Below are positions 1-64,000 of a DNA stretch of 64,000 nucleotides, piece by piece; position 1 is the stretch's first letter, and every line of letters starts with the position of its first letter. The notes beneath the pieces were generated by a model. The model was not told the origin of the DNA. It worked only from the letters and a program-made list of their open reading frames with translations, and ran no database searches. The translations under genes were made by a program, and so were the position numbers. The DNA comes from a virus: positions 166,048 to 230,047 of the IMG/VR virus record IMGVR_UViG_3300042516_005475, one strand, 5' to 3'.

Positions 1-432
1 ATTGCTCTCTTAGCAAAAGACAATGCAATTTACAATTGGTATAAAACTACTGAGAATAGTATTTGTACGGGTAACTCTATATATAGAGAAATTTCTGACC
101 ATTTCTCTAATGAAAAGCTCATCATCGAGGAAAGAATTGGTGTTAAACTAAGCGATTTATTTAAGCACAATCAATTTGATCTAATTAAACTAGATACTCA
201 AGGCTCTGAGTTAGATATTATACAGGGTGGTATGGATATATGTAAAGCAGCCAAAGGCATTATTATTGAAACCTCTATCAACAAATACAATGATGGAGCT
301 CCTTTATACGTGCAAGTAGTAGTGTTTATGAATAGTATAGGTTTTGAGCAGCGAGAAGAAATCGACATTTTCCACTATGGAAATGTTTATCAAAAAGACA
401 TTCTTTTCATTAAGAAAGGCTTGAATTCGTAA
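1..432 (+). CDS. FkbM-family SAM methyltransferase, C-terminal part (5' end outside window)
   Basis: The reading frame is open from base 1, so the start lies upstream of the window; 143 codons are visible. FkbM-type enzymes methylate sugar hydroxyls. The motif LIKLDTQGSELDII is the FkbM signature around a metal/SAM-site Asp. The visible part aligns along its length with the complete FkbM gene at 15962-16579 (shared CTGNSIY, then the D-x-QGSELDII block, then SIGFE), so the two are paralogues. Family is clear; substrate is unknown. It is followed 23 nt later by thyX. Confidence 0.85.
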   Translation: MALLAKDNAIYNWYKTTENSICTGNSIYREISDHFSNEKLIIEERIGVKLSDLFKHNQFDLIKLDTQGSELDIIQGGMDICKAAKGIIIETSINKYNDGAPLYVQVVVFMNSIGFEQREEIDIFHYGNVYQKDILFIKKGLNS

Positions 433-455
433 AAAAATCAGTTAAAATAAGTGTA

Positions 456-1130
456 ATGAAAAACAAAGTCGAGTTGCTTGGATTTTACGGAAATGACCAG
501 GTGCATGCCTGTTCTGCCTGGACATCAACTAGTCGAAACTTATCAGATGAAAAAATTGAAAGAATTCCTAAATTGCTCAAGATGCTTGCTGACGCAGGTC
601 ACCATACTCCTTTTGAAAAGTCTACTCTACACTTTTTGGTGGATACTGATATTGCTAGTCACATTCATCTCCTTAAGCATCGTATCGGTGTATCTATTAA
701 TGGAGAGTCTGCTCGGTACAAGGAAATAAAGGAAGACAAGTATCTTATTCCAGAAGATTGGAAAGATATTGAATCTAATTTTGTAGATGGAGATAGTAAT
801 AAGTTAGGTGTTCAAAATGATAAATGGGCAAAAATTCTTGAACATTATACTGAACTTGGCAATACTCTTTATCATCAATGCGTTAAAGACCTTGAGCCAA
901 CTTTAGGGCGCAAGCGAGCTAAGGAATCTGCTCGATTCTTCAAAACTTACAACTCTCAGATTCAGGCTGATATTTCCTTTAATTGGCGAAGCTTTTATCA
1001 CTTCCTTCAGCTTCGCAACAAGCCTGATGCACAGCTAGAGATTCGAGAAATTGCTGCAGAGATGTTGAATCAAGTTAAGAACATTGACGGCAATCCGTTC
1101 GAACATACCATTGCTGCATTTGAACTGTAA
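456..1130 (+). CDS. thyX: FAD-dependent thymidylate synthase ThyX
   Basis: Converts dUMP to dTMP with methylenetetrahydrofolate, using FAD/NADPH instead of the ThyA mechanism. The 224-aa length is typical. The ThyX signature (RHRxxSxNxxSxRY) is seen as K74-H75-R76...S80-N82...S85-R87-Y88, with Lys replacing the first Arg. The C-terminal block FLQLR...AQLEIREIA is the usual FAD/dUMP-binding end. The start is ATG with no obvious Shine-Dalgarno. The next gene starts 1 nt after the stop (TAATATG), suggesting one transcript. It fits the dCMP deaminase near 55.8 kb as part of phage nucleotide supply. Confidence 0.95.
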   Translation: MKNKVELLGFYGNDQVHACSAWTSTSRNLSDEKIERIPKLLKMLADAGHHTPFEKSTLHFLVDTDIASHIHLLKHRIGVSINGESARYKEIKEDKYLIPEDWKDIESNFVDGDSNKLGVQNDKWAKILEHYTELGNTLYHQCVKDLEPTLGRKRAKESARFFKTYNSQIQADISFNWRSFYHFLQLRNKPDAQLEIREIAAEMLNQVKNIDGNPFEHTIAAFEL

Positions 1131-1131
1131 T

Positions 1132-1665
1132 ATGAATAAACCAGAAGAAATTATTGTTGAATTGCCTGAATTTTACCGAACTACTAAGCTCGGTGATAAA
1201 CTGCTTGATATTATTCCATACGGGTGGCGTATGTATTACAAGTATCAAGACTTGCAGCATTGGATTATTAAGACTTATCAAAAGCTTCGCTATGGAGTTT
1301 CTGAAAGTGAGTGTTGGAATCTTAGCACAACAATCACCAGCTTTGTATTGCCTCGTCTCAAGCATTTTAAGAAGATGCAGAGATATGCTTATCCTCCTGA
1401 TATAACTCCAGAGCAATGGGAAGAGATCATTGATGAGTTGATCTGGACATTTGAGTTCATGAATAACGAAGGAGAGGTTCTCAATCCTTTCCCAGATGTA
1501 TGGAAGAATGAAGAAGAAGAGCTATGGGAATACTGCCAGAGGAAGAAAACTCCTGAAGAGAAAGAGGCTATTAATAAATGGTATGCTAAGCAACTTGAAC
1601 TTAATGAGCGTAAGAGAAGGGGTCTCGAGTTATTTGCTAAGTACTATGATGCTCTTTGGGACTAA
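1132..1665 (+). CDS. Conserved phage protein of unknown function
   Basis: 177 aa. I chose the ATG at 1132 directly after the thyX stop; an upstream in-frame start at 1084 would overlap thyX by 47 nt. Rich in Trp and Tyr, with a central VLPRLKHFKK block and an acidic helical C-terminal half (EEEELWEYCQRKKTPEEKEA). Similar small proteins with an LPRLK-HFK core occur in other large T4-like phages, from memory. No catalytic motif is visible. Confidence 0.8.
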   Translation: MNKPEEIIVELPEFYRTTKLGDKLLDIIPYGWRMYYKYQDLQHWIIKTYQKLRYGVSESECWNLSTTITSFVLPRLKHFKKMQRYAYPPDITPEQWEEIIDELIWTFEFMNNEGEVLNPFPDVWKNEEEELWEYCQRKKTPEEKEAINKWYAKQLELNERKRRGLELFAKYYDALWD

Positions 1666-1673
1666 ATAACTTT

Positions 1674-1883
1674 ATGAATCAAAACATTATTAGAGAGAAC
1701 AATGATTTCTCAGTAGATTATAAGGATACCTGTGTAGCCTGTAATGGTCCTTCAGAGGAGAACAAGAGTACCAATGTTACTTTACGCAAATTTTATGTAG
1801 AAGGTTCTGGGCAATTGTGTAGGAAGTGTTATTTTAATGTTTTTCCAGAGAAACCCTATTCAAATTATTCGAATCTTGGATAA
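1674..1883 (+). CDS. Small zinc-ribbon protein
   Basis: 69 aa from the ATG at 1674; a TTG six codons upstream overlaps the previous gene and is less likely. Two CxxC knuckles (CVAC and CRKC) about 30 residues apart should bind one zinc ion. The second knuckle in its GQLC..C setting closely resembles the C-terminal tail of the kinase encoded at 61778-62464 and the protein at 14392-14604, so this phage reuses a small zinc module. Confidence 0.75.
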   Translation: MNQNIIRENNDFSVDYKDTCVACNGPSEENKSTNVTLRKFYVEGSGQLCRKCYFNVFPEKPYSNYSNLG

Positions 1884-1886
1884 ATA
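1880..1886 (+). promoter_or_regulatory. Late-type promoter element ATAAATA before the 698-aa gene
   Basis: ATAAATA overlaps the stop codon of the preceding gene and ends 5 nt before the GTG start at 1892. T4 late promoters have TATAAATA as their only conserved element. The same word precedes nearly all virion-type genes in this window. Confidence 0.6.
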
Positions 1887-1891
1887 CCTAT

Positions 1892-3988
1892 GTGAAGTTT
1901 CAAGATTATCTCATTGAGTCCTGGAAAGATTATAAAGTAAGTAACAGCCCCAAAGTACTTTTGTACGACTTTTACTTGCTTAGTTATCTTTCCTCTCTTA
2001 TTTTAGATCCAGGTACCAGAAAAGATGTTGGTTTAACAGGTGTTGGTTATTCTGGTAAATTCTTTGGAAGAGAAGGTAAAGAGCTCGATGAAGATATTCA
2101 AAACGCACAGAGAAAGCTATTACCATTCTTAGGTAACAAGCTATCTCAGGCTTTATTTTTAGCCGTTTGCGCAGAGCTACGCCATGTATTAGATAGAAAT
2201 CAACAATGGAGTGAGTTTAAGCATACAAAGAACAAAACATTTAGAAACTATATAAGAAACTTAGAGTTCATGAATAATAAAGAACTCAAAGATTTCCAAT
2301 CTAAAAGAAACATAGAAAATCCAAGATTACAGGTTCAAAGCCAAGGTTATAAAACATCTTACCAGGCTGCAAAGAAGTCTATCAAAGAAACAGGTGGCAA
2401 TGTAATTGACTTTGCCAGAATGGCTGCAGACGCCTTTGAAGATTTAAACTGGTCAGCATCATACGGAGGAGATAAGTGGGCTGAAATTGCTAAAGGTTAT
2501 GTAGATTTGCGCCTGGCTCTCAACAATTATAATCCTGAGGCTCCCAGCCCTTCTTCTGAGTCAGCAGAAAGGTTAATTGCTGCTATTGATCATGCATTTG
2601 ATTTAGAGCACAATACTGGTACAGTATTAAACAAAGTAAAGTACTTTGATGTTAAGGGATATGATTGGATTAAGACTGCCTTGGATGATAAGAGAGATGC
2701 TAACATGTATGACATAGCCAAGAAGGCTAGTAGCGACATGAGAAAGCTAGGTCAAGAAGTGTTAAAGGTGGCTGGTATGCAGGATAAGCAGATGAAAAAA
2801 GTACCTGCAGAGGCTGGTATTCCAACAAAGAAAATAAAGCTGGCTGGGTTTACCTCGAAGAAATATGAAGGTGAACATATTAAAGATCTCAGCAGTCTTC
2901 CTATAGGTAGTCTCATAACAGATGATTATAGCGAGTATGTAGCTAAAGTTTTAAATATAAAAAATGCAGAGAAAAAGGTTACGGTTAAATTTATAGCTAT
3001 AAAAAATAAAAATGATGAAAAATGGTTAGGAAAAACTCATAGATATAGTTTTAACTATATTAAAGAAAAATTACACATAGTTAAAAAACAAGATGAGGCT
3101 AATCTCTTAAAAGATTACTTTGTAGATCCTAGTTATAAACCGGAAGTTACTAGCACTTCATCTGCCATAAAAATTGGTGACACAGTAAAAGTTAAGAATA
3201 ATAACATGGAGGGTACTGTAGAATTAATTAATAATGAGGGAGATAATGAAGCACCCTTAGTTCAAATTAAAGTAATTAAAGCTATTCACCCTGAGCTTGT
3301 AGGTATTAAAACCTGGTACCCAGCAGACCATCTTGAGAAGATATCTCCATCAAAGGTAGTTAAGCTACAAGGTTTTGGTAGTAAAAAGCCAGCAAAAAAT
3401 GAGGCATTATTATTTTCAACAGAAATTGAAAGCCCATATATGTTAACTATAGGTTCAATTCTAATTAATATCCATAGTTCTGATCTATATATTGTTCAAA
3501 TGGTTAATGGGCCTGGAAATTATATAAAGATAAAATTAGTTGCATCGAACGACGCTTTGGAGTTTCCTAATTATACTGAACCTGAATTATACAATGGTGC
3601 TACAATTGCGAGAGATTTTAGATTAATAAAAAACAAAGATAAGGAAAGAGCCTTTGCTTCATATGAGTTTATAAAATTATCTTCTGCGAGTAGAGAAGCA
3701 TCTAAGGCTGCCAAGGCAGATGAGCCAGCCCCTAGAGAAAGAGATGAAAATTTAAAAGTTGGTTTTTACTTTGTAATTAATAATGAAACAAACATTGTTC
3801 AAATAACAGCTCTTCCAAGAGGTTATGTTGAATATAAAATAGTAGCAGCTACTAAAAAATATAAAGAGTTGGAAGGTGTTTCTAGCGGTATGCCTAAAGA
3901 TATGTTCATAGATTCAATTGACTTTGCTATTAATCCTAAATCAACTGAATTTAATTACTATATTAGACAATTCAAAAATAAACGTTGA
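1892..3988 (+). CDS. Predicted internal head protein with capsid-targeting N terminus (paralogue of 8770-12267)
   Basis: 698 aa, GTG start; an ATG two bases upstream is followed at once by TGA. The N terminus MKFQDYLIE/S matches the T4 capsid-targeting peptide followed by an (L/I)xE cleavage site. Residues 1-300 align with the gene at 8770 (shared LLYDFY, SYQAA..K.IK.T, W(S/A)ASYGG..WA.I, DHA(F/Y)DLEHNTG, LNKVK.F). The DLEHNTG domain recurs in large DNA viruses, from memory. The C-terminal half has repeated small beta modules, some KOW-like (IGDTVKVKNNNMEG). I predict a packaged virion protein; its molecular activity is unknown. Confidence 0.75.
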   Translation: MKFQDYLIESWKDYKVSNSPKVLLYDFYLLSYLSSLILDPGTRKDVGLTGVGYSGKFFGREGKELDEDIQNAQRKLLPFLGNKLSQALFLAVCAELRHVLDRNQQWSEFKHTKNKTFRNYIRNLEFMNNKELKDFQSKRNIENPRLQVQSQGYKTSYQAAKKSIKETGGNVIDFARMAADAFEDLNWSASYGGDKWAEIAKGYVDLRLALNNYNPEAPSPSSESAERLIAAIDHAFDLEHNTGTVLNKVKYFDVKGYDWIKTALDDKRDANMYDIAKKASSDMRKLGQEVLKVAGMQDKQMKKVPAEAGIPTKKIKLAGFTSKKYEGEHIKDLSSLPIGSLITDDYSEYVAKVLNIKNAEKKVTVKFIAIKNKNDEKWLGKTHRYSFNYIKEKLHIVKKQDEANLLKDYFVDPSYKPEVTSTSSAIKIGDTVKVKNNNMEGTVELINNEGDNEAPLVQIKVIKAIHPELVGIKTWYPADHLEKISPSKVVKLQGFGSKKPAKNEALLFSTEIESPYMLTIGSILINIHSSDLYIVQMVNGPGNYIKIKLVASNDALEFPNYTEPELYNGATIARDFRLIKNKDKERAFASYEFIKLSSASREASKAAKADEPAPRERDENLKVGFYFVINNETNIVQITALPRGYVEYKIVAATKKYKELEGVSSGMPKDMFIDSIDFAINPKSTEFNYYIRQFKNKR

Positions 3989-4012
3989 TTCTGCATAGAA
4001 CCCCGTTATAAT
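3985..4012 (+). promoter_or_regulatory. Sigma70-like promoter, TTGATT-16-TATAAT
   Basis: TTGATT overlaps the last bases of the upstream gene; TATAAT ends 6 nt before the ATG of the cREC gene, leaving essentially no leader. It belongs to a second promoter subtype in this window (TTGATT, 16-nt spacer, perfect TATAAT). Confidence 0.75.
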
Positions 4013-4018
4013 ACAGAA

Positions 4019-4411
4019 ATGAGCTATTATCTCTTTTTGGACGATGAACGCTTCCCTCAAGATGTCACTTGGGTGAAGCTCCCACCCCACAACTGGACCA
4101 TTGTTCGCAACTATGCTGACTTTGTGCGAACCATTGAGAACAAAGGTTTGCCTGTGGAAATTGCCTTTGATCATGACTTGGGACACGAGCATTATCAGGC
4201 CTATCATGCCGCTGCTAAGCCTGGACATGGAGTCATTGATTACAGCAGCTTCAAGGAGAAGACTGGTCTCGACTGCGCCAAGTGGCTCATTGAACATTGT
4301 AACGAGAAGAATTTGCCGTTCCCCAAGTATTATGTTCACTCCATGAACCCCATTGGCAAGCAGAATATCATCAACGCTGTCAATTCCTTCAAAAGATATT
4401 TGCAAAAGTAG
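4019..4411 (+). CDS. cREC: cyclic-phosphate-processing receiver-domain protein
   Basis: 130 aa. N-terminal LFLDDER, then RN at about residue 31, FDHDLG near residue 55, a TGLDCAKWL helix and a closing HSMNPIGKQNI block. These match the cREC family, receiver-like domains that comparative genomics links to handling of 2',3'-cyclic or terminal phosphates on RNA ends. It lies just upstream of a phage tRNA-Lys and 3.3 kb from an RNA ligase, so a role in repairing cleaved tRNA is a reasonable inference. It has its own promoter. Reaction and substrate have not been shown here. Confidence 0.8.
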   Translation: MSYYLFLDDERFPQDVTWVKLPPHNWTIVRNYADFVRTIENKGLPVEIAFDHDLGHEHYQAYHAAAKPGHGVIDYSSFKEKTGLDCAKWLIEHCNEKNLPFPKYYVHSMNPIGKQNIINAVNSFKRYLQK

Positions 4412-4440
4412 TGGCGTTCCTTCAAAAAAGCAGCCATAAT
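4411..4440 (+). promoter_or_regulatory. Promoter of the tRNA/ncRNA locus (TTCCT-element type)
   Basis: GTGGCG, then TTCCTTC, then CATAAT (4435-4440), followed by GATTGTAGAAAAT. This is the same architecture and downstream sequence as the protein-gene promoters at 26128, 27200 and 27485. It would read through a leader of about 110 nt into tRNA-Lys. Confidence 0.6.
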
Positions 4441-4554
4441 GATTGTAGAAAATTTAGAACGGTAGTAACGTTCAACAGGTGCTGACAATACGTAGAAAAA
4501 GATAGTGTTGGCTAAGTGCGAGTTGTAGTGCCTCCAGCCTGTGTTCTTTTCAAT

Positions 4555-4873
4555 GCGATCGTAGCTCAACGGTAGAGCATCGGCCTTTAATAGGAGCGCT
4601 TATAGAGTGATCTATAAGATGAACCGAGCCATATGCGGGGACCTCCTTAGAGCCTTGAGTACCGTAAGGTAAAAATCTCAAGGATTGGACAATCCGCAGG
4701 AAACCAGTAGATTAGTACGCTGTTGGTCATAAATTGGGATCCTCAGAGACTTTACGCTTGGCATCTCTAAAAGAGATGATGATAAAGTCCAGACTACAAC
4801 GGAAACGGCTAGTGAAAACTAGAGTAGTAAGTTAAGCCGGGTGTTGTGGATTCGAATTCCACCGGTCGCACCA
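4555..4873 (+). tRNA. tRNA-Lys(UUU), interrupted by a group I intron
   Basis: The 5' exon has acceptor 4555-4561, D arm 4564-4578 (GCTC/GAGC) and anticodon 5' strand TCGGC 4580-4584. The 3' exon has anticodon 3' strand GCCGG 4836-4840, variable loop GTGTT, T arm GTGGA/TCCAC with loop TTCGAAT (4851-4857), acceptor 4863-4869, discriminator A and an encoded CCA (4871-4873). Joining the exons gives the classic Lys loop CTTTTAA with anticodon TTT. The split falls after U34 and exon 2 follows a G, as group I splicing needs. The exact splice point is inferred from the loop. Confidence 0.85.
4588..4831 (+). ncRNA. Group I self-splicing intron in the tRNA-Lys anticodon loop
   Basis: About 244 nt, no ORF. 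The core is readable. P5-type helix CCTTGAG 4653-4659 with CTCAAGG 4677-4683, enclosing ACC-GTAA-GGT. R element CAGAGACTTTA 4744-4754, pairing with the S element TAAAGTC 4783-4789 as a 7-bp P7. P8 hairpin CATCTCT 4762-4768 with AGAGATG 4772-4778. P9 hairpin CTAGT-GAAA-ACTAG 4809-4822. It ends in the expected G (4831). The site resembles the anticodon-loop introns of bacterial tRNA-Leu. P1 pairing was not convincingly resolved by eye. Confidence 0.88.
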
Positions 4874-5689
4874 TATTTGCCAACAGGGCTCAGCTTGATG
4901 CTTTGGACAGATAACAAAGTCTGATAGAGAGGCTAGTGCAGAAAATCCTGTATAAACTGCACATTAATTTTTCGGCAAGAGTCCTGATCAGACATGGTAA
5001 AGTGCCTGCAGAGGGCACGAGGCAGGTTCAAGTCCTCCATCTTGCCGTTCAATTTAGTTCTTTTACATTTGAGTTGGAGCTGTATCCGCAAGGACAGCAT
5101 GGTGTTAGTGAAAGCATTGGAAATGCAGTCTTTCACCGGACTACGACGGTTCCATCCAACTCTTTAAATTTATCTGTAGCTCAGCGGTAAGAGCAGAGTT
5201 CCTAACTATGGGTAAAGCCCTTAAAAATCTTATGTTAGGTCGTAAAATTGCCTTGTACTGATATTTTACAAGTTGTAAAAGTAGCCGTTGGTTCGATTCC
5301 AACCAGATGAACAATTACGCCCGGAGAATACCCGATAAATAGGACACTTAATTTGGTTCCCCATCAGAGGATTAAAACGCCAATTAAAAGACCGGCGACA
5401 ATTTTATGCCAGGAGAGCGCGAGTAATACGCCTTCAGCTAGATGTAGTAATTAGCGTCTAGCAACGAGAAGAACAAAGGAAACCGAAGTAATTACCGGCT
5501 AACCTTTTATAGGTGGATAAAGAACCACCCCTGACACCAATTTAACAAGACAGATAGACGTGTAAGTAAGCTTTGGAAGCCACCCATAAGTGGGTGACTG
5601 GGTTCGATTCCCAGGAGCTTATTAGGGAACAAACTGCCATCTCGACGAGAGAGCGTAGGTGAAATCCTGAAACTTGTTTCAAATTTTAT
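4874..5689 (+). ncRNA. Large structured non-coding RNA with tRNA-like modules (GOLLD/ROOL-class candidate)
   Basis: About 816 nt between tRNA-Lys and the promoter of the next gene has no credible ORF but dense helix potential. 8-bp helix 4973-4980/5040-5047 closes a 4-arm tRNA-like unit. 8-bp helix 5071-5078/5155-5162 closes a three-way junction with a GCAA-capped hairpin (5079-5098) and a 7-bp helix 5108-5114/5130-5136. A tRNA-like unit spans 5170-5311, and another 5567-5621. T-loops (TTCAAGT, TTCGATT twice) recur. Size, T-loops and position beside a phage tRNA recall GOLLD and ROOL RNAs, which form large multimers. I did not match either consensus; a run of degenerate tRNAs is the main alternative. 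Confidence 0.55.
5170..5311 (+). ncRNA. tRNA-like element with oversized anticodon/variable region
   Basis: Acceptor TTATCTG 5170-5176 pairs with 5304-5310. The D arm GCTC-AGCGGTAA-GAGC (5179-5194) and T arm GTTGG-TTCGATT-CCAAC (5287-5303) are canonical. Between them lie about 92 nt instead of the normal 27. These fold into helix CCTAAC 5201-5206/GTTAGG 5234-5239 and a second helix GTAAAAT/ATTTTAC. No 5-bp/7-nt anticodon arm with U33 can be drawn, and CCA is absent. It could be a tRNA embedded in the large RNA, or an intron-bearing or decayed tRNA. Confidence 0.5.
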
Positions 5690-5718
5690 TTGCAGTTCCT
5701 GTTACTTTCAGTTAAACT
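5690..5718 (+). promoter_or_regulatory. Promoter TTGCAG-17-TAAACT with TTCCTG element
   Basis: TTGCAG 5690-5695, then TTCCTG, then TAAACT 5713-5718 at 17-nt spacing, 21 nt before the ATG at 5740. It marks the right boundary of the RNA locus. Confidence 0.65.
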
Positions 5719-5739
5719 AAACGTAGTAAAAATAAAAAA

Positions 5740-6042
5740 ATGAACAAAGAAATCGTTAACATCGTTCGGGACCGCAAGGGTAATCCTCGTGGTTATGTTG
5801 TCGCTACTAAGCTCGAGAATGGTAAGGTTGGCCTTGGCTGGTCTTATGTTAATGTTAAGGCTGGAGATCGCTTCGACAAGTATCTCGGCCAAAAGATCGC
5901 CATGAATCGAGCCTTTACTGGTACTGATAAGTTTGTGCCTCGTGACGTGATGAAGGTGATTGATCGGGTGTCTTCTCGCGCTGTGAAGTACTTCAAGGCT
6001 CCTATTGATGCCTACCCTCAGCAAGTTGTTACTGTTGCGTAA
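5740..6042 (+). CDS. Small conserved protein, function unknown
   Basis: 100 aa, basic, with N-terminal strands MNKEIVNIVRDRKGNPRGYVVA that suggest a compact beta-rich fold, then a helical middle (FDKYLGQKIAMNRA) and basic C-terminal half. It follows its own promoter and has codon use like the early genes (CTC, CGT, AAG rich). No catalytic motif seen; I do not recognise the family. Confidence 0.75.
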   Translation: MNKEIVNIVRDRKGNPRGYVVATKLENGKVGLGWSYVNVKAGDRFDKYLGQKIAMNRAFTGTDKFVPRDVMKVIDRVSSRAVKYFKAPIDAYPQQVVTVA

Positions 6043-6057
6043 ACAATTGCTAATGTT

Positions 6058-6264
6058 ATGATTAAAATCCTTGTTGATCTCGATACTGAAGGTGACAGCT
6101 TCAGAGGTAATATGTCTGGAGAAGTCACCAAGATCTCTAGGGATATTGGTGAAATGATCTTGGAAGTAATTAGCAAAGATGCTACTTGTGTATCGCGAGA
6201 TATCATCGATGCTGGAGATAATAAAATTGGTGTAGTAACTATTACTAATCCTTGGAGGGAATAA
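6058..6264 (+). CDS. Small protein, function unknown
   Basis: 68 aa, acidic, starting 15 nt after the previous stop, probably co-transcribed. Predicted alternating strands and one helix (DIGEMILEVISKDA). No family recognised. It is the last gene before the virion gene at 6287. Confidence 0.65.
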   Translation: MIKILVDLDTEGDSFRGNMSGEVTKISRDIGEMILEVISKDATCVSRDIIDAGDNKIGVVTITNPWRE

Positions 6265-6274
6265 CTAAAAGGGC

Positions 6275-6282
6275 ATAAATAT
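6275..6282 (+). promoter_or_regulatory. Late-type promoter element ATAAATAT
   Basis: Ends 4 nt before the ATG at 6287. If transcription starts about 6 nt past the element, as in T4 late promoters, the mRNA would begin at or next to the start codon. Confidence 0.6.
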
Positions 6283-6286
6283 CTTT

Positions 6287-7684
6287 ATGCCTGTTAACAG
6301 TAATGTAACAACTCCTAATTACCAAACTTTAGAGTATCAAAAGTTTGTCCAAATATATAATGATACTAGATTCCCTCCAATAACAAGTGTAAGATCTGAC
6401 TATTATAGCGGTACACAGATTGAGATATATGATAAGTATGCTGTATTAACTTTTGATATTGGGCAAAATGCAGCTCTAGGACCAGCTAATACGTTGCCGT
6501 TTGGAGATAATGCTGCTAGTGATGCCTTTGGTAGACTGAGAGTTTCTCTCCCATCTACCTTATTTAACTCTAAACAAAATAATGATAGTAATTCTTTACT
6601 CTATAGCACAGCAACTGTAAATACAGGTAGTTGGTATTTTGATAACAATAATGCCTGTACAGTCTTATCTGTTTCAGCAACAGGAGATGTTGCTATAAAG
6701 CAGTCAAAAAAGTATATGAATTATCAGCCTGGCAAATCCCAGCTGATATTCGAAACCTTTGTAATGCCTAACACAGCAGGCATAGTTAACAGAGTTGGTT
6801 TATTTGATAGCTCAACAACTTCTCCATATAGCAATAATATTGAGGGTTATTATTTTCAATGTAATAATGGAGTAAATTCTTTCCATATTGCTAATGTTGG
6901 TGACGAGCCAAGCCAAAGCGCTTTACAATCTGAATGGAACATAGACAAGCTTAACGGTACAGGTTTATCTGGTATAACATTAGATGTTACAAAAACCCAG
7001 ATTTTAGTAATAGATTACGAGTGGTTAGGGGTAGGGAGAGTTAGAATGGGGTTCTGTATTAATGGTATTATATTTTATTGTCATCAATTCGTTCATGCAA
7101 ATGAAGTCTCTCTTCCTTATCTCCAAGATCCAAACAAACCTATTAGATATGAAATTAGAAGCACAGGTGGAATAGGTTCATTAAAACAAATATGCGCTAG
7201 TGTTATGAGTGAAGGTGGAAGTGTTGATAACGCTATCCCGTTATCTATTGATACTGGGTTTGACAGTATTGGTAATATTTCAAGCAATACATTATGGCCA
7301 GCTATAACTGTTAGACTAAAAGATTCTTTTAAGAGTGTAGATATACAATTAAAAGACTTTGCTGCAATGGCTTTCTCAACTACTAATACTCTTGTAAGAG
7401 TAGTATCAAATGGTGTTATTTCTAATTCAGCAGCCTTTGTTGATATGAGCTCTGGGGCCTTGGAATATAGTATAGGCACTACTTCTACTACTCTTACTGG
7501 AGGTGTTATATTATTCAGCTCTTTTTTTAATAAGGCCAGCAATACTATTAGTCAATTAGGAGAGTCTTTATATAGTTTAGGTAGCAACATAAACGGCACC
7601 AAAGATACATTATCATTAGTATTAGTTCCATGTGGAGGAAATGAAAAGTATTTTGCTGCAATGAACTTCAAACAGTACCTATAA
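6287..7684 (+). CDS. Virion structural protein (tail fibre/whisker or receptor-binding type)
   Basis: 465 aa with a late-type promoter. The block DNAASDAFGRLRVSLP at about residues 84-99, followed by TLFNSKQ, is a common signature in structural proteins of T4-like marine phages. The rest looks like a beta-sandwich (lectin/laminin-like), with many Gly, Ser, Asn and Tyr and few charges: YYFQCNNGVNSFHI, YEWLGVGRVRMGFCINGI. I infer a surface-exposed virion protein, perhaps glycan-binding. Exact location in the particle is unknown. Confidence 0.7.
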   Translation: MPVNSNVTTPNYQTLEYQKFVQIYNDTRFPPITSVRSDYYSGTQIEIYDKYAVLTFDIGQNAALGPANTLPFGDNAASDAFGRLRVSLPSTLFNSKQNNDSNSLLYSTATVNTGSWYFDNNNACTVLSVSATGDVAIKQSKKYMNYQPGKSQLIFETFVMPNTAGIVNRVGLFDSSTTSPYSNNIEGYYFQCNNGVNSFHIANVGDEPSQSALQSEWNIDKLNGTGLSGITLDVTKTQILVIDYEWLGVGRVRMGFCINGIIFYCHQFVHANEVSLPYLQDPNKPIRYEIRSTGGIGSLKQICASVMSEGGSVDNAIPLSIDTGFDSIGNISSNTLWPAITVRLKDSFKSVDIQLKDFAAMAFSTTNTLVRVVSNGVISNSAAFVDMSSGALEYSIGTTSTTLTGGVILFSSFFNKASNTISQLGESLYSLGSNINGTKDTLSLVLVPCGGNEKYFAAMNFKQYL

Positions 7685-7689
7685 TTTAG

Positions 7690-7718
7690 TTGCCTTTCCT
7701 GTTCAGGTAAATTATACT
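7690..7718 (+). promoter_or_regulatory. Promoter TTGCCT-17-TATACT with TTCCTG element
   Basis: TTGCCT 7690-7695, TTCCTG next to it, TATACT 7713-7718, 11 nt before the RNA ligase ATG. Confidence 0.75.
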
Positions 7719-7729
7719 GTAGGAAGAAT

Positions 7730-8746
7730 ATGGAACGTAAACTTGCTAGTGTTCGTAAGATTCAAGAAATTAAGCTCATCGAAGGTGCTGACAAGATTTG
7801 CGCCTACCGAGTTGATGGTTGGTGGGTTGTAGATAGTATTAATAAGTATAATGTTGGTGATCTTGTGGTCTACTACGAGATTGATAGCTTTCTACCAATC
7901 ACTCCTCAATTTGAGTTTCTCCGCAAGTCTTCATTCAAGAAGATGGGTGAACGTGAAGGCTTTAGGCTCAAGACTATTAAGCTCAAGGGCCAGCTCAGCC
8001 AAGGTCTCTTGACTAAAATTCCAATTGGTCTCATTGTACCTCCTAAGGAAAATGATGACATGACTGAGTTGCTCGGCATTATCAAGTATGAGCCTCCTAT
8101 TCCTGCTGAGCTAGCTGGTGAGATCAAGGGTTCGTTCCCTAGCTTCATCCCTAAGACTGATGAGGTTCGTATTCAGAACTTTGAAAGGGAAGTTGGGGTT
8201 TCTATCGCTAATGAGCGAGTTTACGCTACTGAGAAGGTTGATGGTACTAGCTTTACTTGTTATGTTAACAATGGTGAGTTTGGTGTTTGTGGTCGCAATT
8301 GGGAGTTGAAGGAGACTCAAGGTAACTCTCTTTGGCGAATGGCTAACAAGCTCAATCTTCGTGAGAAGCTCTTGAGTCTCAATCTTAACATTGCCTTGCA
8401 GGGTGAGTTGTTTGGTAGTGGAATTAATGGTAATTGGTACAAGCTCAATGATCACCGACTCATGTTCTTTACTGGATATGATATTGATAATCAAAAGCGA
8501 TTGCAGTTTAATGAGTTAATGAACTTGTTGGATAGTTTGCAGTTGGAAAGTGTTCCTGTTATTGATTATATTGCTACTATTCCAGATGGTACTATGGCTG
8601 AGATCGTTGAGTGGTCTTTGTTGTATGCTGAGTCTGAGAGTAATATTAATGCTGCTGTAGAGAACGAAGGTGTTGTTATTCGTGGTCTTGAGAAGGAGTT
8701 TAGCTTCAAGGCTATTAGTAACAAGTGGCTCCTTAGTGAAAAGTAA
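7730..8746 (+). CDS. RNA ligase of the DraRnl (Rnl5) type
   Basis: 338 aa, close to the 342-aa Deinococcus enzyme. The N-terminal OB-like domain (residues 1-100, VRKIQEI..IEGADKI and VYYEIDSFLP) is the hallmark of this family and sits before, not after, the nucleotidyltransferase domain. Motif I is K169-V-D-G172, the adenylated lysine. Motif III-like LQGELFGSG, motif IV EGVVIRG and motif V FKAISNKWL follow in order. The family seals 3'-OH/5'-PO4 ends in duplex-like RNA with ATP. Together with the cREC gene and tRNA-Lys it suggests an RNA-repair module. It has its own promoter. Confidence 0.9.
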   Translation: MERKLASVRKIQEIKLIEGADKICAYRVDGWWVVDSINKYNVGDLVVYYEIDSFLPITPQFEFLRKSSFKKMGEREGFRLKTIKLKGQLSQGLLTKIPIGLIVPPKENDDMTELLGIIKYEPPIPAELAGEIKGSFPSFIPKTDEVRIQNFEREVGVSIANERVYATEKVDGTSFTCYVNNGEFGVCGRNWELKETQGNSLWRMANKLNLREKLLSLNLNIALQGELFGSGINGNWYKLNDHRLMFFTGYDIDNQKRLQFNELMNLLDSLQLESVPVIDYIATIPDGTMAEIVEWSLLYAESESNINAAVENEGVVIRGLEKEFSFKAISNKWLLSEK

Positions 8747-8755
8747 GGAGAGTTA

Positions 8756-8763
8756 ATAAATAT
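8756..8763 (+). promoter_or_regulatory. Late-type promoter element ATAAATAT
   Basis: Lies 6 nt before the ATG at 8770, just after the RNA ligase stop codon. It would separate late transcription of the head protein from early transcription of the ligase. Confidence 0.6.
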
Positions 8764-8769
8764 TCAGTG

Positions 8770-11700
8770 ATGACACTGAGCAATTTCTTAACCGAGGCAG
8801 CAGTAAATTACAAGATTGGTAGTGGTAACCCAGAGAAGATGCTCTATGACTTTTATGTCTTGAGCTTCATCTCTACCATTAACTTAACACCTGAGAAGGC
8901 CAAGACTGGAACCTTTGGAGATCTTGGATTCCAGGGTGGGTTTCTCGGTAAATCTGATAGAGTCAAGGAGGACATTGAGTACGCTCAAGATGTCCTCCTT
9001 CCTGTGTTAAAAGAGAAGCTAGTAAAAGGTTTGTTTGTATCTATCTGTGCTGAAATCAGACACATAAAAGATAGACCACAAAGCTATAAAGACACACCAT
9101 TAGCAACATCCAAGGTATTCAGAGACTACTATCGCAATTATACTTTAATAGATAAAAGTTTACCAAAAGAGTTTGAGATAAAGAGATTAAGAGAGCCTAA
9201 AAGCGCTATTCCAAAGTCTGAAGCTTACAAGAGATCCTATCAGGCGGCAACAAAGGCTATTAAAGACACAAATTCTACTCCATATGAGTTTGTTCAGATG
9301 TGTGAATATGCCTTTAAGAACATGTCATGGGCTGCTAGTTACGGTGGTAAGAACTGGGCTGCTATTTGCGCTGGGTACAGATTGTTAGTAGATTCTAAGT
9401 CAAAGGATCAGGTATCTGTAGCTATTGACCATGCATATGACCTTGAGCATAACACAGGTGCGGCTCTTAACAAGGTAAAGGATTTCTACATTACTGATAA
9501 AAATGGTAGAGAAGACTTTGATTGGATGGGCAAAGCATTGGATCTCAAGCGCGACGCTAAGTCCATGAACAAGCTCATTGACAAGTGTAGCGGTGATATG
9601 AAGAGATTAGCCTTGCAGGCTATGGCCTTATCTCCAATTGACTACATGAAGAAGAAGACTCCAGCTCCAGAGACTGTGATGCAGCAAACAGCATCTAAAG
9701 TAGGTGGAGAGTACTTAAATGCCTTTAATGAAGGAGCACCTAAGAAGTATAGAACAAAAGAAACTAAAAAGGAAGAGAAGGCTGATTTAAGTGAAGTAAA
9801 GGTAGTTCCAGGCCCTAAGCATGGATTAACAGCAGTAACCAAATATCAAGAAGATAATGTTTATTATGATGAGTATTTAAAAACCTATGTGTATGTTGTT
9901 AAGAAAGTGCCAGAAACAAAATCTGGAATAATTGTAAAATTAGCTGCTATAACAAAAGAAACCCCTAAAGAGATTTTAAAGAAGCAAATTGATCTACACA
10001 ACAAAGGAAATAATACTTATGTTAGTATCGACATGAACTTATTAAATTTAAGTCCAACAGATTTAGCTAACTTTTTTAATGAGGAAATACCAGTAACATC
10101 AAACGTAACAAAATTTAAATTAGCTCCTGCGCCTAAAGACTCTTCACATGCTCCTTACATTTTTCAAAAAAACAAATATTATTATGATAGTTTTTTAAAT
10201 GTTTATGTAGAGTTTATTAAACCAGACCCTGATTCTAAACTTGGAATAATTGTTTCTTTAGTAGCAGTTACTCCAAATTCTGCTATTTCTCTACTTCAAA
10301 ATAAAATTAAGGCCTATAATAAAGAACATGCTTATTTGAATACCTATGTCGCTGCGGAAAACGACCTTATGGGAGTTAGCCCAAAGGATGAAGAATCCTT
10401 AAAAGCTGCTGTATCTGGTAAGACTCCAATTAAATCACCAGAAGATCAATACGAAAGAGAGGAAAAGCAGTCAAAAGAGTATATTAGCAAGCTAGTACCT
10501 AATGCTCCTATGCCTATCACTGGTAGTAAGGTTAATAAGTTTAGTGATGATAAAATTTATTATGACAGCAAGACAAAGGCTTATGTAAAATATAAACATA
10601 AGAGTGGCTGGACAGATCCTAAAATAATGGAATTGTATGCAACAACATATTTTTCGGATACAGCTTTATTAAAAAGAAAAATTGAACTGTTTAAAAAGGA
10701 ATTTGGTCAAAATAAACAATATGTAGCTGCAATAAAAGATATTATTGAGATTGATGAATCTGATACAAACAAAGTAAAACAAGTAGTAGATGGAGAGAAG
10801 TCTGAGGTTAAGAAGCCTAATTTAGATGTATATTTCGCAAAGTATAAATTTGGTGATAAGGTCTTTTTAGATGTTAAAAAATCTGTATCTGGTCAAGTAA
10901 TAGAGAACTTTTTTGAAGATAATGATGAGTATTACAAAATTAAAGTAATTGATAATGCATCATATACTGGCGCTAGTTCTCCTTATGGAATAGGTAAAAT
11001 CTTTACAAAAACTGCAAAGTATATAGATGACTTAAACCCAAAATACAAAGTAACTGACAGAGTAATTTTAATACAATCCGGTAGTGAAGGTATTATTGTT
11101 CAGACCCCATTCAAGCAAGACGCTACATCTAATTATCTTATTAAGATTACAAAAGCAGGAGAGTCAAATGCCTTTAAAAAAGGAGAAGAAATTGTAGTTA
11201 ATACCAGCCGTATCGCCCCTTTGAAGAGGGAGAATGCTAGCGCAAGAACTAATGCTATTAAGAAGCAGAGTGCTCCAGGTAATATACCGTCAGAGGCCTG
11301 GGATAAAATGAGCGAAAAAGTAAAGAACATCTTTGCTCCATATAAGAAAAACAAAAACACTTCTTATGTTTATTATACTGAGAAAGGAGGCAGACAATTA
11401 GGTTTGTATGGTGTAATTGAAAAATTTTACTACAGTCAGGTTGGCGGTACAGAATTACTTACAGTAGAATTTAGATATTTTGTTTCTGCTGCATCTCAAG
11501 CTTCTTTTACAACAATATCTGAGAATAATTTTAATAAACTACAAGATTACAAATCTGCTTTAGAAAGTGTAAATGATTCACCTCTTTACAATGCTCCTTC
11601 TCAAAACTTAGATTCTGCATTAATGCTAAAAGACTATCAAACTGATATTAATGGAGAGGTATTTTATCATATACCAGCTCAGCAATATGTAAAGGTTAAG

Positions 11701-12267
11701 TCAAAAGGGGCTGGAATTCATACAGGTATATACTTTTCAGTTGTTCCAGTAGCAAAGACTAAATTCACCCCAGCTTATTATACATTTAACTGGGCAGAAA
11801 TAACAGCAACAACTAAAGATTTGCAAGAATTATCTATCAAGGCAATAGAATATTTGAAAAAACACTCTGGTGATATTGTTAAAGAGTTAATGCCAAAAGA
11901 AAACCCAGATGAAGTTAAAACACCTGGAAAAGTAAAGCCTGTTGAGATGAATGCATATGAAAAGGAAATACCTGTTCATTATATAAAGAATGAAGACTTC
12001 TTAGAATTAATTGATGCTCAGGCACTATCTTCTCAGTCTGAAATCAGAAGAGATCAATTTTATTATGATGTTACAACAAAGTTAGTAGTAAGTCCAATAA
12101 CTTCTAAAAAGCAATTTGGTGATGCTAGTAAGACTTTAGATGTAGCACCATATGAAAAGATTTTAATTAACTATTCAGGAGAGAAAACACCTAGAGGAGA
12201 GAAAATTATAGTACCTAAAACAATGTCTGTGTATGTGACTGATTTGCATAAAATCCTAGATTATTAG
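8770..12267 (+). CDS. Giant predicted internal head protein with repeated C-terminal modules
   Basis: 1165 aa from the ATG at 8770 (a GTG one codon earlier is possible). N terminus MTLSNFLTE/A fits a capsid-targeting peptide with LxE/A cleavage. Residues 1-300 are paralogous to 1892-3988. The rest holds at least five copies of a module of about 110 residues, each opening with a variant of (K/F)..(N/D)..YYD.....YV(K/E)... and followed by a short helix, plus KOW-like beta segments (FGDKVFLDVKKSVSGQV). This suggests growth by internal duplication. Probably a packaged virion protein; function unknown. Confidence 0.75.
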   Translation: MTLSNFLTEAAVNYKIGSGNPEKMLYDFYVLSFISTINLTPEKAKTGTFGDLGFQGGFLGKSDRVKEDIEYAQDVLLPVLKEKLVKGLFVSICAEIRHIKDRPQSYKDTPLATSKVFRDYYRNYTLIDKSLPKEFEIKRLREPKSAIPKSEAYKRSYQAATKAIKDTNSTPYEFVQMCEYAFKNMSWAASYGGKNWAAICAGYRLLVDSKSKDQVSVAIDHAYDLEHNTGAALNKVKDFYITDKNGREDFDWMGKALDLKRDAKSMNKLIDKCSGDMKRLALQAMALSPIDYMKKKTPAPETVMQQTASKVGGEYLNAFNEGAPKKYRTKETKKEEKADLSEVKVVPGPKHGLTAVTKYQEDNVYYDEYLKTYVYVVKKVPETKSGIIVKLAAITKETPKEILKKQIDLHNKGNNTYVSIDMNLLNLSPTDLANFFNEEIPVTSNVTKFKLAPAPKDSSHAPYIFQKNKYYYDSFLNVYVEFIKPDPDSKLGIIVSLVAVTPNSAISLLQNKIKAYNKEHAYLNTYVAAENDLMGVSPKDEESLKAAVSGKTPIKSPEDQYEREEKQSKEYISKLVPNAPMPITGSKVNKFSDDKIYYDSKTKAYVKYKHKSGWTDPKIMELYATTYFSDTALLKRKIELFKKEFGQNKQYVAAIKDIIEIDESDTNKVKQVVDGEKSEVKKPNLDVYFAKYKFGDKVFLDVKKSVSGQVIENFFEDNDEYYKIKVIDNASYTGASSPYGIGKIFTKTAKYIDDLNPKYKVTDRVILIQSGSEGIIVQTPFKQDATSNYLIKITKAGESNAFKKGEEIVVNTSRIAPLKRENASARTNAIKKQSAPGNIPSEAWDKMSEKVKNIFAPYKKNKNTSYVYYTEKGGRQLGLYGVIEKFYYSQVGGTELLTVEFRYFVSAASQASFTTISENNFNKLQDYKSALESVNDSPLYNAPSQNLDSALMLKDYQTDINGEVFYHIPAQQYVKVKSKGAGIHTGIYFSVVPVAKTKFTPAYYTFNWAEITATTKDLQELSIKAIEYLKKHSGDIVKELMPKENPDEVKTPGKVKPVEMNAYEKEIPVHYIKNEDFLELIDAQALSSQSEIRRDQFYYDVTTKLVVSPITSKKQFGDASKTLDVAPYEKILINYSGEKTPRGEKIIVPKTMSVYVTDLHKILDY

Positions 12268-12295
12268 TTGATTCTTAAAAATCATTGGTTATAAT
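12268..12295 (+). promoter_or_regulatory. Promoter TTGATT-16-TATAAT
   Basis: TTGATT begins at the stop codon of the giant head gene; TATAAT 12290-12295 is 6 nt before the ATG at 12302. Same subtype as 3985, 19992 and 59976. Confidence 0.75.
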
Positions 12296-12301
12296 AATTA
12301 C

Positions 12302-12649
12302 ATGACTGTTGAACAATTAGCGAGAGATTATAAGCAGCTAATGGCTGTGACTAATTCTCTCGCTTCTGCCTTGCAGAGCATTGATATCTTTCAGAAGTAT
12401 AACGAAGAATCTACATTAGCTACTCGTAGAATCTGGAGCAATTATAACTGTTGGCTATACAAAGGTGAGGCTATTGCCAATGTTAATGCAGAACAGATAG
12501 AACTTTCAGTTGCAAAGTTTGAAGATTTAATGCATACTGTTAACAGCAACCAAGAGCTTAAAATGCTCTTGCAAGGCATTGAAATTGAAAAGATAAACGA
12601 ACCTGATATTCAAGATGAAGCACCAAATAGATACGATGACATCTATTAA
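12302..12649 (+). CDS. Small protein, function unknown
   Basis: 115 aa, mostly helical and acidic, with its own promoter. The first 60 residues look like a helix pair (VEQLARDYKQLMAV, LASALQSIDIFQKY). No family recognised. Its 3' end overlaps the next start by 14 nt. Confidence 0.75.
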   Translation: MTVEQLARDYKQLMAVTNSLASALQSIDIFQKYNEESTLATRRIWSNYNCWLYKGEAIANVNAEQIELSVAKFEDLMHTVNSNQELKMLLQGIEIEKINEPDIQDEAPNRYDDIY

Positions 12650-12812
12650 TAACCTCGTTAAAGGATATGAGAATACCATTGGTATGCTTAGGATTCAAAA
12701 CGAGCAATTGCGAATAGATTTAGACGAACTACGTAAAGAAAATCTATTGTTGAGAGTAGAATTGTCTGAAATAACTAAAAAGAGAAAGAAGAAGGTTTTG
12801 AGCTTCCATTGA
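12636..12812 (+). CDS. Short coiled-coil protein
   Basis: 58 aa from the ATG at 12636, which overlaps the upstream stop and suggests coupled translation; an ATG at 12615 is also in frame. Heptads run through almost the whole chain (LRIQNEQLRIDLDELRKEN), followed by a basic tail (KKRKKK). Probably a dimer or trimer; role unknown. Confidence 0.65.
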   Translation: MTSINNLVKGYENTIGMLRIQNEQLRIDLDELRKENLLLRVELSEITKKRKKKVLSFH

Positions 12813-12878
12813 AGAATGCCTTGTTTCTTGACACATCTTGGTACGGAATAGATTTGTGTGCCAAAAGAATTCTGAATT

Positions 12879-12908
12879 TCTCTGGACTTTCCTCTGCAGG
12901 TCCTTCAT
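12879..12908 (+). promoter_or_regulatory. Probable promoter with TTCCTC element and CATAAT box
   Basis: TGGACT, then TTCCTCTGCAGG, then CATAAT at about 17-nt spacing, shortly before the small ORF at 12919. Same layout as the other TTCCTG promoters, with a weaker -35. Confidence 0.5.
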
Positions 12909-12918
12909 AATCTCTTTA

Positions 12919-13017
12919 ATGAATGAGATGCTTGATGCTCAGGATAGCCTCTACGATGTTGCTTTCGTCTCTGCAGAAGAGTATTATGAGGAAATGCAGC
13001 CGTTAGATTTAAACTAA
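12919..13017 (+). CDS. Very small acidic protein
   Basis: 32 aa (MNEMLDAQDSLYD..., ending QPLDLN), directly behind a TTCCTC/CATAAT promoter with a 10-nt leader. Strongly acidic. Support comes from the promoter placement and from there being no other gene between 12813 and 13069. It may be a real micro-protein or a leader peptide. Confidence 0.45.
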   Translation: MNEMLDAQDSLYDVAFVSAEEYYEEMQPLDLN

Positions 13018-13069
13018 TTTTAAACTACGTTATTTGTATTTTATTTGTATTTAGATTAAATATAACTGT

Positions 13070-13372
13070 ATGTTTTGCCGCATTTTAAGCCTTTTTAGAT
13101 CGAAGCAGATATTGTTTCTGAATGTTGATTCTTTTAAAGAAATTAGTAAGCAGAACATACAAATCTTAGAAAACCAAAAAACAATTATGGCAGCTATCGA
13201 TAACCTCAATGAAGCACTACAACGCCTAGCAAAGGCAACTGACACCGCAGTGACTGTTCTCAATACTCCTCACCCAACCGAGGAAGCTATTCAGGCTGCT
13301 GCTGACCTAGTTCAAGCTCAGGCTCAACGTCTCGAGTCTGCAAGCGATAATGATCCTAGCACAATCGCCTAA
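13070..13372 (+). CDS. Small helical protein; start uncertain
   Basis: 100 aa as drawn. Residues 40-100 (from MAAIDNLNEAL, ATG at 13187) form an Ala/Gln-rich coiled coil typical of small phage proteins and may be the true product. Residues 1-39 are basic and hydrophobic and look less coding. An AT-rich TTGTAT...TAAATATAACT stretch sits just before 13070, which favours the longer form. Followed by a strong terminator. Confidence 0.6.
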   Translation: MFCRILSLFRSKQILFLNVDSFKEISKQNIQILENQKTIMAAIDNLNEALQRLAKATDTAVTVLNTPHPTEEAIQAAADLVQAQAQRLESASDNDPSTIA

Positions 13373-13378
13373 ATCGTA

Positions 13379-13407
13379 GCCGCTGGAGAAATCTGGCGGC
13401 ATTTTTT
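13379..13407 (+). terminator. Rho-independent terminator
   Basis: GCCGC (13379-13383) pairs with GCGGC (13396-13400), followed by ATTTTTT. The ATG of the prepilin-like gene lies at the end of the T run. Confidence 0.75.
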
Positions 13408-13839
13408 ATGTTCAAAAATAAAGGGTTTACAATATTAGAGATACTCTTAACAGTAGCCCTTTTAGCAACATTAATTGGTGTAGTGTCCTTTAACTTCAAT
13501 AGTTTATCAGATTCTGCTCAATACAAAGAAGCCAAAGAGAATCTAAAGACTCACTTAATAAGTCAGAAGTATAAGGCTGCTTATGAGCAGAAGGAGATTG
13601 AAGTTGATCTGAGTGTGGCAACAAATGATCTTAACATAGTAGATGCCACTAAGATAGTATTCTTCTCTGATGGTTCAGTTGAAGAGAGCTATATAATAGT
13701 AAGCTCTTTAGATGGTAAATATACTAACAAGATAGTAATTAATGTTATAGGTTATGTATCAGAGCAAGATACTTTCGATATTCTACCTATTGAGTCTAAA
13801 GACAGGTTACCGATAGAAAATTATGAAGAGTCTTTTTAA
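13408..13839 (+). CDS. Type IV prepilin-like protein
   Basis: 143 aa. The N terminus is a class III signal: short basic leader ending in G, then FTILEILLTVALLATLIG with the +5 Glu, the substrate of a prepilin peptidase. The globular part is acidic and ends DRLPIENYEESF. Length fits a minor pseudopilin. The gene starts at the T-run of an upstream terminator, so its promoter is unclear. A second phage prepilin-like gene lies at 34256. Possible roles are entering or altering host pili or type II secretion; this is inference. Confidence 0.8.
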   Translation: MFKNKGFTILEILLTVALLATLIGVVSFNFNSLSDSAQYKEAKENLKTHLISQKYKAAYEQKEIEVDLSVATNDLNIVDATKIVFFSDGSVEESYIIVSSLDGKYTNKIVINVIGYVSEQDTFDILPIESKDRLPIENYEESF

Positions 13840-14032
13840 ATGGATAAAGTGGCATTGCTATGATATATTTGTTTGTGAGCACGTCAAAGGAGAAGGTATT
13901 CTCGTTGACGTTGGACGTAACAAATGTTGGTGGTGTACTAAATGCGGTTTATTAATCGAAACTTGTAACGGACCTTTTTTCTTATGGAAATTGACGAATT
14001 TATTGAAACGGAAACTGGCAAAAAAGCCATAA
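13823..14032 (+). CDS. Small Cys/Trp-rich protein, probable zinc-binding
   Basis: 69 aa, starting 17 nt inside the prepilin-like gene and overlapping the next gene by 49 nt. Cys and His residues are arranged as C-x-H then CWWCTKCG, a likely zinc site, followed by a basic tail. Both overlaps are long for this phage, so either this tail or the following start may be misplaced. Confidence 0.55.
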   Translation: MKSLFKWIKWHCYDIFVCEHVKGEGILVDVGRNKCWWCTKCGLLIETCNGPFFLWKLTNLLKRKLAKKP

Positions 14033-14340
14033 AGGCAATTGAAGAGCAAAAGAAAGAACTCTATGATAATTGGGGGTACACTAAAGAAGAGCTCGATCAC
14101 ATTGAGTTGTGTATGCTTAGGATTACTAATGAGATGTATCTAACATCAGAAGAGTGGGAAGAAGATGCTAGGCATTACCTTAAGATTATTGATAAGTATC
14201 GCAAGCTATTACTTCAGATTGCTAATGCTGCAGGTGTAAAGAGTCCAGTTGTTGATAGTACAACTGTAATGGAAGAAGCTATGTTTTATACTTTGCCTCA
14301 AGAAGTTAGGCAGATAAAAGAAAGAGCAGACTGGAATTAG
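13984..14340 (+). CDS. Small acidic helical protein, function unknown
   Basis: 118 aa, acidic, all-helical by composition (TGKKAIKAIEEQKKEL, WEEDARHYLKIIDKYRKLL). No motif recognised. Starts within the preceding gene, suggesting coupled translation. Confidence 0.75.
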   Translation: MEIDEFIETETGKKAIKAIEEQKKELYDNWGYTKEELDHIELCMLRITNEMYLTSEEWEEDARHYLKIIDKYRKLLLQIANAAGVKSPVVDSTTVMEEAMFYTLPQEVRQIKERADWN

Positions 14341-14353
14341 ACGAGGTTCCTGC

Positions 14354-14382
14354 TGGCGGTTCCTACGGTTTGCAGCCATAAT
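14354..14382 (+). promoter_or_regulatory. Promoter TGGCGG-17-CATAAT with TTCCT element
   Basis: TGGCGG 14354-14359, TTCCTACGG, CATAAT 14377-14382, 9 nt before the ATG at 14392. A second GAGGTTCCTG copy sits just upstream. Confidence 0.7.
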
Positions 14383-14391
14383 CTTTACACA

Positions 14392-14604
14392 ATGAAGACG
14401 ATGCAAATGGAAAAAGCCCTCGACTCAATCTCCGAGCAGCTGTTTGATCGTAGCCGCTCGCTTTCAATGTTCAATCTCGAATGCCCTACTTGCGGTGGAA
14501 CCATCAGCAAGTTTCGAGACGAACTCTCTGAGCGCGAATACCGTATCTCGGGTATGTGCCAAAAGTGTCAGGATGAAGTCTTTTCCGAGATTCCTGAAGA
14601 ATAA
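14392..14604 (+). CDS. Small zinc-ribbon protein
   Basis: 70 aa. Two knuckles, CPTC and CQKC, are separated by about 28 residues; the N-terminal 25 residues form a helix. Similar module to 1674-1883. Such proteins in phages often bind host transcription or replication factors, but nothing here shows the partner. Confidence 0.75.
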   Translation: MKTMQMEKALDSISEQLFDRSRSLSMFNLECPTCGGTISKFRDELSEREYRISGMCQKCQDEVFSEIPEE

Positions 14605-14606
14605 GC

Positions 14607-14635
14607 TTGAGGTTCCTGAGCTTTCGGCCTATACT
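14607..14635 (+). promoter_or_regulatory. Promoter TTGAGG-17-TATACT with TTCCTG element
   Basis: TTGAGG 14607-14612 directly followed by TTCCTG; TATACT 14630-14635; then GATTATAGAAAATAAGATATG, almost the same leader as at 26180 and 27532. Confidence 0.8.
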
Positions 14636-14653
14636 GATTATAGAAAATAAGAT

Positions 14654-14893
14654 ATGAACTTGTTTACTTACAACGAAACTGAAAACTGGTACGAGTACTT
14701 TGACAAAGTCAATCTGCAGCTCACAGTTTACTCTGTGGAAGTTGAAAGCAACTGTGTAACTGTTCTTAATGGTCGTTCACCTATTCTTCAGAAGAGTATG
14801 GAGATGGCTAAGTCTAATATTAACTGGACTAAAGAAGAATCTTTCGGTATTGAGTTCATTAAAATGTTGAATCACGCTATTTCTAATAACTAA
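14654..14893 (+). CDS. Small protein, function unknown
   Basis: 79 aa. Strand-rich N-terminal half (NLQLTVYSVEVESNCVTVLNG) and a helical C terminus. First gene of a three-gene unit (14654, 14895, 15121) closed by a terminator. Confidence 0.7.
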   Translation: MNLFTYNETENWYEYFDKVNLQLTVYSVEVESNCVTVLNGRSPILQKSMEMAKSNINWTKEESFGIEFIKMLNHAISNN

Positions 14894-14894
14894 A

Positions 14895-15119
14895 ATGACA
14901 TCTATTATTACTGATGATTTTCTCCAAGAGAAGATCTGGCAGAACGAATCATTCGAAAACGCAAAGGCTGAGTTTATCAACCTTATTAAGTCAGTCAATA
15001 TCAATCAAAAGGATAAGATGAAGATGGTGCGAGAGGCTATGAATGTCTCTACAAAAATAAAGCTTGATCAGTATGCTTTGAATGCCAAGTTTAAGTTTGA
15101 AGGTTTGGGGGTTATCTAA
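14895..15119 (+). CDS. Small helical protein, function unknown
   Basis: 74 aa, charged and helical. Starts 1 nt after the previous stop. No family recognised. Confidence 0.7.
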   Translation: MTSIITDDFLQEKIWQNESFENAKAEFINLIKSVNINQKDKMKMVREAMNVSTKIKLDQYALNAKFKFEGLGVI

Positions 15120-15120
15120 T

Positions 15121-15318
15121 ATGAAGAATCTTTTATATATGTTAGCGGTCGCGATTGTAGTATTCCTAATAGAGGCTTTACTCATTAAGTACTTGTGGAA
15201 CTTGTTGTTTCCAGAAATGTTTAATGCTCCATTCTTGGATTTCTGGCAGGCCTTGAGTATTCTGTTGTTATGTAACATCTTGTTTAAGACTCACTCAATA
15301 AAGAAATCAGAAGATTGA
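15121..15318 (+). CDS. Small inner-membrane protein
   Basis: 65 aa from the ATG right after the previous stop. Two hydrophobic segments, residues 4-24 (LLYMLAVAIVVFLIEALL) and about 42-56 (ALSILLLCNILF), joined by an aromatic loop. Short polar tail. Could be an accessory lysis or superinfection-exclusion protein; nothing decides. Confidence 0.7.
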   Translation: MKNLLYMLAVAIVVFLIEALLIKYLWNLLFPEMFNAPFLDFWQALSILLLCNILFKTHSIKKSED

Positions 15319-15322
15319 GAAT

Positions 15323-15356
15323 GGCTACAGAGAAATCTGTAGCCTTTTATTTTTTA
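15323..15356 (+). terminator. Rho-independent terminator
   Basis: GGCTACAG (15323-15330) pairs with CTGTAGCC (15337-15344), then TTTTATTTTTT. Ends the 14654-15318 unit. Confidence 0.9.
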
Positions 15357-15359
15357 CAT

Positions 15360-15367
15360 ATAAATAT
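15360..15367 (+). promoter_or_regulatory. Late-type promoter element ATAAATAT
   Basis: Starts 5 nt before the methyltransferase ATG and follows a terminator, so the sugar cluster 15373-19009 is probably transcribed late as one unit. Confidence 0.6.
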
Positions 15368-15372
15368 CTAGT

Positions 15373-15960
15373 ATGATTGATGATGTTTTAACAAGAAGCT
15401 CTTATAAAAACATTTGCCTACAGCAAAGAGAAGAGGTTAAAAACGTGTTCCCTGTATTGTTAAATAACATACTACCAAATAGAATTATTGAAGTAGGTAC
15501 TGGACATGGTGGTTTAACATTGTTCTTAAGGGATAATTTACCATCAACCTCAGATGTTTATTCTTTTGATATTGTTGAAAGTGTTTATCATAAAGATTTA
15601 AGAGATAATAAAATTAATATTTTTAATGGAAATATTTTTGAAGAAAAAACAGATTGGAATGAATTTATTTTAAAACAAGAATGGGAGCATTTATTTAACG
15701 TTAGCCCCAAAATTGTTATATGTGATGGAGGTTTCAAGCGAGGAGAGTTTAATGGTTTAGCAAAATATTTAAATATTGGGGATATTATAATGCTGCATGA
15801 TTATAGTACTGATAGAGAGTCTTTTGAAAAGTTAAACGTTTGGAATTGGTTAGAGTGTCAATATTCAGAAATTAAAAAAAGCTGTGAAACTTATAACCTA
15901 ATACCTTACATGCACGAAGAATTTCTAAATGTAGCGTGGGGATGTTTTCAAAAAAAATAA
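15373..15960 (+). CDS. SAM-dependent methyltransferase, CmcI/class I type
   Basis: 195 aa. The SAM-binding loop IIEVGTGHGG lies near residues 38-47 and an acidic partner (VYSFDIVE) 22 residues on. Then VICDGGFKRGEF and IIMLHDY, as in the cephalosporin-hydroxylase-like (CmcI) group that modifies sugars. First gene of a cluster with an FkbM methyltransferase and glycosyltransferases, so I infer a sugar substrate. Confidence 0.75.
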   Translation: MIDDVLTRSSYKNICLQQREEVKNVFPVLLNNILPNRIIEVGTGHGGLTLFLRDNLPSTSDVYSFDIVESVYHKDLRDNKINIFNGNIFEEKTDWNEFILKQEWEHLFNVSPKIVICDGGFKRGEFNGLAKYLNIGDIIMLHDYSTDRESFEKLNVWNWLECQYSEIKKSCETYNLIPYMHEEFLNVAWGCFQKK

Positions 15961-15961
15961 T

Positions 15962-16579
15962 ATGTCTTTACAATTAATAAAAAAACACATTACCCCTCTT
16001 TCAATTCTTGATATTGGAGCTAATCACGGCCAATTTTATTGTGAAGCAAGAAAGATTTTTCCAGATAGTTATTTTTATTTAATAGAGGGTAACCCATACT
16101 GCGAACCTGCTCTTAAAGGTTTTGAGATAGATTACACTATAGCTCTCTTAAGTGATAAAGAAAAAGAAGTAGATTTTTTTATAAGAAATGGAGAAACAAG
16201 TTGTACAGGAAATTCTATTTATAAAGAAGATTCTGATTTTTATAAAGAGGGAAGCTACTTTAAAAAACAACTTTTCACTAAAACTTTAGACTCTGTATTA
16301 CAAGAGAAAAGATTCGACTTAATAAAATTAGATGTACAAGGATCAGAATTAGATATAATAAGAGGTGGTTTAGATATAGTTAAAGCAGCAAAAGCCTTGC
16401 TTTTAGAGGTAGCAGTAACCGATTTTAACATAGGTGCACCTAAAAAAGAAGAAGTTTTTCAATACCTCGCTTCTATTGGTTTTGAGCCAGTAGAAAAAAT
16501 AGCTGATTTAAACCATCCTATTTTGCATACTTTAGTACAGCAGGATTTTTTATTCTTAAATAAATCATATGATAAATAA
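15962..16579 (+). CDS. FkbM-family methyltransferase
   Basis: 205 aa, full length. SAM loop SILDIGANHGQF near residues 13-24, then IKLDVQGSELDIIRGG in the middle and SIGFE before the C terminus. Paralogue of the partial gene at 1-432. The family O-methylates sugars. Starts 1 nt after the previous stop and overlaps the next gene by 11 nt. Confidence 0.9.
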   Translation: MSLQLIKKHITPLSILDIGANHGQFYCEARKIFPDSYFYLIEGNPYCEPALKGFEIDYTIALLSDKEKEVDFFIRNGETSCTGNSIYKEDSDFYKEGSYFKKQLFTKTLDSVLQEKRFDLIKLDVQGSELDIIRGGLDIVKAAKALLLEVAVTDFNIGAPKKEEVFQYLASIGFEPVEKIADLNHPILHTLVQQDFLFLNKSYDK

Positions 16580-17255
16580 TATTTCTATTGTAAGTGTTCT
16601 TTTCGACTATCCTGAGCACTATTACCCTACTTTTTATAATAACGCTAAAAAGTACTTTCCGCTGGAAAATATTCATGTTGCGAGATACTCAAAGCTAATG
16701 GAGTTTATTTGTTATTACGATAAGCTTTATTTTTATAAAATTGAAAAACTTCTAGAATATGTAAAAGATAACATAAAAACAGAATATATGTTATTTTTAG
16801 ATGCTACAGATACAAATTTTTTAAAAGACCCATCAAATTTAGAAACAGATTTTAAAAACTATAACTGTTCAATTTTATTTTGTGCAGAAAGGGGCTTGTG
16901 GCCACCTACAGATTATAATCACTTATATAGTAATAAGAGAGTAATTTCAGAAAAGAAATATTTAAACTCTGGAGCTTATTTTGGGTATACAAAAAAAATT
17001 ATTGAGTGTTTGGAAGAGATAATTCAAGACCCTAGAGCTCATAAAGATGATCAAGCAAAATGGGCTATACAATATTTACACAAAGAAGATATAGTAATAG
17101 ATCAAGAATGTAATATTTTCTTTAGTTCTTATTTAAACAAGAACGATGTAATTTTTCATGACACCCACCCTAGTTTAAATAATTTAAATGCTTATATTGT
17201 TCATGATAACGGCGGTTATACTGAAGATACTTTAAAATTGGTACCTTTCTTTTAA
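16569..17255 (+). CDS. Glycosyltransferase related to the PLOD/LH3 (procollagen) GT domain
   Basis: 228 aa. Landmarks in order: MLFLDATDTNF (residues 74-84, Asp cluster), LFCAERGLWPP, YLNSGAYFGY (131-140), DDQAKW (160-165), DQECNIFF, and a C-terminal VHDNGG. This order matches the glycosyltransferase domain of lysyl hydroxylase 3 and related viral enzymes, which move Gal or Glc from UDP-sugars. Donor and acceptor here are unknown. Confidence 0.75.
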   Translation: MINNISIVSVLFDYPEHYYPTFYNNAKKYFPLENIHVARYSKLMEFICYYDKLYFYKIEKLLEYVKDNIKTEYMLFLDATDTNFLKDPSNLETDFKNYNCSILFCAERGLWPPTDYNHLYSNKRVISEKKYLNSGAYFGYTKKIIECLEEIIQDPRAHKDDQAKWAIQYLHKEDIVIDQECNIFFSSYLNKNDVIFHDTHPSLNNLNAYIVHDNGGYTEDTLKLVPFF

Positions 17256-17258
17256 ATT

Positions 17259-18242
17259 ATGAAAACAATTAGAATTACTCGGCAAGGCTTCCCAAATCAT
17301 GGTCAACACAGCTGGCCATCCTACTTTAAATTTATTTTATCAAAAAAGTATAATGTTATTTTAGATCCTATAAACCCTGATATAATTATTCAAACGGATC
17401 TATGTAATGATAGTACAAAAGTAGATTCCTATACTAATCATTTACCTACTTATTTTAATGCTTCTGACAAAAATAAGAAATTTATTTACATCTCAGGAGA
17501 AGCTGCTGATTTTCATAGTGGTTTAATTAATAACGATAACTGTTGGTCTTTAGGCTATCAAAAATTTTCTCACCCTCGTTATTTAAGACAACCTTCCTGT
17601 GTACTTGATGTTTGGACCCTTTTTGATGAGGCTAGGGTTGTAGACTCTCCTTTGAATTGGCTGACTCAAAAGAGAAATTTTGAGCAAATTTCCAAGAGAA
17701 ATAATAAATTTTGCTGTATAACTCAATCAAGTAATGTTGAATATAGAGGCAAAGTATTCGATAAACTTACTGAATATAAAACTGTAGACTCCTCAGGACC
17801 TTGGAGACAAAACCTATCAGGTAACGAAACTCTTAATAAGTACCAATGGATTAACCCTATTTATACAGGCAGAATGGATGGTTTAACATACAGAGAAAAA
17901 ATAGAGTTCTTTAAAAAATACAAATTTAATATTGCAATACATTTAACTAACACTGATTATATTGTTCAAGAAAAAATATACCATTCATTTTTTAGTGGTT
18001 GTATACCAATATTTTTTGGTAATAAATACATTCTTGAAGAGGGTTTTAACCCAGATAGTTTTATAAATTTACATGATTACTCTGATTTAAATTCTTTTCT
18101 AGAGCTTGTAAAAAATATAGACAACGATCAGAATCTATATAAAAAGTATATTGAATCTCCAATTTTTATAAATAATAAGTTACCAGAGTATTTTGACTTT
18201 GATTACACATTATCATTTTTAGAAAAAATTATAGAAGCCTAA
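17259..18242 (+). CDS. Family-10-like (alpha-1,3-fucosyltransferase-type) glycosyltransferase
   Basis: 327 aa. The GT10 signature is clear in the C-terminal half: FNIAIHLTNTDYIVQEKIYHS then FFSGCIPIFFG, corresponding to the donor-binding block (K/R-F-x-x-x-x-E-N...-EK...-G-x-x-P-V-x-x-G). The N terminus, with WPSYF and Asp/Asn-rich segments, binds the acceptor in this family. Fucose or a related sugar is the likely donor. Ends 1 nt before the next ATG (AATGA). Confidence 0.75.
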   Translation: MKTIRITRQGFPNHGQHSWPSYFKFILSKKYNVILDPINPDIIIQTDLCNDSTKVDSYTNHLPTYFNASDKNKKFIYISGEAADFHSGLINNDNCWSLGYQKFSHPRYLRQPSCVLDVWTLFDEARVVDSPLNWLTQKRNFEQISKRNNKFCCITQSSNVEYRGKVFDKLTEYKTVDSSGPWRQNLSGNETLNKYQWINPIYTGRMDGLTYREKIEFFKKYKFNIAIHLTNTDYIVQEKIYHSFFSGCIPIFFGNKYILEEGFNPDSFINLHDYSDLNSFLELVKNIDNDQNLYKKYIESPIFINNKLPEYFDFDYTLSFLEKIIEA

Positions 18243-19009
18243 TGAAATATTGCTTTACCACCTTAGCTGTAGGAGAACCTTACGAATCTAAAACTAAAGA
18301 GTTCTTTTCAAATTTAATAACTCGTACTAGTAATTGTGATTTTTTTGTTACTACTACTAATACAGAACTATCTCATGAAAGCGATAGAGTTAAAATAAAT
18401 GTTATAAATCCACCATCTTTAAGAACTACTCATGATAGGCTTGGTTTTAACTTTCATTTAAATTTAAAATGTTTATCTCTTAAACATGTATTAAATCACC
18501 AAAAAGAAATGTTAAAACAGGATACTTCCTTTGAAAATTATGATTTTGTTATATTTTGCGACGGAGATTGGTCGATGCATGAGGAATTTTCTGAAGAAAA
18601 AATCCTTTCAATGCTAGAACGTTTAAAAAATGAAGATATTGATTTTCTCTTTGAAAGACCAGCTGGGATAGGGGGAGCAAAAAGTGACCCACAGCAATGT
18701 TTTTTTAGAAATAAATTAGAGGATTATGATGTTTTCTCTCATAACAAGTGGGATGAGGCTCATGTACCTAATGAACAGTTTCTAGTTTTTAAAAATAACA
18801 ACAAGTTTAAGTTTTTTGTACAAAGATGGGAAATGTTCCTTTGGTACTGTATTGCTAATGATATTACTAGTTACCCTGATGGGTTTGAGATTGGTGTTTC
18901 AGCGCACGAGGCTGATATGAAATATGCTTATTACGGTTATTTTAATTACCATTTAACAAACTGTTTTTCTTTTTTAAACAAATACGGAGATAAAAGTATT
19001 AGATTTTAA
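18242..19009 (+). CDS. Predicted GT-A-type glycosyltransferase
   Basis: 255 aa. The start ATG overlaps the previous TAA. FVIFCDGDWSM near residues 101-111 gives a D-x-D-like metal site after a Rossmann-type N-terminal half; YPDGFEIGVSAHEADM may be the catalytic-side loop. I infer a glycosyltransferase from fold-like motifs and neighbours; the family is not certain. Confidence 0.6.
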   Translation: MKYCFTTLAVGEPYESKTKEFFSNLITRTSNCDFFVTTTNTELSHESDRVKINVINPPSLRTTHDRLGFNFHLNLKCLSLKHVLNHQKEMLKQDTSFENYDFVIFCDGDWSMHEEFSEEKILSMLERLKNEDIDFLFERPAGIGGAKSDPQQCFFRNKLEDYDVFSHNKWDEAHVPNEQFLVFKNNNKFKFFVQRWEMFLWYCIANDITSYPDGFEIGVSAHEADMKYAYYGYFNYHLTNCFSFLNKYGDKSIRF

Positions 19010-19947
19010 AGCCAATTATTTAAATTTAATATACTGTATGTCTTATCTAAAGAAGGTTTTAGAGAAAGATTCTTTTCATAATATTCTCTAGCATTTTTAG
19101 AAATAAAAGCTAATAATCTCTCATTAGATATAACTTCAAAATATTTCTCCATAAATTTATCAGCATGTTCTTTTGTACCTGTTCTATAAAGAGTCATATC
19201 ATGAGGTCTAGGTATAGATATATAATGATAGTTTGGGATTAACGGCTCACTTAAAATAGATTCATATTCATACCTAATTATAGGTACCCCGCACCCAAAA
19301 CATTCTACATCTCTATAACAAAACTCACCCCTACCGTCTATAGAAATAGCGAGTTTGTGAGTAATCAATTGATTAAAATAATCATTAGGGTTAGTAGGAG
19401 CAAAATCAGTTACATAATTTTTATCTAAGTGGGATAAAAATGATCTATCTTGAATAGATGTTCCTTTAAAAAATAAAGTATTGCTCTTTTCTTTAATATA
19501 TTGTCTCTTATAATAAAACATATCTAAATTATCAAAAAGAGACTGAAAATATATCCAAGGTTTATATTTGTAAAAGAATTCCCCTGCATGGGATTTTACC
19601 TTGCTAGGATTAAATTGAGAAAACAATATAGACTTACAAAATGGGTTTTCTTTCTCATTTAAAGAGGCGTGAGAGAAATCATCAGATACTGAAATAACAT
19701 GAAACTCTCCTGTGTCTGCGTTTTCAATTACATACTCACACTCTAACAAGAGAAAGTTGTTTGAAATACTGTTTTTTAATTGCACTTGCCATCTTTCTCT
19801 ATCAGCTCCCTCAAAATATCTATTTTCTTCAACCTCAAAATTTTTTTTTAAAAAATGAGTAAAACTATCCCAGAAAAAATTATAATTTCTAAAATATCTT
19901 GTTTTTTCATTGCAAGGATTATGTACTATAATTTTAGGTTTACCCAT
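19006..19947 (-). CDS. Predicted glycosyltransferase, convergent to the sugar operon
   Basis: 313 aa on the minus strand, overlapping the 3' end of the preceding gene by 4 nt. The block ISIDGRGEFCYRDVECFGCG then VPIIRYEY resembles the donor-site region of GT-B enzymes (exostosin/GT90-like) with the acidic-Gly-CG-P pattern. Opposite orientation means separate transcription, read from about 19.95 kb. Confidence 0.6.
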   Translation of the reverse strand: MGKPKIIVHNPCNEKTRYFRNYNFFWDSFTHFLKKNFEVEENRYFEGADRERWQVQLKNSISNNFLLLECEYVIENADTGEFHVISVSDDFSHASLNEKENPFCKSILFSQFNPSKVKSHAGEFFYKYKPWIYFQSLFDNLDMFYYKRQYIKEKSNTLFFKGTSIQDRSFLSHLDKNYVTDFAPTNPNDYFNQLITHKLAISIDGRGEFCYRDVECFGCGVPIIRYEYESILSEPLIPNYHYISIPRPHDMTLYRTGTKEHADKFMEKYFEVISNERLLAFISKNAREYYEKNLSLKPSLDKTYSILNLNNWL

Positions 19948-19991
19948 AATAATACTGATACTTATATTAAGCCTATATTTTTCAAGCTAAG

Positions 19992-20019
19992 TTGATTATT
20001 TAAAATAAAGGACTATAAT
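19992..20019 (+). promoter_or_regulatory. Promoter TTGATT-16-TATAAT
   Basis: TTGATT 19992-19997, TATAAT 20014-20019, 6 nt before the ATG at 20026. Divergent from the minus-strand gene that starts at 19947. Confidence 0.75.
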
Positions 20020-20025
20020 ATTCCT

Positions 20026-20235
20026 ATGACCAAGGTAGAACATCAGGAGCTAATTAACAAACTTGCCATGATTGGCTATCATGCTGATGGAGAGGATAAA
20101 GATGCAGTATTCTTAGCCATTGCTGCTTCTTATTCATTACCTTATGAAAAGTTAGATATATTAAAACAGCATGCAGAAGAGGTGGTCAACAATCAAACAC
20201 TCTTGAATGTAGATCTAATTCTTGAAACCATCTAA
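20026..20235 (+). CDS. Small protein, function unknown
   Basis: 69 aa, acidic and helical. First gene after a TTGATT promoter. No family recognised. Confidence 0.7.
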   Translation: MTKVEHQELINKLAMIGYHADGEDKDAVFLAIAASYSLPYEKLDILKQHAEEVVNNQTLLNVDLILETI

Positions 20236-20452
20236 ATTAAAAGTATATCCAGGGTGTAAGATTAAGTTTGATCTAAAACACTCTCCTTACTTAAAGGGTT
20301 TGGGTACAATATTAGAAATTTATACTGGGGTAGGCATACCTTGTATCTATTCTGTTGAGATAGAAGAAGTAGAGGGGCACTACATTTATCAAGCCGGGGA
20401 TAGTATTTTTGTGTTTCAGCACGAAATTGAAAAACTAGTTTATTTTGTTTAA
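20222..20452 (+). CDS. Small beta-rich protein, function unknown
   Basis: 76 aa from a TTG start that overlaps the previous gene by 14 nt. Strand-rich (LGTILEIYTGVGIPCIYSVEI, then HYIYQAGDSIFVF), like a small SH3/KOW-type barrel. The start codon is unusual but no ATG fits. Confidence 0.55.
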   Translation: MKPSKLKVYPGCKIKFDLKHSPYLKGLGTILEIYTGVGIPCIYSVEIEEVEGHYIYQAGDSIFVFQHEIEKLVYFV

Positions 20453-20491
20453 CCTTCTTGATTCTTTATTTTCTCTCTATAAAATTATTTT

Positions 20492-20683
20492 ATGAACAAA
20501 TTCGAATACTATTGTTGTTGGCTAGATGTTTTTAATGCTCAATCTCTGCAAGAGTTCCTCGATGAAAAGGGCTCTCAGGGATGGCAAATCGATAGAACTT
20601 TACCAAGTAAAGACCCTAACGATTATAAGACTCTGTTTATATTTAAAAAAGAACTGCGGGAAATAATTGATGTAATTACATGA
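20492..20683 (+). CDS. Small protein, function unknown
   Basis: 63 aa. The FLDEKGSQGWQID core followed by FIFKKE resembles short DUF4177-like sheet proteins. A TTGATT box and a TATAAA box with a short spacer lie just upstream (20459-20484), a weak promoter. Confidence 0.6.
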   Translation: MNKFEYYCCWLDVFNAQSLQEFLDEKGSQGWQIDRTLPSKDPNDYKTLFIFKKELREIIDVIT

Positions 20684-20865
20684 TTAAAGAAGATATTGAA
20701 CAATTAAAGTCTTATAGAGCTATGCTATCTAAGATTAGTGAGGTAGTAGAAGAGTTCTGTGATACAGAAGAAAGTACTACTCTCGATTGTATTTTAGAGA
20801 TGAAGGCTCAGCTTTTCGAGGCAAAGGCTCAGCTTCTCCGCAAAAGAAAAACGATTCAATTCTGA
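20680..20865 (+). CDS. Small coiled-coil protein
   Basis: 61 aa; ATG overlaps the previous stop (ATGA). Heptad-like through LKSYRAMLSKISEVVEEF, then an AQLFEAKAQLLRKRK repeat. Function unknown. Confidence 0.6.
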   Translation: MIKEDIEQLKSYRAMLSKISEVVEEFCDTEESTTLDCILEMKAQLFEAKAQLLRKRKTIQF

Positions 20866-20873
20866 AGAAAGGC

Positions 20874-20902
20874 TTGCCGTTCCTGGCAGGAACCTGTATA
20901 CT
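20874..20902 (+). promoter_or_regulatory. Promoter TTGCCG-17-TATACT with full TTCCTG-G-CAGGAA palindrome
   Basis: TTGCCG 20874-20879, then TTCCTGGCAGGAA (20880-20892) as a perfect inverted repeat, TATACT 20897-20902. Gene start at 20931. Confidence 0.75.
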
Positions 20903-20930
20903 TTTTGTAGAAAAATTAATAAATAATTGT

Positions 20931-21200
20931 ATGCCTTACAATAACGATTTCAACCGTATTTCTAAGAGCTATACTTCTCTTAAGGAGAACGAGGCTGCAA
21001 TGAAGATGCTGTTTGAGAATTTTGATATTACTGAAGAAGAATTTAAGAATGCTCCTCTTATCTCTACAATTGAAGAAATGAACACGCTGCTAGAAAAGCG
21101 AGGCGATATTTCTTGTAGTGTTTCTATTAACGAGAGCAATGGTAAAGATACATCAGTTGTTACTTTGAAGTACTTGGCACAAGGAGAAGATATTGTATGA
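20931..21200 (+). CDS. Small protein, function unknown
   Basis: 89 aa from the ATG that follows the promoter by 28 nt. Two helices (LKENEAAMKMLFENFD, STIEEMNTLLEKR), then strands. No family recognised. Confidence 0.7.
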   Translation: MPYNNDFNRISKSYTSLKENEAAMKMLFENFDITEEEFKNAPLISTIEEMNTLLEKRGDISCSVSINESNGKDTSVVTLKYLAQGEDIV

Positions 21201-21640
21201 GTATTATTTTAGAGGCAGTTAAAGAGAGTATCTCCTTTAATTATAACAAAGGGGATAGAATCACGGTAACTAGTGCTTTCTTAAAAGACAAACGAAAACT
21301 AGATCCAAAGATTAGAGCTGATTTGCAGAGACTACTTCGTACCTGGCAGCGCAGAGGGGGAGTAGATTTTCCTATTTTCGAATTTAAGAACCGTAGAAAG
21401 TTTCCAATGGACTTTGGAGATAGCAGAGGAATAGTTAAATCTTGTATGCCTCAATATGGCATTGAATTGCGTAAGAGAGTACCTCCAGTACATCTTAACG
21501 TGTTTATTACTGAAACTAATCCTATCTTTGGTAACCCAAAGACTCCTAACCCCAAGGGTAAGCTATTCATTTTTGACCGAATTTTCGATAATTACGACAA
21601 ATATAGGAATTATATCTCAGAAAAATACGAAGGCTGCTAA
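21197..21640 (+). CDS. Basic protein of unknown function
   Basis: 147 aa, basic, ATGA overlap with the preceding gene. Short motifs such as KIRADLQRLLRTWQRRGG and FKNRRKFPMDFGDSRG suggest nucleic-acid binding, but no known domain is evident. Its first residues MSIILE/A would fit a head-cleavage site, though the promoter context is early. Confidence 0.65.
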   Translation: MSIILEAVKESISFNYNKGDRITVTSAFLKDKRKLDPKIRADLQRLLRTWQRRGGVDFPIFEFKNRRKFPMDFGDSRGIVKSCMPQYGIELRKRVPPVHLNVFITETNPIFGNPKTPNPKGKLFIFDRIFDNYDKYRNYISEKYEGC

Positions 21641-21649
21641 CTTTTCCTG

Positions 21650-21678
21650 TTGCAGTTCCTGTCCGAGGCATCTATACT
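21650..21678 (+). promoter_or_regulatory. Promoter TTGCAG-17-TATACT with TTCCTG element
   Basis: TTGCAG 21650-21655, TTCCTG adjacent, TATACT 21673-21678, then GAATACAGAAAATAAAATT before the ATG at 21698. Confidence 0.8.
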
Positions 21679-21697
21679 GAATACAGAAAATAAAATT

Positions 21698-22033
21698 ATG
21701 AACAACGACGAAGTTATTATCCACGGTGAGTGCATGGTGTTTAAGAGCTCCATCCCTCAGAAGGCTAAGAAGATGAAGACTGCTGCTCAGCCTTATGTTA
21801 TTGTGGCACCTAGCGAGACTACTGGTAACCACCACGTGGTCGACCTCAAGCCTGGTGTCGCATTCTACGAGTACGAAGACGTTCTCTTCATGGAGAACGA
21901 AGTCGAGACTACTATTCGCTGCGTGGTTGCTGATCGCCACGACGAGATTACTCTTTCTCCTGGTGTCTATGAGTTCGGCTCTCAGCAGGAGTATGACCCG
22001 TTCACTGCTCGCCTTCAGAAGGTCCGCGACTAA
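21698..22033 (+). CDS. Small protein, function unknown
   Basis: 111 aa from the ATG following the promoter leader. Beta-rich (AQPYVIVAPSETTG, VVDLKPGVAFYEYED, ITLSPGVYEFGS). Codon use is GC-richer than its surroundings (GAC, CTC, GTC), as in the most strongly expressed genes here. Confidence 0.75.
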   Translation: MNNDEVIIHGECMVFKSSIPQKAKKMKTAAQPYVIVAPSETTGNHHVVDLKPGVAFYEYEDVLFMENEVETTIRCVVADRHDEITLSPGVYEFGSQQEYDPFTARLQKVRD

Positions 22034-22044
22034 GCAGAATTTAG

Positions 22045-22073
22045 TTGCAGTTCCTCTGAAATTCGCATACACT
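22045..22073 (+). promoter_or_regulatory. Promoter TTGCAG-17-TACACT with TTCCTC element
   Basis: TTGCAG 22045-22050, TTCCTC, TACACT 22068-22073; 34-nt leader to the ATG at 22108. Confidence 0.65.
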
Positions 22074-22107
22074 AAAACCGTAAATTAGATACACCTACAC
22101 AAACGAT

Positions 22108-22980
22108 ATGAAGATTGAAAAGCTGACGAAGAAGCAAGAGAAGGAACTCGAAGCCTTTTATAAGGAGTGTCTCGAGATTGGACGTTCTTGCGAACCTATT
22201 AATCACGAGATTGCTGAGGGTATTATCTCTGGCTTCTATAAGCGGCTCGATATGCAGGCTCCTAAGTTCGTTTACTTCCCGAGCCCTCATGCAATCCTCA
22301 AGAGCGATTCGTCTATCGACTTGAACATGTACTTTGGTGGCCAGCAATGGATTCACTGGAAGGCCTTGTACAAGTTCGCTGAGCGTATCGGTGTTGAGTT
22401 CTCTAAGGAAGACAGTCAGTTGCTTGACGAGTGGTTCAATGAGTCTAAGCATTTGCATTGGTGGTTCCCGTTTACTGATGTTTGCTACATTAGCGAGCGA
22501 CCTATTCGGTTGACTGTTAACGAGGCTGGTGCCTTGCATAACGAGAAGTTCAAGGCGATTGAGTATGCTGACGGTTGGGGTATGTATTACCTCAATGGTA
22601 TCAAGGTGCCGGAGTACCTGGTTGTTACTCCGAGCGAGGATCTTAGCATTGACTTCTTTTTGAAGGAGAAGAATGCTGATGTTAAGGCTGAGTTCGTTCG
22701 TAAGTTTGGTGTTGAGCGAATGCTCGACATGGGTAAGAAGGTTGATACTTACGAGAAGTACAAGCAGAAGGATTATCCTTACTGGCATGAGAGTCAGTAC
22801 GAGCTGTGGGATATGGCTAAGTTGTTCGAGGGTCTCGACTATCAGCCGTATGTTAAGATGGTTAATCAGACTACTGGCATCTGGCATGTTGAGGCAGTTA
22901 GTCCTAGTTGCCGTAACCTTAAGGATGCAATTAAGGAGCGGTTCGGAGGCAAAGAGATGAAGATCATCGCGATCAAGTAA
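22108..22980 (+). CDS. DUF6745-like protein
   Basis: 290 aa. The central block ERPIRLTVNEAGALHNE, AIEYADGWGMYYLNG and VPEYLV is the characteristic repeat-like core of the DUF6745 family, found in many bacteria and phages with no known activity. The end of the protein (ELWDMAKLFEGLDYQP..MVNQTTG) carries the family's helical tail. High-expression codon use. Own promoter and a strong terminator make this a single-gene unit. Confidence 0.75.
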   Translation: MKIEKLTKKQEKELEAFYKECLEIGRSCEPINHEIAEGIISGFYKRLDMQAPKFVYFPSPHAILKSDSSIDLNMYFGGQQWIHWKALYKFAERIGVEFSKEDSQLLDEWFNESKHLHWWFPFTDVCYISERPIRLTVNEAGALHNEKFKAIEYADGWGMYYLNGIKVPEYLVVTPSEDLSIDFFLKEKNADVKAEFVRKFGVERMLDMGKKVDTYEKYKQKDYPYWHESQYELWDMAKLFEGLDYQPYVKMVNQTTGIWHVEAVSPSCRNLKDAIKERFGGKEMKIIAIK

Positions 22981-22985
22981 GTTCG

Positions 22986-23014
22986 AACCCTCGGTTAACA
23001 GCCGAGGGTTTTTT
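22986..23014 (+). terminator. Rho-independent terminator
   Basis: AACCCTCGG (22986-22994) pairs with CCGAGGGTT (23002-23010), then TTTT; loop TTAACAG. Confidence 0.9.
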
Positions 23015-23016
23015 GT

Positions 23017-23244
23017 ATGAAAGACTTAAAGATTACAAAGGCTCTAAAGTACCAATCAGCTACACTCAGAGGAGATCTTGATATTGTGCTGTTTAGACAA
23101 TTACCTGATAATTTTGCTAATCATTTGTTAGATAGGTTATCTCACAGATTACTAGATAACACACCTAGGTATGGGTATCATGAGCTGATGGAAGAACAAA
23201 ATCGTATTAAAAATGAATCAAGAGCTATACCAACAGACAATTGA
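23017..23244 (+). CDS. Small array-family protein (outlying member)
   Basis: 75 aa, helical, with LPDNFANHLLDRLSHRLLDN resembling the Leu-periodic core of the 34-gene array at 34.7-40.9 kb. Its Asn-Glu codons near the C terminus (AATGAA) contain the ATG of the next gene, as in the array. Confidence 0.6.
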   Translation: MKDLKITKALKYQSATLRGDLDIVLFRQLPDNFANHLLDRLSHRLLDNTPRYGYHELMEEQNRIKNESRAIPTDN

Positions 23245-23398
23245 CTTCAGAGAAAAGACTTCCAAAAGGGTTGGTAAACAACTCTCAAGAAAGGCTTATA
23301 GGGTACTTGACGAGGTTTTGTGGGGAAATCTCTATGAAACACTCTTTTGGGGACTAGACAAAGAAATTAGAGTAAGTTTGAGGAAGGAAAAAGCTTGA
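23213..23398 (+). CDS. Small array-family protein (outlying member)
   Basis: 61 aa, overlapping the previous gene by 32 nt in the +1 frame. VGKQLSRKAYRVLDEVLWGNL then LFWGLDKEI matches the family pattern of Leu/aromatic spacing (LFW-x-L). Confidence 0.65.
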   Translation: MNQELYQQTIDFREKTSKRVGKQLSRKAYRVLDEVLWGNLYETLFWGLDKEIRVSLRKEKA

Positions 23399-23423
23399 GG
23401 TTCCTGTGAGGTGCCTATAGACT
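23395..23423 (+). promoter_or_regulatory. Promoter TTGAGG-17-TAGACT with TTCCTG element
   Basis: TTGAGG 23395-23400 overlaps the previous stop codon; TTCCTG adjacent; TAGACT 23418-23423 or TATAGA two bases earlier; ATG at 23435. Confidence 0.65.
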
Positions 23424-23434
23424 ACTTGTAACAA

Positions 23435-24574
23435 ATGAAGATTACCTACGACACGCTTTATTCTGCCGACAGTAAGAACAACATTCGCATTTGGCGAATG
23501 GAACAGGATGGTGCGCAGTACCACACTACTTCAGGCTTGGAAGATGGTAAGCAGGTCACTACAGAGTGGTCTACTGCTGAGCCTAAGAACACTGGCAAGG
23601 CTAACGCTACTACTGCTACTCAGCAGGCCACTCTAGAGATTGAATCTCAATACGCTAAGAAGCTCAAGAGCGGTTATTTCCGAAGCAAGAATGATGTCAA
23701 TAAGATTACCTTTATTGAGCCTATGCTTGCTCAACCACTACATAAGCTCGCTAAGCAGCCTGACTTTGCGAATGAGAAGTGGGGCTTGCAATGTAAGTTC
23801 AACGGTAATCGATGCATTGCTACTAAGAATGGATTGTTCTCTCGTACTGGAGAGAAGTACTATAGTGTCCCACACATCGAGGGAGCTCTTAAGAGTTTCT
23901 TTGAGGTATGTCCAGCAGCTGTGCTAGATGGAGAATTGTTTAACAATCATCTCCGTACTCAGCTTAACGAGATCAACAAGCTTATTCGTAAGTCTAAGCA
24001 TATTAGCCAAGAAGACTTTGCTAAGAGTGAAGAGCTTGTTAAGTTCTACATCTATGATGGATACAATTTCTGTGGTTATAATGAGCTTTCTGCCTATCAT
24101 CTTCGCAAGAAGGCAATTGATAACTTCTTGCTCACTTGTAAGCTCAAGTGTTTGGCTAGTGTAGAGACTATTGCTATCAATTCTACTGATCAGATGAAAG
24201 AAGAGTTTAATAGACTCTTGGCTGATCAACAAGAGGGCGCTATTTTGCGTTGGATGGATGCTCCTTACGAGCACAAGCGCTCTAAGTACCTTGTTAAGGT
24301 CAAGGTTGATGATGATAGCGAGGCTACTATTGTCGACATTACTGATGGAGATGGTAACTGGAAGGGTGCTGCTACTAATGTTACATTGAACTGGAAGGGT
24401 AAGGTGTTTGATGGTGTGTTCAAGGGCAAGTATGAGAAGCGAGCTGATATCCTCAAGGATAAGAAGAATTGGATTGGCAAGGAGGTTACCTTTCTCTACA
24501 TGGGTCTCACCGGACTCGGCACCCCGAATTTCGCCCGAGTCGACCCTGACAACTGCTTCAAAAATGACCGCTGA
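23435..24574 (+). CDS. ATP-dependent DNA ligase with N-terminal WGR-like domain
   Basis: 379 aa. Residues 1-80 look like a WGR-type domain (YSADSKNNIRIWRMEQDG, then KNTGKANATTA..QA). The ligase core follows: motif I at K121-F-N-G-N-R126, motif III LDGELF, motif IV EGAILRW, motif V YLVKVKVD, and a C-terminal OB domain with GKEVTFLYMGLTGLG. Motif I reads KxNG rather than the usual KxDG, an uncommon substitution. It would seal nicks in phage replication or repair. Own promoter. Confidence 0.9.
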   Translation: MKITYDTLYSADSKNNIRIWRMEQDGAQYHTTSGLEDGKQVTTEWSTAEPKNTGKANATTATQQATLEIESQYAKKLKSGYFRSKNDVNKITFIEPMLAQPLHKLAKQPDFANEKWGLQCKFNGNRCIATKNGLFSRTGEKYYSVPHIEGALKSFFEVCPAAVLDGELFNNHLRTQLNEINKLIRKSKHISQEDFAKSEELVKFYIYDGYNFCGYNELSAYHLRKKAIDNFLLTCKLKCLASVETIAINSTDQMKEEFNRLLADQQEGAILRWMDAPYEHKRSKYLVKVKVDDDSEATIVDITDGDGNWKGAATNVTLNWKGKVFDGVFKGKYEKRADILKDKKNWIGKEVTFLYMGLTGLGTPNFARVDPDNCFKNDR

Positions 24575-24586
24575 TGCGGTTCCTGC

Positions 24587-24615
24587 TGGAGGTTCCTGCC
24601 GGGAGACTGTATCAT
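24587..24615 (+). promoter_or_regulatory. Promoter TGGAGG-17-TATCAT with TTCCTG element
   Basis: TGGAGG 24587-24592, TTCCTG, TATCAT 24610-24615, 7 nt before the ATG at 24623. A second GCGGTTCCTG copy lies just upstream (24577-24586). Confidence 0.75.
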
Positions 24616-24622
24616 CTTTGTA

Positions 24623-24823
24623 ATGAATGAGAATTTCGTCACTGTCGCAGATGTAATCGATTTCTTCAAAACGATTCCTCCTGATGCGAAGATTCGTGTT
24701 AAACAGGAATGCTCCCGTGGTTATGAAACGTATACAAAGTATGTTAATGCTGTTAAGTATACCACCTTCATTGACGGCATCGATTACTCTGAAAGAAATA
24801 ACTCTGTTGATTTTGGCATTTAA
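24623..24823 (+). CDS. Small protein, function unknown
   Basis: 66 aa. Resembles short phage proteins that start VADVIDFFKTIPPDAKIRV (helix, then strand) and often carry a Gly-Tyr strand pair. First gene of a run of seven genes to 26110. Confidence 0.7.
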   Translation: MNENFVTVADVIDFFKTIPPDAKIRVKQECSRGYETYTKYVNAVKYTTFIDGIDYSERNNSVDFGI

Positions 24824-24828
24824 TTAAT

Positions 24829-25062
24829 ATGATTACTCATTTTACTAATAAAGCCTGGTTGGTTACTTGGGAGTTTTTAGGGCCTCGTATGGGTTGTGTA
24901 AGCTATGGTATTCATGGCATTTACAACAAAGAGAATCTCGCTAAGGAGGCTGCGGAACTTCTTAAAAAGAACCACAATTGGCGAGAGCCTAATACTTTTG
25001 CCATAAAGGTGAAAGAGGTTAGTCTCGATGGAACTCACGAACTGTTTAACTACGTATATTAA
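24829..25062 (+). CDS. Small protein, function unknown
   Basis: 77 aa, rich in Trp and Gly (WLVTWEFLGPRMG), then a helix and a last strand (FAIKVKEVSLDG). Possibly a small alpha/beta protein. Separated by 5 nt from its neighbour. Confidence 0.7.
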   Translation: MITHFTNKAWLVTWEFLGPRMGCVSYGIHGIYNKENLAKEAAELLKKNHNWREPNTFAIKVKEVSLDGTHELFNYVY

Positions 25063-25063
25063 C

Positions 25064-25246
25064 ATGAAAGTTTACGCTATTCTTGAACACGATGATGAAT
25101 ACGAAGTAGCTATTAGCAAGATCTTTAGCAATCGCAAAAAAGCTCGTAAGTATGTATTTGAAAAATACTATGCTAACTGCGATGCTTCAGATGCTAAAGT
25201 TATTAAAGATATTGATTATTGGATTGATGTTGTAAATGTTGAATAA
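25064..25246 (+). CDS. Small protein, function unknown
   Basis: 60 aa from the ATG 1 nt after the upstream stop. Strand-helix-strand (MKVYAILEHDDEYEVAIS, helix of Lys/Arg/Tyr). Related in layout to the 24829 product. Confidence 0.7.
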   Translation: MKVYAILEHDDEYEVAISKIFSNRKKARKYVFEKYYANCDASDAKVIKDIDYWIDVVNVE

Positions 25247-25247
25247 T

Positions 25248-25526
25248 ATGAATAAAGAAAAACTGAAACTTACAAGTGAACAAGGACAAGCTATCATTTA
25301 TGGAAGGGATAGTAATTTCGTTACTACCCATAAAAAGATAGTTGGAAAGAGGAGATGGGTTCTTGTATATGAAATTGTAGTGCAACGTAAATCTGACGGC
25401 AAATACTTCAAAGATGTCTACGATATTGGAGCAACAGAAAATGAGGAACAAGCCCCATACGAATTCTCTGAGCCTAATTTCATAGAGGTAGAACCGGTAG
25501 AAACAACTATTATTGAATACATTTAA
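25248..25526 (+). CDS. Small protein, function unknown
   Basis: 92 aa, strand-rich middle (RWVLVYEIVVQRKSDG) and acidic end. Starts at the ATG 1 nt after the previous stop; an in-frame TTG lies four codons earlier. Confidence 0.7.
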   Translation: MNKEKLKLTSEQGQAIIYGRDSNFVTTHKKIVGKRRWVLVYEIVVQRKSDGKYFKDVYDIGATENEEQAPYEFSEPNFIEVEPVETTIIEYI

Positions 25527-25527
25527 C

Positions 25528-25722
25528 ATGACTGATCAAGACTATAAGGTTATTAGCGCAATGCGTACTTACGGAGGCTCTTTTGTGCAGTCCTTGGGTA
25601 TTTGCGCGCTTCATGCAGATGCTAGTAACCTCGCCAAGATCAAGGCTACCTGGCCTGATTACTGGCAGGAGTATGTTGTGATGGCTGAACAAGACGAGAA
25701 GAGAGGTGTTCATGATAGCTAA
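25528..25722 (+). CDS. Small helical protein, function unknown
   Basis: 64 aa from the ATG after the previous stop. The ending SNLAKIKATWPDYWQEYVVM is a Trp-rich helix common in short phage proteins, from memory. Overlaps the YopX-like start by 11 nt. Confidence 0.7.
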   Translation: MTDQDYKVISAMRTYGGSFVQSLGICALHADASNLAKIKATWPDYWQEYVVMAEQDEKRGVHDS

Positions 25723-26110
25723 GTTTAGAGTCTGGGATGAGAAGTATAACTGTTGGAGCAAAGAGTCTCTCTTGCTCTATCCTGGTGAAGAGGTAATCAG
25801 GCAAGGCCGAGTTATCCAATGGTATACTGGTAAAGATGATAAGACTGGTAAAGAGATTTACCAAGGTGATATTATTCAAGGTCAATTTGATTTCGGACCG
25901 GCAGGGTTTATGGAGCATTTGTCAGTTGTTAAATGGGATAACGATGATGGTTATCAATGGAGCTATTGGGCTATGTCTACTGTGGAGGTTGTTGGTAACA
26001 TCTTTGAGCTGCCTTGTAGCAAGCCTAAAGCATTCGATCACAACGGAGAATGTTTGACTTGCGATGCCTGGGCGACCGACTGCCCCTTCATCGGCTGTAA
26101 AGTAAAGTAA
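25712..26110 (+). CDS. YopX-family protein with Cys-rich tail
   Basis: 132 aa. KFRVWDEKYNCW at the start, IQWYTGKDDKTGKEIYQGDI in the middle and VEVVGNIFELP near the end are the YopX core, a small phage protein family of unknown function. The last 25 residues (GECLTCDAWATDCPFIGC) add a five-cysteine tail not usual for the family. The ATG at 25712 is preferred over a GTG two codons upstream. Confidence 0.8.
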   Translation: MIAKFRVWDEKYNCWSKESLLLYPGEEVIRQGRVIQWYTGKDDKTGKEIYQGDIIQGQFDFGPAGFMEHLSVVKWDNDDGYQWSYWAMSTVEVVGNIFELPCSKPKAFDHNGECLTCDAWATDCPFIGCKVK

Positions 26111-26115
26111 CTTTT

Positions 26116-26156
26116 GGCGGTTCCTGCTTGAGGATCCGGGCAGGAACCGCCATAAT
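26116..26156 (+). promoter_or_regulatory. Promoter TTGAGG-17-CATAAT inside a 12-bp inverted repeat
   Basis: GGCGGTTCCTGC (26116-26127) and GCAGGAACCGCC (26140-26151) form a perfect inverted repeat that brackets the -35 (TTGAGG 26128-26133) and abuts the -10 (CATAAT 26151-26156). No T run follows, so it is an operator-like site or an overlapping factor-dependent terminator. Confidence 0.75.
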
Positions 26157-26179
26157 GATTGCAGAAAATAAGATCTGAC

Positions 26180-26386
26180 ATGAAATACAAATACAACAAA
26201 GAAAATCTGGTTAAGGCCTTCAAGAATCTCGCTGAATGGGCTGAGAATCTCGATGCTAAGACTGACAAGGATGTGATTGGAACTGCCTGGGTCCAGTTGG
26301 AAAGTCTCACTACCGAGATCCAAGATAATCACGATGACATCTTTGGTACTGAGGGTTACGAAGCAACCATTCTCGGTAAAGACTAA
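26180..26386 (+). CDS. Small helical protein, function unknown
   Basis: 68 aa from the ATG after the standard leader. Helical (NLVKAFKNLAEWAENLD). No family recognised. Confidence 0.7.
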   Translation: MKYKYNKENLVKAFKNLAEWAENLDAKTDKDVIGTAWVQLESLTTEIQDNHDDIFGTEGYEATILGKD

Positions 26387-26391
26387 GAAAT

Positions 26392-26574
26392 ATGAAACTG
26401 ATTGATGTTGATAACGCCGAGGTTGAAGTGGAAGATAGTTGGCAAGATGAATGTCCCCAATGTGGTGACACGAATGTGGAATGTTTCTATGTGCCAAACT
26501 GGGCTGCAACTCGTTGTTATGACTGCCTGGTTAACGAAGCGATAAAGTTTAATTACAAAATTCAAGATAACTAA
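26392..26574 (+). CDS. Small zinc-ribbon protein
   Basis: 60 aa. Knuckles CPQC and CYDC about 20 residues apart, acidic N terminus. Same module type as 1674 and 14392. Confidence 0.7.
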   Translation: MKLIDVDNAEVEVEDSWQDECPQCGDTNVECFYVPNWAATRCYDCLVNEAIKFNYKIQDN

Positions 26575-26578
26575 AAAT

Positions 26579-26953
26579 ATGGCTACTCGATCATACATTG
26601 GACGGCTTAAGAACGAAACTGTCAAGTACATCTATTGTCACTTTGACGGCTACCCTCGGCACAATGGTAAGTTGCTGTTGCAAAACTACACTGACCCTGC
26701 TGATGTTGATGAACTCATTGAACTTGGTGATATGAGTGGTCTCAATGAGAATATTGAGATGTGTAATTATTATGGCCGTGACAGGAAAGAGAAGGGTTAT
26801 GTCTATAGGACTGCACAGAGTCTCAGCGAGTTCGAGAAAGAGCTTGAACATGTTAATTATCTTTATTACTTTAGTGAAGGTAATTGGTATGTGATGGGTG
26901 GAGAGTATAAGAGCTGGGCTATGGTTACCCCTCGAGTCTGCTGCTGCGATTAA
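26579..26953 (+). CDS. Conserved phage protein (MATRS-x-IG type)
   Basis: 124 aa. The opening MATRSYIGRL, then YIYCHFDGYPRHNGKLL, is a well-known start of a protein family found in many phages and bacteria with no assigned function. Middle is acidic; YFSEGNWYVMGG near the end. Confidence 0.8.
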   Translation: MATRSYIGRLKNETVKYIYCHFDGYPRHNGKLLLQNYTDPADVDELIELGDMSGLNENIEMCNYYGRDRKEKGYVYRTAQSLSEFEKELEHVNYLYYFSEGNWYVMGGEYKSWAMVTPRVCCCD

Positions 26954-26956
26954 TAT

Positions 26957-27001
26957 GATTGTTAGGGTTAACTGAAACGGAACCAAACGATAATAACATA
27001 T
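26957..27001 (+). repeat. Orphan copy of the 3' end of gene 28419
   Basis: These 45 bases match 28583-28629 except for one base and one 3-base indel. In 28419-28619 the segment encodes the C terminus IVRVNCNGTKR; here it is not attached to a full gene. It looks like the remnant of a duplicated gene. Confidence 0.75.
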
Positions 27002-27008
27002 ACCCACG

Positions 27009-27227
27009 ATGGAAGAACAACCACTCAACCCTTACGATTATTCAAACGAATATTTGAATCAATATGGAATTACTGACGTAGATGGTTTCAGGAAGTCTCA
27101 AAAAAGAAATCAAGTTATCTATGAAAAAGTGTTTCTAACGGCTTACCAAAATTTGACGGGCTCAGCAGCGGGCCTGGGTGAGATTCTCCAACTCCCTGCT
27201 GGAGGTTCCCCTGAGGAACCTTCATAA
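27009..27227 (+). CDS. Small protein, function unknown
   Basis: 72 aa, acidic and Gln/Asn/Tyr-rich at the start (NPYDYSNEYLNQYGI). Its last 20 codons run into the next promoter's GGTTCC element. No family recognised; the 3' end could be non-functional readthrough. Confidence 0.55.
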   Translation: MEEQPLNPYDYSNEYLNQYGITDVDGFRKSQKRNQVIYEKVFLTAYQNLTGSAAGLGEILQLPAGGSPEEPS

Positions 27228-27228
27228 T
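27200..27228 (+). promoter_or_regulatory. Promoter TGGAGG-17-CATAAT with GGTTCC/GGAACC palindrome
   Basis: TGGAGG 27200-27205, spacer holding GGTTCC..GGAACC, CATAAT 27223-27228, leader GATTGCAGAAAATAAGAT. It overlaps the end of the preceding coding sequence. Confidence 0.8.
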
Positions 27229-27246
27229 GATTGCAGAAAATAAGAT

Positions 27247-27285
27247 ATGAAAGATTTACAAGATAAGAGAGGGTGGATGATATGA
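27247..27285 (+). CDS. 12-codon leader ORF
   Basis: MKDLQDKRGWMI, at the position where other genes of this promoter type begin. Its TGA overlaps the ATG of 27282 (ATGA). It may be a leader peptide that couples translation, or the remnant of an insertion between promoter and gene. Confidence 0.45.
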   Translation: MKDLQDKRGWMI

Positions 27286-27488
27286 CTAACAAAGATCGAT
27301 TGCGTCTGATTAATGCTATTACTACTATACAAGGTACTTGTAGTGCAAAACACTTTGTTAGTACAGTTGCAGATTGTCGTTGGATTATCAATATCCTTTC
27401 AAACACCGAGCTAAGCAGCGAGTCTGTAAAAATTGAACTCGACTTGTTTAAAAAGTTGGCCCCTGAATTCGCTGAAATTTCTGCTTGA
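27282..27488 (+). CDS. Small helical protein, function unknown
   Basis: 68 aa from the ATG that overlaps the leader ORF stop; a GTG lies three codons upstream. Helical (DRLRLINAITTIQG, VKIELDLFKKLAPEF). No family recognised. Confidence 0.65.
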   Translation: MTNKDRLRLINAITTIQGTCSAKHFVSTVADCRWIINILSNTELSSESVKIELDLFKKLAPEFAEISA

Positions 27489-27513
27489 GGTTCCTGGCAG
27501 GAACCGCCATAAT
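27485..27513 (+). promoter_or_regulatory. Promoter TTGAGG-17-CATAAT with perfect GGTTCCTG-G-CAGGAACC palindrome
   Basis: TTGAGG 27485-27490, 17-bp palindrome 27489-27505, CATAAT 27508-27513. Leader identical to that at 27229-27246. Confidence 0.85.
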
Positions 27514-27531
27514 GATTGCAGAAAATAAGAT

Positions 27532-27837
27532 ATGACTAACGATCAAGTTCCCTTTGTGCCTACTCGCGACGATCTCATTGGTTACATCAGCGACACCTAC
27601 AAGGAGATCAACGGCTTTCGCCCTCACCCTATCTGGTCTGAGATCTCTTACGAGCAGCTGGACAAGTGGGGTCGTGAGCTGGCTACTGAGGTTGATACGC
27701 ATCGCAAGAGCGAAGTGAAGCGCGAGCGCATTGCTCGTAACCTTCGCCGGGCTCAGCAGAAGGCCTGGGATGAGAAGAAGCGCTCTTATTTCACCCCGGT
27801 CAACTTCACTATTGGTCAACTCGTCTCCGCTATCTAA
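27532..27837 (+). CDS. Small basic protein, function unknown
   Basis: 101 aa. DDLIGYISDTYKEINGFRPHP at the start suggests a helix followed by a conserved Arg-Pro-His turn seen in short phage proteins. The C-terminal half is a basic helix (RKSEVKRERIARNLRRAQQK). High-expression codon use. Confidence 0.75.
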   Translation: MTNDQVPFVPTRDDLIGYISDTYKEINGFRPHPIWSEISYEQLDKWGRELATEVDTHRKSEVKRERIARNLRRAQQKAWDEKKRSYFTPVNFTIGQLVSAI

Positions 27838-28082
27838 TGAAAACTATGAAGACTCCTAAAACTAAGATTGACAAGGCTGCTAAGAAGTATGATTACGTAG
27901 TTATTGGTCGCTTTGATCACGACGACCGCGGTATGGGTGATATGAGCTACAGAAAAGCTATTTTGTATACCGCTGACGAACTCAACGAGGTTATTAAAAA
28001 AAGTGGACATTCTTGGATTGTGAAAGTGTATAAGGTTGGAGAAGAGTTTAATATCTCGTTCAAAGTCGAAAAAGCTAATTAA
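27837..28082 (+). CDS. Small protein, function unknown
   Basis: 81 aa; ATG overlaps the previous TAA by one base (TAATG). Strand-helix pattern with YDYVVIGRFDHDDRGMG near the start and FNISFKVEK at the end. A start three codons later is also possible. Confidence 0.7.
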   Translation: MKTMKTPKTKIDKAAKKYDYVVIGRFDHDDRGMGDMSYRKAILYTADELNEVIKKSGHSWIVKVYKVGEEFNISFKVEKAN

Positions 28083-28083
28083 T

Positions 28084-28395
28084 ATGAAGACCCCTACTAT
28101 CAAATACGTTGACGGCATTCGCCAATATTTTGTTGAGGCTCCTTTGGTTGACAAGTATGGTAGCATTACTGCTGCTCGTACGGACAAAGACACTGCTCAA
28201 GCCTTGCTGCTAGAGAACGAAGCAATTACTAAGGGAGGTCACATTTATTATTTCGCCTTGAAGCACATTGGTCTCAATGTTTACTCTGTTAAGCTTCGCC
28301 CTAAGGGTTCGATTGACACTTACATTGTCGAAAGCTTTGAGAAACATCTTATCAACGAAGGACCTGAAGGAGGTCTCCCCACTGCTCGGTATTAA
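28084..28395 (+). CDS. Small protein, function unknown
   Basis: 103 aa from the ATG 1 nt after the upstream stop. Contains VEAPLVDKYGSITAARTDKDT and a C-terminal Gly-rich end. No family recognised. Confidence 0.7.
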   Translation: MKTPTIKYVDGIRQYFVEAPLVDKYGSITAARTDKDTAQALLLENEAITKGGHIYYFALKHIGLNVYSVKLRPKGSIDTYIVESFEKHLINEGPEGGLPTARY

Positions 28396-28418
28396 TTAAA
28401 CTAAAGCCTCTTGGAAAT

Positions 28419-28619
28419 ATGAAATTGAAAACAGGAAAGTATATGCTCCTAGGCAACCCAAACTCTCTATTTGGCCCAGACATCCGATATGCTGATACTC
28501 TCAAGGGACTAAAGCTCAAGGCCTGGGAGAAGGATGAGATAAAGCGAGGTACGAATGCTTTGTTTGTTGCTCGGGATACTAAGATTGTTAGGGTTAACTG
28601 CAACGGAACCAAACGATAA
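28419..28619 (+). CDS. Small basic protein, function unknown
   Basis: 66 aa. Its last 11 codons and flanking sequence are duplicated at 26957-27001. GTNALFVARDTKIVRVN suggests a small beta domain. Confidence 0.65.
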   Translation: MKLKTGKYMLLGNPNSLFGPDIRYADTLKGLKLKAWEKDEIKRGTNALFVARDTKIVRVNCNGTKR

Positions 28620-28628
28620 TAATAACAT

Positions 28629-28790
28629 ATGAAAGAAACTGTTACAATTAGCAAAGAAGAATACGAAAGCCTCTTGGAGGACAGTAACAAGCTCTTGGCA
28701 CTTGAGGGTGCTGGAGTTGATAACTGGGAGGGTTATGATGAAGCTATGGAAATGATGAGAGAAATGAATGAGGAAGATAGTAGCAATTAA
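28629..28790 (+). CDS. Small acidic phage protein
   Basis: 53 aa. ISKEEYESLLEDSNKLLALEG then AGVDNWEGYDEAM is a pattern seen in many short phage proteins (Y-x-x-L-L-x-D-S ... GVDNWEGY), from memory. Acidic C terminus. Function unknown. Confidence 0.7.
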   Translation: MKETVTISKEEYESLLEDSNKLLALEGAGVDNWEGYDEAMEMMREMNEEDSSN

Positions 28791-28815
28791 AAAATCTTAA
28801 GTTATAATCTCTCTT

Positions 28816-29337
28816 ATGAGCGAACAAACTTATATGAAGCTCGGTGATAAGGTTAAGAGGCCTACTCTTAGCGCTAATAATATTAACCGCTCTAACAAGT
28901 CATTTGTTAGGATGGTTGACAGCTATCAGAAATGGAATGAGTCTATCACTGCTGATGAGCCTCGCGAGACCTATGAGAAGGACATCTTTGAGTGTCTCTT
29001 TGAACCTGACTTGGATGGTTATAATTTGGCAGAGCATCTGAAGAGTAAGGTTTATCTTGAGCCTGATGCCTCGCTTGTAGAGATTTTGGATGATATGATC
29101 TTCGTCAAGAGGGCTCTAGAAGATGATTTGATTGCTCAATGGGTAGAGGAGAACTTTTTGACTGTCCCCGAAGATGTTATCGGTAAGAAGGTTAATGGTA
29201 AGGCTGGGTTTAAGACGCTAAACGGATACTATATTACTGCTATTCATCAGAAGAGGTATCAAGTTGTTATTAGTGAATCAACAGAGAAGAAGAACAATGG
29301 CTACTTCGTAAATTACGAGACACTTGTATTTGTATGA
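28816..29337 (+). CDS. Protein of unknown function
   Basis: 173 aa, acidic. A TATAAT box (28803-28808) lies just before the start, with a poor -35. C-terminal strands YYITAIHQKRYQVVISE. Its stop overlaps the first array-type gene (ATGA). Confidence 0.7.
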   Translation: MSEQTYMKLGDKVKRPTLSANNINRSNKSFVRMVDSYQKWNESITADEPRETYEKDIFECLFEPDLDGYNLAEHLKSKVYLEPDASLVEILDDMIFVKRALEDDLIAQWVEENFLTVPEDVIGKKVNGKAGFKTLNGYYITAIHQKRYQVVISESTEKKNNGYFVNYETLVFV

Positions 29338-29534
29338 TTGAGTCTATTAAAAAGGCTATACCTCAACCTTACTTAAGGCAGAAGATTTCTCTTGTTACAA
29401 GTATTAAACTAAATCAAAGTTGTGATATTGAGCAGGACTTGTCTACTAATATTAGAGACAATATTTGTTCTCATTTGTTCTGGGAACTTAAGAGAGAAGA
29501 TTCTAATTTCTTGCATAATGTTAATATCTATTAA
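29334..29534 (+). CDS. Array-family small protein
   Basis: 66 aa; starts in an ATGA overlap. SIKKAI...LRQKISLVTSI and NIRDNICSHLFWELK show the family's LxxxI..L spacing and L-F-W-x-L end. Closest relative is the next gene. Confidence 0.65.
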   Translation: MIESIKKAIPQPYLRQKISLVTSIKLNQSCDIEQDLSTNIRDNICSHLFWELKREDSNFLHNVNIY

Positions 29535-29703
29535 AAATGCTATTCATGAGGCAGAGTCTCGGGCTTACTTTAGGCAGAACCTATCTGTTAATAACAATAT
29601 TAGAATGTATCTTAATTCTAATATTAAAAGAGACTTGTGTACTAATATCAGAGACAATCTTCATTCTCCTTTGTTCTGGGAATTGATAAGAGACTTCGAT
29701 TAA
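29518..29703 (+). CDS. Array-family small protein
   Basis: 61 aa from the ATG at 29518, overlapping the previous gene by 17 nt in the +1 frame. Shares NIRDN(I/L)..(S/P)LFWEL with its neighbour, a recent duplication. Confidence 0.65.
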   Translation: MLISIKNAIHEAESRAYFRQNLSVNNNIRMYLNSNIKRDLCTNIRDNLHSPLFWELIRDFD

Positions 29704-29714
29704 TCTCAACATTA

Positions 29715-29921
29715 ATGAATACTGCTAAAGAGTTTAGTGCTAATCATAAAATTCATACCAGACTCTATACGGATTTGCGGTTGAGTATGTTTGATGTGTT
29801 TAATTTTAATTGTTCACCAACGAGTAAAGAACTCTTAAAAAGTATATCTGATAATCTTAGACCCATTAACTTTATTAGCAATCAGATATATAGTAACTTA
29901 AATATTGAAAAATATGAATGA
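29715..29921 (+). CDS. Array-family-like small protein
   Basis: 68 aa, Asn/Leu/Ile-rich (RLYTDLRLSMFDVF, LLKSISDNLRPINF). The ending IEKYE holds the next ATG in its Tyr-Glu codons. Confidence 0.55.
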   Translation: MNTAKEFSANHKIHTRLYTDLRLSMFDVFNFNCSPTSKELLKSISDNLRPINFISNQIYSNLNIEKYE

Positions 29922-30129
29922 GATATCAATATCTATTAATAAAGAAATAATTGAAATGACTAATCAAGTTGATGTTATGATTGAAATGGCAAAAGATTCT
30001 GACAAATTAGAGAGTGAGAATTTTATTGCAAAACTAAACAATATTCCTTGGCCTGAGCCATTAGATCCTCCAACTACTACTGCTGAGGCAGAAGCCAGAC
30101 AAAGAAGGTTTGAAGATGATATCAATTAA
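29914..30129 (+). CDS. Small acidic protein, function unknown
   Basis: 71 aa, start inside the previous gene's last codons. Acidic C-terminal half ending RQRRFEDDIN; the Asp-Asp codons hold the ATG of the 17-aa ORF that follows. Confidence 0.6.
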   Translation: MNEISISINKEIIEMTNQVDVMIEMAKDSDKLESENFIAKLNNIPWPEPLDPPTTTAEAEARQRRFEDDIN

Positions 30130-30169
30130 TAAAGAAATAGGTAAATACATTAATGGTTTAAAGGATTAA
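30116..30169 (+). CDS. 17-aa ORF resembling the start of its neighbour
   Basis: MISINKEIGKYINGLKD shares ISINKEI with the N terminus of 29914-30129. It may be the stub of a duplicated gene, or a micro-protein in the overlapping chain. Confidence 0.35.
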   Translation: MISINKEIGKYINGLKD

Positions 30170-30170
30170 T

Positions 30171-30452
30171 ATGGAAGAATGTAAAGCTGCTGTACCTACG
30201 AAGAAAAACATGGGGCACTTCATACGCAAGTGGTATTATGGAGCTCTCTTTTGGATGTATTTGAACATATGGTGTCGGTATTGTTATCGCCATGTTATGC
30301 GATGGATGCATAAGTTTAATTTTCACCACACCACTGTAGTTAATATTGTAGAAGAAAAGAATGAATTGACAGGTAAACATCAACGCAAGCATTTGTGGTG
30401 TCAATGGTGTGGATTGCGAGGCGACATTTTAAAGTTTAATCATGATGAGTAA
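30171..30452 (+). CDS. Small basic Trp/His/Cys-rich protein
   Basis: 93 aa. Aromatic stretch ALFWMYLNIWCRYCYRHVM, then KHLWCQWCGLRGD, a likely half zinc-knuckle. Possibly membrane-associated. Function unknown. Confidence 0.65.
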   Translation: MEECKAAVPTKKNMGHFIRKWYYGALFWMYLNIWCRYCYRHVMRWMHKFNFHHTTVVNIVEEKNELTGKHQRKHLWCQWCGLRGDILKFNHDE

Positions 30453-30456
30453 TTGA

Positions 30457-30464
30457 ATAAATAA
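30457..30464 (+). promoter_or_regulatory. Late-type promoter element ATAAATAA
   Basis: 4 nt before the ATG of the large WPEAE-repeat gene; consistent with a late virion gene. Confidence 0.55.
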
Positions 30465-30468
30465 TATT

Positions 30469-31083
30469 ATGTTCAACGAATTAGCTAACTCTCTTATTCA
30501 AGAGAGTTTCCACCCAATCAGAGCTAAAGAGCGTATAAAAAAGTTAATTGAGACCCCTCAAGGAGCATTCCAATATGCTTTAAAAATTAAAAAAGGTAGA
30601 GCACCAGAAGTTGAGCCTATTATTTTAAAAAAAGCCTCTACAGCTATTCAATATGCTGCATTTATTATTAAAGGTAGATGGCCAGAGGCAGAGCCAATAA
30701 TATTAAAAAATGCTGCTACAGCTTACAATTATGCGCTTAATGTAATAGACGGTAGATGGCCAGAAGCTGAGCAAGTAATATTACAAAGCAATAATGCTTC
30801 TATCGCGTCATCTTATGCTGCGTTTGTAATAAATGGTAGATGGCCAGAGGCTGAACCAATAATTAAAGATAATCCTAGCGCTTCTCTCTCCTACGCAAAA
30901 TATTTACTAAAGGAAAGATTCCCAGCTGGAGAAAAAGCAATAAAAGAGAGCCCCGCACATGCAAAAGACTATGCTATTTTTGTTCTAAGAGATAGATGGC
31001 CTGAAGCTGAGCCTACTATTAAAAAGGATGAAGAACAATGGGAAAGTTATAAAGATTACTTTGGAATAGAGGAAGAAGATTAA
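30469..31083 (+). CDS. WPEAE-repeat protein with capsid-targeting-like N terminus
   Basis: 204 aa. Six repeats of about 33 residues with the core (A/S)xxYAxx(V/I)(I/L)xxRWPEAEPII; the fifth is RFPAGE. Each repeat is probably a helix pair, so the protein is a short solenoid. N terminus MFNELANSLIQE/S ends in an IxE/S site as in T4 head-targeted proteins, and a late-type box precedes it, so it may be packaged. First of seven family members in the window; function unknown. Confidence 0.75.
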   Translation: MFNELANSLIQESFHPIRAKERIKKLIETPQGAFQYALKIKKGRAPEVEPIILKKASTAIQYAAFIIKGRWPEAEPIILKNAATAYNYALNVIDGRWPEAEQVILQSNNASIASSYAAFVINGRWPEAEPIIKDNPSASLSYAKYLLKERFPAGEKAIKESPAHAKDYAIFVLRDRWPEAEPTIKKDEEQWESYKDYFGIEEED

Positions 31084-31084
31084 T

Positions 31085-31327
31085 ATGCCATTAAAACCTA
31101 TTAATACTAAACCTAGAATAGATAAACTAAAGAAATGGCCTTATCATGCATATTATATTGCTAAAGATATTAAAAAAGGCAGATGGCCAGAAGCTGAACC
31201 TTATATCAAAAACGATGCCAGATGGGCATATTTCTATGCCAGAGACATCATCAAAGGCAGATGGCCAGAGGCTGATTCTGTGATCATGAATTCCAGATGG
31301 GCTGTAGCATACCTCACCATTATTTAA
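31085..31327 (+). CDS. WPEAE-repeat protein (short)
   Basis: 80 aa, N terminus MPLKPINTKPRIDKLKKWP followed by two RWPEAE repeats and a partial third. Starts 1 nt after the upstream stop through the junction TAATATGCC seen in all members. Confidence 0.75.
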   Translation: MPLKPINTKPRIDKLKKWPYHAYYIAKDIKKGRWPEAEPYIKNDARWAYFYARDIIKGRWPEADSVIMNSRWAVAYLTII

Positions 31328-31328
31328 T

Positions 31329-31706
31329 ATGCCACTAAAACCTCTTAAAACTAAAGAAAGATTAAATGCTAAGATAGCTGAGATAAAATCATTACAACAT
31401 CGTTATAGTGCTGCTTCGGTCGCTAGAATGTCTTTTGAATTAGCTAATGGTATTGAAATACGCATACCAGAACTAGAACCCTTTATATTTAAAGATCATT
31501 GGGCTGCATATGAATATGTTAGATCAGTAGTAAAGAAACCTTTGCCAGAAGCTGAACCAATCATTCTAGATGACCCATGGACTGCCTTTTATTATGCTGT
31601 TAAAATTAAAAAAGAGAGATGGCCAGCAGCAGAACAAGTACTAAAAAACAACCAGTTAGAAGGTTTTTGGAACAAATATAAAGAAAAATTCAATATTAAA
31701 GACTAA
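31329..31706 (+). CDS. WPEAE-repeat protein (divergent)
   Basis: 125 aa, N terminus MPLKPLKTKERLNAKI, then diverged repeats (RIPELEPF, PLPEAEPII, RWPAAEQVL). Ends KYKEKFNIKD, like the ends of 30469 and 41570 (YFGIEEED, NFNIQD). Confidence 0.75.
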   Translation: MPLKPLKTKERLNAKIAEIKSLQHRYSAASVARMSFELANGIEIRIPELEPFIFKDHWAAYEYVRSVVKKPLPEAEPIILDDPWTAFYYAVKIKKERWPAAEQVLKNNQLEGFWNKYKEKFNIKD

Positions 31707-31736
31707 TTTGCCAGCCTCGCTGAATAAATCTGCCGC

Positions 31737-31784
31737 AAAAAAAAGCTTGAACTGCCTGTGAAAAGTTATAGAGATAATAAATAT
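31737..31784 (+). promoter_or_regulatory. TTGAACTGCC promoter-like element plus ATAAATAT box
   Basis: TTGAAC 31747-31752 starts a 30-bp segment almost identical to 32901-32930. A late-type ATAAATAT (31777-31784) lies 4 nt before the ATG at 31789, so the gene may have both early and late promoters. Confidence 0.55.
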
Positions 31785-31788
31785 AAAC

Positions 31789-32094
31789 ATGAGCAACATC
31801 AATGACCCAATTTTCGAGGCTTATAGAGATATGGATCGTTCAGCAGGATTTAGAAGATTCATGGCTAGTCAACAAAACAAACCAGAGACTAATTCAGAAG
31901 AACAATCTAGCTGGGCAGATAAAATCTCTGCGACATCTGAACATGGACAAATGGTAGCTAATAAACTAAAAGAAATATTCAAAGAGAATCACGGATTATC
32001 ACCAGCATTGTGGGGAAGAGCCTTGAAGATATGCAATGAGTTAACTAAACTAATTGATGAAGCTAATTCAAATATGGGGAAAATGATTAAATAA
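31789..32094 (+). CDS. Small predicted virion-associated protein
   Basis: 101 aa. N terminus MSNINDPIFE/AY fits an IxE/A head-processing site; a late-type box is adjacent. C-terminal two-thirds is helical (GQMVANKLKEIFKEN, LWGRALKICNELTKLIDEA). Function unknown. Confidence 0.65.
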   Translation: MSNINDPIFEAYRDMDRSAGFRRFMASQQNKPETNSEEQSSWADKISATSEHGQMVANKLKEIFKENHGLSPALWGRALKICNELTKLIDEANSNMGKMIK

Positions 32095-32107
32095 TAAGAA
32101 AAAGAAG

Positions 32108-32133
32108 AGCCCTCTGTTTCGAGGGCTTTTTTT
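32108..32133. terminator. Bidirectional terminator
   Basis: AGCCCTC (32108-32114) and GAGGGCT (32121-32127) with a T run on the plus side and an A-rich flank on the other. It sits between convergent genes ending at 32094 (+) and 32132 (-). Confidence 0.85.
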
Positions 32134-32878
32134 ATCGTCTATTAGAATTAATTGAAGATTGTACATTTCTCATAGTAGTATTTCTTCTGTTACCTACATC
32201 ACTAGACATGTTACGCAATTCATCTGCACTTAAATTACCTTGCTTTAAACGCTCTCTTTTTAGTCTCAAATCTTGCAAGTCTGCTAACATTTGTTTGTAC
32301 TTCTCTTTAATTTCTGGAGAAAGCTTAGGGTCTTTTAATTTATTGTTTATACTTGCCTCTTGTTGCGCGTATGGATCAGGCTCTTGATTAGGGGTTTGCT
32401 GGGATTGGGATTGATAAGCACTTACTGGAGTCCCGCAATTAAGGCAAAATCTATCTCCAGAGTTTAATTTAGAACCGCAGTTACCACAAAAGCCTCCTGC
32501 TTGTTGCTGTTGTTGATTCTGATTAGATCTTTGCTGTTGTTGATTCTGATTAGTCTGCTGTTGTTGATTCTGATTAGATCTTTGCTGTTGTTGATTCTGA
32601 TTAGTCTGCTGTTGAGTTGGTGTACTATTGTTCAAAGCTTCATAAGCAGCCTGTATTTTAATAAAATCATTATGAGTATCTCTCCCTGAGGTGTCAGGAT
32701 GATATTGTATAGATAATTTTCTAAAAGATTTCTTTAATTCATCTTTGGATAAATTACCAGCATTATTAATACCATATTGCTGCATTATTTGTATAGCCTC
32801 ATCTCTTGAATAAGTTTCTTCCAAAAAAATATTACTGCCAAATAAAACCTCATCAATTAAAGAGCTTAAAAGTCTCAT
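32132..32878 (-). CDS. DnaJ-domain protein with zinc ribbon and capsid-targeting-like N terminus
   Basis: 248 aa. N terminus MRLLSSLIDE/V resembles the other head-targeting peptides (Val at P1' is less usual). A J-domain spans about 23-84 with the HPD triad at residues 60-62. Then a Q/N-rich linker with near-identical QNQQQQ repeats (about 88-128), a CGNC...CLNC zinc ribbon and a charged helical tail. J-domains activate host DnaK ATPase. A packaged J-protein could recruit host chaperones on entry; this is inference. A late-type box lies upstream at 32883-32890. Confidence 0.85.
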   Translation of the reverse strand: MRLLSSLIDEVLFGSNIFLEETYSRDEAIQIMQQYGINNAGNLSKDELKKSFRKLSIQYHPDTSGRDTHNDFIKIQAAYEALNNSTPTQQQTNQNQQQQRSNQNQQQQTNQNQQQQRSNQNQQQQQAGGFCGNCGSKLNSGDRFCLNCGTPVSAYQSQSQQTPNQEPDPYAQQEASINNKLKDPKLSPEIKEKYKQMLADLQDLRLKRERLKQGNLSADELRNMSSDVGNRRNTTMRNVQSSINSNRR

Positions 32879-32882
32879 AAGA

Positions 32883-32890
32883 ATATTTAT
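32883..32890 (-). promoter_or_regulatory. Late-type promoter element (minus strand)
   Basis: ATATTTAT on the plus strand reads ATAAATAT on the minus strand, 4 nt before the ATG of the DnaJ gene. Confidence 0.6.
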
Positions 32891-32909
32891 GAAATTTTCC
32901 TAAAAAAGC

Positions 32910-32938
32910 TTGAACTGCCTGTGAAAAGTTCATATCAT
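32910..32938 (+). promoter_or_regulatory. Promoter TTGAAC-17-TATCAT
   Basis: TTGAAC 32910-32915 followed by TGCCTG in place of TTCCTG; TATCAT 32933-32938; ATG at 32947. The first 30 bases repeat 31737-31768. Confidence 0.7.
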
Positions 32939-32946
32939 AAGTAGGA

Positions 32947-33243
32947 ATGTTTAAAGAAGACGACTCCATCCAACCGTTCACTGGCTCCATCGATGCACTC
33001 CTTGAGCAATCTATGATGCTAGATCCTAATGCTATTGCTCTTCAGGTAGAAGAAGAAAAGTATAATCTGGGTATGTTGGAAATTATGCGTATGTTCGAAT
33101 GTACTTACGAAGAGGCTGAGTTCTTGTTCAATGAGGCTCAACAGCAAATGATCAAACAAGAGCTTGAGGCGCTCATCGCTGAGGGTAAAGTAAAGATCGT
33201 CGGAACCGATGAAAGTGGGAATACCCTGTATGCCTCTGCCTGA
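32947..33243 (+). CDS. Small acidic protein, function unknown
   Basis: 98 aa, acidic and helical. MFECTYEEAEFLFNEAQQQM resembles a UBA-like or helix-turn-helix segment. Followed by a TTGAGG promoter. No family assigned. Confidence 0.7.
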   Translation: MFKEDDSIQPFTGSIDALLEQSMMLDPNAIALQVEEEKYNLGMLEIMRMFECTYEEAEFLFNEAQQQMIKQELEALIAEGKVKIVGTDESGNTLYASA

Positions 33244-33261
33244 GTTTCCCGGAGAAACTTC

Positions 33262-33290
33262 TTGAGGTTCCCCACGTTCGCCTCCATAAT
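33262..33290 (+). promoter_or_regulatory. Promoter TTGAGG-17-CATAAT
   Basis: TTGAGG 33262-33267, TTCCCC, CATAAT 33285-33290; 23-nt leader to the ATPase ATG at 33314. Confidence 0.8.
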
Positions 33291-33313
33291 GTATGGGTAG
33301 TTAAGAACATCAT

Positions 33314-34222
33314 ATGGACCTCAACATTACCAAATCCGACTTCATCCGCGTTGCCGACGTCAAGATCAGCGATATCTTTTATCGCCGTCTTCAGACCGGC
33401 ATTACTAAGATCGACGAGTTCATGAGCGGTGGTTTCTTGCCTGGCTCTAGCTTTACTCTGGCTGCTTCGCCTGGTACTGGTAAGACTACTCTTATGCTGC
33501 AGATCCTTGAGTCTCTTGCTAAGCAAGGCTACAAGGTTGGTTACATCTCCGGTGAGGAGAATATTATGCAGGTTGCCTATACCTGTCAGCGTATCAAGGT
33601 TGAGAACGTTATGGTTCGCAACGAGACTAACATTAACGAGATTAAGAAGGTGATGCAAGACTTCGATCTTATCATCATTGACAGCTTTCAGTGCTTGACT
33701 GGCGATGTTAATATGAGCTCTGTTGAGCGTGAGAAGTATATCCTCAAAGAGCTGTTGCCTGAGGCTAAGTCTACTGAGTGTGTCATTGGCTTCATTATGC
33801 ATATGACTAAGGATGGTAAGAACATGAAGGGTTCTACTTTGGTTCCGCATTCTGTTGACGCTAACCTTACTCTCGATATTGACGAAGAAGGTGATGACGG
33901 CACTCGCGTTCTTGGTACTCAGAAGAATCGCTTTGGCTCTCTCAACCAGGTCAGCTTGTACATGGGTTCTACTGGTTATGACTTTGATGCCAAGATTGAG
34001 GTGTTCAATGCTGAGAAGAAGGCTGCCCCTAAGAAGGACCGCAAGGCTGCTGACATGGAGAAGATTATGAATCTCGGCAATGAGTTTACTATTGAGCAGG
34101 TTATGCCTATTGCTAACGGAGACTATTGCCGCGCTCAGTACTTGCTGCGTAACTTGCTCAGTAGCAACAAGCTGACTAAGAGCGGTCGCGGCAATGAGGC
34201 TAAGTTTCAGGTCATTAACTAA
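33314..34222 (+). CDS. RadA/Sms-like RecA-family ATPase
   Basis: 302 aa. Walker A SPGTGKTT at residues 52-59, Walker B DLIIIDS at about 116-122, and the RadA signature KNRFG at about 206-210. The RadA zinc finger and Lon-like C-terminal domain are absent; instead the end (FTIEQVMPIANGDYCRAQYLLRN) looks like a winged helix. RadA moves branches during recombination, so a role in phage recombination or replication is likely. GC-richer, high-expression codon use and its own promoter. Confidence 0.85.
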   Translation: MDLNITKSDFIRVADVKISDIFYRRLQTGITKIDEFMSGGFLPGSSFTLAASPGTGKTTLMLQILESLAKQGYKVGYISGEENIMQVAYTCQRIKVENVMVRNETNINEIKKVMQDFDLIIIDSFQCLTGDVNMSSVEREKYILKELLPEAKSTECVIGFIMHMTKDGKNMKGSTLVPHSVDANLTLDIDEEGDDGTRVLGTQKNRFGSLNQVSLYMGSTGYDFDAKIEVFNAEKKAAPKKDRKAADMEKIMNLGNEFTIEQVMPIANGDYCRAQYLLRNLLSSNKLTKSGRGNEAKFQVIN

Positions 34223-34255
34223 TCAACAATAACAAACTATAACATAACAAACTAT

Positions 34256-34657
34256 ATGAAACGTAATAACAAAGCTGGTTTTACTCTCGTTGAGCTGATG
34301 ATTAGTGTCGTTATCTTTTTCATCGTTATCTCAACCATTATTGGTATTAGTGGCATTATTATTGGCAAGAGCGACGGTAAGCGAGTTGGTACTATTACTA
34401 AATTCAGTCACAAGGGCTTGTTTGTTAAGAGCTACGAAGGCGAACTCAATATGGGTGGTTTTCGCGATCGTACTGACAGTGAAGGTAAGCATAGCGTTGT
34501 TGGCAACGTTTGGGAGTTTAGCTGCAGCAATCCTGAGGTTGCTAAGAAGTTGGATAATTTGCTTGGCAAGCAAGTCGTTATTCAGTATCATCAGAGCTTC
34601 AAAGGGTTCAAGATGGATACTAGCTATGATGTTGTTAGCGTAGAGGAAGTGAAATAA
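34256..34657 (+). CDS. Type IV prepilin-like protein with a distinct C-terminal domain
   Basis: 133 aa. Class III signal: leader MKRNNKAG, then FTLVELMISVVIFFIVIST with +5 Glu. The soluble part (GTITKFSHKGLFVKSYEGELN, GNVWEFSCS, VVIQYHQ) resembles a small beta domain found in short bacterial and plasmid/phage proteins. Second phage prepilin-like gene, in another context (after RadA and before the array). May be exported to or compete with host pilins. Confidence 0.8.
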   Translation: MKRNNKAGFTLVELMISVVIFFIVISTIIGISGIIIGKSDGKRVGTITKFSHKGLFVKSYEGELNMGGFRDRTDSEGKHSVVGNVWEFSCSNPEVAKKLDNLLGKQVVIQYHQSFKGFKMDTSYDVVSVEEVK

Positions 34658-34873
34658 ATGAGACTCAAAGAGACTGGCGAATACAAAGAGCCAATTAGTC
34701 TCAAGTATGGCCAGAGCTTGTTCGTAGATATGTGGGATAAGTATTACCTCTACGAAGAATGCTCTGGTACATCTTTTGACTTTAGATTGAATAGATACTT
34801 AGAAGATAGGTCTCGTAGTATAAATTACTTTAATTCTAACTATATTAAGATGATTATAAAATGGAATCGTTAA
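34658..34873 (+). CDS. Array gene 1
   Basis: 71 aa, first gene of the array, starting directly after the prepilin-like stop (TAAATG). More aromatic than most members; ends in a basic KMIIKWNR. Array membership is by position and size. Confidence 0.6.
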   Translation: MRLKETGEYKEPISLKYGQSLFVDMWDKYYLYEECSGTSFDFRLNRYLEDRSRSINYFNSNYIKMIIKWNR

Positions 34874-35067
34874 AGAATAAATTCTACAACGAGTTGGATC
34901 TTAAATTAAGTGCCAATTTAACTAATCGTATGGATAATAAGTTGGCAAATAATTTTTATGGTTATTTGCTAAACAAGCTCAATTATAGTTTGTATTGGCA
35001 GCTTGATTTAGTTTACTGTAATCGAATTGCTGACGAGATACACTTATCCTTAACAGATGAAAAATGA
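34861..35067 (+). CDS. Array gene 2
   Basis: 68 aa. MESLKNKFYNELDLKLSANL and YGYLLNKLNYSLYWQLDL give the family core (K-x-K..L...L...LYW-x-L). Overlaps its upstream neighbour by 13 nt. Confidence 0.7.
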   Translation: MESLKNKFYNELDLKLSANLTNRMDNKLANNFYGYLLNKLNYSLYWQLDLVYCNRIADEIHLSLTDEK

Positions 35068-35248
35068 GGCTCAAAATATGTCTATTATTCTAATGTTAGA
35101 AGACAAGTTAGTAGAAAGAGTTCGTAAAGATGTTCTCAAAAAGAGTATCAAGATAGACCCAAAAGTTGACGATCTACTTTATATTAATTTGAGTAGATCT
35201 ATTGTATCGTTAGATATACAATTAAGCGATGAGTTGATGGGATGGTAG
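35057..35248 (+). CDS. Array gene 3
   Basis: 63 aa from the overlapping ATG; an ATG at 35078 is also possible. VDDLLYINLSRSIVSLDIQL keeps the L-Y-x-x-L pattern. Confidence 0.6.
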   Translation: MKNEAQNMSIILMLEDKLVERVRKDVLKKSIKIDPKVDDLLYINLSRSIVSLDIQLSDELMGW

Positions 35249-35255
35249 AGATACT

Positions 35256-35471
35256 ATGAAAAACATGAAGGGTAAATCTATAAAAGGTAAAATGATAATG
35301 AGACAGATGGCTGTCAAAGATTCTTTCTTTAATAATATCTCTAAACAATTAGGTAGAGGGTACAAGTGGAAGATTTATATTGATTTTGGTAATGATTTGT
35401 TTATTATAGAAGAAGCTAGTGATGAGATACATAAGAGCCTTTCTATAGAAAACTACAAAAAGAAGCTATGA
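35256..35471 (+). CDS. Array gene 4
   Basis: 71 aa; very basic start (MKNMKGKSIKGKM), then FFNNISKQLGRGYKW and ASDEIHKSLS. Not overlapping upstream (7-nt gap). Confidence 0.6.
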   Translation: MKNMKGKSIKGKMIMRQMAVKDSFFNNISKQLGRGYKWKIYIDFGNDLFIIEEASDEIHKSLSIENYKKKL

Positions 35472-35665
35472 AGCCAATCAAGAAAAAATTATTTGCATTG
35501 TACTTAGATAACCGATTGTATCAGGTTTTAAGTACGCAAATGTTTTTTGATGTTCATTGGGATATTTCAGGAAAATTGTTTAATGATTTGCATGATAAAA
35601 TGTTAACGGTTAGTCAAAGAGTTGAAAATAGACTAGTCAAAGAGAGGCGAATAGGAGAAGTATGA
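35468..35665 (+). CDS. Array gene 5
   Basis: 65 aa with the common start MKPIKKKL and core LYLDNRLYQVLSTQMF. ATGA overlap with gene 4. Confidence 0.65.
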   Translation: MKPIKKKLFALYLDNRLYQVLSTQMFFDVHWDISGKLFNDLHDKMLTVSQRVENRLVKERRIGEV

Positions 35666-35880
35666 CATCCATTAAAGGCAAACTACTAGAGCCAGATAAT
35701 AATGCTCTCTATAGTCTCGATTTAATCTCTAAGATTAATAATTTGTACAATAATATTCCAAAACATATAGATGGCCTTTTTCTTTTTAGGCAGCTATCAT
35801 TGATGTTGTCAGAAGAAATTAACGATGGCTTAAAAGATGAAATCAAGAAAAGAAAACTCTCTAAAAGAAAAACTATTTAA
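35662..35880 (+). CDS. Array gene 6
   Basis: 72 aa, start MTSIKGKL; ALYSLDLISKINNLYNNI core. The EINDGLKDEIKKRK tail carries the next start codon (GATGAA, Asp-Glu). Confidence 0.65.
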   Translation: MTSIKGKLLEPDNNALYSLDLISKINNLYNNIPKHIDGLFLFRQLSLMLSEEINDGLKDEIKKRKLSKRKTI

Positions 35881-36034
35881 CAAACTGCGAATAAAATTAG
35901 AGAGTAATCTGCTCTCTACCGTCTGTTCTGATCCTATTATCATCGACAATTTCAAAATAATCAGGAGACATAATTTGAGGCTAGCAATTAGGATTCGCAA
36001 TAGTACACTTATACCATATGTATATAAAGAATAA
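35837..36034 (+). CDS. Array gene 7
   Basis: 65 aa, very basic (LKEKLFNKLRIKLESNLL), 44-nt overlap with gene 6 in the +1 frame. Confidence 0.6.
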   Translation: MKSRKENSLKEKLFNKLRIKLESNLLSTVCSDPIIIDNFKIIRRHNLRLAIRIRNSTLIPYVYKE

Positions 36035-36230
36035 AGAGTCTATAATTTGTGCATTAAATCCTGTTTTTATTTCTACTATATTGGGCAGAGCGTTGAATGT
36101 AAAAGTTGACTGTAAACTTATAAGTGCATTACACTTTGCCTTGTCTGAAGAGCTTTTAAGTAAAGTTAGGATTAATATTTCTCAAGGAATATCGGACGAA
36201 TTATATGAAGAAAAAAAGCAAATCAATTAG
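36018..36230 (+). CDS. Array gene 8
   Basis: 70 aa. LISALHFALSEELLSKVRINIS core and the ending SDELYEEKK, whose Tyr-Glu codons (TATGAA) hold the next ATG. Confidence 0.65.
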   Translation: MYIKNKESIICALNPVFISTILGRALNVKVDCKLISALHFALSEELLSKVRINISQGISDELYEEKKQIN

Positions 36231-36375
36231 TAAAAAAATTCTCCTCAATCAATTTAAGTTTCAAGATCAATTAGAAAATACAAGGCAGAAGTACTTTCAT
36301 AAAGAATTACGTATAGACTTCGAGATAAGCCTTTATAATAGGTTATATGTTCAGCTGACTTATGACTACCTGTAA
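36205..36375 (+). CDS. Array gene 9
   Basis: 56 aa (MKKKSKSISKKILLNQF..., ending QLTYDYL). FEISLYNRLYVQL is the family LY-x-x-LY-x-x-L core. Overlaps gene 8 by 26 nt and gene 10 by 14 nt. Confidence 0.65.
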   Translation: MKKKSKSISKKILLNQFKFQDQLENTRQKYFHKELRIDFEISLYNRLYVQLTYDYL

Positions 36376-36565
36376 AGTAAACATTCGTAAAGTGCTTTTA
36401 AGTCAAGTTAAAAAGCTGAAGCTTAACCTTGAAATTAATACATCTAAACGATTAGATAATAGTTTATATTGGGATCTCACTAAAAGAGAGAACCACATGT
36501 ATATTATTTTTTATCTACGTCCCAAAGCCATTTACAATGAACAGCTTAAAAAAGATTTATATTGA
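36362..36565 (+). CDS. Array gene 10
   Basis: 67 aa. VLLSQVKKLKLNLEINTS then NSLYWDLTKR, a clean LYW-x-L motif. Confidence 0.65.
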   Translation: MTTCKVNIRKVLLSQVKKLKLNLEINTSKRLDNSLYWDLTKRENHMYIIFYLRPKAIYNEQLKKDLY

Positions 36566-36728
36566 TTCACTTGAACAAAATTTATTTCGTAAGACACAAA
36601 ATACTCTTGATAGAAAGATTGTGTCTGAAATGATTAAAAATATTAATCTATCTTTAGTGTGGGCTGTGCATGATGAGCTATATATAAACCCAATTAAACG
36701 TGAAAATGTCTCTAAGATCAAAAATTAA
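36537..36728 (+). CDS. Array gene 11
   Basis: 63 aa. MNSLKKIYIDSLEQNLFRK start and INLSLVWAVHDELYINPIK core. 29-nt overlap upstream. Confidence 0.65.
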   Translation: MNSLKKIYIDSLEQNLFRKTQNTLDRKIVSEMIKNINLSLVWAVHDELYINPIKRENVSKIKN

Positions 36729-36900
36729 TCGCTCTCTGGCTAGTCCATGTACTGATGATAGATTTAAAGAACTAAACAAAATAAGCACTAAAATTATTGC
36801 CACTTTACATACTCAATTGTATAATAATATCCAACAAACATTAGATCATCAAATATTCGTGGGACTATTAGGTATAAAACATGACATCAACAAAGAATAA
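36706..36900 (+). CDS. Array gene 12
   Basis: 64 aa from the ATG at 36706 (GTG two codons earlier). ISTKIIATLHTQLYNNIQQTL core. Confidence 0.65.
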   Translation: MSLRSKINRSLASPCTDDRFKELNKISTKIIATLHTQLYNNIQQTLDHQIFVGLLGIKHDINKE

Positions 36901-37096
36901 AATTGTTAGTAGCGTTAGTCTTCACCTTGACACTTGTTTGTATAAACAAACAAATCAAAAAGATTATTTAAAATTGGTTGGTACTTTAGACGATAATTTA
37001 CATGAATTGTTACTTAATCAAATGTGCCTAAAGATTCATAGCAAACTCTTGTTTAACAGAGAAAACTTTATATACCTAAACTTTGAGGTGTTCTAG
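36881..37096 (+). CDS. Array gene 13
   Basis: 71 aa, start MTSTKNKIV; VGTLDDNLHELLLNQM core. Its 3' end is one copy of a 70-bp direct repeat; the second copy lies between genes 13 and 14. Confidence 0.65.
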   Translation: MTSTKNKIVSSVSLHLDTCLYKQTNQKDYLKLVGTLDDNLHELLLNQMCLKIHSKLLFNRENFIYLNFEVF

Positions 37097-37167
37097 CAAA
37101 TGTGCCTAGATCTTCATAACAAACTCTTATTTAACAGTGAAACCTATATACCTTAAACTTTGCGGCA
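37020..37167 (+). repeat. Imperfect direct tandem repeat, about 70 bp, two copies
   Basis: Bases 37020-37091 (AATGTGCCTAAAGATTCAT...) and 37099-37167 (AATGTGCCTAGATCTTCAT...) match along most of their length. The first copy encodes the end of gene 13; the second holds the start of gene 14 in another frame. Direct evidence of duplication inside the array. Confidence 0.8.
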
Positions 37168-37379
37168 CTCTATCTAAGTACATTAACAAACATGTTACTC
37201 TAGATAGATATTATGTCAGCCCTTATTATGGCAGCCCTTATTTTATTACCAAATATGATATTTCAAATAGTTCTTATAAACAATTGAAACATAAATTTGA
37301 TGATGAACTATTCGATGTAACCTACAACAATATTAACAATGCCATTAAGAAAGAACTGCTTAAAACTATTCATCGCTAA
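37137..37379 (+). CDS. Array gene 14
   Basis: 80 aa with a GTG start (MKPIYLKL). Contains a local repeat SPYYGSPYF, then SYKQLKHKFDDELFDVTYNNI. Longer than most because of the duplication before it. Confidence 0.55.
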   Translation: MKPIYLKLCGTLSKYINKHVTLDRYYVSPYYGSPYFITKYDISNSSYKQLKHKFDDELFDVTYNNINNAIKKELLKTIHR

Positions 37380-37545
37380 TATTTTTGAAAAGGTGAATCA
37401 TGACAACCTGAAGGATATTTGCCCTAAACTTCTCTCCGAAATTTTAGTTGACTATGAGGTCAAGGTAGCCCATAATATAGCCAATCACATAGAGTTAGCA
37501 ACCTTTAGCCATATTATTGAGGATCATGAACTCGTGCGCTGGTAA
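37339..37545 (+). CDS. Array gene 15
   Basis: 68 aa. LSEILVDYEVKVAHNIANHIEL core; 41-nt overlap upstream. Fewer family landmarks. Confidence 0.55.
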   Translation: MPLRKNCLKLFIANIFEKVNHDNLKDICPKLLSEILVDYEVKVAHNIANHIELATFSHIIEDHELVRW

Positions 37546-37714
37546 AGTATCAGTCAGAAAAGAAATTAATCGGGTGATATATAGTACTTACGCTATATCT
37601 AAGTTGACAAAATCAAAGAGAGATGTTATAGAATCAAAACTATTCTACAATACAGACTTACCCTACAATACTGTACATTGGCATTTATATCATGAGCTTA
37701 AGACAGGAAATTGA
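37526..37714 (+). CDS. Array gene 16
   Basis: 62 aa from the ATG at 37526. VSVRKEINRVIYSTYAISK, then TVHWHLYHELKTG. Confidence 0.6.
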   Translation: MNSCAGKVSVRKEINRVIYSTYAISKLTKSKRDVIESKLFYNTDLPYNTVHWHLYHELKTGN

Positions 37715-37883
37715 AATGAGAATGTTAGAGAGTAAGCGTAATATGTGTGCTCATTACACATTGAATGCTTTCTCAAATGCTAAGCCTAAAAACAAAATAG
37801 AGCAAAAAATATGGGGAGATAATTCTATTTCTGATCTTATTCAATTGCTAGAATACAATTTACGAGAACATCTATATGACTAA
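37692..37883 (+). CDS. Array gene 17
   Basis: 63 aa. MSLRQEIEMRMLESKRN and SDLIQLLEYNLREHLYD. Confidence 0.65.
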   Translation: MSLRQEIEMRMLESKRNMCAHYTLNAFSNAKPKNKIEQKIWGDNSISDLIQLLEYNLREHLYD

Positions 37884-38070
37884 ACAAAAAAGACAACCAG
37901 TAAATTTCTCTTGCTTCGATAACCTATACGTGACTTCTGAAAAGTTGTTGCTTAATTCTTTGTATTATACTTTAAATGATAACATTCAAATAAAGCTTTA
38001 TAATAACATATATAATAATTTTAATCGCAATTTAAGGACTCAACTAAAAAATGAAGGCTATCGCTCGTAA
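37876..38070 (+). CDS. Array gene 18
   Basis: 64 aa. KLLLNSLYYTLNDNIQIKLYN core; the end LRTQLKNEGYRS has Asn-Glu codons containing the next ATG. Confidence 0.7.
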   Translation: MTKQKRQPVNFSCFDNLYVTSEKLLLNSLYYTLNDNIQIKLYNNIYNNFNRNLRTQLKNEGYRS

Positions 38071-38227
38071 ATTAACTTTTTTAAATGGGACCCCTTATCG
38101 AGTTAAATGTGGTAAGAAGTTGTTCTATTATTTAGAATTAATATTTCATAAAAAATTAGGACAAGAATCTGTGAGTAGAATTAATGTACAATTAGTAAAT
38201 GAATTACTAAACAATGAAAAGCGTTAA
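38051..38227 (+). CDS. Array gene 19
   Basis: 58 aa (MKAIARKLTFLNGTPY..., ending LLNNEKR). GKKLFYYLELIFHKKLG core; the Asn-Glu codons hold the next start. Confidence 0.65.
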   Translation: MKAIARKLTFLNGTPYRVKCGKKLFYYLELIFHKKLGQESVSRINVQLVNELLNNEKR

Positions 38228-38399
38228 AATTCTAATTATAACTAATGCATTTTTTCATGCTAGTATTAGAAATGCTGTCGTCTCTAAATTAAAAGATGAA
38301 GCTATATCAGATCTAGAAGTTAAAATGTGGACTGACCTATATGGATTAATATGGTCTAATGTTTATGAACCTTTAAGCAGTGAACTCAATAAAAACTGA
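38214..38399 (+). CDS. Array gene 20
   Basis: 61 aa. DLEVKMWTDLYGLIWSNVYEP core, ending SSELNKN. Confidence 0.65.
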   Translation: MKSVKILIITNAFFHASIRNAVVSKLKDEAISDLEVKMWTDLYGLIWSNVYEPLSSELNKN

Positions 38400-38553
38400 A
38401 ATAACTAATAAAGTACTTTATCATTGGAGTATAAAGTATAATAAGATTCTCTCATCTGATGCTCTCATTAGTTATTGGAGAAATAATCCATTTGCCTTTG
38501 TTAACGATGCCTTGTTCGTTGGCTTAAATGATAAACAAAATGAAGAAATCTGA
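38380..38553 (+). CDS. Array gene 21
   Basis: 57 aa with GTG start (V/M-NSIKTEITNKVLYHWS...). Overlaps both neighbours. GTG start and size make it slightly less certain. Confidence 0.55.
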   Translation: MNSIKTEITNKVLYHWSIKYNKILSSDALISYWRNNPFAFVNDALFVGLNDKQNEEI

Positions 38554-38770
38554 TAACATCAAGAAACAACTACAAGGGTTTAAAGACACAATCTACAAGG
38601 TCTACTACATGAAACAAACATCTTCTTTCAATAGGTGTATTGACTTATATGGTGAACTCAGCCATAATCTTAACAGCAATTTAACTAATCACACTGAGAG
38701 GCAATTAAAAAATGAAAGAAGAAACGCACATTTTAAAACTGGAAAAAGAGCGCAGAAGGCTCTATACTAG
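38528..38770 (+). CDS. Array gene 22
   Basis: 80 aa, start possibly at 38540. YGELSHNLNSNLTNHTERQL then KNERRNAHF; the Asn-Glu codons hold the next ATG, so the tail extends 59 nt into the next gene. Confidence 0.6.
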   Translation: MINKMKKSDNIKKQLQGFKDTIYKVYYMKQTSSFNRCIDLYGELSHNLNSNLTNHTERQLKNERRNAHFKTGKRAQKALY

Positions 38771-38894
38771 AATAAACAATAGCTGTGGAGTAGTTACAGC
38801 TATGTTGCAAACACCCTTTTATTATAAAGAGCTCTATCAACCAATAGAATTTGCAATGATCATAGAGAATGAATTAGAAAATGAAATCGATTAG
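38712..38894 (+). CDS. Array gene 23
   Basis: 60 aa, starts within the extended tail of gene 22. FYYKELYQPIEFAMIIENELENEID: the Asn-Glu codons carry the next start. Confidence 0.6.
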   Translation: MKEETHILKLEKERRRLYTRINNSCGVVTAMLQTPFYYKELYQPIEFAMIIENELENEID

Positions 38895-39066
38895 ACTAAA
38901 AATGATAGTTAAAATGCACTTCAGCAGAGATACTCGAATTAAAATTACTCCTGAAACTGTAGAAAAACTATACAACCCCTTATGGGCTAATCTACAAGTT
39001 AACATCTCACGAAATTTAGCCAATAAATTGATATTCAAAAATATTTTAGAAGACTATGAAAAATAA
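38881..39066 (+). CDS. Array gene 24
   Basis: 61 aa. MKSIRLKMIVKMHFSRDTRI start, LYNPLWANLQVNISRNLANKL core. Confidence 0.7.
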   Translation: MKSIRLKMIVKMHFSRDTRIKITPETVEKLYNPLWANLQVNISRNLANKLIFKNILEDYEK

Positions 39067-39238
39067 AGAGGTTCTCCATAAAATGAATGAGCAACGCAAT
39101 TGGGCTATTGGTAGATGCAATCCTATTATTGATAAAATTATTAACCGAGAGATTTTACTAAATAGTTTTGTAGATTTTAGTTTTCAAATGCGGTCGCTTA
39201 ATGTTAATGTAATGAGAGATTTGTTAAATGAAACCTAA
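39056..39238 (+). CDS. Array gene 25
   Basis: 60 aa. IINREILLNSFVDFSFQMRSL core, ends DLLNET (Asn-Glu holds the next ATG). Confidence 0.65.
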   Translation: MKNKEVLHKMNEQRNWAIGRCNPIIDKIINREILLNSFVDFSFQMRSLNVNVMRDLLNET

Positions 39239-39419
39239 AACCCTCAGATTTAAAATACAAGATCAAATCAATGATAGCTTCTGTACTACCCGAACTCTGG
39301 GCAGAAACGATAAGTGGGAAGAATTAGATAGTACTTTGTTATTTTTCTTATATTATGAGTTAGAGCATATTATTCAGCATTCTTTATCAGAGGAGTTAAA
39401 TGAAGCCAAAATATCTTAG
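39228..39419 (+). CDS. Array gene 26
   Basis: 63 aa, start MKPKTLRFKIQDQI; TLLFFLYYELEHIIQHSLSEEL core and LNEAK end. Confidence 0.7.
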   Translation: MKPKTLRFKIQDQINDSFCTTRTLGRNDKWEELDSTLLFFLYYELEHIIQHSLSEELNEAKIS

Positions 39420-39603
39420 ACACAAAATAAACGAGAAATTACATGCTCATCGTTTTAGAATCATTTTACATGAGCAAATAATAGATTTGTCTAGGCAAGA
39501 TTTATATAGAAAGTTAGCTAACCCATTGTATGATAATAGCCTTGAGGATACAATAGGGTGGGAATTGAGAAAACAAATAAAGAATGAAATCAAAAAACAT
39601 TAG
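39400..39603 (+). CDS. Array gene 27
   Basis: 67 aa, about 60% identical to gene 28: R(H/Q)KI.E.L....FRI.L.EQIIDL and KLANPLY.NSLED. A recent tandem duplication. The (K/L)NE end holds the next start. Confidence 0.75.
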   Translation: MKPKYLRHKINEKLHAHRFRIILHEQIIDLSRQDLYRKLANPLYDNSLEDTIGWELRKQIKNEIKKH

Positions 39604-39781
39604 ACAAAAAATACAAGAGAACTTATTTGATCTTCGTTTTAGAATTGCCTTACAAGAGCAAATAATAGACTTGCTTAAAGATCAATTAATTAAAAAGTTA
39701 GCTAATCCATTGTATACTAATAGCCTTGAGGATATAATAGACTCTGAACTTAGAAAACAAATACTGAATGAAGCCAATTAA
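39584..39781 (+). CDS. Array gene 28
   Basis: 65 aa, twin of gene 27 (see there). MKSKNIRQKIQENLF start, ends ILNEAN. Confidence 0.75.
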   Translation: MKSKNIRQKIQENLFDLRFRIALQEQIIDLLKDQLIKKLANPLYTNSLEDIIDSELRKQILNEAN

Positions 39782-39932
39782 AACTAGTTTAAACGTACTT
39801 TATCTTTACCATTCATTGACAGAATTGAGTACTATTGTTCGTAACAAGTTATCCAATGAGCTTTATCACCCTTTATTTGTTAATATTGATAGGGGCATTA
39901 GCATGATAAAGAGGAGAGAACTTAAAAAATGA
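39768..39932 (+). CDS. Array gene 29
   Basis: 54 aa (MKPIKTSLNVLYLYHSL..., ending KRRELKK). IVRNKLSNELYHPLFVNI core; ends in an ATGA overlap. Confidence 0.65.
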   Translation: MKPIKTSLNVLYLYHSLTELSTIVRNKLSNELYHPLFVNIDRGISMIKRRELKK

Positions 39933-40144
39933 AGCCAATTAAAGATAAACTTAGAGAAAAGCTATTCTATAACTGTTATTATAGATTTAGCAATGAGTAC
40001 TATAAAAAGGTATCGTATGGATGCTATGTTAGGGTGTCAGGCAAACTAAACATTGAACTCAAAGAAAAATGTGATGAGGTAAATTATCAAGTAAGTGAAC
40101 AATTACTCTGGAGCAATGAAAACAAAAAGAAACTTATATTTTAA
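39929..40144 (+). CDS. Array gene 30
   Basis: 71 aa, start MKPIKDKLREKLFYN; VSEQLLWSNENKKK end (Asn-Glu carries the next ATG). Confidence 0.7.
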   Translation: MKPIKDKLREKLFYNCYYRFSNEYYKKVSYGCYVRVSGKLNIELKEKCDEVNYQVSEQLLWSNENKKKLIF

Positions 40145-40328
40145 CATATCCAATAAGGCAGTAGTTATGGGTCAAAAATTACACCTCAGTGTGAGTAAAC
40201 AAACTAACTTAGAATACTTTCAACCAGTTGAAGTTAAACTAAATTGTGCTTTGCATAAAAACTTAGAGGCTCAATTGTTCTACGTTATAAAAGACTCATT
40301 AGTTCATCATAAAACAATTTCAACATAA
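40116..40328 (+). CDS. Array gene 31
   Basis: 70 aa from the ATG at 40116. VEVKLNCALHKNLEAQLFYVI core. Confidence 0.65.
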   Translation: MKTKRNLYFNISNKAVVMGQKLHLSVSKQTNLEYFQPVEVKLNCALHKNLEAQLFYVIKDSLVHHKTIST

Positions 40329-40502
40329 ATGAAACCTTTAACTAAAGAAATACATTCAAAATTGATTTGTAAATTAGAAACAAAATTGAATAGACCATAT
40401 TATAGTAACCTAAAAAACGAGCCAAGATGGAAACTACAAAATGCATTTAATGTTGTTTATAATGACCTAGACCAAATAAACAAAAGGTTAGAACACTTCT
40501 GA
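40329..40502 (+). CDS. Array gene 32
   Basis: 57 aa (MKPLTKEIHSKLICKLE..., ending INKRLEHF), abutting both neighbours. TKLNRPYYSNLKN core. Confidence 0.65.
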   Translation: MKPLTKEIHSKLICKLETKLNRPYYSNLKNEPRWKLQNAFNVVYNDLDQINKRLEHF

Positions 40503-40712
40503 ATGCTTATAATATTATCTATGACTTTAATCACTCATAAAATAATGGAAAGGCTAGTGAGCAAAATGGAAATGAATCTGTATAGAGCCATGTATTACTC
40601 TCTCAAAAACAAATGTTACACTCGCTTTCAAAACCAATTCAACTCCGAATTGTATCACCTTATACACAATAGATTAAACTTCTCCATTAGGAGCAACTTA
40701 AGAGAAGAATGA
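40503..40712 (+). CDS. Array gene 33
   Basis: 69 aa. MEMNLYRAMYYSLKNKCYTRF matches the next gene's ETNLYNALYWNTKANAYTAL closely. Start at 40503 or 40521. Confidence 0.7.
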   Translation: MLIILSMTLITHKIMERLVSKMEMNLYRAMYYSLKNKCYTRFQNQFNSELYHLIHNRLNFSIRSNLREE

Positions 40713-40927
40713 AACCATTAACAGTTAGCATAATTAATAAACTATACAATGAATTGGAAACTAATTTGTATAATGCCTTGTATTGGAACACTAAAGCTAA
40801 TGCATATACCGCTTTACAATCAAGACTCTTTGCTGGGTTATATATCGAGTTGAATAATAGATTAAACGAAACTGTTGATAATAACCTCTTTGATGAGCAA
40901 TTAAAACTTCATAACCATACCAATTAA
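40709..40927 (+). CDS. Array gene 34
   Basis: 72 aa, last gene of the unbroken array. MKPLTVSIINKLYNELETN start; LFAGLYIELNNRLNETVDN core. Twin of gene 33. Confidence 0.7.
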   Translation: MKPLTVSIINKLYNELETNLYNALYWNTKANAYTALQSRLFAGLYIELNNRLNETVDNNLFDEQLKLHNHTN

Positions 40928-40965
40928 AGGAAGATTAGTTAAGAGAGGCATATTAAATAACCTAT

Positions 40966-41223
40966 ATGTCTCTTAAACCATTAAAGACTAAAGAGCGATT
41001 AGATGCCTTGAAGAACAATCCAAAGGCATTATTAGCTTTTTGCAAAGATGTATTAAAGGCTCCATGGCCAGAGGCTGAACCATACATCTTAAAAGATACT
41101 ATGGTTGCTATGCATTATGCCTATCATGTTAAACAGAAGCTATGGCCTGAGTTAGAAAATATACTAGATGGTACTAGATATATGCCAATGTATAACTGGA
41201 ACATGAGATATTTTACCTATTAA
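40966..41223 (+). CDS. WPEAE-repeat protein
   Basis: 85 aa, MSLKPLKTKERLDAL start and two repeats (PWPEAEPYI, LWPELENIL). Begins the second WPEAE block, directly after the array. Confidence 0.75.
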   Translation: MSLKPLKTKERLDALKNNPKALLAFCKDVLKAPWPEAEPYILKDTMVAMHYAYHVKQKLWPELENILDGTRYMPMYNWNMRYFTY

Positions 41224-41224
41224 T

Positions 41225-41566
41225 ATGCCTCTTAAATCAATCAAACTAAAAGATAGATTACAAAAGAAAAAGAAAGATCCTTTTGAAATCATTAATTTTT
41301 GCAGATACACTATAATGGGTCGCTGGCCAGAAGTTGAACCTTTTTTACTAAAACATAAAGATCCTTTTTGGGCATTGTTATATGCCAGAGACATCATCAA
41401 AGGGCGATGGCCAGAAGCAGAACCTCTTATCATGAAAGAGGCATACATGGCATACAAGTACGCTAGAGATGTAATCAAAGGACCTTGGCCTGAAGCCGAG
41501 AAACATATTAAACGAGATGCTGCTGCCTGGAGCGAATATACAAAAAAGGTACTAAACAACTCATAA
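41225..41566 (+). CDS. WPEAE-repeat protein
   Basis: 113 aa with three repeats (RWPEVEPFL, RWPEAEPLI, PWPEAEKHI), ending YTKKVLNNS. Junction TAATATGCC upstream. Confidence 0.8.
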   Translation: MPLKSIKLKDRLQKKKKDPFEIINFCRYTIMGRWPEVEPFLLKHKDPFWALLYARDIIKGRWPEAEPLIMKEAYMAYKYARDVIKGPWPEAEKHIKRDAAAWSEYTKKVLNNS

Positions 41567-41569
41567 CAT

Positions 41570-41926
41570 ATGCCCCTAAAACCAATAAAGACTAAAGAGA
41601 GATTTGAAAATCTTATAAAAACTCCTAGAGGTGTTGTTACATATGCTGAGCATAAAAAAACGCCTGTACCTGATCTTGAGCATGTAATATTACTAGATGA
41701 CTTGGCAATCTATTGGTATGCCTATTATGTTTTACACCGCAGATGGCCAAAGGGAGAACAGATATTGTTGAGAGGAGCTTTTCCTATATGGGGACCAAAT
41801 GCCTATGTTCTAAGCAGATATGCAGAAAATATAATAAAAAATCGTTGGCCAGAGGCTGAACCATTTATTAAAAAAGATTCATCAGAATGGGAAAATTACT
41901 CAAACAACTTTAACATTCAAGACTAA
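41570..41926 (+). CDS. WPEAE-repeat protein
   Basis: 118 aa, MPLKPIKTKERFENL start; repeats PVPDLEHVI, RWPKGEQIL, RWPEAEPFI; ends NNFNIQD. Confidence 0.8.
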   Translation: MPLKPIKTKERFENLIKTPRGVVTYAEHKKTPVPDLEHVILLDDLAIYWYAYYVLHRRWPKGEQILLRGAFPIWGPNAYVLSRYAENIIKNRWPEAEPFIKKDSSEWENYSNNFNIQD

Positions 41927-41927
41927 T

Positions 41928-42260
41928 ATGCCCCTCAAACCAATAAAGACTAAAGAAAGATTAGAACAAGTAAAGAAAGATGCAGGATTAGCATATTATT
42001 TTGCTAAAGATGTAATCAAGGATCGTTGGCCAGAAGTTGAACCTATTATTATGCAGGATGCCTGGTGGGCATGGAAGTATGCTGTAGACGTTATTAGAGC
42101 ACCATGGCCAGAGGCTGAACATGTTATCTCTAAAAAATCTATGCCTGCTTATAATTATGCTGTATTGGTAATAAAAGATAAATGGCCACCTGGAGAAAAA
42201 GCTATTAATAAATTAGCCTACTCCAAAAAAGGATATAAACATTTTGTAGACAATTTATAA
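41928..42260 (+). CDS. WPEAE-repeat protein
   Basis: 110 aa, MPLKPIKTKERLEQV start; repeats RWPEVEPII, PWPEAEHVI, KWPPGEKAI. Last of the seven members. Confidence 0.8.
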   Translation: MPLKPIKTKERLEQVKKDAGLAYYFAKDVIKDRWPEVEPIIMQDAWWAWKYAVDVIRAPWPEAEHVISKKSMPAYNYAVLVIKDKWPPGEKAINKLAYSKKGYKHFVDNL

Positions 42261-42272
42261 ACTAAAGGAGCA

Positions 42273-42437
42273 ATGAATAAAGAATTCTCTATTAAACAAT
42301 ACACCTTGTCACAAAAGATCATGATGATACTAATAACACTAGTTGTTACTGTATTACCCATACTGTTCTGGATGTGGATCACATCATACCTAATCAAATG
42401 TAACAAAGATGTCATGATGAAATTAAAAAGGAAATAA
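42273..42437 (+). CDS. Small single-pass membrane protein
   Basis: 54 aa (MNKEFSIKQYTLSQKIM..., ending MMKLKRK). One hydrophobic segment, residues 17-40 (MMILITLVVTVLPILFWMWI), with basic ends. AGGAG precedes the ATG. Ends 15 nt inside the convergent gene. Confidence 0.65.
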   Translation: MNKEFSIKQYTLSQKIMMILITLVVTVLPILFWMWITSYLIKCNKDVMMKLKRK

Positions 42438-43151
42438 TTCACATTGTCTGGATGCAGGGTAATTTTGAGTAACATCCAAAAATTCATGCTGTTCCATTTT
42501 TACAAACTTGTCCCAGCAATTGTAATGCTCAAAATAATATGAAAAAAATAATTCAGGAAAGAAATTTGGCCCGTTAAAATTGTGCTTCCAGGCATACATT
42601 TTTTCTGAAAATTCTGGGCTGTACAGCTTGTCAAATAAATTAAAATAATTATGAAAAGAGTTGGGCAGTATAAAACTTGTGTCCATAAAAAATTTAGGTG
42701 CATCGAGGAACATGTTGTAGCTACAGTTGGCATAAAAATTTTCCTTATTTAATGTTGTTAAATCTGGAAAAGTTATGATGTGACAAGAGTCATAACGCCC
42801 TCTAATAATAAAGTCATATTGAGACCAATCAAATAAATTACTAACATTCTGCAAACCATGCAATTGAGAGAAATGCATCTGATTGTTGGTAGTTCTGCCT
42901 CCTGCATTATTAAAATTAAATCCATGCAGTTTGATTAATTCTGGGTAGTCAGCCACATGCTGCTGCATTAATAATCGCTGAGGAGCATATGCCTCCATAA
43001 TTTTTGTCTCTGTTTCTTGTTTGTTCTGTTCACTGGTGTACCAACATTGACAATATACATCTGTAGAGTACTTGCTGATGATTTTATCAATTAGATAATC
43101 TTTGGAGTTGTTGTTTCTAAACAACCCACTGAGAAGTAATGCAATTTTCAT
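42423..43151 (-). CDS. Predicted glycosyltransferase-like protein
   Basis: 242 aa from the ATG at 43151 (a GTG six codons upstream is less likely). The opening MKIALLLSGLFRN, then YCQCWYTSEQ and YDFIIRGRYD, is typical of a group of surface-sugar-associated proteins that begin MKIAL-x-x-SG-x-x-R and carry an (R/L)-x-R-x-D site. Likely a sugar transferase; not proven. Minus strand, isolated. Confidence 0.55.
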   Translation of the reverse strand: MKIALLLSGLFRNNNSKDYLIDKIISKYSTDVYCQCWYTSEQNKQETETKIMEAYAPQRLLMQQHVADYPELIKLHGFNFNNAGGRTTNNQMHFSQLHGLQNVSNLFDWSQYDFIIRGRYDSCHIITFPDLTTLNKENFYANCSYNMFLDAPKFFMDTSFILPNSFHNYFNLFDKLYSPEFSEKMYAWKHNFNGPNFFPELFFSYYFEHYNCWDKFVKMEQHEFLDVTQNYPASRQCELFPF

Positions 43152-43389
43152 GATGGTACTTATCTTCACAAGAAAATTATTGCAAAGAGTATAATGGAGA
43201 TGTAGACGTTATAATAATACTACAAGTATAGGTACCTGCCTAACAACATGGTACAGAATCATGTGACCATCTGCAGCACTCAAGGAGAACGGCAGAGAAT
43301 AAAAAGGATCTGCGTATATTCTTTGATGCCTATCCCCAGAAGTCAACTAGGAACCTCAAAAATGTTTCCACACACCTGAGCCTTTCCTG
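43152..43389. other. Non-coding spacer, no gene seen
   Basis: About 240 nt with stops in all frames and no clear promoter for the minus-strand gene. Some short inverted pairs (ATGGTACAGAATCATGTGACCAT) are visible. I see nothing else I can support. Confidence 0.5.
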
Positions 43390-43426
43390 TTGATCTGTGT
43401 ACTGAGAGCCTGTATACTGTATACAG
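43390..43426 (+). promoter_or_regulatory. Promoter TTGATC-17-TATACT with palindromic operator on the -10
   Basis: TTGATC 43390-43395, TATACT 43413-43418. The -10 sits in a perfect 17-bp palindrome CTGTATAC-T-GTATACAG (43410-43426), a likely repressor site. The transcript would have a leader of about 130 nt before 43559. Confidence 0.65.
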
Positions 43427-43558
43427 TGACAATGAATCACCGATAGTACGCATAGTTGCAATAGCGCTCGAGAAGGGCTGCAGAACATGGGTCCACTATG
43501 TTGACTATCAAACACAAACAAAATAGGAGCTCGCTGAGCCTAGTGACTAGCAAACCAT

Positions 43559-43840
43559 ATGGAAGAAACTGAAACTGAACCTACTATTACGATTGTGCTT
43601 GGAGCTGACATGAAGCCTGCCAGAAAGCCTATTGAGTTTCACCGTGTGTTGGATAGTGATGAGACGTTTGGATCGGTCTATGAAGAATATCCTTGTCTTT
43701 GGAAGTACATTGAGCTTATCTGTAAGGAGTATCTTGGAACCAAGACATTAGACTTGATGTATGCCTACGACAATCCTAAAGATCGCTCTAGAGGTAGGCT
43801 CTTTCTTGGTCAGTGGAACGATGGCTATGTAGAGCGCTAA
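43559..43840 (+). CDS. Small acidic protein, function unknown
   Basis: 93 aa, acidic. IELICKEYLGTKTLDLMYAYD and FLGQWNDGYV. Long leader from the promoter at 43390. High-expression codon use. No family recognised. Confidence 0.7.
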   Translation: MEETETEPTITIVLGADMKPARKPIEFHRVLDSDETFGSVYEEYPCLWKYIELICKEYLGTKTLDLMYAYDNPKDRSRGRLFLGQWNDGYVER

Positions 43841-43841
43841 T

Positions 43842-44036
43842 ATGACGTCCAAATATAATAGCTTAGACTATGAGCTAGAGTCTCGACTAAGGACAAGATT
43901 GTTTGATGCTACTGAAAAGAAACTAAACATGAATCTATTTGAAGTGTTGTCAAAGTCTTATAGCAATAGGCTATATGTAAACAATACAATTGCATTTCAC
44001 AATCCACTATGGGATGAACTTAAACAAAGCAACTAA
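43842..44036 (+). CDS. Array-family small protein (outlying member)
   Basis: 64 aa. LESRLRTRLFDATEKKLNMNL and SNRLYVNNTIAFHNPLWDELK match the family (LRxRL...LY...NPLW-x-EL). Located 2.9 kb beyond the array. Confidence 0.65.
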   Translation: MTSKYNSLDYELESRLRTRLFDATEKKLNMNLFEVLSKSYSNRLYVNNTIAFHNPLWDELKQSN

Positions 44037-44041
44037 CTAAT

Positions 44042-44191
44042 ATGAAGATCGTTATCTATAATACTAAACGTAAGAGCTGGACGTTCAAGCCTACTACTAA
44101 GGTTAAGATCTCTAGTAAGCTCTACAACCGCAAGCGGCATAAGCAAGTGCTAACGCCAGTAGAGGTAGATGAGTGCTATAGTGACATGTGA
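44042..44191 (+). CDS. Small very basic protein
   Basis: 49 aa (MKIVIYNTKRKSWTFK..., ending ECYSDM), strongly basic in the middle (KLYNRKRHKQ). Starts 5 nt after the previous stop. Nucleic-acid binding is plausible; no family known. Confidence 0.55.
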   Translation: MKIVIYNTKRKSWTFKPTTKVKISSKLYNRKRHKQVLTPVEVDECYSDM

Positions 44192-44679
44192 GCTATAGAG
44201 CCAAGTGTCTGAGATCTGCATCCTGTGTTCTGAAACCGTAAACGGGGCCGTGAAACACAAACGGGTCTCAGACACCCCCAGGGGTCTAGGACACAAACGG
44301 GGATATAGAACCAAGGGGCTAGAATCCACATATAGTAGAGAAGGCAAGCTAATAGGTAGGAACCGCATGCTCCAAACTTTTGGCAAAATTTTTTTTGGAT
44401 TTTCTATATGGATTTTCCTATAGGGCCGCAATTGCTCCAAACTTTTGGCAAATTTTTTTGGAATTTTTCTATGGATTTTCTGTATGGCCCCTCTTTTGCT
44501 CTCTGCTGCCTCTCTGTAACATTGATATCTGCTTCGTTGTTTCTCTGAAAGTCTGATGTTCTGATATTCTGATGATATGTGAGTCTGTTTATTATTGAGT
44601 CTGAATCTCTCTTATTCTCGGCTTGTGATGCCTTCGGCACATAGGAGAATCTTTTTTATCAGGTAAGATAAGTAATAGT
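44192..44679. other. Non-coding stretch with direct repeats
   Basis: 488 nt without a supportable ORF. Three AAACGGG(G) copies lie within 44238-44302. A 57-nt direct repeat lies at 44369-44427 and 44434-44489. A T/C-rich segment 44490-44640 follows, with several CTGATxTTCTGAT-like words. A TGCC-TTC-GGCA hairpin at about 44628-44641 lies before a T run. Could be a structured RNA, an origin or a site for recombination; nothing decides. Confidence 0.5.
44369..44489 (+). repeat. Direct repeat, two copies of about 57 nt
   Basis: Both copies begin GCTCCAAACTTTTGGCAAA, run through a T tract and a TTTTCTATATGGATTTTC-like segment, and end near GGGCC/GGCCC. They differ in T-tract length and a few bases. 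Confidence 0.85.
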
Positions 44680-44832
44680 ATGTATAGTGCTCCTAGTGGA
44701 ATAGTGATGAACGATTATGACCATGAGCCAATGTCATTAATTGCGCAAAAGTGGTTGGGTAAAAACAGGCGCAAGAAGAAAAAGAGAGTTTCTGAATCTT
44801 TTGCTAATTATTATCGTCGATATAATGCCTAA
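44680..44832 (+). CDS. Small very basic protein
   Basis: 50 aa (MYSAPSGIVMNDYDHE..., ending RRYNA). A basic run KNRRKKKRV in the middle and an aromatic tail. Isolated; 50-codon open frame with a plausible start. Confidence 0.45.
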   Translation: MYSAPSGIVMNDYDHEPMSLIAQKWLGKNRRKKKKRVSESFANYYRRYNA

Positions 44833-44954
44833 TAATTGTGAATGACAATAGTTGGTTAATATTGGGACATGAATATAGTTTAATTAACTCGGTAGAGACA
44901 AGGTAGTATATACTATGGATCTGGGTTTGAGCTATAAAAAAAATCTTATTCAGA

Positions 44955-44962
44955 CTAAATAT
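44955..44962 (+). promoter_or_regulatory. Late-type promoter element CTAAATAT
   Basis: 8 nt before the ATG at 44971. A palindrome TAGTATATACTA lies 40 nt upstream. Confidence 0.5.
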
Positions 44963-44970
44963 TAGTAGAT

Positions 44971-45345
44971 ATGATCACATCTTTTTTAAACTCGGTTGAT
45001 TTGCCAACGGTATCTGGAATTAACTCAACATCTGGATTGCCAGCTGGTATTGCTTATGAGGCTGGCATTGCTGGTTCATCTATATTGTACACCTTGCCAA
45101 CTTCTACTCTTGGTACTACTTTTACATTAATTACCTTGAGTGTAGCTGGTAATACTACTAACAGGATTAGACTCAACAAATCTTATAGTGGTCAGACACT
45201 TGGTTTTATTAATCAGGACCGTTCTTCTTTCTTATTCACCTATACATCAGGTGGAACTGCAACAGCCTCTCTGACTGCAACAGCCAACTATTACGACAAT
45301 GTTGGACCAGTGCAGCGTAGATTGGTACAAGGTTACGAAGCCTAA
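44971..45345 (+). CDS. Small virion-type beta protein
   Basis: 124 aa, Thr/Ser/Gly-rich and almost without charge in the first 80 residues, like small capsid-decoration or fibre proteins. Late-type box upstream and a terminator downstream make it a single-gene unit. Confidence 0.65.
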   Translation: MITSFLNSVDLPTVSGINSTSGLPAGIAYEAGIAGSSILYTLPTSTLGTTFTLITLSVAGNTTNRIRLNKSYSGQTLGFINQDRSSFLFTYTSGGTATASLTATANYYDNVGPVQRRLVQGYEA

Positions 45346-45362
45346 TACCATTATAAACAATG

Positions 45363-45392
45363 AACCCGCCAAGAACATTGGCGGGTTTTTAT
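45363..45392. terminator. Bidirectional terminator
   Basis: AACCCGCC (45363-45370) pairs with GGCGGGTT (45380-45387), T run after it. Lies between convergent genes ending at 45345 (+) and 45392 (-). Confidence 0.9.
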
Positions 45393-45697
45393 TAGTCTTT
45401 TTTAGGCTTTGGCGAGCCTGGAGGTCTTGGTGGTCCGAAGCTTCTGAGAAGTTTACGATCTTCTTCACTTACATTTTTGCGTTCCTCTGGATCTAGCTTT
45501 CCGTCTTTATTTGTATCGTATTTGCTAACAATAGCATCTCTTTGTTTCTTTTGTTCCTCAGTTAACTTGGGACGTCTAGGTGCCTTATCATGTACACGTT
45601 CCTCTAAAGGAGGAGGTCGTTGACCTGGTGCATGTTCCTTAGGAACCTGAGCCACTAAAGTTGTGGCTGCCAATAGGGATAAGAATAACATTTTCAT
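45392..45697 (-). CDS. Secreted-type EF-hand protein
   Basis: 101 aa. Signal peptide at residues 1-17 (MKMLFLSLLAATTLVAQ). One EF-hand loop D61-T-N63-K-D65-G-K67-L-D-P-E-E72 with correct Ca2+ ligands. Pro/Arg-rich flanks. Such small EF-hand secreted proteins are common in Planctomycetes and Verrucomicrobia, so this may be host-derived. Role in infection unknown. Confidence 0.75.
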   Translation of the reverse strand: MKMLFLSLLAATTLVAQVPKEHAPGQRPPPLEERVHDKAPRRPKLTEEQKKQRDAIVSKYDTNKDGKLDPEERKNVSEEDRKLLRSFGPPRPPGSPKPKKD

Positions 45698-45750
45698 ATC
45701 TATAGGTACTTAGCTCATCTAGAACATTGCTTAAACATTCTCATTAAACT

Positions 45751-46578
45751 TTAAACATCTACACCTAATATCTTTAGGTACTTTTCTGTATCTGCTTTGC
45801 TCATTTTTTTATCATCAGCATCAAAGCCTTCTCTAATAACACCATCTGGGCTATCAGATTCAGGATCAGTTCCTGGAGCAATGTCTACTAATACAGCACA
45901 AGACTGTACGTTCCTCTTTGGAAATGCCTGTTGTAGTTCCTGTAGCTTTTGTTCACTCTTAGGTTTAGCAAAGTAGAAGGTAATCAATTGATTTTCAAAG
46001 TAATCCTTCCAGTGATCATCATTCTTATAGGTGATGCACCAGGCACAATCCTTCTTGCCATCCTTGCCTGTTCGGTGAGCAAATTCACTCAGGCCTAACT
46101 TACGAGCAGCGCTGTGATTCAATGGAGCAACTACTAAGGCATCATTGTTATCCAAGTAGACTTCCACTTCACCTTCTGATTGAGATCTGCTTGGATTAGC
46201 TTTTACTTGTTGATTAGCCTGTGTTACCTTTTTCTGAAGATCCTCATATGTTGGATACTTCTCAATATTAGAGTCTTCACCAGCAATAGAGCCGCTATTA
46301 ACCATGGCAATGAACTCAGTAACAGCATTTCTCAATTGATCCCAATCAAATGGAGCATTAGGTTCTTTTGTTTTGAGATATTGACGGCCAATCCATCCAA
46401 CGAACTTCTTTGTTGGTGTATTATCAGACTGAAGAATCTGATTGAATTCTTCTTGGTCTATCTTTTTACCGGCTAGCATTTGCTTGAGCTGAGCCTTGTT
46501 TTCATTGACCAAAATATTTGAACGGTTGTGATTAACGTACCCTTCAAACATTAAGCTATTAATTGATTGATTCTTCAT
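45751..46578 (-). CDS. Predicted packaged head protein, function unknown
   Basis: 275 aa. N terminus MKNQSINSLMFE/GY may be a capsid-targeting peptide. The block CAWCITYKNDDHWKDYFENQ then ITFYFAKPKS has the look of a domain seen in other large-phage head proteins. Last gene of a four-gene minus-strand operon with 1-2 nt spacing. Confidence 0.65.
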   Translation of the reverse strand: MKNQSINSLMFEGYVNHNRSNILVNENKAQLKQMLAGKKIDQEEFNQILQSDNTPTKKFVGWIGRQYLKTKEPNAPFDWDQLRNAVTEFIAMVNSGSIAGEDSNIEKYPTYEDLQKKVTQANQQVKANPSRSQSEGEVEVYLDNNDALVVAPLNHSAARKLGLSEFAHRTGKDGKKDCAWCITYKNDDHWKDYFENQLITFYFAKPKSEQKLQELQQAFPKRNVQSCAVLVDIAPGTDPESDSPDGVIREGFDADDKKMSKADTEKYLKILGVDV

Positions 46579-46579
46579 A

Positions 46580-47731
46580 TTAAAATTCTTGTTCTGGGTT
46601 AGAGCTATTTTTCCAGTTATTATAAGTTTCTCTGGCTCTTGCCACTAACTTATCCATGATATTTTTGGCTTCACCACCACCTGTATTAACCTTTTTGATT
46701 ACTTCTGCTGGATGTCTTAATAGATCTTTTACAATGAATGGTATTAGATGTTGATCTTTAACCTCGATTAACTTGCGGAAGTTATTGTATACTTCTTCTC
46801 CACTCATTAGTTCTAGTACTTCTTGATCTAGAGTTTCACGATCTAACTCACTTTGAGTAGCAATATCATAGGTTAACCAATTGTAGATGCCTTTAACAAT
46901 CTCATGTACAAGGATTGGAAAGTTAGCTCCACGAGCCTTGATTGTGCTATCGTTTTCTACTTCTACAGAGCCAACAGCAGCACTATTAGCAAAGGCTCTG
47001 GACATCTCAATCATTGGCATGCCATAGTAACTCATAGTAGTACCAGCGCAAACAATGCCGTACATCTTAGGCAATTGTGGGTTAATTTGAGTTAGCTTGT
47101 CTTCTACTAAATGGAATAGGTAGAATTTATTGACTGCATTACCTTGGGTTAATGTTTTGGCAAAAGAACGTTTGGCCAAGATGTCTGGATCTAGTTCTGG
47201 TTTAACAAATTCTGTGGCTAATTGTTGAGTATCTTTCTCTGATGTGGATAGCTTGCCGTTTTTAGCCTTTAATTCATTCTCTGTTATAGCATTGCTCAAG
47301 TTAGGGGTATCTAATTTAGCATCAATAATTAGCATGCCTTCAGCAACCATTTCTTTTACTGCCTTGAATTCAGGCAAATCTAATACAGTTTCAACAGCTA
47401 ATGTTTGTAATTCATCCTTATAATTCTCTTCTGCTTGAACAGTATTAAGGAAGTTAGTGAGGATGATATTGTATAAAGAGCTAAAGGATGAGTGCTTCTT
47501 ATGCAAGGCTTCTAAGGACAGGCCAAGGTATTTGGCTAATCGTTCTACTGAGCGTTTGTATGTAGCGCTTGTGATGAGCTCTAAGTAGGCCTGATTGTCT
47601 GCATCTAGAGAAGGGTACATGCCTGTTACAATTTCTTTCTCATGAGATGGTAAGTTCTCTACATAATCCTTTTTGGAGGGATGCATGTACTTGCCACCAA
47701 ATGGTAAATCTAGAGCTTCTTTTAGTTTCAT
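46580..47731 (-). CDS. Virion-associated protein of unknown function
   Basis: 383 aa, acidic, helical. Third gene of the operon 49360-45751. YGIVCAGTTMSYYGMPMIEMS is a conserved-looking core. It probably belongs to the virion because its operon neighbours carry head-targeting N termini. Confidence 0.65.
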   Translation of the reverse strand: MKLKEALDLPFGGKYMHPSKKDYVENLPSHEKEIVTGMYPSLDADNQAYLELITSATYKRSVERLAKYLGLSLEALHKKHSSFSSLYNIILTNFLNTVQAEENYKDELQTLAVETVLDLPEFKAVKEMVAEGMLIIDAKLDTPNLSNAITENELKAKNGKLSTSEKDTQQLATEFVKPELDPDILAKRSFAKTLTQGNAVNKFYLFHLVEDKLTQINPQLPKMYGIVCAGTTMSYYGMPMIEMSRAFANSAAVGSVEVENDSTIKARGANFPILVHEIVKGIYNWLTYDIATQSELDRETLDQEVLELMSGEEVYNNFRKLIEVKDQHLIPFIVKDLLRHPAEVIKKVNTGGGEAKNIMDKLVARARETYNNWKNSSNPEQEF

Positions 47732-47732
47732 A

Positions 47733-47999
47733 TTATTTGCGAGCGTTTAAAAAGGCTGCTACATCTGGACTGATTGGACCTTTATCGGTGGCCTGTGGTC
47801 TAGGCTTTACATCTGGGCGAGTTGGTTGAAGAGGGTGTCTCTTAGGTGCTAATGGCTTTTGTGGGCCTGGAGTTGGTAGAGGTTTTGTATCTGGTTTAAT
47901 ATCAGGCTCAACCTCTGGCTCTTCAACAGGTGCTGCTGGAGCCTCAAACAAGGTTTTGCTTAATAAATTATTGACTAAATCGTCAAAGTTATCTTTCAT
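47733..47999 (-). CDS. Small Pro-rich predicted head protein
   Basis: 88 aa. N terminus MKDNFDDLVNNLLSKTLFE/A ends in an LxE/A site. The rest is a Pro/Lys/Asp-rich unstructured chain (PEVEPDIKPDTKPLPTPGP). Confidence 0.65.
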   Translation of the reverse strand: MKDNFDDLVNNLLSKTLFEAPAAPVEEPEVEPDIKPDTKPLPTPGPQKPLAPKRHPLQPTRPDVKPRPQATDKGPISPDVAAFLNARK

Positions 48000-49360
48000 G
48001 GTTTCTTATATTTATCTTTTACAGATGGTGTTTGTGGCGTCTTTTTAATATCTGCTGCTGGGTAGCCTGTTGGTTTAATTGTTGGTTGTTGAGAGGCTTC
48101 AACTAATTCAAACTGTGTTACACCACCTGGCATTCTAATAGCATATAGTTTCTTGCCTGATAATGGAACTCTTAATACTATTCTATTTCTCTTTTGGGCA
48201 ATGGCTGGTAATTGTAAAAAGTAATTGATCCACTTGGGCAATACCTTAGTATTATGAGCACCAAAGTATCTGAACTCAACTGTTTTATATTTGGCAAAGG
48301 CCTTTATGTTAGTACCAGCATAACGATCAGCGCTATTAATTGTTTCTAATAGTTCTTTATTAGACATCTGAAAAGGCTTTGGTTTATCCTGCCCACCATA
48401 TTTAACTCTTAAAATAACACTAATTAAGTTCTTTGAAACTTCATTTCTCAATTTTGCAAAGCCTAAATCTCTTCTTACCTTAGAGGCTTTTAAATCTGAC
48501 TCTACTTGCTCTTCATCTACTAGTGTTGTCATCGCCAGTAAATCGAAAGCATCAAAGTCTTTGGGTGTTCCAATGTGTATATGTAAACCAGTACCACTAT
48601 CGGTAATCTGATGGTCTACGAAGGCTGAGACCAAGTCTACTTGATCCATATTCTCTCTCTTTAAAATAGGAGATCTAATCTCTGTATTTGGACCGTCTGG
48701 ACCAATTGTCCACATATTAGGATCATATCGTTCATCTCTTTTGATGCTAATAGATTTGTTAAGAACATTAATAGCCTCATAGCAGCTAGCTTCTGGGTCT
48801 ACATCAACTTCAACTTCTACAAAGTCTTGCCAATTGTTATCAGCGATATACTCAAAGAATTCGTCTGTATTATCGTATTTGTCTCTTCTTTCCCAATAGG
48901 CGTAATTGTAATCAACATCACTTAATTTTTCTTGATATTCTTTTAATTCTCTTTCGTAGTCTTCTTCATTATTGTATGCGCTTAAATTTGGCTCAGCGTA
49001 CACATCAGTAAATGTGTCTTGAGACATTGGTCCATAGATATCATCATATCTGCTTATATCCCCTCTTCCGTATCTTTTCCATTGGATAGCAGCATCATTT
49101 CTTTTTTCTTCTAGCCAAGACAAATATTCAGCCTCTAAGTCTCTATTGCGACCACCTCTCCAAGAACCATTCAAGGCTTCTAATATATCGTCTTTCTCAA
49201 CTTCTTTGCTTGTTGTATTCGGTAGATATTCATACTCTACTCCGAATGTACCTTCTGGGATAGAGTGCTGCTCAGCCATTTTATTCTTGATCTGCTCTAT
49301 CTTTGCAAATGGAACTGGGCCCTCTTGTAGCAGGCTATTATATAAGTCTTTAAACTTCAC
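47996..49360 (-). CDS. Putative amidoligase with capsid-targeting N terminus
   Basis: 454 aa, GTG start (as in 1892). N terminus MKFKDLYNSLLQE/G fits an LxE/G head-cleavage site. Amidoligase motifs: FGVEYEY (39-45), GPDGPNTEIRSPIL, SGTGLHIHIGT, and FRYFGAH near the C-terminal end. Amidoligases join carboxyl and amino groups with ATP. Being packaged would allow action on host targets at entry, for example envelope peptides; this is inference. A late-type box lies at 49365-49372. Confidence 0.8.
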   Translation of the reverse strand: MKFKDLYNSLLQEGPVPFAKIEQIKNKMAEQHSIPEGTFGVEYEYLPNTTSKEVEKDDILEALNGSWRGGRNRDLEAEYLSWLEEKRNDAAIQWKRYGRGDISRYDDIYGPMSQDTFTDVYAEPNLSAYNNEEDYERELKEYQEKLSDVDYNYAYWERRDKYDNTDEFFEYIADNNWQDFVEVEVDVDPEASCYEAINVLNKSISIKRDERYDPNMWTIGPDGPNTEIRSPILKRENMDQVDLVSAFVDHQITDSGTGLHIHIGTPKDFDAFDLLAMTTLVDEEQVESDLKASKVRRDLGFAKLRNEVSKNLISVILRVKYGGQDKPKPFQMSNKELLETINSADRYAGTNIKAFAKYKTVEFRYFGAHNTKVLPKWINYFLQLPAIAQKRNRIVLRVPLSGKKLYAIRMPGGVTQFELVEASQQPTIKPTGYPAADIKKTPQTPSVKDKYKKP

Positions 49361-49364
49361 GTAA

Positions 49365-49372
49365 TTATTTAT
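49365..49372 (-). promoter_or_regulatory. Late-type promoter element (minus strand)
   Basis: TTATTTAT reads ATAAATAA on the minus strand, 4 nt before the amidoligase GTG. It abuts the -35 of the divergent plus-strand promoter at 49372. Confidence 0.6.
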
Positions 49373-49399
49373 TGCCTTTGGTAGATAGGCCCTTATAAT
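49372..49399 (+). promoter_or_regulatory. Promoter TTGCCT-16-TATAAT
   Basis: TTGCCT 49372-49377, TATAAT 49394-49399, 10 nt before the GTG at 49410. Confidence 0.7.
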
Positions 49400-49409
49400 A
49401 CCTCGTAGA

Positions 49410-49823
49410 GTGAAGAGATTAAAGAAGAACTTTGAGATTAAGCTCGATCAGACGTCTAAAGGGCCATGGAAGAGGTTCAAGACTGGCTCACATTTTCAGT
49501 ACATGGCGTACTATGAAGATATAGAGATCGGTAACATATCTGTTTTTAAAAATGGAATAAACGTTTATGTTAACACTGTTTTTATAAAAACCAATTATAG
49601 AGGCAATGGCTTTGGATATCAATTGTATGAATTTGCTTTTAAGCAGCATGGATGTCTGAGTACATTTTATTTTAGTGCCTCTGATGACGCAAAGCGTGTA
49701 TGGAAAAAGTTAATTAAAAAATACAGATATGAAACCGACTTCTTTAAAGAGACCTTAACTATTTACTGTGCTGATGATAAACTATCAGATAAAAGTGCAG
49801 CTTCTTTAAATGCTAAAGCCTGA
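49410..49823 (+). CDS. GNAT-family acetyltransferase
   Basis: 137 aa, GTG start. Motif A: INVYVNTVFIKTNYRGNGFG then YQLYEFA, with the acetyl-CoA loop R-G-N-G-F-G at about residues 68-73. Followed by FYFSASDDAKRVWKKL, as in GNAT motif B. Substrate unknown. Its last 61 nt overlap the convergent gene 49763-50383. Confidence 0.8.
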   Translation: MKRLKKNFEIKLDQTSKGPWKRFKTGSHFQYMAYYEDIEIGNISVFKNGINVYVNTVFIKTNYRGNGFGYQLYEFAFKQHGCLSTFYFSASDDAKRVWKKLIKKYRYETDFFKETLTIYCADDKLSDKSAASLNAKA

Positions 49824-50383
49824 GCAACATGTCCTTGATCAAGCAAAAAGGTTTCTTTTGGAATGAATCCAACCAACTTTAATGATTCAAGTGTTTGTGG
49901 ATTGCTCATAGCGTTGAGCAACTTAGCTGCTGAAGGCCTACCATATGCAATAATTTCTGCTTGAATCTCTCTTCCAATAGTAACAGTAAATTCGTTGTTG
50001 GCATTAGCCTCAAACATTTGATCATCTGTATAACCTGGAATTCTAGTTGGCTCACAAATCTCATATAGCTCAGCAATGAGCTTATTTAAGATAGCTAGCT
50101 CTTGTCTATTAAGATTAAAGGCATGAGCAGTATCTTCAAGAGTAGATTCTAGCTCAATAATTTCAGCCTCAAGATTTAAAATGACGTGCGGTAATGCAGA
50201 AATCTGCTTTAAATGCTTTAGCTCTTCTAATTTAGCCTTATGCTTCAATTCTGCTACCTTTTCCAAGGCTGCTGCGCGCTTGCGTCCTTCTAGAAACCCT
50301 TTGAGAGTCTTTAGCTTCTCCCAGGGAGTACTACCAATAACCTGATAACGATAATTAAATTCTGAATTTAAATTAGATGCCAT
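49763..50383 (-). CDS. Coiled-coil phage protein (structural/assembly type)
   Basis: 206 aa. Opening NSEFNYRYQVIGSTPWEKLKT, a long coiled coil (residues about 28-105), then YTDDQMFEANANNEFTV. I recall the same opening and layout in other large T4-like phages without a known role. The position beside tail genes suggests a tail or baseplate assembly role. Confidence 0.7.
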   Translation of the reverse strand: MASNLNSEFNYRYQVIGSTPWEKLKTLKGFLEGRKRAAALEKVAELKHKAKLEELKHLKQISALPHVILNLEAEIIELESTLEDTAHAFNLNRQELAILNKLIAELYEICEPTRIPGYTDDQMFEANANNEFTVTIGREIQAEIIAYGRPSAAKLLNAMSNPQTLESLKLVGFIPKETFLLDQGHVAQALAFKEAALLSDSLSSAQ

Positions 50384-50472
50384 ACAATATATGTATTAAG
50401 CAGTTAGAGAGTATCCAGCTGCTGTACGATAATATTAGCTTATTTTTAATATTTCTAAAAGGTAAATTTATT

Positions 50473-51861
50473 TTAGGCTGTTGTTGAGTAACCAGCGGCA
50501 CCTAAACCAGATCTTGATGTCCCAATTTGGGTTGCAGAATCAGTAGCTATTACCCCTAAATTAGATACAAGATTTGTAATACTAACAGTTGAACCAGAGG
50601 AGTTTTCCCCATATCCAAAAATAGCCTTATCCCCACCATAGCTAGCAGCTGCAAGTCCATACCTAGCGGTACCTACCCCTGTTGTATTCGTTGCAATTAC
50701 CCCTGTATTAGATACTAGATTAGAAACACTAACAACTCCACCCTGTTGACTATTAGTAGTACCAAAACCAAAAATAGCCTTATCAGTGCTATACTTCGCA
50801 GCTCCAAGGTGAGTTCTCGCTGTTCCAACCCCTGTTGTATCAGTAGATACTACCCCTGTGTTAGATACTAGATTTGACATACTAACAGTTACAGAAAAGC
50901 TTGTAGACCCGTAAGCAAAAATAGCTTTATCAGTACCGTAACCTGTTCCTGCTAATCCGTATCTTGCTGTTCCGACCCCTGTTGTATCAGTAGATACTAC
51001 CCCAGTGTTTGATACGAGGTTAGTTATAGCAGTTGAAACAAAAGAGTCTGAAAAACCATAACCAAATATAGCTTTATCTGTACCATAACTACAAGCCCGA
51101 GTGTTTTCTCTACTTGTACCTACTCCTGTTACATCAGTAGATACTACACCAGTGTTTGAGACGAGGTTAGTCATAGATAAAATGGTATTATTATAACCGT
51201 ATCCAAATATTCCTTTATCTATACCATAAGTAGCTGCACCAAGTGTGCTTCTAGCAGTACCAACTCCCGTTACATTACTAGCAACGACTCCTGAGCTGGA
51301 TACTAAATTTTTTAAAGATAAGTAAGAACCACCACCATCACTTCCATAGGCAAATATCGCCTTTTGTGTAGGCGTACTAGCAGCGCCTGACGGTGTTGGA
51401 GTTGGTGTAACTGTAGAGGTTGGAGTAACAGTATTGGTTGGAGTAACTGTAATGGTTGGTGTAACTGTTGGTGTTACAGAGTTAGTCGGTGTAACTGTAA
51501 TGGTTGGTGTAACTGTTGGTGTTACAGAGTTAGTCGGTGTAACTGTGATGGTTGGTGTTACCGTAATTGTCGGAGTCGGAGTCGGTGTGATGTTATAACC
51601 AGAAACAATTGTATCACCAGCAGTAGTATTTATTGTAAAAGTATCCCCGTATATGAAAGCTGTATTTGAATAATTAAAACCTATTACCCCTTGATTTGGA
51701 CTTAAAGCGGTTGGGTCCCACCCGTCAATTAAACCATAAACTTTATTTGTATAAGCTGTAACACCACCTATAGTAACAAAAGAATTAAACGGTATAAATG
51801 TGTCTGTGTAGCAGAACACATAATTATATCTCGGATCTTTGAATACTAAATTCGCAGCCAT
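50473..51861 (-). CDS. Stalked beta-propeller-like tail protein
   Basis: 462 aa. Residues 1-90 form an N-terminal virion-attachment domain; about 95-160 a Thr-Pro-Val stalk of TPTxTVTPT repeats; about 165-462 six to seven repeats of about 44 residues with the core (D)KAIFGYG...S.TNLVSN.GVV..D.TGVGT.R..L.AA.YG. RCC1-like propeller folds have this kind of repeat. Its C-terminal region closely matches that of the upstream gene 51889-54165, so one gene arose by duplication or domain exchange. Likely receptor-binding or fibre protein. Confidence 0.75.
   Translation of the reverse strand: MAANLVFKDPRYNYVFCYTDTFIPFNSFVTIGGVTAYTNKVYGLIDGWDPTALSPNQGVIGFNYSNTAFIYGDTFTINTTAGDTIVSGYNITPTPTPTITVTPTITVTPTNSVTPTVTPTITVTPTNSVTPTVTPTITVTPTNTVTPTSTVTPTPTPSGAASTPTQKAIFAYGSDGGGSYLSLKNLVSSSGVVASNVTGVGTARSTLGAATYGIDKGIFGYGYNNTILSMTNLVSNTGVVSTDVTGVGTSRENTRACSYGTDKAIFGYGFSDSFVSTAITNLVSNTGVVSTDTTGVGTARYGLAGTGYGTDKAIFAYGSTSFSVTVSMSNLVSNTGVVSTDTTGVGTARTHLGAAKYSTDKAIFGFGTTNSQQGGVVSVSNLVSNTGVIATNTTGVGTARYGLAAASYGGDKAIFGYGENSSGSTVSITNLVSNLGVIATDSATQIGTSRSGLGAAGYSTTA
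51415..51560 (-). repeat. Tandem DNA repeats coding the TPTxTVTPT stalk
   Basis: A 48-bp unit (GTAACTGTAATGGTTGGTGT...) occurs twice, with shorter partial copies around it. Length changes here would alter the stalk without changing the frame. Confidence 0.75.
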
Positions 51862-51865
51862 GTAG

Positions 51866-51873
51866 TTATTTAT
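51866..51873 (-). promoter_or_regulatory. Late-type promoter element (minus strand)
   Basis: TTATTTAT, read as ATAAATAA on the minus strand, 4 nt before the ATG at 51861. Confidence 0.6.
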
Positions 51874-51888
51874 GGTTCGTAAGATTTA

Positions 51889-54165
51889 TTAACTCAAGGA
51901 GTATCCAGCTGCTGCTAAAGCATATCTTACAGTACCAACACCAGTTGTATCAGTTGCAACCACACCAGTGTTTGAAACTAAGTTAGTAATAGAAACAAAA
52001 ACATAACTACTACTGAAACCGTAACCAAATATTGCCTTATCTCCTCCATATCCAGCTGCTGCTAAGCCGTATCTAGCAGTACCAACACCAGTTGTATCAG
52101 TTGCAACTGTTCCAGTATTATTTACCAAATTAGTCATAGAAAAACTTGAAAACAGTTGACCACCATACCCAAATATTGCTTTATCAGTTCCATAACTAGC
52201 TGCAGCTAGACCTTCTCTAGAAGTCCCTACACCCTCAGTATTACCAGCAAAAACTCCAGTGTTAGATACTAAATTAGTCACTGATCCTAGAGTACTCATA
52301 GCATTATCTACACCATACCCAAATATAGCTTTATCTGTGCCGTAACTAGCAGCAGCTAAGTTAGCTCTTGATGTACCAGCCACTTGAACATCATTAGCAA
52401 CAATACCCGCATTTGAAACTAAATTACTATAGGATAAACCAAAATCAGCCGTACCATAAGCAAATACAGCTTTATCAGTACCATATGTAGCAGCAGCTCT
52501 ACCTATTCTACTAGTTCCAACACCTGTTGTATCAGCTGCAACTACGCCTGTATTACTTACCAAATTTGTCATAGATACAGCAACACTAGTTTTACCATAA
52601 CCAAAAATAGCTTTATCAGTACCATATCCAGCAGCAGCTAAGTAAGATCTTGATGTTCCAACACCTGTTGTATCAGCTGCAACCACGCCTGTATTAGACA
52701 CAAGATTAGTAATAGAAGTATTACCTCCATCCCCTTCACCAAACCCAAAAATTGCTCTTTGAGTGCCTGCAGCTGCCGCTGCAGATGGTGTAGGTGTTGG
52801 TGTAACTGTGTTGGTTGGTGTAACTGTAATTGTTGGTGTAACTGTGTTAGTTGGTGTAACAGTTGGTGTAACAGAGTTGGTCGGGGTAACAGTATTGGTT
52901 GGTGTTACTGTAACTGTTGGTGTAACTGTGTTAGTTGGTGTAACAGTTGGTGTAACAGAGTTGGTCGGGGTAACAGAGTTGGTAGGTGTTACTGTTGGTG
53001 TAACTGTTGGAGTAACAGAGTTGGTAGGAGTAACAGAGTTGGTAGGTGTAACAGAGTTGGTAGGTGTAACAGTAGGGGTTACAGTTTTGGTTGGTGTAAC
53101 AGTAGGGGTTACAGTTTTGGTTGGTGTAACAGTAGGGGTTACAGTTTTGGTTGGTGTAACAGTAGGGGTTACAGTAGGGGTAACTGCAGGTACAGGTTCA
53201 GAAAAATCTAAAACCAATGATACCATTCTTGGGGATACCTGAATAGCACTAATTGCATTACCGTAAGCATCATAACCGTTAACAACAACAGTGGAAAGAG
53301 CTGGAAAGTTAACATCATCGTTATATAATGGAACGTAATTACCTATTTGAGATAACTGAATTGGTAATGGAGCAGAGTAATCTAATACTGTAGCAGGATC
53401 AATGTTGTAAACTAATGAGGCTGTTCTTGGAAATACTTGTACAGCAGATAGCGCATTACCGTATGCATCATAACCATTAACAACAACTGTAGAAAGAGCT
53501 GGGTAAGTAACATTCCCAGCATACAGCTGAGCATAATTTGTTACCTGCTGTAATTGGATTGGATTTGCAGCAGTTTGGTTCCATGTTAAAGTTGATAAGG
53601 ATTTAACAAGTTGCAATTGTCTAGGAAATATTTGTACTGCGCTTATGGCAGTACCATAAGCATTGTAACCATTTACTACAATGCAACTCAAAGGATCAAT
53701 GCCATTTGTAACCTGTACATAATTAGTTACCTGAGATAATTGTATGGGACTAGGCATTGTTACGTTTAAAGCAGATACCACCTCAGTTACAAGACTAATG
53801 GTTCGAGGGAATATTTGTACATGTGCAATTTGATTGCCATAGGCATTGTAACCTTCTACAATAGTTGTTGATAGTGCAGGAAATGTCGCATCATTATTAT
53901 ACAAAGGAATATAGTTAGTTACTTGAGACAGCTGTATGGGGTTTGGTATGGTAGGGTTGGTTGCAACATCGTTTGCGTACCTTACTAATTTTACAGTTCT
54001 AGGGAATACTTGAACAGCAGATAAGGCGTTACCGTATGCATCATAACCATTAACAACGATGGTGCTAAGAGGAGGGAAAGCTGGATCGTTAATCACTACA
54101 TAATTTGTCACCTGTGACAATTGAATGGGTAGTGGTTCGTTAAGATTAAGATCTGTTAAAAGCAT
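51889..54165 (-). CDS. Large stalked repeat tail protein
   Basis: 758 aa from the ATG at 54165. Three regions: residues 1-320 hold five repeats of about 63 residues (PIQLSQVTNYV...FPALSTVVVNGYDAYGNALSAVQVF-type, broken here as QLSQVTNYV and VVNGYDAYGN); about 325-455 form a T-P-V stalk; the rest holds six propeller-like repeats (KAIFGYG, NLVSNTGVV, TGVGT). A longer start at 54210 would place the late-type box inside the gene. Probable tail fibre or whisker with a variable stalk. Confidence 0.75.
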   Translation of the reverse strand: MLLTDLNLNEPLPIQLSQVTNYVVINDPAFPPLSTIVVNGYDAYGNALSAVQVFPRTVKLVRYANDVATNPTIPNPIQLSQVTNYIPLYNNDATFPALSTTIVEGYNAYGNQIAHVQIFPRTISLVTEVVSALNVTMPSPIQLSQVTNYVQVTNGIDPLSCIVVNGYNAYGTAISAVQIFPRQLQLVKSLSTLTWNQTAANPIQLQQVTNYAQLYAGNVTYPALSTVVVNGYDAYGNALSAVQVFPRTASLVYNIDPATVLDYSAPLPIQLSQIGNYVPLYNDDVNFPALSTVVVNGYDAYGNAISAIQVSPRMVSLVLDFSEPVPAVTPTVTPTVTPTKTVTPTVTPTKTVTPTVTPTKTVTPTVTPTNSVTPTNSVTPTNSVTPTVTPTVTPTNSVTPTNSVTPTVTPTNTVTPTVTVTPTNTVTPTNSVTPTVTPTNTVTPTITVTPTNTVTPTPTPSAAAAAGTQRAIFGFGEGDGGNTSITNLVSNTGVVAADTTGVGTSRSYLAAAGYGTDKAIFGYGKTSVAVSMTNLVSNTGVVAADTTGVGTSRIGRAAATYGTDKAVFAYGTADFGLSYSNLVSNAGIVANDVQVAGTSRANLAAASYGTDKAIFGYGVDNAMSTLGSVTNLVSNTGVFAGNTEGVGTSREGLAAASYGTDKAIFGYGGQLFSSFSMTNLVNNTGTVATDTTGVGTARYGLAAAGYGGDKAIFGYGFSSSYVFVSITNLVSNTGVVATDTTGVGTVRYALAAAGYSLS
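53071..53160 (-). repeat. Three perfect tandem copies of a 30-bp unit in the stalk
   Basis: Unit AGTAGGGGTTACAGTTTTGG plus TTGGTGTAAC, repeated exactly at 53071, 53101 and 53131. It encodes a 10-residue TVTPTKTVTP-type step. Exact copies mean very recent expansion. Confidence 0.95.
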
Positions 54166-54175
54166 ACAGTTACAT

Positions 54176-54183
54176 ATATTTAT
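54176..54183 (-). promoter_or_regulatory. Late-type promoter element (minus strand)
   Basis: ATATTTAT reads ATAAATAT on the minus strand, 10 nt before the chosen ATG at 54165. It supports that start. Confidence 0.6.
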
Positions 54184-54194
54184 CGTAGAGGAGA

Positions 54195-54202
54195 ATAAAT
54201 AA
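54195..54202 (+). promoter_or_regulatory. Late-type promoter element ATAAATAA
   Basis: 8 nt before the ATG at 54211; back-to-back with the minus-strand element at 54176. Confidence 0.6.
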
Positions 54203-54210
54203 TTAAGCAT

Positions 54211-55134
54211 ATGAACAGCATTTTCGATGAGTATTACGAAACTTTAATCAAAGAGGCTATTGGTTTGAATGAAATGCCAGTAAGCCGCATTGCCTCTGAT
54301 TTAACATCTTTTAAGCCAAGCAAAGAGCTTGGCTCATATTCAATTACAGATATAACAGGTGAGGATGAAGAAAAAATTAAACAGGTACTTGTTAAGGTTG
54401 GTGAATATGTAATTGACAATCTTAAAGAACCATCTTCTGCTTCAAGAAAAGAGTATCAAGATGTAGTCGCTGAATTTATTAGAAAGGCTATTAATGACGT
54501 ATTCCCCGATTCCAAAAAGGCTTCAGGAGGCAAGCCTTTTACTGCCAGAGATTACTATGCTGCAAGAGCTATTATCAAGGCTTTCGAAGACCAGAATATT
54601 ATTAACACCAATGATACTGGTGGTAAGATTGAAAAAGGCTCTGTTGAAAAAGATGAGCTACCTCAAACAGTAGCTGACATTACTCAGGACGTTTCAAATG
54701 AAGTAGAGGCTAAGGTACAAGATGATTTGGATGATACCAAGGAAAAGCAAGAAGAGACTCAAGTAGAAGTTGGTGAGATAGGTTTAGTCAAAGGTGATAA
54801 GTTTGAACCAACAGCAGTATATTCTGTTGATGAGACATCTGATAAAGAAAATCTAAGCCCATTAGAGAAGTATGCTCTTGATTATGTTGAACCTGAAACA
54901 AGTGGCATTGATATTGTAAAGATGCTTAAAAACTCAATTAAGCTCAGAAACAAAGAAAACGAAATCAGAGATCTATTAGATTCTCTTGTGAAGAAAGGTA
55001 TTTTAGCCAAGACTGGTGATGATGAAGATTCTGGCAGAGGAGTTTCAAAGACTGGAGATGATTCAGTTGAGGATATATTAAAGGGCATGGGGCCAAGAGA
55101 GAATCCCGAAACTGGAGTTCTAGGCGATTTATAA
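54211..55134 (+). CDS. Predicted packaged head protein
   Basis: 307 aa. N terminus MNSIFDEYYETLIKE/A fits an IxE/A head-cleavage site; late-type box upstream. Strongly acidic middle (about 145-200). A C-terminal winged-helix-like segment (GIDIVKMLKNSIKLRNKENE then LLDSLVKKGILAKTG) suggests DNA or protein binding. Function unknown. Confidence 0.7.
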   Translation: MNSIFDEYYETLIKEAIGLNEMPVSRIASDLTSFKPSKELGSYSITDITGEDEEKIKQVLVKVGEYVIDNLKEPSSASRKEYQDVVAEFIRKAINDVFPDSKKASGGKPFTARDYYAARAIIKAFEDQNIINTNDTGGKIEKGSVEKDELPQTVADITQDVSNEVEAKVQDDLDDTKEKQEETQVEVGEIGLVKGDKFEPTAVYSVDETSDKENLSPLEKYALDYVEPETSGIDIVKMLKNSIKLRNKENEIRDLLDSLVKKGILAKTGDDEDSGRGVSKTGDDSVEDILKGMGPRENPETGVLGDL

Positions 55135-55147
55135 TAACTACTTGGTA

Positions 55148-55360
55148 ATGGATATCAATAAAAAAATTGATGCTTATCTAAAAGAGGGTAGGCCAGTTGA
55201 TGCAGACTTTATAATTGAAATTTATAAACACGCAAAAACAACCTACCCTGAAAAGGAGTTCAAGGATATTCAGAAAGATTTAAAAGTTTTAGTTAAACTG
55301 TTGAAAAAGAGCGGGACTGATAATACAATTGTTAAAATTAAAAAGTCCCGCTTAAAATGA
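55148..55360 (+). CDS. Small basic helical protein
   Basis: 70 aa from the ATG at 55148; a TTG two codons upstream is possible. Helical, basic C terminus. Ends in an ATGA overlap with the PRTase gene. Confidence 0.65.
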   Translation: MDINKKIDAYLKEGRPVDADFIIEIYKHAKTTYPEKEFKDIQKDLKVLVKLLKKSGTDNTIVKIKKSRLK

Positions 55361-55806
55361 ACGATGAATTAAATCTTACCTGGGCTGATGTTGAACAGGG
55401 TGTAAACATTATTATTAATAGAATCGGTAACAAGAAATATGACTATGTTGTTGGAATTGCAAATGGCGGTCTTATTCCTGCTACATTAATTGCCAAAAGA
55501 CTTAAGCTAAAGACCATGTCAGTTGGATTAGAGTCTTACGAAAATAAAGACTTTAAGAATGTTACTCTCTGGTCTGAAATTAATAAGAGGTTGTATATTT
55601 TACAACAACAAGGCTTATGTTTACTTGTTGACGACATAAGCGACTCTGGCAAATCTTTTAACTATATCAAGAATGCCTACTTGAAAAAAGAAGAAATTAT
55701 TTGCGATACTGCATCTTTAGTTGTAAAGCCAAAGACAACATTCATGCCTGATTATTTTGCAATGAGTGTGCATACTGACACTTGGGTTAAGTTTCCTTGG
55801 GAATAA
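55357..55806 (+). CDS. Purine-type phosphoribosyltransferase
   Basis: 149 aa. YVVGIANGGLIPATLIAKRL near the N terminus and the PRPP loop LLVDDISDSGKS at residues 89-100; ends DTWVKFPWE, a pattern of xanthine/hypoxanthine-guanine PRTases. It would join a base to PRPP. Sits with dCMP deaminase and the deazaguanine cluster, so it may serve base salvage or modification. Confidence 0.85.
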   Translation: MNDELNLTWADVEQGVNIIINRIGNKKYDYVVGIANGGLIPATLIAKRLKLKTMSVGLESYENKDFKNVTLWSEINKRLYILQQQGLCLLVDDISDSGKSFNYIKNAYLKKEEIICDTASLVVKPKTTFMPDYFAMSVHTDTWVKFPWE

Positions 55807-55807
55807 T

Positions 55808-56317
55808 ATGGCCTCACAGAAAGATATTGACAAGGCATACTTGCGTATGTGTGTAGAGTGGGCTAGACTATCTACAGCTCGTCGACGCAAGGTTGGCTGT
55901 CTAATTGTTAAAAGTGGCCAGATAATCTCTGATGGTTATAATGGTACTCCTAAAGGGTTTGATAACAATTGTGAAGAAGAAGTTAATGGAGAGCTAGTAA
56001 CAAAATCAATTGTTCTTCATGCGGAGAGTAACGCCATTACTAAACTAGCTAAATCTAATAATTCTTCTGATGGTGCCACCTTATATGTTACTTGCTCTCC
56101 GTGCTTTGAATGTAGTAAGCTTATTATCCAGGCTGGTATAAAGAGAGTAGTACATTGCCACTTTTATCGAAATACAAGTGGCTTAGTGTTGCTTGATCAA
56201 GCTAATATTGAATGGAGTTTTTATGATCTTAGCTCAGAATTCTCTGCTGACCATTTTCAATCGATATTGCATTCTTCTTCTCGTTCACAGGAGGGTAAGC
56301 AGCAGTTGCAGCAGTAG
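55808..56317 (+). CDS. dCMP deaminase-type cytidine/deoxycytidylate deaminase
   Basis: 169 aa from the ATG 1 nt after the PRTase stop. Zinc site H71-A-E73 and P98-C99-x-x-C102, with DGYNGTPKGFDNNCEE as in phage dCMP deaminases. Makes dUMP for ThyX. Its 3' end overlaps the baseplate hub gene on the other strand by 89 nt, so both use the same DNA at their C termini. Confidence 0.9.
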   Translation: MASQKDIDKAYLRMCVEWARLSTARRRKVGCLIVKSGQIISDGYNGTPKGFDNNCEEEVNGELVTKSIVLHAESNAITKLAKSNNSSDGATLYVTCSPCFECSKLIIQAGIKRVVHCHFYRNTSGLVLLDQANIEWSFYDLSSEFSADHFQSILHSSSRSQEGKQQLQQ

Positions 56318-58700
56318 GCATTGTATTCTCTCTGCCTAATGTTCTTACATCATCTGCAGATGCCATTAATGTTAATGGCAGATTTCTGAATTGATGAGAA
56401 TGTCTTCCAACATTAACTGGAATCTTTTCAGTAAAGTAAAGAGTAAAGTTACAAGGATCTCCACCACAGTTTAACACCCCGCGATAGTTAACATTTGGTA
56501 AAACATATCCCTCTAAGAACACTTCTTCAGTTTCCTGAAACTCAATAGGAGCAGTAATATGCTGTACAGTAAGTTCTCCTTCAACGTGAGCACTTCCAGC
56601 TACTACAATATTTTGGGTAATGCCTAGATTACTATCAACTAATACCTGTTTACCTTGAGATTGTCTTAATACTAATATATCGGATGAGATAGATAGTCTC
56701 TTTTTAGCATTAATATTAACTTCATTATTAGAAGCAATGTTAACTTGTTCTCCAGTTAAGTTTGTAATTGACCCAGCTATATCAACTGGACCATAGGATT
56801 TAAGAGCGACCCCACCTGAACCAACAAGTACATTCCATCTGTTACAAACGTTTAAATTATATGTACCACCTGGCAAGTCTTCTACATTAACATACTCCAT
56901 CATAGGAGATTCTTTTTGACTTATATATACACCTTGAGCAGCAACTATAACCTCGTTGTTGGTTATTTTACCGGTGTTATCATATCTAATATTAGGTAAA
57001 TCGTTCATTACTAATCCAATAGTTTCAAGTTTATGTTTAGTAATTTGAATGATCTTGGATCCACCTAACCCCATTTGTTTCTCTAAGGCTGTAATCTCAT
57101 TAATCTTAGATTCAAACTTTAGCTTTAAAGCATCCTTCTTATCTTCTACTGCCCAAATACCATCTTGAGTTGAAGGAGAAATACCTGTACCGTTACATAC
57201 TGGGCATGGACCACTTCCCAAGAAGTTTCTTGGTTGTGCTGGTGGCTGTATTAATTGAGACGGTACATTGTAATTGTAAACAATAATATTCTGACCTAGA
57301 TAACCAGTAGCTCGTCTTACACTAAAGCTAGAGTCGTTAATCATATTATAAGCAGTTGTCCAATTACCACCCATTGGATTAGTTGCTGTAATAATTGCTG
57401 TGCTATTAACTGGTATATAAAGTGAGAATGTTTCTCTTCTGCTCCATATAGCTGGTCTGTTAGCTGCTGAACAAACAGGGCATTTAGCATATGAACCAGA
57501 TTGGTTTTGTAGAGGGGAGGTATATGGGAACAAATTATTATATGAACCTGTTTGATTGCATCTCTGTATTTCAAATAATTGCTTTACTGCTGCAATTTCT
57601 TCAGCAATATCTTTCCATTGTTGAATAGCTGACTTGTTAAAGTTACCTATCTTTTCAAAATGATCACCTCTAATAATCTCATCATGATCTTTTTCAGTGT
57701 ATTCATTCTTATACCCTCGAGTTGTTTCAAAAGAATCTGCTAGTGTTAAATTTTGTTTGTTTTGAGTGTTAAGTTCAATAGTAGCCTGGTTGTTCATTTC
57801 TCTATATGAACCATTATAGGCTGTCATTCTTATAGCCTCTTTATTGTCAGTATTAACTACTTCTATAGTACCACCCTTTTGGTTTAGCACCATTTTACCT
57901 CTATAGGTTTCAGTATCTGGAGTATAACCCTGAGTATCAGCTGGATTAACATTGTTGTAATCTCCTGGATAGTCTACTGGGTAAGTTTCTAGATTGCCTT
58001 GATAAACACCTAACCAATCCTGAGTACCGTAGTGAGCTGCGAATACAACTGGGTAATTAGCATCACCTTCTCTAAAGAATACCCAAACGTGAGCTCCAAC
58101 ATCAGGAATAGCAAATTGACCTTTAGTACAATTTGAATAGGTGTGTGGTTTATATAAATGAGTATATGGATTGACTCTATTAGGGTTACCTGTAGATATT
58201 ACTCCTGTGTTTGTATTATATGTTTTGCTAAAGGCATCTGATGGTTGTAATTCGTTAATTTCATATATTCTGCCATACTTCTCTCCAGTACCATCAACGT
58301 TAAGAGAGTATTTTGAATTAGCAGATAAAGTTGGTATAGATGTATCAACTCTGTTAGAATCTGATATAGAAGCTTTACTATCCCAATTATAATACTTGCC
58401 AGATGCACCACCGCTAACAACTGGCAAGGCTACTTCAGCCCAAGGTAATAACCTTTTAATTTCCTCATTAACTGAGGTTAGAGAAGATTCAATGTTGTTA
58501 CCCATGAATCTAAAATTCTTATCTGTATTCTCTTGCTTGAAGCTGCTATAAACAGTTTGAGAGATATGAGGCACCCATACCTTTACTCTGCCTCTTTTTT
58601 GAGGATCATTGTTCTGAACAACAATGCCGAGATAATGACCGTAATAATACGGTAGTTGTTTTCTACTGGGGCTACCTTCTAATGCGTTAGAATATCTCAT
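56229..58700 (-). CDS. Baseplate hub/spike protein (T4 gp5-like)
   Basis: 823 aa. Residues 15-110 have the gp5 OB-fold start (YYGHYLGIVVQNNDPQKRGRVKV). No lysozyme-type domain is obvious after it. A long repeat-bearing region around 250-330 (KGGTIEVVNTDNKEAIRMTAYNG, HDEIIRGDHFEKIG) resembles the VgrG/gp5 needle. Two CPVC..C zinc knuckles (about 408 and 500) lie in the middle. Likely the central spike for membrane piercing. Starts 5 nt after the 58706 gene stop. Confidence 0.85.
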   Translation of the reverse strand: MRYSNALEGSPSRKQLPYYYGHYLGIVVQNNDPQKRGRVKVWVPHISQTVYSSFKQENTDKNFRFMGNNIESSLTSVNEEIKRLLPWAEVALPVVSGGASGKYYNWDSKASISDSNRVDTSIPTLSANSKYSLNVDGTGEKYGRIYEINELQPSDAFSKTYNTNTGVISTGNPNRVNPYTHLYKPHTYSNCTKGQFAIPDVGAHVWVFFREGDANYPVVFAAHYGTQDWLGVYQGNLETYPVDYPGDYNNVNPADTQGYTPDTETYRGKMVLNQKGGTIEVVNTDNKEAIRMTAYNGSYREMNNQATIELNTQNKQNLTLADSFETTRGYKNEYTEKDHDEIIRGDHFEKIGNFNKSAIQQWKDIAEEIAAVKQLFEIQRCNQTGSYNNLFPYTSPLQNQSGSYAKCPVCSAANRPAIWSRRETFSLYIPVNSTAIITATNPMGGNWTTAYNMINDSSFSVRRATGYLGQNIIVYNYNVPSQLIQPPAQPRNFLGSGPCPVCNGTGISPSTQDGIWAVEDKKDALKLKFESKINEITALEKQMGLGGSKIIQITKHKLETIGLVMNDLPNIRYDNTGKITNNEVIVAAQGVYISQKESPMMEYVNVEDLPGGTYNLNVCNRWNVLVGSGGVALKSYGPVDIAGSITNLTGEQVNIASNNEVNINAKKRLSISSDILVLRQSQGKQVLVDSNLGITQNIVVAGSAHVEGELTVQHITAPIEFQETEEVFLEGYVLPNVNYRGVLNCGGDPCNFTLYFTEKIPVNVGRHSHQFRNLPLTLMASADDVRTLGRENTMPTAATAAYPPVNEKKNAISIENGQQRILS

Positions 58701-58705
58701 ATTAA

Positions 58706-59962
58706 TTAACCTTGCTTCGGAACATTGCTATTTATAGCATTTTTAATGTTATTATAGGCTCTTGCTGTACCTGAAGTAACATCAGATACAACACTAGTTG
58801 CTGTATTGCTAGCAGCAGTAGCAACAGTACTTGTAGCTGTATTCACACTCTTATTAACAGTAGAAGGTAAGCCAGTTACAGAATTAAAAAAGTCTTTTGG
58901 TCCTTTAGCAGAGAAACCGCTAGCGGCTTGTACAACTTGATTCTCTAAATTGTTTACAACACTATCAGCAGCAACATTAGCTACCATATCCACAATAGGG
59001 CCACCCTTTGAAAGCTTCTTTTTATTTCTAGGGGATAAGGTATTGCATATCTTATTAATATTACTGTTTACTTCAGATGTTAACTTGGCTGTATAAAAAT
59101 TTGTATTCTTAACATCTTTTATTATATCTAAACTTCCAGTAACAGAAGTCGTTAAAGTCTTTCTTTTAAAATCTAACGTACCCAGCAATGATATTTCTGC
59201 ATTAAGATGCTTGTTAATTTTCTTATTAAGTTCAATAGCACCAGCAGCACCAGCACTTGTTATAACACCATTAACACTCACACCGTTAGGTATACTAGGT
59301 GTTATGCCTCCAAATGGAATGTTTGGAGAGGATATATTACTAAGTAAAGAACTTACAGCACTACGCAAACAATTTTTAATACCTAATCTTAAAGTACCTT
59401 TTATTTGAGTCAAACTACCTCTTACTGCAACAGTAGCAATACCAAATGAGGATTTTGCAAAATTACCTACAGCTCCAACAGCTCCTGTTACACCATTTTG
59501 AATGGTATTACCTGATACTAATCCAGACACAGTTGATTTGGCTCCACCAACTGTAGATACAACTGCCCCTTTTAAGGAAGCTGAACCACCTCTAACAAAC
59601 CCACCTATAGAGCCTCTCACACCATCACCTGAAACAGCTCCACCAATAGCCCCACCCAAAGTGTTGATTGCTACATTATTTAATTTTGTACGAGCAGCAC
59701 CTGAGGCAGCGGTTATGCCATCTTTAACCACCCCATTTGGATTCTTTACTAATGTCTTTACTGAACCAACTAAACCTTTTACATTGGCATTAATCGGAGG
59801 CAAAGGAGGAGCAGCTATGTTTATGCCAGTCTTAGCGTTGAGTTGATCGGTTAAAGACTGTGGAACAGATGTAACTCTTCCAATCTTCTCATCAACAGCG
59901 CTGATAGTCTTAGTAATATTCTTACTAAAATTTACAGGGTTAAACTTTTCTAATGCAGCCAT
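58706..59962 (-). CDS. Structural protein, likely baseplate/tail, Gly/Val/Ser-rich
   Basis: 418 aa, low in aromatic residues, with repetitive GAVGG/GGxVxG segments (residues 80-190) and repeated VTSG/ASNTATS near the end. Upstream of and co-oriented with the hub gene, so probably in the same tail module. Late-type box at 59968-59975. Confidence 0.65.
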   Translation of the reverse strand: MAALEKFNPVNFSKNITKTISAVDEKIGRVTSVPQSLTDQLNAKTGINIAAPPLPPINANVKGLVGSVKTLVKNPNGVVKDGITAASGAARTKLNNVAINTLGGAIGGAVSGDGVRGSIGGFVRGGSASLKGAVVSTVGGAKSTVSGLVSGNTIQNGVTGAVGAVGNFAKSSFGIATVAVRGSLTQIKGTLRLGIKNCLRSAVSSLLSNISSPNIPFGGITPSIPNGVSVNGVITSAGAAGAIELNKKINKHLNAEISLLGTLDFKRKTLTTSVTGSLDIIKDVKNTNFYTAKLTSEVNSNINKICNTLSPRNKKKLSKGGPIVDMVANVAADSVVNNLENQVVQAASGFSAKGPKDFFNSVTGLPSTVNKSVNTATSTVATAASNTATSVVSDVTSGTARAYNNIKNAINSNVPKQG

Positions 59963-59967
59963 TTAAA

Positions 59968-59975
59968 TTATTTAT
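59968..59975 (-). promoter_or_regulatory. Late-type promoter element (minus strand)
   Basis: TTATTTAT reads ATAAATAA on the minus strand, 5 nt before the ATG at 59962. Confidence 0.6.
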
Positions 59976-60003
59976 TTGATTCTCTGAGTTTTGACACTAT
60001 AAT
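59976..60003 (+). promoter_or_regulatory. Promoter TTGATT-16-TATAAT for the modification cluster
   Basis: TTGATT 59976-59981, TATAAT 59998-60003. The -10 overlaps an ATG at 60002, so the next in-frame ATG (60011) must be the translated start and the mRNA is nearly leaderless. Confidence 0.75.
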
Positions 60004-60010
60004 GACAGAG

Positions 60011-60835
60011 ATGAATATTAAAGTATCTCATGAAGTACCTATTAAGCTCCTTGATTATTCTCGAAACTTTAACGATTATGACTACTGTCTGGTACACCTA
60101 CTGGATCAGAAACCGGAGTATAAGAAATATTATCAGTCTTGTAAACTCTATGACCGAGAATTGCTCTTGGATAATAGTATTTTCGAGCTTGGTAAGGCTT
60201 TCGATTCTGATAAGTTTGCTGAAAAGGTTGTAGAAATTGAACCTACTTATTACATTGTTCCTGACTCTCTGCAGAACTGTGAAGAGACTATTAGCAATTG
60301 GAAGAGTTTCGTTGCTAAGTATAATGACTTGCCTGGACTTAAAATTGGTGTCGTGCAAGGCAATACCTGGCGAGAACTTAAGTATTGCTATCAGTTCATG
60401 AACGAACATGCTGACTATATTGCAATCTCGTTCGATTATGCGTATTATTTGGTTACTGGAGAGTCTCCTACTAATAACAAGCTCGAGCTCTGGTGCTCTG
60501 GACGTCAACGACTCATTCAGCAACTTATGGATAGTGGCATCTGGAATACAAAGAAGCCTCATCACTTGCTTGGTTGTTCATTGGCTAAGGAGTTTAAGGC
60601 CTATATCGGTCAAACATCTATTCGCTCCGTCGATACTTCGAACCCAGTTGTTGCAGCCTTGCATAATCTCAAGTATAACGGTGATCTTGGATTGAAGACT
60701 AAACCGAGTACCAAGTTGGCTGATCTTATTGACTCTGAAGTTAGCAATGAGCAAATGGATCTTGTTGAGTACAATGTTGGAGCCTTTAAGGAGATCCTTG
60801 GGCGTCCCTCTGATAACTTCCTTCGAAAATTTTAA
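60011..60835 (+). CDS. Transglycosylase-like (TGT/DpdA-type) protein, predicted DNA 7-deazaguanine insertion
   Basis: 274 aa from the ATG at 60011. LLLDNSIFELGKA, YIVPDSL, IGVVQGNT, DYIAISFDYAYYL and GCSLAKEFKAYIG follow the beta-strand pattern of a TIM barrel like tRNA-guanine transglycosylases; D57 and D211 (SVDTSNP), counted from the 60002 ATG, are candidate active-site acids. QueF lies two genes further on, which strongly favours a base-exchange role. DpdA enzymes replace guanine in DNA with preQ0/preQ1. Sequence similarity to TGT is faint by eye, so context carries much of the call. Confidence 0.65.
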   Translation: MNIKVSHEVPIKLLDYSRNFNDYDYCLVHLLDQKPEYKKYYQSCKLYDRELLLDNSIFELGKAFDSDKFAEKVVEIEPTYYIVPDSLQNCEETISNWKSFVAKYNDLPGLKIGVVQGNTWRELKYCYQFMNEHADYIAISFDYAYYLVTGESPTNNKLELWCSGRQRLIQQLMDSGIWNTKKPHHLLGCSLAKEFKAYIGQTSIRSVDTSNPVVAALHNLKYNGDLGLKTKPSTKLADLIDSEVSNEQMDLVEYNVGAFKEILGRPSDNFLRKF

Positions 60836-60838
60836 ACT

Positions 60839-61768
60839 ATGAAGAAATGGATAGCATTTTTCTCTAAGTCAGGAAGCGAGATTGCTGAATTAAGCAATCG
60901 ATTGGGACGGTGGCCTGATCTCATCGTTACTAATCGTAATGATGTAAATGATTGTAATTTAGCATTAGTTCAATACATTCAGAACAACTTAGATAAGATT
61001 GAATATATTAAGAACGATCCATCTGAATTAGATTATACAAATGCAATAAACTCTTTCTGGAGTACAGATTTGTTTATTACATTGCATGGATACATGCGGA
61101 TCATTCCAAAGAAGATTTGTGAGACTTATGAGATTTATAATGGGCACCCTGGGTTAATTACTAAGTACCCTGAACTCAAAGGTAAAGATCCACAGCGCAA
61201 GGCCTGGCTTGGCGCATATAAGACTTCTGGTTGTGTAATTCATAAGGTTACTGCAGAGGTTGATGATGGTGAGGTTCTTGCTGAAGTTGAAGTTCCAATT
61301 GGTGGGACACTTGATGATACAATTAGCATCTTGCATAAGAACTCTATTGATTTGTGGGAAAATTTCTTGAGAGATAAGCTTATAGAGAAATCTAAAATTA
61401 CAACTGATTATAGAGAACTTGTAAGAAATCATGATTACTCAGTTGAATATTGTGAACATCATTACCCGGAGACTATGCAAGAGCTGAGACGTTTGCAAAA
61501 AGAAGAGTTTCGACTATTCTGTAAAAAGCAGTTTGATTATGGCCCTGGTAATATCTCGGTTGGTCAAGACACAACTACTGCAGATGGTAAGAGAGTTTCT
61601 CTCTGCTCTATCGTCTTTAGATGCAATGATAAAGTTCAGCGTTTGTTAAATCTTGTGGTTAAGAATAATAAGTCTGCTCAGAACGAACCTGTTATGGATG
61701 CTTTCGAGGATCTTTCTCTTTACGGAAAGATTGCAAAAATAGTTGATAAAGGTGTGTGGGGCAAGTAA
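60839..61768 (+). CDS. Formyltransferase fused to a DUF1599/Nmad1-like domain
   Basis: 309 aa. Residues 1-180 are a PurN/Fmt-type formyltransferase: LFITLHGYMRIIP, catalytic N101-x-H103 in YNGHPGLI, and D142-D143-G after the strand IHKVTAEV. Residues about 222-309 match nucleotide-modification-associated domain 1: EEFRLFCKKQFDYGPGNIS, RCNDKVQRLLNLVV, DAFEDLSLYGKIAKI. Next to QueF and a transglycosylase-like gene, it may formylate preQ1 bases, as reported for a Cellulophaga phage, from memory. The fusion is notable. Confidence 0.75.
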   Translation: MKKWIAFFSKSGSEIAELSNRLGRWPDLIVTNRNDVNDCNLALVQYIQNNLDKIEYIKNDPSELDYTNAINSFWSTDLFITLHGYMRIIPKKICETYEIYNGHPGLITKYPELKGKDPQRKAWLGAYKTSGCVIHKVTAEVDDGEVLAEVEVPIGGTLDDTISILHKNSIDLWENFLRDKLIEKSKITTDYRELVRNHDYSVEYCEHHYPETMQELRRLQKEEFRLFCKKQFDYGPGNISVGQDTTTADGKRVSLCSIVFRCNDKVQRLLNLVVKNNKSAQNEPVMDAFEDLSLYGKIAKIVDKGVWGK

Positions 61769-61777
61769 AATCAAAGC

Positions 61778-62464
61778 ATGAGAAAGCTGTTTACGTTTAC
61801 TGGCGCTCAGAGTACTGGTAAGACTACTTTGCTTAATAAGGTAAAAGAATTGTATCCTAATCGATTTGAATATGTAACTGAGGTAACTCGTCGTATTCAG
61901 CGATTAGGAGTTTCTATTAATGATAATGCTAAAAACTATGATTTGACTCAGTCTCTTATTATTGGAGATCATTTGATTAACTACATGAAGGTGCATGAGC
62001 AACGTGAAGAGAATGTTACTGATATCTTGCTCGATCGTTGCATTGTAGATGGTTACATTTATACAAAGTACTTTTATGAGCAAGATAAAGTGTCTCGTAC
62101 AGTAATGGACTTTGCTGAATATTGGTTTAAAGAACTAACTCCTAAATATGATGTTATTTTCTATACTAATCCTTCTGATGTTAAACTTGTTGATGACGGG
62201 GTTCGTAGTACTAGTAGTGGTTTTCGAGAAAGAATTATTGAACTCTATAATACAGAATTTATCGATAAATATGATAATATCTGTACGTTAAATGGCTCTG
62301 TTGAAGAACGTATAGAAGTTATGAAAATTGGAATGTTGTATAGTCAATGTAACAACTGCAATATTATGATTGATCTGGATGCTAGCAAGCCCATTCGGAA
62401 GCAAAATAATTATTCAGAATCTGCTGGACAATTGTGTGAAGGCTGCTATAATAATCAAAAATAA
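61778..62464 (+). CDS. P-loop kinase with C-terminal zinc ribbon
   Basis: 228 aa. Walker A G9-A-Q-S-T-G-K-T-T17 and a DRCIVDGYIY lid-like segment match the NadR/AAA_28 nucleoside-kinase group. Residues about 192-226 add a CNNC...CEGC zinc ribbon similar to the stand-alone 1674 protein. Similar kinases act on modified nucleotides in phage hypermodification. Substrate unknown. Lies 9 nt after the formyltransferase. Confidence 0.8.
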   Translation: MRKLFTFTGAQSTGKTTLLNKVKELYPNRFEYVTEVTRRIQRLGVSINDNAKNYDLTQSLIIGDHLINYMKVHEQREENVTDILLDRCIVDGYIYTKYFYEQDKVSRTVMDFAEYWFKELTPKYDVIFYTNPSDVKLVDDGVRSTSSGFRERIIELYNTEFIDKYDNICTLNGSVEERIEVMKIGMLYSQCNNCNIMIDLDASKPIRKQNNYSESAGQLCEGCYNNQK

Positions 62465-62467
62465 ATT

Positions 62468-63358
62468 ATGAGTGACATTACAAAACATCTTGGTAAGACT
62501 AGTGCCTATAAGGCTACTTACGACAAGTCTTTGCTTGTTCGTGAACCTCGTCAACGCAATCGTACCTATCTTGGTATTCAAAACGAGAGTCTTCCGTTCG
62601 TTGGATATGATATCTGGAATGCCTTTGAGGTGTCGACTTTGCTTTCTAATGGGTGCCCTGTTAGTGTAATTGCTAAGGTTACGTATAACTGTGACTCTGA
62701 ATACATTGTTGAGTCAAAGTCTATTAAGCTCTACTTTAACTCCTTTAATATGGAGAAGCGAGCTCATATCAATACTGTTGAAGATGCTATTGAGTTCATC
62801 GAAGAGACTGCTAGTCAAGACCTTTCTGATCTTCTTGAAACTAATGTAATTGTTACTTGCTTTAAGACTAGTCAGTATGTTGTTAATGATAATCTTGCTG
62901 GTTATCCTGTTCTAGAGAATGAGGTGATGTATGGTGTTGACGAAGAGTTTACTAGCTACTCTGAGAATCCTTTGCTCTTGAAGATTAGTGATGTAACTAA
63001 GAAGCCTGTTAAGCAGTACTTTAACTCTAAGCTATTGAAGTCTAACTGTAAGGTTACTAGTCAGCCTGACTGGGGTGATGTGTATATTTACTTGAAGTCT
63101 GATAAGCTTGTTGATAAAACTTCTCTGCTTAAGTATATTGTTTCATTCCGTGATGAGTGTCACTTCCATGAAGAGATTTGTGAAGCTATCTATAAACGAC
63201 TTTGGGATAATTTTGAACCAGAAGAGTTGTTAGTGTTTTGCTTCTATGTTCGTCGTGGTGGTATTGATATTAATCCTATTCGAGCATCGAATATTAATCT
63301 AATCGATAATGATATGATTGATCCGTATTTGCCGTTTATTCGAACTGGCAGACAGTAA
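62468..63358 (+). CDS. queF: QueF-type preQ0 reductase (NADPH)
   Basis: 296 aa, like the long E. coli-type QueF (282 aa). Signature ESKSIKLYFNSFN at 82-94; catalytic Cys194 and Asp201 in SNCKVTSQPDWGD; HEEIC at 234-238; and YVRRGGIDINPIR at 260-272. QueF reduces 7-cyano-7-deazaguanine (preQ0) to preQ1. With a transglycosylase-like gene it predicts preQ1-type bases in DNA or tRNA. Strong terminator follows. Confidence 0.93.
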   Translation: MSDITKHLGKTSAYKATYDKSLLVREPRQRNRTYLGIQNESLPFVGYDIWNAFEVSTLLSNGCPVSVIAKVTYNCDSEYIVESKSIKLYFNSFNMEKRAHINTVEDAIEFIEETASQDLSDLLETNVIVTCFKTSQYVVNDNLAGYPVLENEVMYGVDEEFTSYSENPLLLKISDVTKKPVKQYFNSKLLKSNCKVTSQPDWGDVYIYLKSDKLVDKTSLLKYIVSFRDECHFHEEICEAIYKRLWDNFEPEELLVFCFYVRRGGIDINPIRASNINLIDNDMIDPYLPFIRTGRQ

Positions 63359-63366
63359 ACAAAGAA

Positions 63367-63394
63367 AAGGCCGATCTTTCGATCGGCCTTTTTT
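63367..63394. terminator. Bidirectional terminator
   Basis: AAGGCCGATC (63367-63376), loop TTTC, GATCGGCCTT (63381-63390), then T's. Serves the modification operon and, on the minus strand, the capsid gene. Confidence 0.9.
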
Positions 63395-63418
63395 ATTGAA
63401 CTACTATTGCTTCTAAGA

Positions 63419-64000
63419 TTAGAAGTATACAACAGATGTTGCTGGGGTGAAGGCAATGCCAAGACCCTTAACAACAACCAATGTATAGTACAAGTTAGCA
63501 CCAAAGATGTTATCGACAACACCATAACGTGTTAGCAAGCCAACACGAGGAGCGAAGTCGTTAGGACCGATTGTGCGTTGTACCATTACTGGGATGTATG
63601 GACAATAGATAATACCAGTGTCATAGAACTCTGGTCCCTTATAACCCAATAGTGCGTACTCAACTGTGGTACGTTGACCTGTTAGGTTTTGAGCATCGGT
63701 ACGAGTATCGCGGTAGACTTGGAAACGACCACCAACTGTACCAACCTTAGCAACACCTGTTGGTTGAGTGTTAACGTTACCGTCAACAGTCATCCAGCTG
63801 AACTCAGGAAGAGCCTCGAGAATAGCGCAAACTCTTGGAGTAGCGATAATGAAGTTAGCAGCACCACGGCGGTTACGAACTGCAATTCTGTTTGCTTCAA
63901 CGATCAACTTCTGATAGAAGTCGCGATTACGCTCAGCCAACCAGCGACCGTCAGCAGCAGAAGCTGTCCAGCTTGTTACGGAACCGTAAGAAGCATACTT
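63419..64000 (-). CDS. Major capsid protein (T4 gp23-like), C-terminal part
   Basis: The frame is open to the window edge, so the 5' end lies outside; about 193 codons are visible. RNRRGAANFIIATPRVCAILEAL, YALLGYKGPEFYDTGIIYCPYIPV and VGLLTRYGVVDN, then the typical end, are hallmarks of gp23-like HK97-fold capsid proteins. It confirms a T4-like myovirus and gives the direction of the head genes (leftward). Confidence 0.92.
   Translation of the reverse strand, partial: KYASYGSVTSWTASAADGRWLAERNRDFYQKLIVEANRIAVRNRRGAANFIIATPRVCAILEALPEFSWMTVDGNVNTQPTGVAKVGTVGGRFQVYRDTRTDAQNLTGQRTTVEYALLGYKGPEFYDTGIIYCPYIPVMVQRTIGPNDFAPRVGLLTRYGVVDNIFGANLYYTLVVVKGLGIAFTPATSVVYF

Follow-up and report, generated by a model that had tools for sequence, protein, structure and literature searches.

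What are 34 tiny genes, one after another on one strand, doing in a viral genome? The question is raised by a 64,000-nt stretch of IMG/VR record IMGVR_UViG_3300042516_005475 (positions 166,048 to 230,047), here called the window. At 34658-40927 on the + strand, 34 consecutive overlapping open reading frames (ORFs) of 54-80 codons follow one another, and ORFs of at least 54 aa cover 99.3% of the region (n = 34). Markov shuffles of the same DNA (n = 300) gave on average 1.4 such ORFs (maximum 7) and 4.5% coverage, so the unbroken run described in the first-pass annotation is real; three ORFs of this size were seen on the minus strand. No + strand terminator-like site was found inside the array, and promoter-like sites in and around it did not exceed the shuffle level. 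The anatomy of the array is well supported, and its genes, as defined by the ORF list and a leave-one-out profile HMM, are as follows.

34658..34873, +: g01, first array ORF, family membership not supported (1.2 bits, leave-one-out HMM)
34861..35067, +: g02, array gene
35057..35248, +: g03, array gene
35256..35471, +: g04, array gene
35468..35665, +: g05, array gene
35662..35880, +: g06, array gene
35837..36034, +: g07, array gene
36018..36230, +: g08, array gene
36205..36375, +: g09, array gene, weak member
36362..36565, +: g10, array gene
36537..36728, +: g11, array gene
36700..36900, +: g12, array gene, GTG start
36881..37096, +: g13, array gene
37137..37379, +: g14, array gene, GTG start
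37339..37545, +: g15, array gene, weak member
37517..37714, +: g16, array gene, TTG start
37692..37883, +: g17, array gene, weak member
37876..38070, +: g18, array gene
38051..38227, +: g19, array gene, weak member
38214..38399, +: g20, array gene
38380..38553, +: g21, array gene, GTG start
38540..38770, +: g22, array gene
38712..38894, +: g23, array gene
38881..39066, +: g24, array gene
39056..39238, +: g25, array gene, weak member
39228..39419, +: g26, array gene
39400..39603, +: g27, array gene, twin of g28 (also from duplication comparison)
39584..39781, +: g28, array gene, twin of g27 (also from duplication comparison)
39768..39932, +: g29, array gene
39929..40144, +: g30, array gene
40116..40328, +: g31, array gene
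40329..40502, +: g32, array gene
40503..40712, +: g33, array gene
40709..40927, +: g34, array gene

The family extends beyond the array. Five outlying relatives named earlier (at 23017, 23213, 29334, 29518 and 43842) were confirmed and a sixth, at 29715, was added; no further members were found elsewhere in the 230-kb record.

23017..23244, +: o1, family gene directly 3′ of the DUF6745 gene, with a terminator-like hairpin between
23213..23398, +: o2, family gene overlapping o1
29334..29534, +: o3, outlying family gene
29518..29703, +: o4, outlying family gene, twin of o3
29715..29921, +: o5, outlying family gene, missing from the first-pass list
43842..44036, +: o6, outlying family gene

In the leave-one-out profile HMM, members averaged 13.9 bits against 2.2 for shuffles; 33 of 40 outscored all 25 composition shuffles, and 24 of 40 all 25 shuffles that preserved the period-4 phase described below, with g09, g15, g17, g19 and g25 weak as single members. 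The resemblance therefore goes beyond composition, as the first-pass annotation had supposed, and judged by their sequences the array genes are true paralogues. Searches of Pfam, PHROGs, NCBIfam and PADLOC with the members returned nothing above noise. Neither PDB sequence searches with the array proteins, nor Rfam, nor a search of the array DNA against phages gave a match, and queries with the RecA/RadA-like gene next to the array, or with one array gene, recovered no relatives from viral contigs. A known anti-phage defence component was considered and rejected, the PADLOC result being a weak match of one member only to Cas11 (E 0.0058). Diversified inhibitors or decoys against host defence or host factors, with one target per copy, would be in keeping with the high divergence, the ongoing duplication, the lineage-specific expansion and the basic mean charge of the array proteins (+3.1); given the lack of a PADLOC match above noise and the weak selection for diversity reported below, this reading is unlikely.

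The proteins are built on a strict period. Hydrophobic autocorrelation at lags of 4, 8, 12, 16, 20 and 24 gave z = 12.1, 9.1, 6.4, 5.4, 5.5 and 4.5, and hydrophobic residues were depleted at lags 3 (z -5.9) and 7 (z -2.6). Since these residues fall at exact multiples of four and are rare at 3 and 7, the pattern is that of a tetrapeptide repeat; a heptad coiled coil, which calls for enrichment at i+3, i+4 and i+7, was rejected. Leucine, earlier described as recurring every 3-4 positions, is in fact spaced by exactly four. The signal peaks in the coding frame, at z 16.6, where it is maintained with six Leu codons, and reaches no more than 6.7 in the other frames. AlphaFold2 modelled a regular relative as one 62-residue helix (pLDDT 92), which fits an earlier suggestion of scaffold-like helices.

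A connection to other phages was provided by two further genes of the window.

21698..22033, +: small TGHxH-type protein (HGEC...SETTGNHH), conserved DUF6745 partner
22108..22980, +: DUF6745 (PF20530) gene, without the internal tetrad repeat of other DUF6745 proteins (Pfam E 3.6e-14; alignment)

The 22108-22980 product scored 53 bits with PF20530 (curated cut-off 27), and o1 and o2 lie directly downstream of the pair (21698-22980). Foldseek with a model of the DUF6745 protein found no PDB relative or solved fold, and in BFVD matched only another DUF6745 protein (Microcystis phage LMM01) and unnamed proteins; a literature search found no paper mentioning DUF6745. Bacteria and plasmids carry the two-gene module as well.

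A related system was seen beside the conserved DUF6745/TGHxH pair in about 20 other viral contigs. The array represents an apparently undescribed phage gene system, in keeping with the first-pass annotation, yet one that is not unique to this phage. Small tandem genes with an exact hydrophobic period of four were seen in the window, in contigs G033, G260 and G261, and in others; with tetrads QLxx, QVxx or SVxx, they are grouped in other phages into arrays that range from 1 to about 28 mostly overlapping genes, usually adjoining DUF6745 and the small TGHxH protein. At 42 loci with the TGHxH protein, DUF6745 was present in 33, and a loose screen picked up free period-4 genes in 23. Contig G033 (L179) carries a DUF6745 gene 61% identical to that of the window, followed by eight overlapping QLxx genes, seven of which matched the window profile at E 1e-7 to 1e-13. 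The array and DUF6745 are both absent from four large relatives (204-230 kb). In the WPEAE-protein phages examined no arrays were found, and candidates in G046 and G048, without array organisation, were judged chance low-complexity repeats. Among all arrays found here, that of the window is the largest and most diverged.

In some phages the repeat is instead part of DUF6745 itself. Among 22,996 six-frame segments from early-fetched loci, the top-scoring non-family match (E 0.0055) was to a DUF6745 protein bearing SSLx tetrads, and internal tetrads were found in the DUF6745 proteins of MW202476, G262, G264 and the mycobacterial prophage prophiGD102-1. Such proteins (MW202476 UOF77368.1; Mycobacterium phage prophiGD102-1 gene 38) share with the arrays both the TGHxH partner and the period-4 repeat, which takes the form SSLx, QLxx or DATx, with QVxx and SVxx occurring in free arrays; there the repeat forms part of a single protein, whereas the window has 34 separate, overlapping and strongly diverged genes away from its DUF6745 gene. 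No PF20530 match was found among the 40 family members, and the array is akin to the repeat part of DUF6745 proteins rather than to the domain defined in Pfam. Across phages, profile similarity exceeded that given by the period-4 phase: G261 and G033 outscored shuffles that preserve the phase (Wilcoxon p 9e-8 and 0.008, respectively). Since any simple sequence with a period of four will score well on such a profile, homology with the internal tetrads rests mainly on the shared motif and neighbourhood. Taken together, these findings support the view that the array is a polycistronic set of mostly overlapping genes for small tetrapeptide-repeat proteins, the free form of a repeat embedded in DUF6745 proteins of other phages and a mycobacterial prophage, and that it belongs with the conserved pair, present in this phage too.

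An exception to this co-occurrence is G261, a 65.7-kb fragment with a second giant array of 28 genes (period-4 z 10.1 at lag 4), on which DUF6745 was not seen. That both giant arrays lie away from any DUF6745 gene would suit self-assembling structural subunits that form hetero-oligomeric rods, filaments or a scaffold independently of DUF6745, as would the single long helix modelled for a regular relative and an operon yielding many different yet similar subunits. Such assembly is nevertheless doubtful, since it leaves the genomic association with DUF6745 unexplained, ordinary heptad coiled coils are excluded by the depletion at lags 3 and 7, and PDB sequences gave no match.

How the array grew is recorded in its joints.

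39399..39766, +: two tandem copies of a 184-nt joint-to-joint duplication unit, 77% identical

The supposed twins g27 and g28 arose by this duplication (39399-39582 and 39583-39766). A reported 70-bp duplication also exists, as a 54-nt copy at 85% identity, 78 nt apart (37019/37097), and the data support the notion of a large, growing family whose small paralogues are still being copied. At 23 consecutive junctions the overlap length is 2 mod 3, and growth by tandem duplication of a joint-to-joint unit (a gene plus its overlap with the next), which is supported, would let junctions retain the same relative frame. The C-terminal xNE, once listed as a shared motif, is mostly the start of the next gene (A-ATG-AA, AATGAA) in the other frame. 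The constant frame step, and overlaps of mostly 8, 11, 17 or 29 nt in the arrays of relatives, could also reflect programmed +1 frameshifting that fuses the ORFs into one long repeat protein resembling the long internal repeat of DUF6745; this is extremely improbable, as inheritance of the duplicated joint accounts for the shared frame and G261 has mostly 4-nt ATGA overlaps, of a different frame class, with purine-rich, ribosome-site-like sequence upstream of its genes.

Selection was followed in the related arrays. In the G261 leader Arg4 is present in 28/28 genes, spelled by five codons, and Lys3 in 25/28; this comparison shows coding and protein-level selection on the leader, so the purifying selection looked for since the first-pass annotation is seen in related arrays. 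Codon steps numbered 3 synonymous and 25 nonsynonymous in G033 and 81 and 218 in 16 further arrays, with zero synonymous differences in some repeat sets. Since the signal is weak over the 16 arrays, positive selection on the variable residues, hinted at by G033, is not claimed, and the evidence for diversifying selection is weak. A diversity-generating retroelement was considered for G033 because its variable codons are NNC/NNT, and was ruled out by the frozen adenines of CAATTA. No near-identical contig spanning the array was found for strain-level dN/dS; contig G003 ends at window position 41855. Slippage-driven repeat genes of little function, in which tetrad DNA expands, is translated and drifts, would be consistent with the apparent expansion of 12-nt units by slippage in relatives, dN/dS near 0.8 in young twins and variable positions that look free. 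It is quite unlikely, however, in view of the G261 leader, the in-frame period kept with six Leu codons, and the openness of all 34 ORFs despite synonymous sites near saturation between older pairs.

The biochemical function we infer, at a probability of about 0.5, is that the array comprises free-standing, amplified copies of the DUF6745 tetrad repeat, translationally coupled and serving as exchangeable, rod-like binding subunits of the DUF6745 module. Each gene would encode a short basic leader and then roughly 12-16 tetrads, which may fold as an extended rod; for a regular relative, AlphaFold2 modelled this rod as a helix. Through its fixed hydrophobic position each rod would pack onto a partner or sibling rods, the variable positions would give each copy its own surface, and overlap with coupled translation would deliver many different rods together. 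These would dock on the DUF6745 module, probably through the leader, replacing the repeat absent from the window's DUF6745 protein, as an exchangeable set most likely used in virus-host or virus-virus conflict. Several points count against this explanation: the giant array lies 11.7 kb from the DUF6745 gene, a terminator-like hairpin separates o1 and o2 from it, the G261 fragment shows no DUF6745, the DUF6745 model has no match among solved folds, diversifying selection is not clearly seen, and a strict period of four does not yield a normal straight amphipathic helix.

Known systems offer partial likenesses. RiPP precursor arrays such as prochlorosins consist of many small paralogous genes with a conserved leader and a variable body, as does this array, and on bacterial plasmids the DUF6745 pair adjoins STM4011-STM4015 genes, which include radical SAM proteins. 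The body here is one continuous period-4 repeat with no leader-core boundary, however, Cys makes up only 1.1% of residues, no precursor family was matched and no modification enzyme was recognised among ten neighbours scanned with Pfam, so that a RiPP-like array of leaders and variable cores is highly improbable. TALE-type repeats are near-identical DNA repeats with few variable residues per unit; regular relatives of the array are like them in repeat layout, although array units are of four residues and have no known ligand. Bacillus phage G has a lineage-specific expansion of a zinc-ribbon protein to about 35 copies (PMC7824862). In both cases a small protein has multiplied into a very large set of paralogues within a jumbo phage, but the phage G family is Cys-based, whereas the window proteins contain little Cys, repeat with period 4 and are encoded by a single operon of overlapping genes; a zinc-ribbon expansion was rejected here for want of paired Cys ligands.

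If the DUF6745-subunit reading is right, many environmental phages devote up to 6 kb to whole collections of very small repeat proteins linked with a conserved module of two genes. The arrays would make the function of that module testable: a single short repeat is available in dozens of naturally varied versions, and the relation of its free to its embedded form predicts a physical partner. The arrays also illustrate how two overlapping genes can be multiplied into a long operon while their dual-coded joint is preserved. More speculatively, and with a low likelihood, they may constitute a new phage class of modular recognition, in which a TGHxH and DUF6745 core is served by an amplifiable, coupled library of tetrad rods whose variable residues read different targets by a logic like that of a repeat code, the array of the window being the largest and most evolved such library.

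All 34 small plus-strand ORFs reported in the first-pass annotation were recovered with the lengths it had assigned them, and ORFs of this size span 99.3% of the 6.27 kb, versus 4.5% by chance. A scan for terminator-like sites found none on the plus strand within the array. The proposed paralogy was examined with leave-one-out profiles, in which members averaged 13.9 bits, composition shuffles 2.2 and shuffles keeping residue phase modulo 4 5.8 bits. Since members outscore both types of shuffle, the family is real and has more in common than composition or periodicity; membership of the first gene (g01) is unsupported, and that of five other array genes is weak. The window contains six more relatives outside the array, and a profile search of the rest of the 230-kb record found no further members. 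The array and other features of the window are as follows.

21698-22033 (+), TGHxH protein
22108-22980 (+), DUF6745 protein (PF20530)
30469-31706, tandem genes for WPEAE-repeat proteins
32132-32878 (-), DnaJ domain and zinc ribbon linked by a Q/N-rich tract
34256-34657, immediately 5′ of the array, small protein bearing a type IV pilin-like N-methylation motif (PF07963)
34658-40927 (+), array, g01 to g34
40966-42260, tandem genes for WPEAE-repeat proteins, on the other flank of the array region
50473-54210 (-), a pair of proteins containing long TPTxTVTPT linkers and repeats of the unit 'NLVSNTGVV..GVGTSR..A.YGTDKAIFGYG'

Six of the WPEAE genes begin with an M(P/S)LKPIKTKERL-like sequence that resembles the array's MKPIKxKL leader and is missing from WPEAE proteins in other phages. 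N-termini resembling T4-type capsid targeting sequences (a short leader ending LxE/IxE) occur at 1892, 8767, 30469, 32132, 47996 and 54211, one WPEAE protein and the DnaJ/zinc-ribbon protein among them. The virus itself, of whose 230-kb IMG/VR record the window is positions 166048-230047, encodes a T4-type major capsid protein; other contigs carry near-identical capsid genes, and capsid identity is ~80% for many. Both DUF6745 and the array are absent from four large relatives of this phage.

Hydrophobic residues in array members are enriched at lags 4, 8, 12, 16, 20 and 24 and depleted at lags 1, 3 and 7. Of the reading frames, the coding one gives the strongest signal, and all six Leu codons are used to write it, so the pattern is a property of the protein, a strict tetrapeptide repeat that differs from a heptad coil. 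Overlap length is 2 mod 3 at 26 of the 33 junctions (23 of these consecutive), and the recent duplication of the twins g27 and g28 comprises exactly one joint-to-joint unit of 184 nt. This is most simply explained by successive tandem duplications of a gene together with its overlap. Given duplication of this kind, the C-terminal NE motif and part of the MK- start of the next gene are two readings of AATGAA.

Comparison with related arrays shows the family to be coding. In the window, pS is ∼0.7-0.8 versus pN 0.43-0.47 in older gene pairs, with near-neutral values in the twins. A second giant array, found by pattern scan (G261; L247:985-6913, IMGVR_UViG_3300042673_001787), holds ∼28 small minus-strand genes with mostly 4-nt overlaps, period-4 bodies and a leader, M-x-KR-x-QI, unlike that of the window array. 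Its residue 4 is Arg in 28/28 genes through five different codons and residue 3 is Lys in 25/28; the leader is conserved at the protein level, and this argues for translation of these genes. Framework codons of the regular arrays are almost frozen, and most of the variation is at bases 1 and 2 of the variable codons. Codon steps across 16 arrays numbered 81 synonymous and 218 nonsynonymous, not far from what free variable positions would give on a rough neutral estimate, and diversifying selection is therefore not claimed.

The family is associated with DUF6745. Two members lie directly downstream of the window's DUF6745 gene, and the best match of the window profile to a non-member was the MW202476 DUF6745 protein, in which consecutive SSLx tetrads occupy a site that in the window's protein is just a short linker. 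A DUF6745 search of viral contigs identified one locus (L179, contig G033) in which eight overlapping genes with almost perfect QLxx tetrads come after DUF6745, seven of these genes scoring 1e-7 to 1e-13 with the window profile, and another (L178) with one QLxx-type gene adjoining DUF6745 and a second ∼6 kb off. The pattern scan also added a contig with SQLx arrays flanking DUF6745 on both sides (G260) and one with QLxx tetrads embedded in it (G262); the DUF6745 protein of the Mycobacterium abscessus prophage prophiGD102-1 (gene 38; L376:3170-4615, MW584211.1) contains 45 QL[GRW][DG] tetrads with zero synonymous differences.

A TGHxH-protein search returned 42 loci (re-including G032, G033 and G262, with some duplicates), of which 33 showed DUF6745 and 23, by a loose screen, free period-4 genes; these carry QVxx, SVxx, QLxx or EVxx tetrads and often overlap by 11 or 17 nt. 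At one locus (L411, IMGVR_UViG_3300023174_000078) an 11-gene array near DUF6745 has exact 17-nt overlaps, the leader MKRSLNNSV and SVxx tetrads. The conserved TGHxH and DUF6745 pair, corresponding to 21698-22980 of the window, also occurs in bacteria (Streptomyces, Deinococcus and Mycolicibacterium plasmids), adjoining STM4011-STM4015 genes (radical SAM, LRR) in the first two; the N-terminal half of the Deinococcus DUF6745 is LRR-like as judged by eye.

A literature search of limited coverage found no paper mentioning DUF6745 or describing such arrays, and within that coverage neither this class of arrays nor its link to DUF6745 appears to have been described. Other small proteins have expanded in jumbo phages, as with the zinc ribbons of phage G (PMC7824862). 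An AlphaFold2 model of a G033 member is a single 62-residue helix, possibly biased by low complexity. The DUF6745 model (pLDDT 84) had no fold match among solved structures. Given that the free and embedded forms have tetrads and neighbourhood in common, and that the window's DUF6745 lacks the repeat, we infer that free tetrad proteins would substitute in trans for the embedded repeat. They may dock on the TGHxH/DUF6745 module as interchangeable, rod-shaped binding subunits, with a possible role in recognition and a possible link to conflict.
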